Positions 1 through 31,195 of a DNA stretch of 31,195 nt are shown here, in pieces. The notes beneath the pieces were generated by a model. That model did no database searches, was not told where the DNA came from, and saw only the letters and a list, made by a program, of their open reading frames with translations. The position numbers were made by a program, and so were the translations under genes. Within the stretch, counting starts at the first letter, position 1, and every line of letters starts with the position of its first letter. Source of the DNA: a virus. The stretch lies in IMG/VR virus record IMGVR_UViG_3300037493_000370, positions 1 through 31,195 of that record. One strand, given 5' to 3'.

Positions 1-168
1 AACGTAGAGTTCCCCGTTTTAGGTATTGACAATTTAGGTAATGAAAAAGTAATGCAACCAGGAGATAAAGAAATTAACTTTCCAGGTAATACAGTATTAG
101 AGTTCCCTATGCTTGGTAACTCACTAAAGAACAAAAGCAAAATATATAACAGAATATTTAAAAAATAA
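1..168 (+). CDS. 3' end of an unknown phage gene (partial)
   Basis: Frame 1 is open from the first base to a TAA at 166-168 and gives 55 residues; the start lies outside the window. The fragment contains two copies of a short pattern, V-E-F-P-V-L-G near residues 2-8 and L-E-F-P-M-L-G near 33-39, with I-N-F-P-G-N between them, and a basic C-terminus ending in RIFKK. The short FP-containing strands suggest a repetitive beta structure, but I do not recognise a family. The stop is only three bases before the next start (172), so it probably shares a transcript with the small structural-looking genes that follow. Function unknown. Confidence 0.75.
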   Translation, partial: NVEFPVLGIDNLGNEKVMQPGDKEINFPGNTVLEFPMLGNSLKNKSKIYNRIFKK

Positions 169-171
169 ATT

Positions 172-486
172 ATGGGACAATATGGTAATCAACCAGATTT
201 TGGAACAAGAGCGGGCAGAACATACATTCAAGGAGACCCAAGTGATCCAACAAGCGCTATTAGTTTAGGTTCAGCTGCATTATATATAGGTACAGGAGGC
301 ACTTTAGTTTGCCGTGTTGTTGGAGGTAATCCATATTATATAGATGTAGATGACCCTCAAAGTGGATATACTTATTTTTACAATATACCTGCTGGTACTT
401 TTTTCCCAGTAATAGTCGATTGTATTTGGGAGAATGATGGAGGAGACACTTCTACAACTTGTGATAATATAGTAGCGCTTTACTAA
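172..486 (+). CDS. small beta-rich protein, possible virion decoration protein
   Basis: This is a 104-aa protein rich in Gly, Thr, Tyr and short beta-type stretches, with no charged helices, signal peptide or membrane segment. The second half (about residues 64-104) has the pattern aromatic-Y-N-I-P-A-G-T-F-F-P-V then I-V-A-L-Y at the very C-terminus. That style is common in small phage structural proteins displayed on capsids, but this is resemblance only. The start ATG follows the previous stop by three bases, and the stop TAA (484-486) shares its last A with the next ATG, so the two genes are probably translationally coupled. Role in the particle is an inference from composition and from its place before the terminase/portal/capsid block. 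Confidence 0.7.
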   Translation: MGQYGNQPDFGTRAGRTYIQGDPSDPTSAISLGSAALYIGTGGTLVCRVVGGNPYYIDVDDPQSGYTYFYNIPAGTFFPVIVDCIWENDGGDTSTTCDNIVALY

Positions 487-764
487 TGAAAATGGGTATA
501 GGCATTGGCTGGCCTAATAGCACAAGCGGAACAAGTATAATATATACGTTTATAATACAAGATTGTAATGTTTCATTAAAAACGGTTTATTCTGTTTCTT
601 CTGAGTTTTTGCCTGGTGCTTTTATGTTTGAAAATGTTGAATTAACAACACCATTTAGTAATTTAGGTTTTTGGAACTTGCCTGAATTAATAGGTACTAT
701 TGGTGGTTATACAATGGCGGGAACAGGAGAGGTTGAGAACACATTAACAGGCTGCCCAACATAA
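486..764 (+). CDS. small beta-rich hypothetical protein
   Basis: This is a 92-aa protein beginning inside a TAATG junction with the preceding gene. It is Gly/Thr/Ser-rich, contains two cysteines (near residues 27 and 90) and has alternating hydrophobic residues typical of beta strands (for example T-Y-T-F-I-I-Q-D-C early on). No catalytic motif, signal peptide or membrane helix is seen. The coupling to the 104-aa gene suggests that the two products are made together and perhaps assemble together. I do not recognise a family. An unrelated beta-rich accessory protein is an equally good description. Confidence 0.65.
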   Translation: MKMGIGIGWPNSTSGTSIIYTFIIQDCNVSLKTVYSVSSEFLPGAFMFENVELTTPFSNLGFWNLPELIGTIGGYTMAGTGEVENTLTGCPT

Positions 765-781
765 TAATAAAATAATATAAA

Positions 782-1144
782 ATGACAACAGAAGAAATAG
801 CAGGAAAGTTAACATTCTTTCAAGAACAAATTCATATGATCCATTGGCAAACAAGAAGTTTTGCTGAACATAAAGCTACAGGTTCATTTTATGAATTTTT
901 ACAAGATTTTAAAGATGATGTTGTAGAAAAGTTAATGGGATATACTGGAAAAAGAATTCAATCTATGAAAATAGAATTGATAGGAAATAAAGCAGACGCA
1001 ATGGATGTTGCTGATCGTGTAATGGAATTCTCAAAAGAATTAGAAGCATTTGGCGAATCAAAAGGATATGGGGATATATGTAATATGGCCCAATCATTAT
1101 CGGGAGAAACGGCAAAGTTAAAATATCTTTTAACATTGTCATAA
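782..1144 (+). CDS. ferritin/Dps-like four-helix protein (putative)
   Basis: The 120-aa product is predicted all-helical. Residues 10-50 read like the first two helices of a Dps/ferritin-like protein: an H18-M-I-H21-W-Q-T segment, then H30, then D42, D45, D46 and E49. In Dps proteins an HW(N/Q) motif followed by a second His and a DxxxE pair forms the iron site. Here the spacing between the first and second His is shorter than in classical Dps, so metal binding is uncertain. Small ferritin-like proteins of this kind occur in phage genomes, but their role is not established. The leader (765-781) is almost pure A/T with no Shine-Dalgarno sequence. The fold is moderately likely; ferroxidase activity is speculative. 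Confidence 0.6.
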   Translation: MTTEEIAGKLTFFQEQIHMIHWQTRSFAEHKATGSFYEFLQDFKDDVVEKLMGYTGKRIQSMKIELIGNKADAMDVADRVMEFSKELEAFGESKGYGDICNMAQSLSGETAKLKYLLTLS

Positions 1145-1172
1145 TAAATAAATAACAATTAAATTTAATCAA

Positions 1173-1421
1173 ATGGAAGTAGTAAAACAAATTACAAAAG
1201 AACAATTAGAAACAATCACAAATCAACAAAAAGATCTTAGTACGTTACTTACTAATATAGGATTGGTAGAATCACAAAAACATGGATTCCTACACCAATT
1301 AAGAGATCTTAATGAGGCCATTGAAACATTTAAAATGGAATTGCAATCACAATATGGTGCAATTAATATTAATTTGGAAGATGGTTCATACACTGAAATA
1401 CAAGAGGACAAACAGGAATAA
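1173..1421 (+). CDS. small coiled-coil protein
   Basis: This 82-aa protein is helical and heptad-like across residues 5-62. It ends in a conserved-looking tail of the form Y-G-A-I-N-I-N-L-E-D-G-S-Y-T. The helical part contains I-G-L-V-E-S-Q-K-H-G-F-L-H, which I have seen in similar small phage proteins of unknown function. Two helices joined by a short turn, or a helical hairpin of prefoldin type, would fit the length. The stop (1419-1421) shares a base with the ATG of the next gene, implying coupled translation. No enzymatic motif is present. It could be a structural adaptor or a chaperone partner of the GroES-like protein two genes downstream, but only proximity suggests this. Confidence 0.7.
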   Translation: MEVVKQITKEQLETITNQQKDLSTLLTNIGLVESQKHGFLHQLRDLNEAIETFKMELQSQYGAININLEDGSYTEIQEDKQE

Positions 1422-1645
1422 TGAAAGTTGTTATTAGAAAAATTAGTATAGGTACTGATTATAAAAATGAAGCAATGCATTATTCAATTGGACAGCAAGT
1501 ATACGGGGGTCATGAGATTACCTGTATACTTGAAGAAGATGATAACTCTTGCATGATTTATATAAAAAAATTAGACGAGGTAATGCCATGGAAAAAATTC
1601 AATTCCAATATGGCAATTGCATTGGAGTATGATTTAGAATATTAA
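1421..1645 (+). CDS. 74-aa hypothetical protein
   Basis: This small mixed alpha/beta protein starts in a TAATG junction with the upstream coiled-coil gene and ends in another TAATG junction with the GroES-like gene. It has a Y-S-I-G-Q-Q-V-Y-G-G-H-E-I segment (about residues 21-33) followed by strands I-T-C-I-L-E and C-M-I-Y-I-K-K, consistent with a compact beta domain. A W-K-K-F-N-S-N-M motif lies near residues 57-64. No family is recognised. Being wedged by overlaps between two genes supports it being real and co-expressed with them. Confidence 0.65.
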   Translation: MKVVIRKISIGTDYKNEAMHYSIGQQVYGGHEITCILEEDDNSCMIYIKKLDEVMPWKKFNSNMAIALEYDLEY

Positions 1646-2265
1646 TGAGAAGTGTATTTGATTTTATTGTAAAGCCCGTTGGAGCAAGATATGAAAACAA
1701 AGTAAATATTGACGGTAAAGAGTTAATAATAAATACTAAAATAGAAAGTTTTAAATCAGTAAACAATCTAGCGGAGGTAGTCGAGGTACCATTAGCGTAC
1801 AAGACTGTAATTGAAAAAGGTGATTTAGTTATAATACATCACAATGTATTTAGAAGATTTTATGATATAAGGGGCAATCAAAAAAATAGTAGATCATATT
1901 TTCAAGATGATCTTTATTTTGTTGGAGCAGATCAAATCTATTTATATAAAAATAACGAAGAAGACTGGAAGTCTTTTGGCGATAGATGTTTCATAAAACC
2001 ACTAAAAAATAAATCGCATTTAAGCCACGAAAAAGAGCGTAAGCTTATTGGAGTACTAAAATACGGAAATAGTTCCTTAAAAGCGATAGAAATAAACGAG
2101 GGAGACCTTGTGGGCTATACTCCAAATGGAGAATTTGAGTTTATCGTCGATGGACATAGGCTATATTGTATGAAATCTAATGATATTGTAATTAAATATG
2201 AATATAAAGGAGACGAAGCAGAACATAATCCACGCTGGGCACAAAGCAGTTCTCGAGTTAATTAA
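1645..2265 (+). CDS. tandem GroES-like co-chaperonin-like protein
   Basis: The 206-aa product looks like two GroES-type beta domains in a row. Domain 1 (about 5-103) has F-I-V-K-P at the N-terminus, a loop with D-G-K-E-L-I-I-N (22-30) in the place of the GroES mobile loop, E-V-V-E-V-P (44-49), G-D-L-V-I-I (59-64) and A-D-Q-I-Y-L (95-100). Domain 2 (about 112-187) has F-I-K-P, G-V-L-K-Y, G-D-L-V-G-Y (153-158), I-V-D-G (167-170) and S-N-D-I-V-I-K-Y (178-185). These match the order of GroES elements, namely VxVGDxV then the C-terminal SDILAxx strand. Phage GroES-like proteins (T4 gp31 type) help a host GroEL fold the capsid protein; a similar role here is inferred. The TAATG start couples it to the upstream gene, and its last 68 bases overlap the next gene in another frame. 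Confidence 0.65.
   Translation: MRSVFDFIVKPVGARYENKVNIDGKELIINTKIESFKSVNNLAEVVEVPLAYKTVIEKGDLVIIHHNVFRRFYDIRGNQKNSRSYFQDDLYFVGADQIYLYKNNEEDWKSFGDRCFIKPLKNKSHLSHEKERKLIGVLKYGNSSLKAIEINEGDLVGYTPNGEFEFIVDGHRLYCMKSNDIVIKYEYKGDEAEHNPRWAQSSSRVN
2198..2265 (+). other. 68-base out-of-frame overlap between two genes
   Basis: The end of the GroES-like gene (acidic tail from Y186 to N206) and the start of the putative small terminase gene (first 22 residues) are encoded by the same bases in different frames. No alternative start for the downstream frame lies after the overlap before its predicted first helix. This is much longer than the one-base TAATG overlaps seen elsewhere in the operon. Confidence 0.6.
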
Positions 2266-2473
2266 AGTTGCTGAAGAAGCAATCTTAGATAATGGAGAAG
2301 ATGATTTGTCAGCGGATAAATTAAAGAATGCTGCTGCTACAAAAAAATTAGCTATATTTGATGCTTTTGAAATATTAAGCAGAATACAAGAAGAAGAAAG
2401 AATATTGCTGGAAGATAGTAAAGAAGTTGAAACGAAGGTTTTTAAAGGATTTGCAGAAGGGAGATCTAAATAA
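2198..2473 (+). CDS. putative small terminase subunit
   Basis: This 91-aa, largely helical and acidic protein lies directly upstream of terL, the usual position of the small (DNA-recognition) terminase subunit. Residues 40-65 read A-D-K-L-K-N-A-A-A-T-K-K-L-A-I-F-D-A-F-E-I-L, a helix rich in Ala and Lys followed by an acidic coiled-coil end. No helix-turn-helix is obvious. The start at 2198 puts 68 bases inside the previous gene; no other Met, Val or Leu start codon occurs in frame over the conserved-looking N-terminal helix, so this start is favoured. Its TAA (2471-2473) overlaps the terL ATG. The assignment rests on position, size and helical character; another small packaging or head protein is possible. 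Confidence 0.55.
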   Translation: MNIKETKQNIIHAGHKAVLELIKVAEEAILDNGEDDLSADKLKNAAATKKLAIFDAFEILSRIQEEERILLEDSKEVETKVFKGFAEGRSK

Positions 2474-4695
2474 TGTACGAGCAAACACTTTACAGAATAG
2501 TACCAGATTATGTAAAATCTAGTATTATAAGGCAAAACAACCGACATAATAAATGGAAGTATGGATATAATAAAGACCATGATATGGTTGTTATTAGTAA
2601 AAATGGAAAGATTGGTGAAATCATTGAAATCCAAAATTTAAAAATAGCTTTACCATTATTAGAATCAACCTATTGTAGATCAAAAAATAAGGAAGAACAA
2701 TACTGGGAACAAATGGAATTCCCAAAAGAATTAAGTAAAATAAAAAGTACTTTTGACTGGGCTAAACAAACGGAAGCATTTAAAGATCGTTGGTATGATT
2801 ATATAGATAACGAATTTAAATACCGAGAAGAAGGCTTTTCATTTTATAATAACGGGAAATCTACCTATATAACTGGTACGCATTACATGTACTTGCAATG
2901 GAGTAAGATAGACGTTGGCGCACCCGATTTCAGGGAATCAAATAGATTATTCTTTATATTTTGGGAAGCTTGTAAAGCGGATCCAAGATGTTACGGAATG
3001 TGTTATTTAAAAAACCGACGTTCTGGATTTTCTTTTATGTCTTCTGCGGAATTGGTTAATCAAGCAACTATATCTAGTGATTCTAGATTTGGTATATTAT
3101 CAAAATCTGGAGCTGATGCCAAAACAATGTTTACCGATAAAGTGGTACCTATCTCAATTAACTATCCTTTCTTTTTTAAACCAATTCAAGACGGTATGGA
3201 TCGTCCTAAAACAGAGTTGGCATATAGAGTTCCCGCATCAAAATTTACAAGAAGAAAATTAGATGCAAATGAAAATGCAATAGAACTTGATGGATTAGAT
3301 ACAACAATCGACTGGAAAAACACCGGAGACAACTCTTATGACGGGGAGAAATTAAAGTTACTCGTGCATGATGAAAGTGGTAAATGGTTAAAACCAGATA
3401 ATATATTAAATAACTGGCGTGTTACAAAAACATGCCTTCGTTTAGGTAGTAGAATTATTGGTAAATGTATGATGGGATCAACATCAAATGCTTTAGATAA
3501 AGGAGGAGATAACTTTAAAAAATTATATTATGATTCCGACGTTACAAAAAGAAACCGCAATGGACAGACTAGCTCAGGATTATATAGTTTGTTCATACCT
3601 ATGGAATGGTCGTACGAGGGATTCATTAATACTCATGGATTACCTGTCTTCGACACTCCAAAAACCCCGGTAAAAGGAATAGATGGCAATGAAATAGATT
3701 ATGGGGTTATAGAGCATTGGCAAAATGAAGTAGATGGTTTAAAGAATGATTCTGATGCATTAAACGAATACTATCGTCAATTCCCACGAACTGAGCAACA
3801 CGCATTTAGAGACGAGACTAAACAATCTTTATTTAATCTTACTAAAATCTATGAGCAGATTGATTACAATGAAGACCTTAGAAATACAGCAGTACTAACG
3901 CAAGGTAGTTTTCAATGGGAGAACGGAATACCCGATACTAGAGTAATATTTTATCCAAACAAGGATGGAAGATTTTTAGTTTCATGGATTCCGCCTACAT
4001 ATTTACAAAACCGCGTAATAATAAAGAATGGGATGAAACACCCAGGCAATGAAGATTGCGGCGCATTTGGATGTGACTCTTACGATATATCAGGAACAGT
4101 TGATGGAAAAGGATCTAACGGAGCATTAAGTGGATTAACTAAATTCTCTATGGAAGACGTTCCTCCGCATACTTTCTTTTTAGAATATATCGCAAGACCA
4201 CAAACGGCCGAAATATTTTTTGAGGATGTATTAATGGCATTAGTATTTTATGGAATGCCAATACTTGCGGAGAACAATAAACCAAGACTTCTGTATTATT
4301 TAAAAAGAAGAGGTTATAGGGGTTATTCAATGAATAGACCTGACAAAATTTGGAATAAATTATCTCCAGCAGAAAAAGAAATAGGTGGAATACCAAACTC
4401 AAGCGAAGATATTAAGCAAGCGCATGCTGCGGCTATTGAATCTTATATAGAAGATCATGTTGGATATACAGAATATGGCTTTGGGAACATGTATTTTAAT
4501 AGAACATTAAATGATTGGGCAAGGTTTAATATAAACGATAGAACAAAATATGATGCTGCTATTAGCTCAGGTTTAGCTATTATGGCTTGCAATAAAAATA
4601 GATATGTACCAATAAATCCAATAATTAGACAAAATCATAATTTAGGCATTAAGAAATACGATAATACAGGTTCTTTATCAAAAATATACAAATAG
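2473..4695 (+). CDS. terL: large terminase subunit (packaging ATPase/nuclease)
   Basis: At 740 aa this is longer than typical large terminases but shows the expected parts. The motor domain has a deviant P-loop K180-N-R-R-S-G-F-S187, as in phage terminases of the K-x-R-x-x-G-x-S type, and a Walker B segment ending L-V-H-D300-E301. The C-terminal RNase-H-like nuclease has candidate metal ligands D535 and D538 in G-C-D-S-Y-D and a last acidic residue D694 in K-Y-D-A-A-I. Between these lies F-F-E-D-V-L-M-A-L-V-F-Y-G, typical of the nuclease domain. The enzyme translocates DNA into the prohead through the portal and cuts the concatemer. It starts in a TAATG overlap with the putative small subunit and abuts the portal gene with no spacer. 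The N-terminal ~170 residues before the P-loop are long and unassigned. Confidence 0.92.
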   Translation: MYEQTLYRIVPDYVKSSIIRQNNRHNKWKYGYNKDHDMVVISKNGKIGEIIEIQNLKIALPLLESTYCRSKNKEEQYWEQMEFPKELSKIKSTFDWAKQTEAFKDRWYDYIDNEFKYREEGFSFYNNGKSTYITGTHYMYLQWSKIDVGAPDFRESNRLFFIFWEACKADPRCYGMCYLKNRRSGFSFMSSAELVNQATISSDSRFGILSKSGADAKTMFTDKVVPISINYPFFFKPIQDGMDRPKTELAYRVPASKFTRRKLDANENAIELDGLDTTIDWKNTGDNSYDGEKLKLLVHDESGKWLKPDNILNNWRVTKTCLRLGSRIIGKCMMGSTSNALDKGGDNFKKLYYDSDVTKRNRNGQTSSGLYSLFIPMEWSYEGFINTHGLPVFDTPKTPVKGIDGNEIDYGVIEHWQNEVDGLKNDSDALNEYYRQFPRTEQHAFRDETKQSLFNLTKIYEQIDYNEDLRNTAVLTQGSFQWENGIPDTRVIFYPNKDGRFLVSWIPPTYLQNRVIIKNGMKHPGNEDCGAFGCDSYDISGTVDGKGSNGALSGLTKFSMEDVPPHTFFLEYIARPQTAEIFFEDVLMALVFYGMPILAENNKPRLLYYLKRRGYRGYSMNRPDKIWNKLSPAEKEIGGIPNSSEDIKQAHAAAIESYIEDHVGYTEYGFGNMYFNRTLNDWARFNINDRTKYDAAISSGLAIMACNKNRYVPINPIIRQNHNLGIKKYDNTGSLSKIYK

Positions 4696-7101
4696 ATGAA
4701 TATATACACAAATACAAATAGTGCATTTCCTAGTCAGGTAGTACCCGATTCGGTGAAAGCATCTGAAGAATACGGACTACAAGTATCACGTGCTATTGAA
4801 CAAGAATGGTTTGACCAAGGGAGAACCACACAAAACAGATATTTAACTAATTGGAATAACTTTCATCAATTAAGATTATACGCAAGAGGAGAACAATCTG
4901 TACAAAAATATAAAGATGAATTAGCTACAAACGGAGATGTTTCTTATTTAAATTTAGATTGGAAACCAGTTCCGGTAATATCTAAGTTTGTTGATATTGT
5001 GGTTAATGGTATGTCACAAAAAGGATACGACATTAGAGCATATGCGCAAGACCCAGAATCAATAAAACAAAAAACAAATTACGCTCAAGCAATTTTAAGA
5101 GACATGTATTCGCAGGATCTTATTGCTAAAGCAAATGCCCTGACGGGTGCCAACTTTGCAAGTTCATCATTAGGTAAAGAAGAATTACCGGAAACTAAAG
5201 AAGAGCTTGAATTACATATGCAACTTACTTATAAGCAATCTGTTGAAATTGCAGAGGAAGAAGCAATCAATAATGTACTTGCCCAAAATAAATGGGATTT
5301 AGTTAGAAGAAGACTTAACTATGATTTAACAGTATTAGGTATTGCTTGTGTTAAAACAAACTTTAATGTAAGCGAGGGTATTAAAACAGAATACGTAGAT
5401 CCAGCTTATTTAGTTTATTCTTATACAGAAGACCCAAACTTTGAAGACGTATATTACGTTGGAGAAGTAAAAGCGGTGACTATACCAGAATTAAAAATGC
5501 AATTCCCTCACATATCAGAAGAGGAATTATATAAGATACAACAAATGCCCGGTAATAGACAATATATAACGGGTTGGGGTAACTACGATGAAAATACTGT
5601 TCAGGTTTTATATTTTGAATATAAGACTTACATGAATCAAGTATACAAAATAAAATACAATGAAAATGGAATGGAGAAAGTTATCGAAAAGACTGATGAC
5701 TTTAATCCTCCACAAAATGATAAATTTGATCGTGTATCAAGAACAATAGAAGTATTATATACAGGAGCAAAAATCCTTGGAACTAATACTATGTTAGAAT
5801 GGAAACTTTCGGAGAACATGTCCCGCCCATATTCTAATATGACAAAGGTTGAAATGAATTATGTTATTACAGCACCTAGAATGTATAAAGGTAGAATTGA
5901 TTCTATCGTAAATAGAATTACTGGGTTTGCCGATATGATTCAATTGACTCACTTAAAATTACAACAAGTGATGTCAAAAATGATACCGGATGGAGTATTC
6001 ATAGATGTTGATGGACTAGCCGAAGTTGACTTAGGTAATGGAACTAACTACAATCCAGCAGAAGCATTAAATATGTATTTCCAGACGGGTAGTATTGTTG
6101 GTAGATCCATGAGTCAAGACGGTGGACTTAATCAAGGCAAAGTACCTATTCAAGAATTAACAAGTTCATCGGGTCAGGCTAAGATTGCTTCATTAATACA
6201 AACATATCAATATTACTTACAATTAATACGTGATGTGACTGGGCTTAACGAGGCTCGTGATGGAAGTATGCCAGAACAAGATACATTAGTTGGGTTACAA
6301 AAAATGGCTGCTAATGCGTCTAATACCGCTACTAAACATATATTACAAGCAAGTTTATTCTTAACATTAAGAGCTTGTGAAAATATATCTCTTAGAATTG
6401 CGGATGTTTTAGATTTCCCGTTATTAGCAAAAACATTGGAGGAAAGTATTACACTTTATAATGTTGAGACCTTAAAGGAAATTAAATACTTAAATCTTTA
6501 CGACTTTGGTATCTACTTGGAATTAGAACCTGATGAAGAAGAAAAAGCAATGCTTGAACAAAATATTCAAGTTGCTTTACAAAGCGGAAGTATTGATTTA
6601 GATGACGCTATAGATATTCGACAAATAAAAAATTTAAAGTTAGCAAATCAAACTTTAAAGTTTAGAAAGAAGAAAAAAGCGAAAGCTACTCAAGAAGCTC
6701 AGATGGCCAATATCCAAGCACAGGCGCAAGCAAATCAACAAACAGCAGAAAAAGCTGCATTATTTGAGGTGCAAAAGCAACAAGCATTAACGCAGGAAAC
6801 TGTAAATATTGAGCAAGCAAAATCTCAATTTGAGATTCAAAGAATGCAAATGGAAGCTGAAATTAAAAAGCAATTAATGCAAATACAGTTTCAGTTTGAT
6901 ATGCAATTAGCTCAAATTAAAGAACAAGTGATTAATAAGAATGCTCAAGAAGCTGAAGATAGAAAAGATAACAGAACAAAAATACAAGCTACTCAGCAAT
7001 CTGCATTAATTGATCAAAGAAAAAACAATACTATGCCTCAAGATTTTGAAACGTCAGATCAAGATATTATGAGCGACTTCAATAAAATGTTAGGCGAGTA
7101 A
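4696..7101 (+). CDS. portal protein
   Basis: This 801-aa protein immediately follows terL (TAG then ATG, no gap), the standard terminase-portal order. The body contains Trp/Tyr-rich mixed alpha/beta segments, and near residues 490-530 G-Q-A-K-I-A-S-L-I-Q and V-T-G-L-N-E-A-R-D-G, a pattern typical of the portal stem/crown region of podoviruses and crAss-like phages. From about 656 to 775 the protein is an extremely Gln/Ala/Lys-rich long helix, probably a coiled coil that forms a barrel extending into the capsid. The role is a dodecameric ring at one vertex for DNA entry and exit and as the neck platform. Length (~800) fits crAss-like portals better than the ~500 aa of many siphophages. The assignment is strong by context plus sequence style. 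Confidence 0.88.
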   Translation: MNIYTNTNSAFPSQVVPDSVKASEEYGLQVSRAIEQEWFDQGRTTQNRYLTNWNNFHQLRLYARGEQSVQKYKDELATNGDVSYLNLDWKPVPVISKFVDIVVNGMSQKGYDIRAYAQDPESIKQKTNYAQAILRDMYSQDLIAKANALTGANFASSSLGKEELPETKEELELHMQLTYKQSVEIAEEEAINNVLAQNKWDLVRRRLNYDLTVLGIACVKTNFNVSEGIKTEYVDPAYLVYSYTEDPNFEDVYYVGEVKAVTIPELKMQFPHISEEELYKIQQMPGNRQYITGWGNYDENTVQVLYFEYKTYMNQVYKIKYNENGMEKVIEKTDDFNPPQNDKFDRVSRTIEVLYTGAKILGTNTMLEWKLSENMSRPYSNMTKVEMNYVITAPRMYKGRIDSIVNRITGFADMIQLTHLKLQQVMSKMIPDGVFIDVDGLAEVDLGNGTNYNPAEALNMYFQTGSIVGRSMSQDGGLNQGKVPIQELTSSSGQAKIASLIQTYQYYLQLIRDVTGLNEARDGSMPEQDTLVGLQKMAANASNTATKHILQASLFLTLRACENISLRIADVLDFPLLAKTLEESITLYNVETLKEIKYLNLYDFGIYLELEPDEEEKAMLEQNIQVALQSGSIDLDDAIDIRQIKNLKLANQTLKFRKKKKAKATQEAQMANIQAQAQANQQTAEKAALFEVQKQQALTQETVNIEQAKSQFEIQRMQMEAEIKKQLMQIQFQFDMQLAQIKEQVINKNAQEAEDRKDNRTKIQATQQSALIDQRKNNTMPQDFETSDQDIMSDFNKMLGE

Positions 7102-7133
7102 AAATAGATTAACCAATTTTATATTATTATATC

Positions 7134-8312
7134 ATGTCAGAACAAATTAAACAAGAGGGAGACTTTAAAATCTCTAAGGGTACTAAGCCAAAAAACTTAA
7201 ACAACCCGGTAAAAGTCACAAAAGTTGACTTAACAGAAAAAAAAGAATTTGAAGAACCAATAAAAGTAGTAATTCCTAAACAAACAGAAGATGCCATTCA
7301 AGAGCAAAGCGCAGAGAGCGGCGTGTTACGCCCAGAACAACCCGAAGTGGGATTGCAAGAAGTGGGACAAGGAGACGAAGGGTCCTTTGAAAATGTTATT
7401 CAAGAAATTACAGAACAAGAAATAGTTCAAGAGGTAAAGGATACAACTGCTGAATTAAAAGAACACATTCAGGAAAATGTTAATACGGGAAAACCATTAC
7501 CGGAAAACATTGAAAAGTTAGTTTCCTTTATGGAAGAAACAGGCGGTACAGTCGAAGATTATGTTAGACTTAATACCGATTATTCTTCTATAAATAATGA
7601 AGCATTATTAAAAGAATATTATAAAAAGTCAAGACCACATTTAGACGCTGAAGAAATACAATTTCTTATGGAGGACGAATTCAGTTATGACGAAGATGAA
7701 GATGATGAGCGAGACATCAGAAAGAAAAAACTCGCATTTAAAGAAGAGGTTGCTAAAGCAAAAAACTTTCTTGAAGATCTTAAAGGAAAATATTACGACG
7801 AAATCAAGTTGAGACCGAGCGTATCCAAAGATCAACAAGAAGCTTATGACTTTTTCAATCGCTATAAGAAGAATGAAGAACAGACCAAAATGCAACATGA
7901 GCGTTTTAGACAAGGCACTAAAAATTTATTTAACCAAGATTTCAAAGGTTTTGAATATAACCTTGGTGAAAAAAGATTTAGATATGGGATCCAAAACGGT
8001 GAACAGATTGCAGATAAACAATCTGACATTAGTAATTTCCTAGGAAAGTTCCTAGACAAAGAAGGTAATATTGCAGATATGAATGGTTATCACAAAGCTC
8101 TGTATACGGCTATGAACTCAGATAAAATTGCGCAGCATTTTTATGAACAAGGGAAAGCGGATGCGGTTAAAGAGGTAATTAATAATTCTAAAAACCCGGC
8201 AGCAAGTCAACCTAGACAGGCTCCTGGAGATGTTTTTATAAATGGATTAAAGGTTAAATCTGTTAGTGGCTTTGATTCTTCTAAATTAAGAATACAAACT
8301 AAGAAATTTTAA
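7134..8312 (+). CDS. putative capsid scaffolding protein
   Basis: This 392-aa protein lies between portal and major capsid protein, where scaffolds are normally encoded. Composition fits: the first 140 residues are rich in Glu, Gln, Lys and Val and look disordered, there is an acidic run D-E-D-E-D-D-E around residues 186-192, the centre is helical, and the end (last ~40 residues) is basic and probably capsid-binding (G-F-D-S-S-K-L-R-I-Q-T-K-K-F). No protease or catalytic motif is seen, so a protease-scaffold fusion is unlikely. It would guide assembly of the prohead and be removed or lost. The leader is A/T-rich without a Shine-Dalgarno sequence. Identification is by position and composition. 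Confidence 0.65.
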   Translation: MSEQIKQEGDFKISKGTKPKNLNNPVKVTKVDLTEKKEFEEPIKVVIPKQTEDAIQEQSAESGVLRPEQPEVGLQEVGQGDEGSFENVIQEITEQEIVQEVKDTTAELKEHIQENVNTGKPLPENIEKLVSFMEETGGTVEDYVRLNTDYSSINNEALLKEYYKKSRPHLDAEEIQFLMEDEFSYDEDEDDERDIRKKKLAFKEEVAKAKNFLEDLKGKYYDEIKLRPSVSKDQQEAYDFFNRYKKNEEQTKMQHERFRQGTKNLFNQDFKGFEYNLGEKRFRYGIQNGEQIADKQSDISNFLGKFLDKEGNIADMNGYHKALYTAMNSDKIAQHFYEQGKADAVKEVINNSKNPAASQPRQAPGDVFINGLKVKSVSGFDSSKLRIQTKKF

Positions 8313-8331
8313 CGATTAAAAAATTACAATT

Positions 8332-9810
8332 ATGTCAAACATGGTTAACGCCCTTACGGGTACAAATTACGGGACAATTAAACCGTCTCAAAGACAGCAA
8401 GCATTAGAAACTAACTATTTAAACTTTACTAATGGTACTAATGACTTTGCTCAACAATATTTACCAGAAATCTACGAAGCTGAAGTAGAACGTTACGGTA
8501 ATAGAACTTTATCTGGATTCTTAAGAATGGTTGGTGCTGAGATGCCAATGTCTTCTGACCAGGTTATTTGGTCTGAACAAAACAGATTACACATTGCTTA
8601 TACAGGTGTTACTTGTGCTACAGCATCTACTTTAACATTCCCTGTATCTGCTACTGCTAGTGTTAGTGGATCTTATGTAAGTAATGTAATTTCTATTGGA
8701 CAAACTTTAGTAGTTATGAGTCCTTCTACAGGAAAAGAACTTAAAGTTTATGTTACAAACTCTACTACTACAGCTACGAGTTCATCTTCTGGTACAGCTA
8801 CAATTACTTGTATCCCTTATACTCAATTAGATTTGACTACTGGTGCAGGTAACGTTGTAAACTTTGCATCAGCAACAGATCTTAAAATCTTTGTTTATGG
8901 ATCTGAATTTAAGAAAGGTACTACAGACGCTTCAATTAACTCTGTTACTCCTTCTTTTACTCAATACAATAATTCTCCTATTATCATTAAAGAAAAATAT
9001 CAAATCTCTGGATCTGATACTGCTCAAATTGGATGGGTTGAAGTTGCTACTGAGGATGGAACAGGTGGTTTCTTATGGTACTTAAAAGCTGAATCTGAAA
9101 CAAGATTACGTTTTGAGGATTATTTAGAGATGGCTGTAGTTGAAGGTGAATTAGTAAATAGTTCATCAACTGGATTAACTGCATTAAACTTAAAAGGTAC
9201 TGAAGGTCTTTTTGCAGCTGTTAAAAGTAGAGGTAATATTGTTAATAACTTTACTGCTGCTTCTGGGTTAAGTGATTTTGATTCTATCTTAAAAGGATTA
9301 GATACTCAGGGAGCTATCGAAGAAAACATGTTCTTCTTGAACAGAGCTACTTCATTAGATTTTGATGATATGTTAGCTTCTTTATCTTCTGGCGCAGCTG
9401 GTGGTGTTGCTTACGGATTATTTGAAAATTCTGAGCAAATGGCTTTAAATTTAGGTTTCTCTGGTTTCAGAAGAGGATCTTACGATTTCTACAAAACTGA
9501 CTGGAAATACTTAAATGACGCTTCTACTCGTGGAGGTATGGCTAATACATCTATTGATGGTATCCTTGTTCCAGCTGGTACAAGCACAGTTTACGATCAA
9601 CAATTAGGAACTAACATCCGTCGTCCATTCTTACACGTTCGTTATAGAGCTAACCAAGCTGATGACAGACGTATGAAAAACTGGATCACTGGATCTGTTG
9701 GAGGAGCTTACACGTCTGACTTAGATGCAATGCAAGTTCACTTCTTATCAGAAAGATGTTTAGTGACTCAAGGAGCTAATAACTTCGTATTATTTACAGC
9801 TTCTGTATAA
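8332..9810 (+). CDS. major capsid protein
   Basis: This 492-aa protein follows the scaffold-like gene. Residues 44-90 include L-P-E-I-Y-E-A-E-V, R-M-V-G-A-E-M-P and D-Q-V-I-W-S-E-Q-N-R-L-H, which I recognise as the style of crAss-like and related Bacteroidota podovirus major capsid proteins (HK97 fold). Residues about 92-190 are a Ser/Thr/Ala/Val-rich beta segment and probably form a surface insertion domain. The C-terminal half has mixed helices and strands ending in F-V-L-F-T-A-S-V. Codon choice differs from its neighbours (more GCT, TCT, GGT, TTC, AAC, CGT), as expected for the most highly expressed gene. A strong hairpin lies just downstream. The protein forms the icosahedral shell. Confidence 0.9.
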   Translation: MSNMVNALTGTNYGTIKPSQRQQALETNYLNFTNGTNDFAQQYLPEIYEAEVERYGNRTLSGFLRMVGAEMPMSSDQVIWSEQNRLHIAYTGVTCATASTLTFPVSATASVSGSYVSNVISIGQTLVVMSPSTGKELKVYVTNSTTTATSSSSGTATITCIPYTQLDLTTGAGNVVNFASATDLKIFVYGSEFKKGTTDASINSVTPSFTQYNNSPIIIKEKYQISGSDTAQIGWVEVATEDGTGGFLWYLKAESETRLRFEDYLEMAVVEGELVNSSSTGLTALNLKGTEGLFAAVKSRGNIVNNFTAASGLSDFDSILKGLDTQGAIEENMFFLNRATSLDFDDMLASLSSGAAGGVAYGLFENSEQMALNLGFSGFRRGSYDFYKTDWKYLNDASTRGGMANTSIDGILVPAGTSTVYDQQLGTNIRRPFLHVRYRANQADDRRMKNWITGSVGGAYTSDLDAMQVHFLSERCLVTQGANNFVLFTASV

Positions 9811-9821
9811 TAACTAAGTAG

Positions 9822-9854
9822 TAATTGCCCCTGTTGAATTGACAGGGGTAGTTA
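9822..9854 (+). terminator. strong hairpin after the capsid gene
   Basis: An inverted repeat pairs 9822-9835 with 9841-9854. The core is cccctgt/acagggg (9828-9834 with 9842-9848), extended outward by six more pairs, two of them G-T wobbles, around a five-base loop. There is no clean T-tract after it (the sequence continues ttacccttataaaaaa), so it may be a leaky terminator, a processing site or a 3' stabiliser of capsid mRNA. A competing five-pair hairpin, gggta/taccc (9846-9850 with 9856-9860), uses the same right arm. Confidence 0.6.
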
Positions 9855-9891
9855 TTACCCTTATAAAAAAATTATTAAATTATATCATATT

Positions 9892-10749
9892 ATGGCAACA
9901 AAACAAATAGCGAAAGCAAAAGAAGAAGTATTAATAGAAGAAACTGTTGATACTCAAGATTATATTGAAACGGTTGAAAAACCTAAAAGCATAAAGGAGG
10001 TTCCTTCTAAACCACAATGGGAAATTAAAGACAGAACTTATATTTTAAGTGAGAGCCATTCCCCATTGACATATACATTACAAGGAAAACATACTCTTAG
10101 ATATCCATTACTTTGGTTTGACAAAGAAAGAGGAATGCAAGAAGAATTAAGATATGCAACTAATCAAAACTCACCTTTAGTAAGCGAACAAAAAGGGCAG
10201 GTTACATTAGGGCATATTATATTTGAGAATGGAGTATTGAATGTTCCTAAAGAAAAACAAAACCTACAAAAATTATTATCAATTTATCACCCAGGTTTAA
10301 ATATTAAGTATACTGAATTTGATCCAACAGGAGAAGCTGAAGATGATTTAGATTACTTAGAAGTTGAAGTGCAAGCATTAAACGCAGCATTTGATATGGA
10401 TATTGACATGGCTGAAGCAATTGTAAGAGTAGAAGTAGGTTCTAGAGTGAATAAGATGAGTTCTAAGGAAATAAAACGAGACTTATTACTATTCGCTAAG
10501 AATAATCCTTATTTGTTCTTAGAATTGGCTAATGACGATAATGTGCATTTGCGTAATATTGCAATTAGAGCAACAGAACAACATATTATAAAACTATCAC
10601 CAGATAATAGAACATTTTTATGGGGTGAGAATGATAGAAAATTAATGACCGTACCTTTTGACGAGAATCCGTATTCAGCAATGGCCGCGTTTTTCAAAAC
10701 AGATGAAGGTATTGCGATTTTAAGGTCTATAGAGAAAAAACTTAAATAA
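9892..10749 (+). CDS. head-associated protein of unknown function
   Basis: This 285-aa protein sits between the capsid gene and the neck genes. The N-terminal ~40 residues are charged and probably flexible (many K, E, V, T). From residue 43 a folded domain begins with W-E-I-K-D-R-T-Y; later come L-R-Y-A-T-N-Q-N-S-P, E-K-Q-N-L-Q-K-L-L-S-I-Y-H-P, a helical acidic part, S-S-K-E-I-K-R-D-L-L-L-F-A-K-N-N-P, and V-P-F-D-E-N-P-Y-S-A-M-A-A-F-F near the end. I have no family name for it. Position suggests an auxiliary capsid, portal-vertex or head-completion protein. It is flanked on both sides by hairpins (9822-9854, 10767-10804), so its mRNA level may be set separately from that of its neighbours. 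Confidence 0.75.
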   Translation: MATKQIAKAKEEVLIEETVDTQDYIETVEKPKSIKEVPSKPQWEIKDRTYILSESHSPLTYTLQGKHTLRYPLLWFDKERGMQEELRYATNQNSPLVSEQKGQVTLGHIIFENGVLNVPKEKQNLQKLLSIYHPGLNIKYTEFDPTGEAEDDLDYLEVEVQALNAAFDMDIDMAEAIVRVEVGSRVNKMSSKEIKRDLLLFAKNNPYLFLELANDDNVHLRNIAIRATEQHIIKLSPDNRTFLWGENDRKLMTVPFDENPYSAMAAFFKTDEGIAILRSIEKKLK

Positions 10750-10766
10750 TACGTAATAATAATACT

Positions 10767-10804
10767 AAGGCGGTTATTGTACTTAAAACTGCAATAACCG
10801 CTTT
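10767..10804 (+). terminator. hairpin downstream of the 285-aa gene
   Basis: An inverted repeat pairs 10767-10779 (aaggcggttattg) with 10792-10804 (caataaccgcttt): ten perfect pairs, one G-T wobble and two A-T pairs, with a 12-base loop. It is followed by aatattataataaa rather than a long T-run, so termination efficiency is uncertain. The next gene starts 23 bases later, suggesting partial termination or RNA processing rather than a full transcriptional stop. Confidence 0.6.
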
Positions 10805-10826
10805 AATATTATAATAAATATAACAA

Positions 10827-11558
10827 ATGGCAGTAAGTGTAGATACAGTTTATAAAACCGTTTTATTAATACTTAATAAAGAGCAGAGAGGTTACTTAAC
10901 CCCTGATGAATTTAATAAAACAGCCGCTCAAGTTCAACTTGAAATATTTAATGAATATTTTGAAGATTTGAACCAGCAAATTAGAGTACCTGGTAATGAC
11001 AGTGAATATAGTGATCGTATAAAAAATTTAGAAGAAAAGATAGCTGTATTCCAATCAGAAGCTCCATGTACATATTCTAGCGGTGAGTTTCTTATAGCAA
11101 TCCCAGGCGCAACACCACAGCCGCAACTTTATAAATTAGGGACTGTAATTTACAAAGATGAAAAAGAAGTCCAATATGTTCAACCAAATGAATTATTGGA
11201 ACTTAATTTATCGCCATTAACCAAACCATCAACATATTGGCCAGTGTACACATTAAAAGGCGTTGATGCCAATAAAAATTCTATAATAAAAGTATATCCT
11301 ACTTCAATAGACTCCGGCATTTCGTGTACTTACTTAAGGAAACCATTTAATCCTATATGGGATTTTAGTGTAACTGCTCCTAATTTCCAATATGTATTTA
11401 ATTCTCTTACTTCCACTAACTTTGATTTACATCCAACAGAGCAAACTAATTTAATAATTAGAATATTAGCATACTCTGGGGTAATTGTAAGGGATCCTCA
11501 AATTGTTCAAGTTGCTTCACAACAAATACAAGCTGAAAATATTAATTCAAAAAGCTAA
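10827..11558 (+). CDS. putative neck/head-completion protein
   Basis: The 243-aa product starts with a helical segment (V-D-T-V-Y-K-T-V-L-L-I-L-N-K-E-Q-R-G-Y-L-T-P-D-E-F-N) followed by Q-V-Q-L-E-I-F-N-E-Y-F. This N-terminal pattern is one I associate with small neck or ring proteins of Bacteroidota and marine podoviruses. A beta-rich middle includes S-G-E-F-L-I-A-I-P and S-I-D-S-G-I-S-C-T-Y-L-R-K-P. The C-terminal helix is N-L-I-I-R-I-L-A-Y-S-G-V-I-V. The last feature recalls adaptor proteins that dock on the portal. The next gene begins six bases after this stop, so the two are probably co-translated and placed side by side in the neck. Exact ring position is not determinable from sequence alone. 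Confidence 0.65.
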   Translation: MAVSVDTVYKTVLLILNKEQRGYLTPDEFNKTAAQVQLEIFNEYFEDLNQQIRVPGNDSEYSDRIKNLEEKIAVFQSEAPCTYSSGEFLIAIPGATPQPQLYKLGTVIYKDEKEVQYVQPNELLELNLSPLTKPSTYWPVYTLKGVDANKNSIIKVYPTSIDSGISCTYLRKPFNPIWDFSVTAPNFQYVFNSLTSTNFDLHPTEQTNLIIRILAYSGVIVRDPQIVQVASQQIQAENINSKS

Positions 11559-11564
11559 TAAAAT

Positions 11565-12788
11565 ATGCCAACACCTAATAACGGTTTAATTACCGAAACA
11601 AATAGACAATACTACGAAGGAGCACAAGGGTTTATAGCAAGTGGAGGTGATTTTTACCCAACTACGTTTAACACAGACTTAATTTTAGGTAGTTATAATC
11701 CGGCTGACCCAGAATACGCTTTAAATAATTTTAAACTTTATACAAGTAGCACGGGAGCGCCAAGTACATTTACTGAATATACAGGTATATATGACAATAC
11801 TAGCGGACCAAATGTAAATACATTGTATATACCTAGCTTATCCGTTGGTACTTATGTTGTTGTTCAATTAAAAACATTAAGTGGTGGTAATTATGGTAGT
11901 CAAAATGCATATGGAACTACCGTTGAAAATAATTATGGGGGTTATTCATATACATCTTTAAATGATATTATCAATAATTTTATGGCTGCTTATGTTGGAA
12001 CAGGCAAATTAATTGGTAATGTAAAAAGAACAGATGTAATATTCCATGCTAAACGTGGATTACAAGAATTTAGTTATGATACTTTAAAAAGTATTAAGTC
12101 CCAAGAATTATCAATCCCACCAAGCCTAAGCGTTGTATTACCTCAAGATTATGTAAACTATGTTAGAATGTCTTGGATAGACGGTAACGGCGTAAAACAC
12201 ATTATATATCCATCAAACAATATAACTATAGCTCCATATGAAAATCCAATACAGGATAATTTAGGAATACCTATACAAGATAATTTTGGTGAAAATATAG
12301 AGGGTGAATCAATAACAGAAAAAAGATGGAAAGATAATGACTTTTGGATGTATGTTGAAGAATTACAAAACTATTATATTGGTGACGGTTACTATGATGG
12401 CTTTTGGGGTAATACCTATTATGGCCGCCAATATGGATTAGATCCTCAATATGCAAATGTTAATGGATACTTTACCATGAATGAACGAGAAGGTAAAATA
12501 TCTTTTAGTAGTAATTTAGTTAATAAATTAATTGTATTAGAATATATATCAGATGGATTAGCATACGATTTAGATTCTAGAGTGCCAAAAATGGCTGAGG
12601 AAGCAATGTATGCCTATATATTACATGCTATCCTTTCAACTCGAATTAATCAACCAGAATATGTTGTTAATAGATTAAAGCAAGAAAAAAATGCTAAACT
12701 AAGAAATGCCAAAATTAGATTATCAAATATAAAACTAGAAGAGTTTACTCAAGTATTAAGAGGTCAATCTAAATGGATTAAACATTAA
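11565..12788 (+). CDS. P22 gp4/T7 gp11-like head-tail connector (putative)
   Basis: This is a 407-aa protein. The N-terminal ~130 residues are a Gly/Thr/Tyr-rich beta extension. From about 133, N-D-I-I-N-N-F-M begins a helical core with D-V-I-F-H-A-K-R-G-L-Q-E-F-S-Y-D, then strands V-V-L-P-Q-D-Y-V-N-Y-V-R-M-S-W (about 188-203). This layout (helix with an A-R-x-L-x-E-L pattern, then y-x-L-P-x-D) is typical of gp4-like tail accessory or tubular adaptor proteins that seal the portal. The final ~70 residues (E-E-A-M-Y-A-Y-I-L-H-A-I-L-S then basic helices) match the second half of the same fold. Residues 275-305 are a Tyr/Gly-rich insertion. The gene order portal, capsid, adaptor, hub supports the call. 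Confidence 0.65.
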   Translation: MPTPNNGLITETNRQYYEGAQGFIASGGDFYPTTFNTDLILGSYNPADPEYALNNFKLYTSSTGAPSTFTEYTGIYDNTSGPNVNTLYIPSLSVGTYVVVQLKTLSGGNYGSQNAYGTTVENNYGGYSYTSLNDIINNFMAAYVGTGKLIGNVKRTDVIFHAKRGLQEFSYDTLKSIKSQELSIPPSLSVVLPQDYVNYVRMSWIDGNGVKHIIYPSNNITIAPYENPIQDNLGIPIQDNFGENIEGESITEKRWKDNDFWMYVEELQNYYIGDGYYDGFWGNTYYGRQYGLDPQYANVNGYFTMNEREGKISFSSNLVNKLIVLEYISDGLAYDLDSRVPKMAEEAMYAYILHAILSTRINQPEYVVNRLKQEKNAKLRNAKIRLSNIKLEEFTQVLRGQSKWIKH

Positions 12789-12793
12789 TAAAA

Positions 12794-15700
12794 ATGGCTG
12801 AAATAAAAAATAGTTTTTTATTATCTAAAATGAATAAAGATTTAGATGATAGACTTATACCTAATGGTGAATACCGAGATGCTCTCAACGTATCTATTGG
12901 TAAATCAGAAAATAACGATATTGGAACATTACAGAATATATTAGGCAACAGTATAGTAGGAGGTGAAAATACTATTATAGGTTTGGAATGTATAGGATAT
13001 TATATGGATAACACCAATAATAGAATATATCAATTCTTAACAAATGCTGGGGATAATGATCCAGATCCTGTGTATCATCAAATAACCGTATATGATTTTT
13101 CAACAAATGAATATACTGTATTAGTAGAAGGAGCATTTTTAAATTTTTCAAAATCCTTTCAAATTACAGGAGTCAATTTACTTGAAAATTTATTATATTG
13201 GACAGATTATAATAATCAACCTAGAAAAATAAATATACAATCTGCATTAAATGCACCGGCATATAGTGCAGCACCTTATTATACAAATGAAGACCATATA
13301 TCCGTTGCAAAATATGCGCCGGTAGAAGCAATGTCCATGTATAAAAAATTTGTTACGACCAATACAGCCGTTGTAACAACTTCACCTATCATACCAGTTG
13401 CAGACGCATCCGGTATAGTAGAAGGAATGACCTTATTAGCGGACTCGCCAACTCCTTATACAAGTAATGAATTTATTTTTGTAGAAAGTATTGTTGGAAC
13501 TAACGTGACCGTATCGGGACCTGTTACATTGCCTATTAATACAGAGTTAACATTTTTAATATCCACCATGACCAATGAGAGTGATGACCCCAATTGGCCT
13601 GGTGATCCTGCATATTTAAAACCTAGATATGTAAGGTTTAGTTACAGATTTAGATTAGACGATGGGGAATACACTTTAATGGCTCCCTTTACCCAAATAG
13701 CATTTATACCAAACCAAAAAGGTTATTTTATTAATGGAGATGAGACTGAGGCTTATACTAGTACTGTATTAAATTGGTTTGAAAATAATGTAAATAATAT
13801 ACAATTATTAGTTCCATTTCCAGATTTAACCACTAATGTAACGCAATCTTATAAAATACAAGCATTAGATATATTATATAAAGAATCTGATGCTCAAACA
13901 GTAAAGGTATTAGATACAATTTTAAGTGGGCAATTTGCTCAAAATACATTAGGTAATAGTAATATATATGCTTATGATTATCAATCAAAAAAGCCTTATA
14001 AGACATTGCCTCCAGACCAAATCACTAGAGTATATGATATAGTTCCTGTAAGAGCAAAAGCTCAAGAAACTATTAGTAATAGAATAGTATATGGTAATTT
14101 TATTAGCGGATACACAGCTCCAGCTTCACTTAATTATCAGGTATCTGTAAATCAAAAACAAGATTATTCATACAATTTTATAGAATACCCAAATCATACA
14201 GTAAAACAAAATAGAACCTATCAAGTTGGGTTTGTTTTAGCTGATAAATATGGAAGACAATCCTCTGTTATTTTATCTTCATTAGATACGAGTGCAACAG
14301 TAACAGCTAATGGAACTTACGGCGGATCCACAGTATATTCCCCGTATTATTCATATTCAGATATACCATCTATAAAAGATTGGTATGGTAATGCAATATC
14401 AGTATTGGTTAATAATCCAGTAGTCTCTTCATATAATCAAACGACTGGAGAGCCTGGTCTATATGCGGAATCAACATCAACAACTGGGTTTACATTAACC
14501 GGTACTACTACAATAACCGATACAACATATGACTTTGAAATTAGTGCTGGTACACCTCCTAATCAATATGAATATTTGAGAGGAGCTTATACAGATTACG
14601 TTAGGGTTGAGTCAATTACAGAAGTTTCTGCAGGAGTATACAATTCAGTTACTTCTGGAAGAGTAAATGATTTATATGCAAGAAATACGGATAATGATCC
14701 TGCTGATATTAAATATGTATATACTATAAATCCTTTAGGATGGTATTCATATAAAATAGTAGTTAGACAACAAGAGCAAGATTATTACAATGTATATCTA
14801 CCCGGGTTTTTGGATGGTTATCCAGCCGGTCAAACTTATGGCACGCAAGTAGTTTATGATCCTACATCAGGGAATGCAACCACGGTAAATGGTATTAATA
14901 CTACAACTTTCCCGACTACTGAATCAGGAATAGTAGCTCATACAGTTTTAATAAATGATAATATAAATAAAATACCAAGAGACTTAGTTGAAGTTGGACC
15001 TGACCAAAAGCTATATAGAAGTAGTGTGCAATTATTTGGTAGGGTAGAAAATACTATTGCTGCGGGTATTGCTGGAAATACACAATATTATCCTTCTAAA
15101 AAAGCAGATACGGCAATTGCAATTGCATCGGCATCGGAGTTAAGTTTTTTACCAGCAACGGTTGAAAATACATTAGGTTCTGCAACTTATAATTTCTATC
15201 AATTAGAGAGTGATCCATTGGTTGCTCGTATATCAACAGTTGATCATATTGGAGTTATAGGTGTACAAAACGTAAGTTCTGGTGGGCCAACCCCTACATT
15301 TTCTTCGGATCCAAATAACATGCTACCTTTTTTAAGCATTTATGAAACAAAACCAGACTATTCTTTATTAGATATATTTTGGGAAACCTCAACAAGTGGA
15401 TTGATATCTGATTTAAATACTGATGTACTTACTGGATCTGATGGTGCAAATGGTATAAGCGAAATAAATTGGAGTACATTTACAGAAGATTTAGATCCTA
15501 ATGATCCTACTGATAAATTTATAACAAATTATTTTTACCCTGTATCAAATACAGGTAACCCGGTAGACTCTACTAGTCCATCAATATCCGTTTTTAATGC
15601 GTCAAATCCTAGTAATCCAATAACAGGAGTTTTTGCATTAGAGAGTACATATGTACCCGGGCTTAATCCATATTGGAAATATAGAATATATGTGCAGCCT

Positions 15701-16990
15701 AATCAGTTTCAAGTATTTAGAAACGACGTAAATTTAACTAATTATACCTTTGTATTTTCTTTTATACAAGCCGGGCAAACCGCAACAACTTCATACAATC
15801 TAAATGCTAAATTAATAAACATTGCTCCAACTATAACAGATAGTGCGTTAAACCCAATATCTGGTCCAATCAATTTATATTTAACAAATCCTATAACAAC
15901 CGGAACAGCTATATATAGTTTATGGGGTAAAAATGGATCTAATCCAGGAGCGGGAGGGTTCCAATTTACAACTGACCTTAAATGGAGAATAAATAATACG
16001 GGTTCGACGGCAGGTTGGCAAAACTATTTTAATATAGTCACAACAGAGCCATTGAAACTTGGCGGTATATTTCAAACCGCTCCTTTAAATCCATTGCAAA
16101 CAGTAACATTAAATGTTGAATTACAAGACGCAATGAGTTCGTCTGGTGTTCCAGCAAATGGATCAGGGGTGTATGGATCTTTAGCCGATAATATAACTAT
16201 AAATATTCAATTAGCTACAACGCCTACGATTTGTGGAAGAACTTGGACAAGTCGTAATTATGATAGTACAACTTATAATGATGTTAATAGAACTCCAATA
16301 CCTCAAATAACTACCGCAACTGCTTGGGCTAATGCCACAACCGGTGCGTGGTGTTGGCCAAATTTTGACCCTAATTTAGGCGCAATATATGGTAAATTAT
16401 ATAATGGATATGCTATAAAAGGTATTTGGAATTCATCAAATCCAGGTGATAGAAAACAATTTGCACCAACCGGATGGAGAATACCATTTTATTTAGAAAG
16501 CTGTGTATTAAACTGTACTAACGGTACTCACATGAAATCACTTGTGCCAGCGCCAGGATCAGCAAATGGTTGGGAGGCTAATATTCACACAGGAGACAAC
16601 AGCACCGGGTTTTCGGCTTTACCAGCAGGATATATGGATCAAACCGGTACATGGATACAAAGTGGGTCTAATGGAAAAATTGCAATATTCCATATGGATT
16701 CACCAACAGGGCCAACTCCAGTTCAGGAGTCTTTTATGGTTCTTTATGGAAATCTTGATGCGGTTCAATTTGACTCTGAAAGTCAATTAAAATGGGGTCT
16801 TTCGGTAAGATTTATTGATAATTCTTCTGTTACTAGAACAGCTACAAGAACCTCGCCGGGAATTTGTACGCTTCAATATAACGATATGAATCATGGAAAT
16901 CCTCATTTTGACGTTATATCTCAAGGGCAAACTGAAACATTTACAGCCTGTTCTGCATGTACTATAATTAGCACCTGCACAATAACATAA
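12794..16990 (+). CDS. tail hub protein with C-terminal FISUMP (lectin-like) domain
   Basis: This is a 1398-aa beta-rich protein. The first 60 residues (D-L-D-D-R-L-I-P-N-G-E-Y-R-D-A-L-N-V, then G-T-L-Q-N-I-L-G-N) match the start of P22 gp10-like tail hub/stabilisation proteins of podoviruses. A long series of beta segments follows, probably propeller- or blade-like. Around 1008-1145 there is a cadherin/Ig-like segment (N-I-A-P-T-I-T-D, then D-L-K-W-R-I and V-T-L-N-V-E-L-Q-D). Residues about 1146-1340 carry the hallmarks of the Fibrobacter succinogenes major paralogous (FISUMP) domain: C-G-R-T-W, G-K-L-Y-N-G-Y-A (1200-1207), P-T-G-W-R-I-P (1225-1231) and S-T-G-F-S-A-L-P-A-G-Y (1270-1280). A Cys/Thr-rich tail ends it. 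Receptor or glycan binding at the tail tip is inferred. Confidence 0.78.
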   Translation: MAEIKNSFLLSKMNKDLDDRLIPNGEYRDALNVSIGKSENNDIGTLQNILGNSIVGGENTIIGLECIGYYMDNTNNRIYQFLTNAGDNDPDPVYHQITVYDFSTNEYTVLVEGAFLNFSKSFQITGVNLLENLLYWTDYNNQPRKINIQSALNAPAYSAAPYYTNEDHISVAKYAPVEAMSMYKKFVTTNTAVVTTSPIIPVADASGIVEGMTLLADSPTPYTSNEFIFVESIVGTNVTVSGPVTLPINTELTFLISTMTNESDDPNWPGDPAYLKPRYVRFSYRFRLDDGEYTLMAPFTQIAFIPNQKGYFINGDETEAYTSTVLNWFENNVNNIQLLVPFPDLTTNVTQSYKIQALDILYKESDAQTVKVLDTILSGQFAQNTLGNSNIYAYDYQSKKPYKTLPPDQITRVYDIVPVRAKAQETISNRIVYGNFISGYTAPASLNYQVSVNQKQDYSYNFIEYPNHTVKQNRTYQVGFVLADKYGRQSSVILSSLDTSATVTANGTYGGSTVYSPYYSYSDIPSIKDWYGNAISVLVNNPVVSSYNQTTGEPGLYAESTSTTGFTLTGTTTITDTTYDFEISAGTPPNQYEYLRGAYTDYVRVESITEVSAGVYNSVTSGRVNDLYARNTDNDPADIKYVYTINPLGWYSYKIVVRQQEQDYYNVYLPGFLDGYPAGQTYGTQVVYDPTSGNATTVNGINTTTFPTTESGIVAHTVLINDNINKIPRDLVEVGPDQKLYRSSVQLFGRVENTIAAGIAGNTQYYPSKKADTAIAIASASELSFLPATVENTLGSATYNFYQLESDPLVARISTVDHIGVIGVQNVSSGGPTPTFSSDPNNMLPFLSIYETKPDYSLLDIFWETSTSGLISDLNTDVLTGSDGANGISEINWSTFTEDLDPNDPTDKFITNYFYPVSNTGNPVDSTSPSISVFNASNPSNPITGVFALESTYVPGLNPYWKYRIYVQPNQFQVFRNDVNLTNYTFVFSFIQAGQTATTSYNLNAKLINIAPTITDSALNPISGPINLYLTNPITTGTAIYSLWGKNGSNPGAGGFQFTTDLKWRINNTGSTAGWQNYFNIVTTEPLKLGGIFQTAPLNPLQTVTLNVELQDAMSSSGVPANGSGVYGSLADNITINIQLATTPTICGRTWTSRNYDSTTYNDVNRTPIPQITTATAWANATTGAWCWPNFDPNLGAIYGKLYNGYAIKGIWNSSNPGDRKQFAPTGWRIPFYLESCVLNCTNGTHMKSLVPAPGSANGWEANIHTGDNSTGFSALPAGYMDQTGTWIQSGSNGKIAIFHMDSPTGPTPVQESFMVLYGNLDAVQFDSESQLKWGLSVRFIDNSSVTRTATRTSPGICTLQYNDMNHGNPHFDVISQGQTETFTACSACTIISTCTIT

Positions 16991-17019
16991 AAAACGAAAA
17001 AAACAAGTAATTATAATAT

Positions 17020-18615
17020 ATGAGTGCAACAATAGAATTAAAATATTTCAATTCTTTTTGGCTTAAAAAAATGAAGTCAATAACTGATGTAGCGCCTAGC
17101 GCTCCTGATGCTCTTCCAAATCATTTAGCTACGGCCGCCACGATAGGACAAACTTCTATAACATTTGCAAGCACACCGCCACTGCCAAATATAGGTCCTG
17201 GACAAGCAATTTATTATACTATATCGAGTAATACTTATACATCAATAATAAAAAGTTATTCAGGATTAGTTGTAGAATTAATGGAACCTATTGAAATTAA
17301 TATTTCAACAGCTGTAGATATTACCTTTGGCGAAATTATTGATTTTAAATATGTACCAAGTTCTAGTGATTATAGTTATGACAAAGAAACAGATTGGTAT
17401 ATAGAAGAAGCAAGAATTAGAGGCGGATATAATAATACAACCGTTGACTTTGGGGTTAAAGCATATTTGATAGCAGAAGTGAATGCTCAACAAAGTAGGC
17501 CAAACTCTCTTATATATTCTGGTATATTTAATTCTAGAACAGGAGTAAATAATACAAATCAGTTTTCTATTGCAGATGATATAACACGCACTGTAGACCC
17601 TATAAACGGATCAATACAAAAATTATATTCAGAGGATACAAACCTTATTATATTCCAAGAATTTAAAGTAAGCAGAGCATTGATTGATAAAGACGCGGTA
17701 TATTCTGCAGATGGGCAAGCAATGACTACATCAGGAGCGGCTGTTATAGGTCAAGTACAATCTTATGCTGGCAACTATGGTATTGGTACTAACCCTGAGA
17801 GTTTTGCTGTTTATGGATATAGAAAATATTTTGTTGATAGAAATAGAAATGTAGTTTTAAGATTATCTCAAGATGGTATAACTGAAATATCATCTTATGG
17901 AATGATAGACTTTTTTAGAGATCAACTTGGGTATATTGGTAGTACAGGTAAAATCATTGGTGGCTGGGATGTTCATAATAAACAATATGTTGTATCTTTG
18001 CAACCAAATGCTTTTACATCACCATCAGAAAGCAGAGGGCAGCAATTGCCATCATATACTTTAGCTTTTGACGAAGACTCATTAGGATGGACAAGCTTCT
18101 TTAGTTATATACCGAACTACATGGACGGATTACGCAATAATTATTATAGTCTCAAAGACGGTAATATTTGGGTGCATTATTCACCAAATGTTAATAGAGG
18201 TAATTTTTATGGAGTAACATATACATCTTATGTGACATTTGTATTAAATCCTAACCCTTCAATGGTTAAGAACTTTAATACCATAAACTACGAAGGTACT
18301 CAAGGGTGGATAATGAATAGTTTGTATACTGATACCGATACAGCTATACCAATAAATGCATCTTTTACTGCATCAAGTTTAGCGCAATTAGAGGCAAATT
18401 TGTTTACAAATAATTTTAAACAAAAAGAAAACAAATATTTTGGTAATATATTTAACAATACAGTCGCATCAGGCGGAGATGTTATATATGGACAATCAAT
18501 GTCCGGTATAAAAGGTTTATATGCAGTTTGTACTATGACATTAAATAATAATCTTTACCCAAATCAAGCGGAACTTTATGCATGTTCTTCTGAATATGTA
18601 GAATCATCATATTAA
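17020..18615 (+). CDS. beta-rich tail/muzzle-like structural protein
   Basis: This 531-aa protein begins with a short helix F-N-S-F-W-L-K-K and then a small beta domain (about 35-110: S-I-T-F-A-S, then G-Q-A-I-Y-Y-T-I-S, then V-V-E-L-M-E-P-I). From ~120 on there are W-Y-I-E-E-A-R-I-R-G-G-Y-N-N and V-D-F-G-V-K-A-Y, then Y-A-G-N-Y-G-I-G-T-N-P-E-S-F-A-V-Y-G-Y-R-K-Y-F-V-D-R-N and L-R-L-S-Q-D-G-I-T-E-I-S. I recognise this style from conserved tail proteins encoded next to gp10-like hubs in Bacteroidota podoviruses. The late W-x-x-F-F-S-Y repeats suggest propeller blades. It lies 29 bases after the hub gene and probably forms part of the same tail assembly. It may be a tail-end piece of what is a single long protein in some relatives. 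Confidence 0.7.
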   Translation: MSATIELKYFNSFWLKKMKSITDVAPSAPDALPNHLATAATIGQTSITFASTPPLPNIGPGQAIYYTISSNTYTSIIKSYSGLVVELMEPIEINISTAVDITFGEIIDFKYVPSSSDYSYDKETDWYIEEARIRGGYNNTTVDFGVKAYLIAEVNAQQSRPNSLIYSGIFNSRTGVNNTNQFSIADDITRTVDPINGSIQKLYSEDTNLIIFQEFKVSRALIDKDAVYSADGQAMTTSGAAVIGQVQSYAGNYGIGTNPESFAVYGYRKYFVDRNRNVVLRLSQDGITEISSYGMIDFFRDQLGYIGSTGKIIGGWDVHNKQYVVSLQPNAFTSPSESRGQQLPSYTLAFDEDSLGWTSFFSYIPNYMDGLRNNYYSLKDGNIWVHYSPNVNRGNFYGVTYTSYVTFVLNPNPSMVKNFNTINYEGTQGWIMNSLYTDTDTAIPINASFTASSLAQLEANLFTNNFKQKENKYFGNIFNNTVASGGDVIYGQSMSGIKGLYAVCTMTLNNNLYPNQAELYACSSEYVESSY

Positions 18616-18630
18616 AATAAATTAAATTAA

Positions 18631-19038
18631 ATGGAATTACAAGTACGGGCATTACAGGAAAGCGATTGGGAAAATCTGCAATCCTGGTGGAAATGGTGGC
18701 GATGGCCAGAAGTATCAAAAGAAACATTACCGCTTAATGGATTAGGCGGTTTAATGGTATATAAAGGTGACACACCGGTTGCGGCGGGGTTTTTATATCT
18801 TTCAAATTCTAAAGTGGCGTGGTTGGATTGGATTGTTTCTAATCCAGAATATAAAGAAAAGGATAGAAAACAAGCAATAGAATTGTTAATAAATTCCTTA
18901 GAAGAAGTTGCAAAACAGCAAGACTATAATATTATAATTAGTATTACAAGAAGTAAACATTTAATAGAAGCACATAAAAAATTAGGTTATATGGTGGATG
19001 AAAAGCCATCATATGAAATTTCAAAAAAAATAAAATAA
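18631..19038 (+). CDS. GNAT-fold protein in the tail gene cluster
   Basis: This 135-aa protein has the strand-helix order of GNAT acetyltransferases: V-R-A-L-Q-E-S-D-W-E-N-L (beta1-alpha1), W-W-K-W-W-R-W-P, G-G-L-M-V-Y-K-G-D-T-P-V-A-A-G-F-L-Y-L (beta2-beta3), K-V-A-W-L-D-W-I-V-S-N-P (beta4), then a helix and A-H-K-K-L-G-Y (the common GNAT C-terminal motif). The acetyl-CoA pyrophosphate loop Q/R-x-x-G-x-G/A, expected after I-V-S-N-P, reads K-E-K-D-R-K-Q-A here and lacks both glycines. So the fold is likely but catalysis is doubtful. Similar proteins occur among tail genes of marine phages; whether they modify virion proteins or are structural is unknown. It starts 15 bases after the 531-aa gene and ends one base before the next gene. 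Confidence 0.7.
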   Translation: MELQVRALQESDWENLQSWWKWWRWPEVSKETLPLNGLGGLMVYKGDTPVAAGFLYLSNSKVAWLDWIVSNPEYKEKDRKQAIELLINSLEEVAKQQDYNIIISITRSKHLIEAHKKLGYMVDEKPSYEISKKIK

Positions 19039-19039
19039 T

Positions 19040-19717
19040 ATGGCACTAATAACAGCAGCAACAGTAGCAGTTGGCGCAACAGTAGTTGGAGGATTAGTAA
19101 ATGCTAATCAAGCAAAACAGGCAGCAAGAGGATTTGCTAATGAAGCAGAAAGAAAAGAATGGGAGATTAGCCAAATAGAAGCTAATAGACAGAAGATTCC
19201 GAACCCTTATGCAAATGTAAAGAGCATTGCAAGTTCATTTAAAAATCCATATGCAAGTATGGGGGTAGCTACTCAAGCAGCAGAAATGCAGGCAGAGGAA
19301 GCAGATATTTCATTGGCTAATACGTTAGACTTGTTAAGATCCACTGGAGCAAGCGCTGGTGGAGCAACCGCATTAGCTCAAGCTGCGTTAAATAGCAAGA
19401 AAGGGGTTTCTGCTAGTATTGAAAAACAAGAAGCTGCTAATGAGCAATTAAAAGCGCAAGGTCAAGAAAAACTTAATACCATGCTGTTAGAGGACGAGGC
19501 TAGAGTTCAAGCATTAGAAGCTGAAGGTGTTAAATTCCAATATGGAGAACAAGAATCTAGAGATATTGCAAAACTTAATAGATTATCTGGACAATCAGCT
19601 CAAGCTCAAGCAAACCAAGCTTCTGCACAAAGTGCACAAGGAGCTGCATATGGATCAATATTTAGCGGTATAGGTAATATTGCAGGTGGGGTAATTTCTG
19701 CAGCTGGTAAAAAATAA
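19040..19717 (+). CDS. putative internal virion protein (membrane-active)
   Basis: This 225-aa protein is Ala/Gln/Glu-rich and predicted helical throughout. It opens with a hydrophobic Gly/Ala/Val segment (L-I-T-A-A-T-V-A-V-G-A-T-V-V-G-G-L-V) and closes with a similar one (I-F-S-G-I-G-N-I-A-G-G-V-I-S-A-A-G), with a long charged helix between. T7 gp14-type and P22 gp7-type ejection proteins have this arrangement and go from the capsid into the host envelope. The family call is by architecture and gene position (after the tail hub, before very large internal proteins), not by a diagnostic motif. The N-terminal hydrophobic stretch could instead be read as a signal peptide, but the C-terminal partner makes ejection more attractive. 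Confidence 0.62.
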   Translation: MALITAATVAVGATVVGGLVNANQAKQAARGFANEAERKEWEISQIEANRQKIPNPYANVKSIASSFKNPYASMGVATQAAEMQAEEADISLANTLDLLRSTGASAGGATALAQAALNSKKGVSASIEKQEAANEQLKAQGQEKLNTMLLEDEARVQALEAEGVKFQYGEQESRDIAKLNRLSGQSAQAQANQASAQSAQGAAYGSIFSGIGNIAGGVISAAGKK

Positions 19718-19737
19718 TAAACTAAAAAATACAATAT

Positions 19738-21192
19738 ATGGGATATTACGAAAATCCTCCTATAATTAACTTTACTGAGGGATATAATCAAGTTACCGCT
19801 GGCATTATTGATGCAACAAAATCTATAACGGAAGCCTTAATAAAAAGAGGGGAAAGAGAAAGACTAAGCATTGAGAAATTACAACAGCAAAAAAATGAAA
19901 CAGATTTAGAATATAATAATAAACTTTCACAATGGGATTCAAAAACTCCTATACAAAATAAAGATATTAATTCTAAGATCCATAATATATTACAACAAAA
20001 AATACAAATTGCTGCTGACGCTAAAATTGCTTTATTATCAGAAACTAATAACGAAAAACGTCAAGAGTATTTAAAACATATACGTAATGCCGATGTATTT
20101 ATGAACAATGCTGCTGAATTTGCAAAAAACGTTGCAATGGATTCAGCTACTTGGAGAGAGAATGCTTCTGCTGTTACTATCGGAGTTCCTAATGGATGGG
20201 TGGTAAATGGAAAAGATTCCAGTGAAATTATGGCTAGAACGGGCGCTCTTGAGATTATTGGGGGAATGGATCAAATGTATGAGAATTCTTCTATTGACAT
20301 TGAAGATACCGGAGATAGTTTTAAATTATTAGTTAGAGGAAAAAGAAAAGGTAGCAATGAAAGTTTTGAAATGCCTATTGATGCAAGTTCTTATTTAAAA
20401 TCTGATACTGAAGGAGGCGGAGGGTTTTTACAAAAAGTTGAAAATATAGATGAATTTGTTAAGTCCTCAAAGAAAAATTTAGTTGACGAAAAAGGTGATC
20501 TATTTGAGACATTTAAAACACAAGAGGAAGAAACCGCTAAGTTAGGAAATGGGTATGAAAGGATATATGGTAGAAGACTTAAAACCGATGAAATAAAAAC
20601 CGAAATTTCAAAACAAGCATATATAAAAGCCCAAGGTTATTTAAGAGCAGGTAAAGAGTCTAGTTTAAGATCTTTACTTAATTATACGTTAGAGCAAGGA
20701 CCAGAATATTATGACGCTGAATTTAAAGGTAAATTTACTACCGTAGAAGCACAAACAGCTAAGTTAGCTGAGTTACTAACTGAGAAATCATTTCAGTCAA
20801 TTACAAGGGACCATAGGACTTCAAAAGAAGGTGATAAAGATGTTTATTGGTCTGTTGATTCTAAGGTTTCAAAAATTGAAGAACCAACAAAAAGCGGTAA
20901 AGGAGGAAAAGGAAACACGGGTTTTCAATCAGGCGAAGTGCAAATATTTGATCAACCACAAATAGATAAATATATGCAAGCTTATGCAAGGGCTTTTGAG
21001 AATAAAGACGAACCTTTTATTATATCTTGGACAGGAGCAAGAGGAGGTCAAAATGAAGAAACATTCCAATTTTACAATGGTAAAGTTAGAAGAATCGACG
21101 GCGGTAGCGCTATAGCTTTTAATGATTCAAAAGAGTTTAGGGATTATTTAAGATCAAAGAAAACAGTAAAGAAAACGCCTTTAAAAGCATAA
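19738..21192 (+). CDS. putative internal/ejected virion protein
   Basis: This 484-aa protein is mostly helical in the first 150 residues (a long heptad-rich stretch with E-K-L-Q-Q-Q-K-N-E-T-D-L-E-Y), with a small beta domain around 195-235 and further helices to the end. A Gly/Lys-rich linker (G-K-G-G-K-G-N-T-G) lies near residue 390 and a basic C-terminus near 470-484. No enzyme motif is apparent. It lies between the 225-aa and 2806-aa proteins, as the middle-sized internal core protein does in T7-like phages (gp14, gp15, gp16). I infer a role in the ejection apparatus, but sequence alone does not show this. Its stop is 17 bases before the giant gene. Confidence 0.6.
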   Translation: MGYYENPPIINFTEGYNQVTAGIIDATKSITEALIKRGERERLSIEKLQQQKNETDLEYNNKLSQWDSKTPIQNKDINSKIHNILQQKIQIAADAKIALLSETNNEKRQEYLKHIRNADVFMNNAAEFAKNVAMDSATWRENASAVTIGVPNGWVVNGKDSSEIMARTGALEIIGGMDQMYENSSIDIEDTGDSFKLLVRGKRKGSNESFEMPIDASSYLKSDTEGGGGFLQKVENIDEFVKSSKKNLVDEKGDLFETFKTQEEETAKLGNGYERIYGRRLKTDEIKTEISKQAYIKAQGYLRAGKESSLRSLLNYTLEQGPEYYDAEFKGKFTTVEAQTAKLAELLTEKSFQSITRDHRTSKEGDKDVYWSVDSKVSKIEEPTKSGKGGKGNTGFQSGEVQIFDQPQIDKYMQAYARAFENKDEPFIISWTGARGGQNEETFQFYNGKVRRIDGGSAIAFNDSKEFRDYLRSKKTVKKTPLKA

Positions 21193-21209
21193 TAATTAAA
21201 TAAATCTAT

Positions 21210-24200
21210 ATGTTAGAATACGTAAATGAAAATGGAGAGTCTTACACAGAAGACGAAATAAATCAATTTGCAAAAGACAATAACACTTCTTTTGATGATA
21301 TAATAGCAAAAAATGGATTAACCCCAAAGAAACAAAAAGAAAATGTTTCGCCGGGAAAGCAAAAGACCGTTGCAAAAAAGGATGCAAATGCAACGGCACC
21401 AAATACGGCATCCAAATTGGCTCCTACTTCTTCGGATTCCAAAAAGCGTAAATCATTTTTTGATCAAGCAATAGAAACACCTTCTTTTGAAGAATCTGCT
21501 AATAAAGCAATAAAAGCTAAAAAAGAACAAGAAAAAATTGCATATGATTTAGAAAAATCTTTAAGAAGCTCTAGAGCAGATTTAACTAGTCAAATAACAG
21601 GACAAACTAATCCATCCACTCAAAGAAGTATTATGCTTGAGAAAGTGGATGCTGACAATTTAGCAAAACAAAAAGAACAAGAAAAAATAGACCTTGCTAA
21701 AGGAGAAATAAGACTAAAAGAAACAACTATAAGAAACGACAAAACTTATAGAGAAGCTAGTGAGTTATTAAAACAAGCTACTATTTTGCCTAAAGAATTT
21801 GAGGATGAATTAAACAATGAAATAAATTCTCAAAAAGAAAGAAATGGAAAAGCATATACAGAATACCAAACACCTGGAGGCGTAGGCTATATAGGTGGAG
21901 GGGCAAATACTGAAATAAAAAGAAAATTTATAGCTTTTGAAAACGAAAGAAAACAAGCTTTAAATGAATTTAAAAAAATAAAAAAAGCTCCTACGGAACA
22001 AGAAATTCTTAATAGAGCAGCACAAATATACAAACAAAATAAAACAGAAGAAAGACTATATTCACAAAAATGGGATGCTTTAGAGAATCTTGAGGGTTAC
22101 GGCGAAGAGGTTCAAAAGTTTTTTATTGATTATGATATTAATAAAAAAACCGTTGCAGATGATGATTTAGCAAAAACAAATGCGCAAAAAGTTTATACTC
22201 AAAAAGCATTAGAGCATTCTGTATCAAATATAGAGAATTTAAAAAAGAGGTTAAAACCTGCTGGGTATGAATATAAAACACAACAGGAAATTGATGAGCA
22301 AAATACTTTAATAGAGCAGATTAATCTTAATAAAAAAGAAATTGGAGACAATATTAAGTATTATGATAAATTATCAAACAATGAAGCGGTATTAGAAAAT
22401 GCATCGACATCTTTAGAAAAAGACATAGAGTTACAGAAAAAAGATTGGAATTGGTGGTCAAGAACAGGCAGAAAAATTTGGAACTCTTATGTAAATGAGT
22501 TTGGAGGAAGTGTAGCTGGTGCGTTAGCTTACGCCGATGATTTAATAATGAGCACTGTTACCGGAGGATCTTGGGATAATCGAATTGGCAAAGACGTCGC
22601 CAGAATGAAACAAGAGAATAAAGAAGAGTATGAGTCTAAAATGGCGCCTAACAGAGGCACTTTTACAAGTCCAGAAGCTTTTATGGAAAACGCGGCCGAT
22701 GCTATAATTAGCCAACTGCCTCAAATAATAACTATTGTATTGGCTCCCGAAGCTTACGCTCCTGAAATTGTAGGACTTGTATCTGGCGGTGTTACCGGAA
22801 CAGGTGCTAAGTACACTGAGATGATTGGTGAGCAAATGACTGGTATACCAGATGAAGATGGTATTATAAAAAACCCTGATTATTCAGTAACACAATTATT
22901 TTCTGTACCAGCATTATTTGGATTATACGAAGGCGGCTCTGAATATGTTGGAGGTCGAGCTATTGGTAGAATGCAAAAAATGTTTAGCAAAGCAACTAAA
23001 CCAGAATTAGAAGGTATTTTAGGTGCTGCTAAAACTACTATTACTAAAAAAGCAGAAGAATTCTCTAAAAATTTACTACAAAACTACGGAGAAGAAATTC
23101 CTGCTGAAGTATTTAATACTGTACTTGGTAATTTTACAGATAAAACATTATTAGGTAAAAAAGATAAAAATTTGCTTGAAGGCGTACCAGAAACAATATT
23201 TGATACCGCCGTAGTATCTACATTATTTGCTACTGCACCTCATATTGCTGGCGCGGTTTATAGACAATTTATACCTGCTACTTATGCAAAAAAACTTGTT
23301 GAAAATAATAATAGAATAGCAGATATATTAAAAGGAGTTGATTATGAAAAATTATCGCCTGAAGAAAAAACTATAATTGATGATAAAATAAAATCAATAA
23401 AAGACAACTCCACAACTATGATTAATGATGTAGCGGAATCAATTGGAGCAACGGATACTGCTACTTTACTAGATATAGACAACCTAAGTAGAGATATTAT
23501 TGATATAAGAAAGCAAGCTAATACTATTAATAATAGTAATAATCTTACTCAAGAACAAAAAGACCAATTGTTAGACGACATGGCTACACAGCACCTAGAC
23601 ACAACAACTAGGTATAATAGAGTATTAGATAATATTTACCGCGCAGAACAAGCAAACAAAAAAGTTGCTACTTGGTCAAATACCAGAAAATTAAAGTCTG
23701 ATATAAACTTAGGTAGAAATTATTTAGCTACTGTAATGGTGACTGGAAAAGATGTAAAATACGTTGCGGCATCAAATAAGGAACTTATAGATAAAGCACT
23801 AGTAAATCCAGTATATTCAAAAATAATTAATAACGAATATAATGCTTTTGTAACGGATACTAACGAAACTTATTCTCCAGAGCAAAAGTCATTGATTATG
23901 CGCTCTATAGCTGCTAATCAAGTAAAAGAGAACGGTATGTATGACGATAGAATTAATACGATCTACGTTAATAAGGATACTGCTCTTAGAAATAAAACAT
24001 TTACTACCGCTAGACACGAAGTATTCCATAAGGTTATAGAAAACTTTGCTGGTAATATGGGAGATATTGGTAAATCTTTATACTCATTTGTTAAAGAACA
24101 GCATGTTGGAGATACTAAATTTGATGACACCAAATTTGCAAAAAGAATGCAAAGAGAGTTTGATGATTTAGCTAAAGATATTGAAAAATTAGATTCTCAA

Positions 24201-27200
24201 AAAGAAGCAGGAAAAATAACATCTAAAGAATATAATGCTCAAGTTAAACAAAAAGAAAACATTGCTAACGAGGAAGTTTCTACAATATTAACGGAGTCTT
24301 TAATCGATGGCGATATTAAAATAGACAAATCAAATGCAGAAAACTTAAAGTTTGATAGCGATGGCAATGTAATAATTAACAATGCTAAGGATATGTTTAA
24401 CTTTATTGCCGCTTATAACGAGTCTTATAGTAAATCTAAAAGATCTGATATTGTTGAAGCCGCTGCGCAAGGTAAAGTAGCTGGAGAATTAATAAAAGAA
24501 ACCCCAACAAAATCCGTTAGCCAAGAGCCAAGAAGATCAAAATCTGAAGTTGACTTATTAAAAGAAAAACTAGAGGAACTTGAGGATAATGAAGGCGATT
24601 ATGATCCAGATGATTTTGATCAACAAGTAGATAATTTAAAAGCTAAAATCAAAAGAGCAATTGAAAAAGAAAAGACAGAAGTAAAACCTGTAGTTAAAAA
24701 AGAGGCATCAGACGAAGACGAGGTTAAAGAAATTGTTAGATCTGAAAAGGGATCTGTAGCTTCTGATAAAGTTCAAAAACTATATGAAGAAAAAGGATTA
24801 GCCGCTGCGCAAGATATTATTAATTTATTTAAACCTATTACAAAAAGAATAGTAGATAAGCGTAGAGACGCGCCAGGTTTTGATAGAGAATTACTTACTG
24901 ATGAAATTGAAACTGGATCTGGTGGTATATTAGATCTTATTAAAAGTTATGCAAGCGAAAAAGGAGTTCCTTTAGCTGCTTATATAAACAGACAATTACC
25001 TTTAAGGGCTATTGCTGCATCTAGAAGGGTATTAGAAGGAGACTTTAAGAAAGACGTTACAGAAGAAAAAGGGTTGATGGCTGAAGAAACTGTTTCTGAG
25101 GTAAAAGAAAAACCAAAATATAAAAATGCATTAGAATCAAATGTTTTTGAGCCTACAGTTTTAAAAACAATGTCTGACAAGATTGTAACCCAACTTCGTA
25201 CATTAAAATCCCGTATTGATGAACCCATATCGTTAAATCGTACAGTTACTCCGTTGATTGCAGAGATTAGGGATGCTATTGGTAAACAATTAGACATTGA
25301 TGTTAAAAAAGCAATGGGTGGCAAAAAAGACAACGAATTAGTAAATTGGTTGTTAAAAAATAAACGTTATGTACTTGAAAATATGACTACAACGTGGTTA
25401 ATGGGCGCTAATGGACAAGGTGGTATACCACAAGCAATACAAAAAAGAATAGATGGCAAATGGGTTAGTTATCCTGATTGGGTTGATCAAAAAATAGATA
25501 GGGAAGCTGTTTCAACTGATAATGCAGGTAGAACATCTGGAGCAGAATTAGTTAGAAGATTGCCTAATGTATTTAATAACGTATCTAATGAAGACTACTT
25601 AGGTCAAGTGGTTGGGTCTGACGGTAACCCTATACGCGGAAGAAAAGAATCATTAGCAAAAGCAGTTGCTGAGGAATCGGCATTTGATATAATTAATAAT
25701 GATTTACAAAATGATGGCCCAATTTACGATGCTCTAAAAACTAACCAGGAACGCCAGGGCCTTGTAGTCGCAGAAAATTTTAGTAATGAATTTGCCAGAC
25801 AAGCAGAACGAGGTAATGTTAAATATTCTAAAGAATTAAAATCAGAATTATCAAACAAATTAGGTGAAGACCTTAATGACCAAGATATGACAAATATTAT
25901 AAGAGGAATTATAAGTCAAATTATAAAACCTACTATATATAAAAGAAAAATGGCATTAGGGGATTTAGAACAAGATTGGAAAGAAAGATTGGGTAATGAT
26001 CTATATGAAAAAGTTTATAATGAATATTTAAGTCCAATTGCAGATGCATTAGACACTGTTCAAAATAGCCCATCAAATAAAAGAGGAGATGTTGCTGAAG
26101 ACAAGGTCATAGAGACTATAAAATCAATAGAAAATAAAGATTTTAAATTAATATCAACAACTTCTGCGGGGGCTGGATCTCACGCTGTTGATGTTCAATT
26201 TTCTTATAAAGGTATTCCTATTAATTTTGAAGTGAAATCAGGAAAATCAGACAGATTAACTTCTTTAAATATACATAATTATACGGCTAATAAAATAACA
26301 ACATCAAGGATTGTATCGGAAAATAATAAAAACAATATAATATCTCAAATACAAAATAATAGTAAATTCCAAAAATTTGTTAAAAAAGCTTTAGATAATG
26401 GTGCTACATTAACAGAAAATGGAAGTCTAGAGGTTGATCCGAAATTGCTTAATAAGTTAAAAATTGGGGGTTCAATATATGGTAAAACGCTAATTCCTCT
26501 TAGCATAGATATGGGCTTGATAAAGGACATATACAATAGGAAAGGAATAAATTATATTGGATTTGGCGATATTGGTATATTTAGTGTTGGGGAAAACACA
26601 TTGGGTATTGATGTGCCAAGTCTAGAGGGAAAATTATATTCAAAGGCTTTCCTTCATCCGGGCATCGTAAAAACCAATGGTAAAGTTACATTAACATTAA
26701 AAGTATATACTCAGTTAACAACTGAAGCTGGTAATCAATTATCTGAAAAATCTAAAGATTCTGTTTATAGCAAAGAATCATGGAGCAATTTATTTAAAAA
26801 TATTCCGGAAGAAAGAATATCATATTTAAAAAGTGTACCGGGTATTAAAGAAAATAATGAAACATCTAATGCTGTTTTAATTTCATTACAAAATGGTAAA
26901 AAATCAAAAGGTATTTCAGTTTTTGATTTTGATGATACTGTAGGATTAACAAAGAGTAATGTGCTATACACAATGCCCGACGGTTCAAAAGGTAAATTGA
27001 ATGGAGCTGAATTCGCTAAAGAAGGATCTAGATTATTAGACGAAGGCGCAATATTTGATTTTTCTGAATTCAGTAAAGTAGTTGAAGGTAGACCTGGTCC
27101 AATGGTTGAAAAGATGAAGAAAATGATTGGCAAATTTGGTGCAGAAAATTTCTTTATACTTACGGCAAGACCTGCTGATTCAGCGTTGCCTATTAAAGAA

Positions 27201-29630
27201 TTTTTAGATTCTATAGACATAAATATTCCGCTGGAAAATATAACTGGACTAGGTAGTAGTAGTCCACAAGCAAAAGCTGATTGGATTGTTCAAAAAGCAA
27301 ATGATGGATATAATGATTTTTATTTTGCTGATGATCATTTACCTAATGTAAACGCGGTTAAGAATGCTTTAGACGTATTAGATGTTAAGTCTAAAATTCA
27401 GCAAGCTCGAGCAAAGTTTAGTAAATCTATGAACTATGATTTTAATAGAATTCTTGAAGAGAACACGGGCACGGAAAGATTTAAGGTATTCTCTGATATT
27501 GTTGCAAGAAGAAGAGGTGCAAAGAAAAATAAATTTGATTTCTATGTTCCGCCATCAGCAGCCGACTTTGAGTTATTATTATATAACTTTATGGGGAAAG
27601 GTTCTAAAGGAGAACAGCACAAAAAATTCTTAGCTGAAGCATTCTTAATACCTTATACAAATGGTAATGATTTAATGGATGCTGCTAGACAATCTATTAA
27701 AAAGAATTATAAAGCATTACTTAATTCATTTCCTGATATTAGTAAAAAATTAGAAAGCCTAACTCCAGATGGAGACTTTACTTATGATCAAGCAATACGC
27801 GTTGCAATATGGAATGAATCTGATGTTGAAATACCTGGCATATCTAAAAGAGATATCGCTAAATTAACAAATTTAGTAAATGGAGACGCACAATTAAATG
27901 CTTTTAAAAACGGATTAATCTTAACTGGTAGACAAGGTAAAGGGTGGGTTGCACCTGAAGAGTACTGGGATGCTAATACAATAATATCTGATCTACATAA
28001 TCTTACTGAAGGAGTTGGAAGAAAAAAATTCTTAGGTGAATTCATTGCTAATGTAGAAGAAATATTTGGTACTTGGGATAATGGAAGATTAACTGGACCT
28101 AATATGAATAAGGTTGAAGCTTTATACGGTACCCCGGTTAGGGAAGCACTGGAAGACATTCTTTATAGAATGATGACTGGTAAAAATAAAAGTGCAGGTA
28201 ATGATAAAGAAACAACAAGATGGAGTAATTGGGTAAACGGATCTACTGGAACTATTATGTTCTTAAATACAAGATCTGCGGTGCTACAGTTACTTGGGTC
28301 AATCAACTTCTTGAACTTTAGAGATAACAATCCTGTTGCTGCAGCCGCTGCTTTTGCTAATCAACCGCAATATTGGAAAGACTGGGCTCGTATTTGGAAT
28401 TCAGATAAAATGAAGGAAAGACGCGGTGGATTAAAAGAGGATGTTGCCGCTGCTGAGATTGCTAATGCTGCTGCAGGTAGTAAAAATAAAGTGAATGCGG
28501 TTGTTTCTTATTTATTAAAGATTGGATATACCCCAACACAATTAGCAGATAGTTTTGCTATTGCATCAGGAGGTGCTCCATTCTATAGAAATAGAATTAA
28601 GTCTTACCTAAAAGAAGGTTTAACAGAAGCAGAGGCAGAAGCTAAAGCTTGGAATGACTTTACTAAAGTATCCGATGAAACACAACAGTCTGGAGACCCT
28701 AGAGATATATCTAAGCAACAAGCAAGCCCCGCAGGTAGGTTATTATTGACATTCCAAAATACCTCAATGCAGCAAGCTCGTATTGTTAAAAAAGCTTTTT
28801 TAGACCTTAAGAATCGTAGAGGAGATGATAAAACAAATATATCTAAAATAATTTATTATCTTACTGTTCAGAATTTATTATTTGCTGGATTACAACAAGG
28901 ATTATTTGCTGTTGCATTTAGTGATGATGATGAAGAAGATGAAGCATTAAAAGCTAAAAAGCAAAAAACAAAAACTGAAAAAGCAATTTCTGTTGTTGAT
29001 GATGTATTAGATACTATATTACGTGGAACAGGATTTGTAGGCGGTATAACGGTTACTTTAAAAAATATGATACTTAAATATCTTGAACAGGTTGAAAAGA
29101 AACAACCAGACTATGCTCAAGTTGTTTTTGAGGGAACTAATATATCTCCGCCAATTGGATCTAAGCTTAAGAAATTATACAGAGGGCTAGAGTTAACTAA
29201 ATACGATAAGGACCTTATAAAAGAAAGAGGTTGGGGAGTAATGCAAGATGGAAGAGTTCACCTTGGCCCAATGTATTCTGTTAGCGGTAAAGTTGTGGAG
29301 GCAACTACCAATTTACCAATGGATCGTTTGGTTAATAAAATTGAGAATGTATCTCAAGCTATGAATTCTCAAAACCAAGCATGGCAAAGAATTATGATTG
29401 GAATGGGATGGACACCATATAGTGTTGGAATTGAAGGTACACCTGGTGATATTAAAATAGAAGCAGAAGGTAAAGCTAGAAGAAAAGAAGAAGGTAAAAT
29501 AAAAGCTAAGGAATCTAGAGAAAGAAAAAGAGACTCAATCAAAAATTTACCTCTTGGAGAACAGTTGAAATTAAAAATGCAAGCTAAAGAAAAAAGATTA
29601 AAAAATAGATTAAAAAGAAAAATGGGTTGA
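21210..29630 (+). CDS. giant multidomain internal virion protein (protease, nuclease, phosphatase motifs)
   Basis: The single 2806-aa frame is intact. About 60-415: charged coiled-coil. About 425-660: amphipathic/hydrophobic stretches (N-W-W-S-R-T-G, then Q-I-I-T-I-V-L-A-P) that could insert in a membrane. H936-E937-V-F-H940 is a zincin HExxH with a possible third ligand near E1021/E1022. About 1236-1290 is a helical segment with G-V-P-L-A-A-Y-I-N. G1626 to K1676 holds a PD-(D/E)XK core: E1630, D1661, E1674-V-K1676. A full HAD phosphatase set follows: D1906-F-D1908-D-T1910, T1985, K2022, D2041-D2042. About 2338-2580 is hydrophobic (S-T-G-T-I-M-F-L-N-T-R-S) with an acidic run, and the last ~60 residues are strongly basic. 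Such fusions match the large polyvalent proteins described for phages. Position after two ejection-like proteins suggests it is packaged and injected. Individual activities are inferred from motifs. Confidence 0.85.
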   Translation: MLEYVNENGESYTEDEINQFAKDNNTSFDDIIAKNGLTPKKQKENVSPGKQKTVAKKDANATAPNTASKLAPTSSDSKKRKSFFDQAIETPSFEESANKAIKAKKEQEKIAYDLEKSLRSSRADLTSQITGQTNPSTQRSIMLEKVDADNLAKQKEQEKIDLAKGEIRLKETTIRNDKTYREASELLKQATILPKEFEDELNNEINSQKERNGKAYTEYQTPGGVGYIGGGANTEIKRKFIAFENERKQALNEFKKIKKAPTEQEILNRAAQIYKQNKTEERLYSQKWDALENLEGYGEEVQKFFIDYDINKKTVADDDLAKTNAQKVYTQKALEHSVSNIENLKKRLKPAGYEYKTQQEIDEQNTLIEQINLNKKEIGDNIKYYDKLSNNEAVLENASTSLEKDIELQKKDWNWWSRTGRKIWNSYVNEFGGSVAGALAYADDLIMSTVTGGSWDNRIGKDVARMKQENKEEYESKMAPNRGTFTSPEAFMENAADAIISQLPQIITIVLAPEAYAPEIVGLVSGGVTGTGAKYTEMIGEQMTGIPDEDGIIKNPDYSVTQLFSVPALFGLYEGGSEYVGGRAIGRMQKMFSKATKPELEGILGAAKTTITKKAEEFSKNLLQNYGEEIPAEVFNTVLGNFTDKTLLGKKDKNLLEGVPETIFDTAVVSTLFATAPHIAGAVYRQFIPATYAKKLVENNNRIADILKGVDYEKLSPEEKTIIDDKIKSIKDNSTTMINDVAESIGATDTATLLDIDNLSRDIIDIRKQANTINNSNNLTQEQKDQLLDDMATQHLDTTTRYNRVLDNIYRAEQANKKVATWSNTRKLKSDINLGRNYLATVMVTGKDVKYVAASNKELIDKALVNPVYSKIINNEYNAFVTDTNETYSPEQKSLIMRSIAANQVKENGMYDDRINTIYVNKDTALRNKTFTTARHEVFHKVIENFAGNMGDIGKSLYSFVKEQHVGDTKFDDTKFAKRMQREFDDLAKDIEKLDSQKEAGKITSKEYNAQVKQKENIANEEVSTILTESLIDGDIKIDKSNAENLKFDSDGNVIINNAKDMFNFIAAYNESYSKSKRSDIVEAAAQGKVAGELIKETPTKSVSQEPRRSKSEVDLLKEKLEELEDNEGDYDPDDFDQQVDNLKAKIKRAIEKEKTEVKPVVKKEASDEDEVKEIVRSEKGSVASDKVQKLYEEKGLAAAQDIINLFKPITKRIVDKRRDAPGFDRELLTDEIETGSGGILDLIKSYASEKGVPLAAYINRQLPLRAIAASRRVLEGDFKKDVTEEKGLMAEETVSEVKEKPKYKNALESNVFEPTVLKTMSDKIVTQLRTLKSRIDEPISLNRTVTPLIAEIRDAIGKQLDIDVKKAMGGKKDNELVNWLLKNKRYVLENMTTTWLMGANGQGGIPQAIQKRIDGKWVSYPDWVDQKIDREAVSTDNAGRTSGAELVRRLPNVFNNVSNEDYLGQVVGSDGNPIRGRKESLAKAVAEESAFDIINNDLQNDGPIYDALKTNQERQGLVVAENFSNEFARQAERGNVKYSKELKSELSNKLGEDLNDQDMTNIIRGIISQIIKPTIYKRKMALGDLEQDWKERLGNDLYEKVYNEYLSPIADALDTVQNSPSNKRGDVAEDKVIETIKSIENKDFKLISTTSAGAGSHAVDVQFSYKGIPINFEVKSGKSDRLTSLNIHNYTANKITTSRIVSENNKNNIISQIQNNSKFQKFVKKALDNGATLTENGSLEVDPKLLNKLKIGGSIYGKTLIPLSIDMGLIKDIYNRKGINYIGFGDIGIFSVGENTLGIDVPSLEGKLYSKAFLHPGIVKTNGKVTLTLKVYTQLTTEAGNQLSEKSKDSVYSKESWSNLFKNIPEERISYLKSVPGIKENNETSNAVLISLQNGKKSKGISVFDFDDTVGLTKSNVLYTMPDGSKGKLNGAEFAKEGSRLLDEGAIFDFSEFSKVVEGRPGPMVEKMKKMIGKFGAENFFILTARPADSALPIKEFLDSIDINIPLENITGLGSSSPQAKADWIVQKANDGYNDFYFADDHLPNVNAVKNALDVLDVKSKIQQARAKFSKSMNYDFNRILEENTGTERFKVFSDIVARRRGAKKNKFDFYVPPSAADFELLLYNFMGKGSKGEQHKKFLAEAFLIPYTNGNDLMDAARQSIKKNYKALLNSFPDISKKLESLTPDGDFTYDQAIRVAIWNESDVEIPGISKRDIAKLTNLVNGDAQLNAFKNGLILTGRQGKGWVAPEEYWDANTIISDLHNLTEGVGRKKFLGEFIANVEEIFGTWDNGRLTGPNMNKVEALYGTPVREALEDILYRMMTGKNKSAGNDKETTRWSNWVNGSTGTIMFLNTRSAVLQLLGSINFLNFRDNNPVAAAAAFANQPQYWKDWARIWNSDKMKERRGGLKEDVAAAEIANAAAGSKNKVNAVVSYLLKIGYTPTQLADSFAIASGGAPFYRNRIKSYLKEGLTEAEAEAKAWNDFTKVSDETQQSGDPRDISKQQASPAGRLLLTFQNTSMQQARIVKKAFLDLKNRRGDDKTNISKIIYYLTVQNLLFAGLQQGLFAVAFSDDDEEDEALKAKKQKTKTEKAISVVDDVLDTILRGTGFVGGITVTLKNMILKYLEQVEKKQPDYAQVVFEGTNISPPIGSKLKKLYRGLELTKYDKDLIKERGWGVMQDGRVHLGPMYSVSGKVVEATTNLPMDRLVNKIENVSQAMNSQNQAWQRIMIGMGWTPYSVGIEGTPGDIKIEAEGKARRKEEGKIKAKESRERKRDSIKNLPLGEQLKLKMQAKEKRLKNRLKRKMG

Positions 29631-29664
29631 CAATAATAGGCAACATACCTAATTACCCATAAAT

Positions 29665-29696
29665 AAAAAGGGAAGCTGTAATTAGCCTCCCTTTTT
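29665..29696. terminator. bidirectional rho-independent-type terminator
   Basis: Arms 29665-29676 and 29685-29696 pair (aaaaaggga.gc with gcctccctttttt-type sequence) around an eight-base loop. The single A-C mismatch on the + strand becomes a G-U pair in the - strand RNA. A T-run follows on both strands. It sits between the convergent giant-protein gene (ending 29630) and the leftward operon (ending 29705), so it can stop transcription from both sides. Confidence 0.8.
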
Positions 29697-29704
29697 TTAT
29701 TTAA

Positions 29705-29935
29705 TTAAATTTCTAATTTAGGGTCATCACTGACCTTTTCTTTTGCTTCAAGGTTTTCCTTGGCTTTTTCTGTTAATTTTTGAATTGCTTCATCATATCC
29801 TGGCATTAATTTAACGGCTTCTAATGTTCCCGCTGCTAATGTAGTTATATGTTGTTGCTCATTCATTATTTGCTGAAGCACTCTGATTACCGCTTCAAGC
29901 TTATTCTTCATTTCAATTAAACTTTGTTCTTTCAT
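29705..29935 (-). CDS. 76-aa coiled-coil hypothetical protein
   Basis: This last gene of the leftward operon encodes a small acidic helical protein with heptad-like spacing over residues 7-35 (I-E-M-K-N-K-L-E-A-V-I-R-V-L-Q-Q-I-M) and again near the Lys/Glu-rich end. An A-A-G-T-L-E-A-V-K-L-M-P-G-Y segment lies in the middle. The ATG overlaps the stop of the upstream oxygenase-like gene (ATGA), implying coupled translation. The stop is nine bases before the right arm of the terminator. No motif or family is recognised; an oligomeric structural or regulatory partner is possible. Confidence 0.65.
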   Translation of the reverse strand: MKEQSLIEMKNKLEAVIRVLQQIMNEQQHITTLAAGTLEAVKLMPGYDEAIQKLTEKAKENLEAKEKVSDDPKLEI

Positions 29936-30495
29936 TTATCTATTTTATAAAACATTACAAATACTTTTCTACTATTAATAAATTCATTAGGAAATTTACT
30001 GTGGAAATAATGGCAGGGATAAGATATTACTCTATTCTTTTTATGTCCTACCACAGATTTTAATATCCACTTATCAATATCATTAGCATCTTCATTTAAT
30101 AGTCTATCAAACTTTTCAGGACTTATATCTTTAAATGTTTCCCCGTATAATTTATGTTCCCAAAAAGCCGTACCATTTAAACCTTCTTCTTTACTATCTG
30201 ATATATACAATACCAAAGCTCTATCCGGTTGTTGGCCTTCTATTATTGAGTCATTATGTATACGCCAATCATTATCTTGCCCTTCCTTAGCCTCTCTAAA
30301 GAATCCCAAAATAGGAATTACTTTAGAGTGCTCTAGGATAGATACGCTATTACATACATGGTCTATAAACCATTCTTCAGGAATCTTAACCCAAAATGGT
30401 TTACCAGGAGTATCAACTTTTTGAAACTCGCTTTTATCTTCATTAAGGATATTTATTAATTCTTCTTCTAAGAAATCATCTTTTATATATATCAT
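29932..30495 (-). CDS. 2-oxoglutarate/Fe(II)-dependent oxygenase-like protein
   Basis: This 187-aa protein has the iron-binding facial triad of the 2OG-Fe(II) oxygenase superfamily in the right order: H80-x-D82 (R-I-H-N-D-S), a distal H165 (Y-F-H-S-K-F-P) and a downstream R176 that could bind 2-oxoglutarate. Strand R-A-L-V-L-Y-I-S (92-99) follows the HxD as in double-stranded beta-helix enzymes, and G-T-A-F-W-E-H is typical of prolyl-hydroxylase-like members. The substrate is unknown; phage enzymes of this group can act on proteins or nucleobases. An upstream TTG (30513) would extend it by six residues into the previous gene, but the ATG at 30495, two bases after that gene's stop, is preferred. 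It lies in the same leftward operon as the ribonucleotide reductase. Confidence 0.72.
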   Translation of the reverse strand: MIYIKDDFLEEELINILNEDKSEFQKVDTPGKPFWVKIPEEWFIDHVCNSVSILEHSKVIPILGFFREAKEGQDNDWRIHNDSIIEGQQPDRALVLYISDSKEEGLNGTAFWEHKLYGETFKDISPEKFDRLLNEDANDIDKWILKSVVGHKKNRVISYPCHYFHSKFPNEFINSRKVFVMFYKIDK

Positions 30496-30497
30496 AA

Positions 30498-31195
30498 TTA
30501 AGTTATCTCGCAATTACCACCACCACAAGCGGCAGCATCCACAAAGTTAGTATTATCTTGGATCTCAATTACTTTTGACAGATCCACATTCTTTAATGTT
30601 GACATCATCTGCTCATAAACTTCTTTGGTACAATCTTCAAATGGGGTTTGCTTATATGTTCCACCGTGGTAAGGCAATACAGACAATCCATTATAATATT
30701 CTTTATTTGCCCACATCCATTCGCCAATAATTTTCCACTCATCATCACGAACAGAAACTGTACATGAAACATTATGTGTATTGTTACCTTTCAAATGCCC
30801 TTGCTTAACCCAGTCTTTAGAAATTAACTTTACTCTTTCTAATAGATCTAGAGTAGACTCGTGTCTTGTTATAGCTCCATCTGGAGACTTCTGTGGGACA
30901 GAAATAACTGATTGCGATGTTGGATTAAAATATTCATCTTCTAACAGTTCTGGATGATTTATTGCAAGATAAGAATAGATCGCTTCATTCTTACCTAAAC
31001 GCATCCTTCTAATATAATAATCATTGTGCCAAGCGTGAATGCCAGAAGAAGTCCCCAATACAAGACTTGTGGTTCCAGCAGGTTTAACAGCAGTTGCGCG
31101 TGCTGCTTTATTAATTCCAAGCGCAGCAGAAATGACATTATTTGTATCCTTAACAACTTGTGCAGCTTCTTCATAGTTTAAATTTAAATTAGATT
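30498..31195 (-). CDS. nrdJ: adenosylcobalamin-dependent ribonucleotide reductase, C-terminal part (partial)
   Basis: The frame is open from the window edge to a TAA at 30498-30500 and gives 231 residues; the start is outside. It contains V-K-P-A-G-T-T-S-L-V-L-G-T-S-S-G-I-H, the P-x-G-T-x-S segment of the RNR barrel, followed by Y-I-R-R-M-R. It ends with C-G-G-G-N-C-E-I-T, a C-x4-C pair that serves as the reducible thiol relay, as in monomeric class II RTPR (compare Lactobacillus leichmannii, C-x4-C near the end). The enzyme makes deoxyribonucleotides with adenosylcobalamin and no separate radical subunit. Class I alpha subunits are an alternative, but the segment order fits RTPR better. An internal TTG (31058) inside this conserved stretch is not a true start. 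Confidence 0.85.
   Translation of the reverse strand, partial: SNLNLNYEEAAQVVKDTNNVISAALGINKAARATAVKPAGTTSLVLGTSSGIHAWHNDYYIRRMRLGKNEAIYSYLAINHPELLEDEYFNPTSQSVISVPQKSPDGAITRHESTLDLLERVKLISKDWVKQGHLKGNNTHNVSCTVSVRDDEWKIIGEWMWANKEYYNGLSVLPYHGGTYKQTPFEDCTKEVYEQMMSTLKNVDLSKVIEIQDNTNFVDAAACGGGNCEIT

Follow-up and report, generated by a model that had tools for sequence, protein, structure and literature searches.

The locus considered here raises a question with several layers, that is, which virion protein carries the FISUMP domain found at the end of one of its ORFs, where that domain came from, how it changes and what it might do for the phage. The window, by which is meant the whole 31,195-nucleotide stretch of viral DNA that was analysed (positions 1 to 31,195 of IMG/VR virus record IMGVR_UViG_3300037493_000370), had been proposed from its letters alone to encode a phage tail hub tipped with a lectin-like domain capable of recognising the host.

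A FISUMP domain at the end of a crassvirus muzzle protein

The ORF in question (ORF1, 12794..16990 on the plus strand, 1398 amino acids) is open and stops at 16990, as the original prediction had it, and the FISUMP domain at its end is genuine and above chance. Pfam PF09603 (Fib_succ_major, FISUMP) matches residues 1146-1341 (16229..16816, plus strand) with an E-value of 2.4e-16 and 61 bits, over the cut-off of 33.9, and covers nearly its full length (profile positions 3-186 of 187). It scores 65.8 bits on the DNA of the window, and the three motifs on which the domain had been called, GKLYNG (1200-1205), PTGWRIP (1225-1231) and GFSALPAGY (1272-1280), are all present. The NCBIfam model for FISUMP, TIGR02145, gives 31.5 bits (E 2.5e-7), which is under its cut-off of 41.65. 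The domain was modelled with good pLDDT as part of residues 1005-1398 (mean pLDDT 84.5), and this copy may have a C-type-lectin-like fold. The best viral fold match is BFVD A0A6J5LVS1, an uncultured Caudovirales phage FISUMP protein (E 7.6e-14, 28% identity), while the PDB fold lists for this C-terminal model are filled by its cadherin-like part, nothing but cadherin-like folds being among the matches listed, and do not speak against a lectin fold of FISUMP. Sequence searches gave no match in the PDB at E 1 (with ORF1, with the downstream ORF2 or with a 13-row FISUMP profile), none in PHROGs at E 0.5 for the FISUMP stretch alone, and none at E 0.01 when the domain was compared by tblastn with 50,697 named phage records.

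The domain is preceded by a spacer that had been described as cadherin-like, a description that is supported since residues 883-1143 of the ORF1 model match tandem cadherin repeats and residues 1007-1142 align with protocadherin 10 (6vfq_A; Z 11.3, rmsd 2.0, 101 residues), so that this repeat has the EC fold. There are two such repeats, the first at residues about 883-1002 (15440..15799) and the second at residues 1007-1142 (15812..16219), both on the plus strand. The Pfam cadherin family PF00028 has no match in the window's own ORF1 and is found at E 0.01 in 10 of 69 ORF1 C-termini of relatives. FISUMP is followed by a small cap with several cysteines and no Pfam family (residues 1342-1398, 16817..16987, plus strand), which is modelled as four beta-strands with pLDDT about 90-95.

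The carrier of this arm is the N-terminal half of a crassvirus muzzle and not a tail hub; the placement on a tail-tip protein stands, the hub has to be replaced. The crassvirus muzzle is a hexameric plug at the tail tip. PF25731 (crAss_MUZ) matches ORF1 residues 13-151 with 50.4 bits and PF25729 (crAss_MUZ_C, the muzzle C-terminal domain) matches the next gene (ORF2, 17020..18615, plus strand, 531 amino acids) with 43.4 bits, the cut-off being 27 in both cases, and phrog_14478 is matched by the two ORFs in different parts (E 3.8e-47 for ORF1). Profile alignments set ORF1 1-505 on residues 1-405 of gp097 of Cellulophaga phage phi40:1 (E 8.5e-45) and ORF2 128-480 on residues 876-1202 of the same protein (E 3e-43). 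The N- and C-terminal parts of crAss001 gp44 (7qok, 7qol; PF25731/PF25729) are matched in the same manner, ORF1 1-152 falling on gp44 1-152 and ORF2 178-511 on gp44 1034-1355 (E 2.6e-10). At the level of fold, the model of ORF1 1-1145 (mean pLDDT 73.1, pTM only 0.40) matches the crAss001 muzzle 7qol_P with Z 10.5 and rmsd 4.7 over 215 residues, and its residues 52-860 fall on 7qok_A 52-908 with Z 10.4 and rmsd 11.3 over 412 residues; these two are the top matches on a second fold list, a first Foldseek list consisting mostly of cadherins. Residues 1 to about 870 (12794..15403, plus strand) correspond to the muzzle core, which comprises the peptide that joins the ring, the first blades of the propeller and the IG and crass-fold region, and ORF2 corresponds to the C-terminal half with its propeller blades. 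A hexameric state and a tail-tip position in the virion are predicted for the window's muzzle. In crAss001, according to the available text of the structural study, the tail hub is a separate set of proteins, THA/THB (PMC10172136).

Two genes for one muzzle and the exchange of its free end

In five reference phages, phi40:1 (gp097), elemoF, crAss001, Gundel_1 and MW202828, the muzzle is a single gene. Phage phi40:1 (Pervagoviridae) has the same gene order as the window, its gp097 is 1324 amino acids long and is recorded as detected by MS/MS in virions, and its record contains no FISUMP. The crAss001 protein is likewise one chain, of 1371 amino acids, whereas the window has two chains, the first of which ends in the cadherin-like repeats and FISUMP. 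ORF1 and ORF2 lie in different frames, 29 nt apart, and the window's muzzle is classed as a split variant because there are two ORFs and not one polypeptide. From the profile and fold alignments, the split falls between the crass-fold region and the propeller blades formed by the returning chain.

Such an arrangement could in principle be an artefact of a frameshift or of stop-codon reading in the window contig, all the more so since stops are recoded in some crass-like phages (TGA is read as Trp in a zeta phage, in the part available of PMC12386605) and TAG ends 14 of the ORF1s in 65 split relatives. The probability of this reading is close to nil, and it is already contradicted: ORF1 of the window stops with TAA, as do the other 51 of the 65, and ORF2 is in another frame than ORF1 not only in the window but in 46 of these relatives. 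The arrangement is also widespread, 65 of 70 complete ORF1s of relatives being followed by an ORF2 of 400-800 amino acids after a gap of 2-67 nt, and a near-invariant ELKYFNSFWLKK-like peptide, which in the window occupies 17020..17073 (plus strand), opens ORF2 in 65 out of 65 split muzzles examined. Whether this peptide could be a second docking peptide is a matter of speculation. A common origin of the peptides that start ORF1 and ORF2 was considered and dropped, their likeness being too weak (it was matched by 154 of 5000 shuffles).

Right after the muzzle genes comes a short ORF (18631-19038) encoding a GNAT-like acetyltransferase, for which PF00583 gives 18.1 bits, under the cut-off of 20.7; MW202828 too has an acetyltransferase-named gene in its muzzle region.

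How the end of the first chain behaves was followed in relatives recovered from virus contigs by means of a four-row profile; 544 were confirmed, of which 80 were kept. The 65 split-muzzle relatives give 2080 pairs, every one of which is similar (at E 1e-3) in the first 250 residues of ORF1 (median identity 49%) and in the last 250 residues of ORF2 (47%), whereas only 399 of the pairs are similar in the last 250 residues of ORF1 (34%). The exchanged part is therefore the free C-terminus of the first chain. FISUMP was found by Pfam in 8 of 69 such C-termini, PF09603 has a single match in each of 9 records out of 44 (4 of 15 and 5 of 29), and the corresponding stretches of two relatives lacking FISUMP (L008 and L041) have no Pfam family. 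In a tree of ORF1 N-termini, the clade of the window has 11 rows, all eight complete members having FISUMP and the other three rows being cut short. When FISUMP is scored as a label on the ORF1 tree, two changes are counted over 71 rows, nine of which have the domain, that is, the eight clade members and a distant split-muzzle relative (L083) in which it lies at ORF1 residues 1932-2180, behind a different C-terminal stretch. FISUMP is one of the exchanged C-terminal modules on the first chain of the muzzle.

FISUMP occurs in other virus contigs as well (L028, L029, L030 and L032), with two copies each in L028 and L029; the latter is a 322-kb record in which the domains stand beside Thr-Pro-rich linkers.

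Change and origin of the FISUMP end

That the 3' end of ORF1 might be variable had been raised at the outset, and variable it is. Between the window and its two nearest relatives, identity is 93-95% in the portal protein, 85-86% in ORF2 and 83-85% in ORF1 residues 1-1000, and falls to 59-66% in FISUMP and 53-58% in the cap. The fastest-changing stretch of the domain is formed by residues 1291-1333 (16664..16792, plus strand), just before the WGLSVRF motif, where mean pairwise identity among four relatives is 0.33, compared with 0.53 in the lowest segment of equal length (43 residues) anywhere within residues 1-1145. Since codon positions 1 and 2 differ there nearly as often as position 3 (0.47, 0.44 and 0.51 for positions 1, 2 and 3 between the window and L003, as against 0.14, 0.08 and 0.39 in residues 1-1000), most of this is amino-acid change; third positions differ at about 0.4-0.6, which is near saturation. 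Small indels occur in the FISUMP stretch too. Fast change is not peculiar to FISUMP in this genome because two downstream ORFs are about as divergent, one (19738-21192) being 61% identical to the nearest relatives and the other (21210-29630) 57-68% over the aligned part. The fast divergence of FISUMP could reflect relaxed constraint. By their position, these two ORFs may encode cargo proteins; the second is 2806 amino acids long and has no Pfam family.

Another explanation, put forward in the original prediction, is that the FISUMP end is the target of a diversity-generating retroelement (DGR), in which case a reverse transcriptase of the phage would copy a template repeat into it. The idea was reasonable. 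In the portions available of the studies concerned, FISUMP/DUF1566 domains are known DGR targets in human-gut proteins (PMC4159848) and in Bacuni phages (PMC8143477), crAss-like phages of the zeta and epsilon groups bear DGRs acting on tail fibres or receptor-binding proteins (PMC12386605, PMC11054128), and the variable repeats of Bacuni proteins lie, like the fastest stretch here, towards the C-terminus of the domain (PMC8143477). It is not borne out here and we regard it as very improbable. A search for RVT_1, which was positive in control genomes, found none in 41 records (0 of 15 and 0 of 26), eight of which are split-muzzle relatives of 60-70 kb, the FISUMP-bearing records all being partial, with the largest at 40.8 kb. 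No template repeat was found by blastn (word 7) in the window and the available stretches of three relatives. The pattern of change also argues against a DGR, change in residues 1291-1333 being greatest at third codon positions in each of the six pairs compared, substitutions involving A making up 59% in this stretch as against 63-65% elsewhere, small indels being present and codon positions 1 and 2 having no signature of adenine-directed change. Ordinary substitutions together with small indels most likely account for the change in FISUMP, which is fastest before its last conserved motif.

As for where the domain came from, a scan of bacterial genomes confirmed no relative with a 4-row profile and 562 with a 13-row profile, 80 of which were kept. 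These 80 are mostly from Bacteroidota MAGs, with Flavobacterium and Flavobacteriaceae at the top, and the best matches have 36-45% identity over 140-200 residues. The nearest cellular relative has what looks by eye like a signal-peptide start. Flavobacterium-type FISUMP proteins (such as L113) have the same domain as the window, but they are short cellular proteins and not parts of a virion. In a 107-row FISUMP tree, the domains of the eight clade muzzles form one group (SH-aLRT 94), and this group adjoins three Flavobacteriaceae or Bacteroidota sequences with a support of only 86. A tree constrained to unite L083 with the eight clade members passes the test (p-AU 0.969, a better tree having escaped the unconstrained search), so that two separate captures from bacteria were not retained as an explanation, although the ORF1 tree takes two changes of the label and L083 has the domain behind another stretch. 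Since the order of the FISUMP domains follows the ORF1 tree in outline, the sequences suggest that the domain was captured once and then inherited within the clade of the window. That it was taken from the host lineage, as had been suggested, is plausible.

What the arm may do

We take the window to come from an environmental crassvirus-like phage, a relative of the gut crAss phages, with a muzzle encoded by two adjacent genes. In the mechanism that we propose, the first chain would run from the peptide that joins the ring through the first blades of the propeller to the IG and crass-fold region of the tip before ending, and the second chain would close the propeller. The C-terminus of the first chain is predicted to lie at or near the tip, on a core model with a pTM of 0.40 and an rmsd of 11.3 to 7qok_A. 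This C-terminus would be free because the chain stops at or near the tip, without return to the propeller. In the clade of the window, it bears two cadherin-like repeats, FISUMP and a small beta cap, and FISUMP would most likely bind a glycan or a protein on the surface of a Bacteroidota cell. The arm probably serves to bind a receptor or a glycan at the tail tip, and it is predicted to be exposed and to form part of an oligomer.

Precedents exist in part. In the available text on Bacuni phages, FISUMP/DUF1566 domains are variable and putatively adhesive ends (PMC8143477), and the DGR targets of these phages resemble the window in having a FISUMP-type domain at the end of a protein, variable near the C-terminus and with a proposed role in adhesion. 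Unlike in Bacuni phages, the carrier in the window is a muzzle, change is by ordinary mutation and no retroelement was found. For crAss001, contact between the crass domain and the cell surface is no more than a proposal of the structural study, as far as its available text goes (PMC10172136).

The arm might alternatively be a decoration for general adhesion (to exopolysaccharide, for instance) or for stabilising the tail, with fibres deciding the host and divergence reflecting weak constraint. In the part available of PMC10136315, receptor binding by crAss phages is ascribed mainly to tail fibres or spikes, the separate tail fibres of crassviruses being the usual candidates for receptor-binding proteins (PMC10136315), and the arm does differ in length and kind among relatives. 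This reading is rather unlikely in our view, for one stretch of FISUMP diverges without loss of its conserved motifs, and the domain is kept in eight of the eight complete clade members, which is more than would be expected of a dispensable part.

A binding module at the tail tip, which we prefer, leads to a wider and more tentative proposal, with the odds somewhat against it: the split may have made the plug a socket, that is, a distal free C-terminus capable of taking exchangeable host-binding modules, FISUMP being one of them, across a large environmental clade. The ORF2 peptide may then dock the other six sites of a twelve-fold ring, six of each chain filling it.

Neither a split muzzle nor a FISUMP muzzle was seen mentioned in the literature searched (most subscription papers and bioRxiv preprints lying outside it), and a literature search on FISUMP and phage together gave no papers. 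The locus offers a FISUMP domain that changes fast near its C-terminal end, with no retroelement found. Crassviruses are among the most abundant human gut phages, and a two-chain muzzle with interchangeable first-chain ends would offer experiment a direct candidate for the element with which the phage recognises its host, as well as a natural swap series.

Follow-up and report, generated by a model that had tools for sequence, protein, structure and literature searches.

A giant putative cargo protein with an internal slot that exchanges unrelated domains in a predicted muzzle-bearing podovirus

The window analysed here, a linear IMG/VR virus record of 31,195 bases, encodes a 2806-residue protein in which, judged from sequence, an internal slot exchanges at least two unrelated domain families. 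We consider it probable that this giant is a polyvalent protein ejected as cargo, that its nuclease cassette is polymorphic, and that it belongs to a muzzle-bearing podovirus of Flavobacteriia. On the + strand the gene order is terminase, portal, capsid-type and other virion proteins, muzzle, a GNAT-like gene, two unassigned proteins and then the giant. The giant is the final gene of the virion/tail block as assigned with PHROGs and Pfam, and is thus encoded with virion genes. The principal genes are as follows.

2473..4695, + strand: terminase large subunit (phrog_6681, 1.3e-167)
4696..7101, + strand: portal protein (phrog_6547, 2.9e-145)
8332..9810, + strand: virion structural protein, capsid-type by position (phrog_13704, 8.6e-97)
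12794..16990, + strand: muzzle protein, N-terminal part, with Fib_succ_major domain (PF25731, 1.4e-13; PF09603, 2.4e-16)
17020..18615, + strand: muzzle protein, C-terminal part (PF25729, 4.8e-11)
21210..29630, + strand: giant polyvalent protein, 2806 aa (ATG start, intact frame; 108 distinct relatives)

The two ORFs between 12794 and 18615 share a single crassvirus-type muzzle by their Pfam matches, and we note that the two-ORF arrangement recurs in several relatives, judged by ORF length. A GNAT-like acetyltransferase (18631-19038) lies between the muzzle and cargo genes; its match to PF00583 (0.0033) is below the cut-off. After the giant, the opposite strand (29932-31193, -) encodes a DUF6445/phrog_1644-like protein and a ribonucleotide reductase C-terminus. 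The relatives of the portal are podoviruses of Flavobacterium, Cellulophaga, Maribacter and Tenacibaculum, and the structural block closes with a giant gene in the Flavobacterium, Cellulophaga and Maribacter phages and in ctfjg026. The initial annotation had called the 484-aa and 225-aa proteins upstream of the giant ejection-like, a description that gained no support here, with no homology detected to the neighbours of the Cellulophaga and elemovirus giants.

The single intact frame at 21210-29630 was borne out, and every motif that had been placed in it is where the initial annotation put it: HEVFH at residues 936-940, D1661 followed by EVK at 1674-1676, and, for the HAD signature, DFDDT at 1906-1910, TARP from 1985, K2022 and DD at 2041-2042. 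Among 5000 shuffles of the giant's own sequence, HExxH arises in 0.3% and HAD motif I in 1.6%, whereas 13.5% contain a hydrophobic-D...ExK pattern, so that the nuclease motif taken alone is weak evidence. The case for the predicted enzymatic domains is carried by conservation, as alignments of the relatives retain the catalytic residues of all three signatures. These relatives were gathered from 47 loci found with the whole protein and 80 loci found with the HAD profile (the best 80 of more than 500 matches), giving 108 distinct giants.

Scans of the whole giant against Pfam and PHROGs gave no match above the cut-off, a tblastn search of 50,697 phage records gave none, and profile searches against PDB sequences gave marginal matches only. 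None of the isolated phages examined carries the full architecture. A search of 84,980 bacterial and archaeal genomes returned one partial match to the giant family and nothing else, a near-absence that is consistent with a virulent life style. That single match, to part of the giant's HAD domain, lies on a contig placed in an Ilumatobacteraceae MAG (L138), which is probably a misbinned phage contig. The parts of the giant are listed below.

22653..23588, + strand: module, residues ~482-793, with hydrophobic stretches, common to virion proteins of isolated flavophages (hhalign probability 96.8-97.8)
23685..24467, + strand: predicted zincin-type metallopeptidase region, residues 826-1086 (ligands H936, H940 and E1022; catalytic E937)
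24378..25832, + strand: conserved block between protease and slot, residues 1057-1541 (blastp blocks in relatives)
25821..25832, + strand: border motif KYSK, residues 1538-1541, at the left slot edge (identity to the relative L005 stops here; motif enrichment)
25833..26891, + strand: exchange slot, residues 1542-1894, here a predicted PD-(D/E)XK nuclease with E1630, D1661, E1674 and K1676 (HhaI fold match, Z 9.6)
26892..27443, + strand: predicted HAD phosphatase domain, residues 1895-2078 (28 relatives conserve the four motifs)
27414..27425, + strand: border motif KFSK, residues 2069-2072, after the HAD domain (59 of 99 giants have a copy within a single 45-residue window there)
27444..29627, + strand: conserved C-terminal block, residues 2079-2806 (38-96% identity across relatives; part matches Gundel gp074, probability 95.0)

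Several unrelated enzymatic domains are therefore predicted in one polypeptide, with zincin, PD-(D/E)XK and HAD signatures and a predicted nuclease fold. For the protease, H936, E937, H940 and E1022 are the sole invariant columns of the region in 37 divergent relatives. E1022, absent from the earlier list of residues, is the third-ligand glutamate, and it completes a zincin-type signature of HExxH plus a third zinc ligand. The HExxH...E pattern fits the MPTase class; no Pfam model matched. The phosphatase signature proposed at 1906-2042 likewise stands, with the residues of all four motifs invariant or nearly so in 28 relatives, and there is weak Pfam support in the HAD region of relatives (HAD, 0.0018; DUF2608, 6e-5). 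In L016, L017, L018, L019, L020, L032 and L042-L045 the HAD domain is followed by a further, optional cassette of ~170-480 residues, flanked on both sides by copies of the border sequence QQA-x-x-KFS.

The domain occupying the slot in the window is supported as a predicted nuclease by motif and by fold. E1630, E1674 and K1676 are invariant across nine slot relatives, all of which have an Asp 13-15 residues ahead of the Glu by inspection of the alignment. An AlphaFold model of the slot (pLDDT 75, from an alignment of the nine sequences) gave no clear match with plain Foldseek. VIA re-alignment placed the HhaI restriction endonuclease first, with a Z score of 9.6 over 175 residues (rmsd 3.7 A, 11% identity) and the next chain at 4.0, and a weak profile match to Hjc resolvases points in the same direction. 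The proposed PD-(D/E)XK assignment is thus strengthened to an E...D...ExK signature on a predicted alpha-beta core fold. A scan of a sequence collection with the slot sequence alone found no relatives, and no partner methyltransferase for an HhaI-like domain was recognised among the window genes scanned.

The slot is most readily seen in a comparison with L005, the closest relative among the matches listed. The two giants are ~92% identical over residues 8-1541 and ~94% identical over residues 1880-2806, whereas between KYSK (1538-1541) and residue ~1880 they are unrelated. At the DNA level the flanks are 90% and 88% identical, with the similarity stopping at 25842 and resuming at 26846. Both flanks were mapped in 36 proteins, whose slots contain 308-465 residues. 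PSI-BLAST on 103 slots, a survey of best-matching loci and no census, placed 71 in a family with an EHxxP motif and 16 in the PD-(D/E)XK family of the window, with zero overlap between the families; addition of L031 brings the latter to 17 of 103. The majority of the remaining 15 connect to the EHxxP family, and L097, L103 and L122 are in neither. The domain order that had been proposed is therefore constant for the protease, the HAD domain and the C-terminus, but the nuclease is replaceable by an unrelated domain family in the same slot.

The EHxxP domain (L005:14954-15895 and relatives) is widespread and has invariant E-H-x-x-P and R residues. We do not call it a nuclease: neither Foldseek nor VIA found a PDB fold matching its AlphaFold model, which is of good confidence (pLDDT 86). 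Matches of the model to BFVD were weak, the best being a large uncultured-virus protein annotated as a UDP-N-acetylglucosamine kinase. With no recognised fold for this domain, it is not established that the slot always holds a nuclease.

Exchange has been frequent. On a FastTree backbone tree of the C-terminal block from 93 proteins, the PD type requires no fewer than 13 changes, and well-supported branches force 12 of these. Shuffled labels give a mean of 14.2 changes, about the same number as observed, and slot type is thus nearly independent of backbone ancestry. A simple objection is that all of the close relatives of the giant are metagenomic contigs, and the swap could be an artefact of their assembly. 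We reject this explanation on the number of independent switches and give it almost no weight: the changes (at least 13 over 93 contigs) come from many samples, the frames are intact, and the left borders fall at the same motif. Past the giant gene, carriers of different slot types share uninterrupted DNA of 88% identity, with the next genes on the opposite strand. Because this downstream DNA stays the same whatever the slot type, no linked immunity gene is seen.

The same data bear on two other accounts of the slot. One is that the enzymes serve the phage's own genome, with the nuclease and the HAD phosphatase trimming or repairing ends or processing the packaged genome at entry, and that the slots differ through neutral turnover of activities that are equivalent to one another. 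The constancy of the HAD domain beside any slot type fits a fixed end-processing partner, but such housekeeping explains poorly at least 13 switches of unrelated domains at near-identical backbones, and we regard this account as unlikely. The second is that the slot domains are selfish in-frame nucleases of a homing type that spread between phages. The nuclease fold predicted for the window's slot domain and the frequency of exchange are in keeping with such elements. However, an empty slot was seen in 0 of 36 mapped and 0 of 103 surveyed giants, the commonest occupant is the different, EHxxP domain, and insertions at other sites of the giant are of another type; we find this second account improbable, well behind the first.

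Domain borders in the giants are marked by a short peptide. The pattern [KR][FY]S[KRLQ] occurs in 195 copies in 99 giants, compared with 51.8 expected from shuffles, an enrichment that is descriptive, as the motif was spotted in the same sequences before counting. One cluster lies ~165 residues past the HAD start, where 59 of 99 giants have a copy in one 45-residue window, and 28 of 99 have a copy 8-45 residues ahead of the HAD domain (about 0.7 expected). Copies also cluster at the slot start and after the protease, and are nearly absent within the slot and the HAD domain. The surrounding sequence varies from border to border, the tetrapeptide alone being common. The motif could act in processing, with modules freed by cutting at the K[FY]SK borders, or as a linker that makes in-frame swaps tolerable. 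We give less weight to self-cleavage there by the embedded zincin, as L074, L125 and L133 lack HExxH and retain the motif. Also against self-cleavage, in elemoE gp18 the zincin is present and the border motif is absent.

The link to the virion comes from gene position and from residues ~482-793. This module has homologues in phi40:1 gp101 (hhalign probability 97.8), phi18:3 gp123 (97.4), Gundel gp074 (97.1) and elemoE gp18 (96.8). The GenBank entries for phi40:1 gp101 and phi18:3 gp123 carry the note 'annotation based on experimental MS/MS proteomics analysis'. In profile alignments the zincin region also matches elemoE gp18 (probability 87.6), the HAD domain and N-terminus have no match in the phi40:1, phi18:3, Gundel and elemoE proteins, and the giants of ctfjg026 and Panino have no clear homology to that of the window. 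The earlier proposal that the giant is virion cargo is well supported, as a prediction, by its place after the muzzle and tail genes and by this one module shared with the MS/MS-noted proteins; packaging of the enzymatic half is a prediction.

The two Cellulophaga proteins, phi40:1 gp101 and phi18:3 gp123, are encoded at the same gene position as the giant and share the ~300-residue module, but they are shorter, lack HExxH, and have no detected match to the HAD domain or C-terminus. This difference could be taken to mean that the giant is mainly a structural ejection protein whose enzymatic domains are decaying passengers. We think that improbable too, as each domain has few invariant columns, or none, besides its catalytic residues, a pattern that argues against decay.

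The organisation of the giant recalls several known systems. The polyvalent proteins found in phages and conjugative elements, in the sections of Iyer et al. 2017 (PMC5512222) drawn on here, combine unrelated enzymatic domains, including a zincin-like metallopeptidase, in one large protein, are encoded beside virion genes and are predicted to be injected. Hubs of their published domain network include MPTase, ArdC, ART and MuF. The window's giant has the same multi-enzyme make-up and virion-gene neighbourhood, and differs from the proteins in those sections in having no recognised Pfam domain; nor do those sections describe internal cassette exchange between near-identical carriers or a border motif. 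The MuF polymorphic toxins of temperate phages have a constant virion-linked carrier and variable effectors, several of them nucleases (Jamet et al. 2017, PMC5576092), and a constant virion-linked carrier with a variable effector is what we predict here. However, in MuF toxins the variable part is the C-terminus, a MuF domain is present and a putative immunity gene usually comes next, and virulent phages yielded none of these toxins (PMC5576092), whereas the giant's slot is internal, with the HAD domain and C-terminal block unchanged after it, there is no Pfam MuF match, and the locus shows no linked immunity gene. The crAss001 cargo proteins gp45-gp47, which are detected in virions, have their genes directly behind that of the muzzle (PMC10172136), a placement similar to that of the giant. 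The crAss001 giants are RNA-polymerase-associated, unlike the window's giant, and hhalign detected no homology between it and gp45-gp47. We note that crAss001 gp47 (L139:26120-33145) has a single HExxH (HEAFH at 2157), which is not detectably homologous to the window's protease.

In the cargo reading that we favour, the giant would be packaged in the particle and exit through the muzzle with or before the DNA, with the 482-793 module aiding passage across the envelope. Its enzymes would act inside the host before new phage proteins exist: the slot nuclease would cleave host nucleic acid or that of a rival element, and the HAD phosphatase next to it might work on phosphorylated ends or nucleotides. 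Repeated replacement of the slot could then reflect hosts or rivals evolving resistance to any single version. A further and more tentative suggestion, which we rate as possible but doubtful, is that these giants constitute a new class of virion-delivered polymorphic effectors in virulent phages, with an internal, always-filled, motif-bounded slot in which unrelated enzymes (in the window a nuclease) take each other's place beside a constant phosphatase, and with cleavage at the motif releasing the enzymes.

Most of what is known of polyvalent proteins comes from lists of domains, and the giant family adds a natural experiment, with near-identical carriers holding different cargo in one slot in a family that is abundant (more than 500 HAD-domain matches). 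The slot-swapping carriers make the driver of exchange testable, that is, which host or rival factor is responsible, and likewise whether the constant HAD domain can work with any slot enzyme. It also becomes testable whether phage cargo proteins generally use a short peptide motif to delimit their modules or to have them processed. The logic of polymorphic effectors would then extend from temperate to apparently virulent phages.
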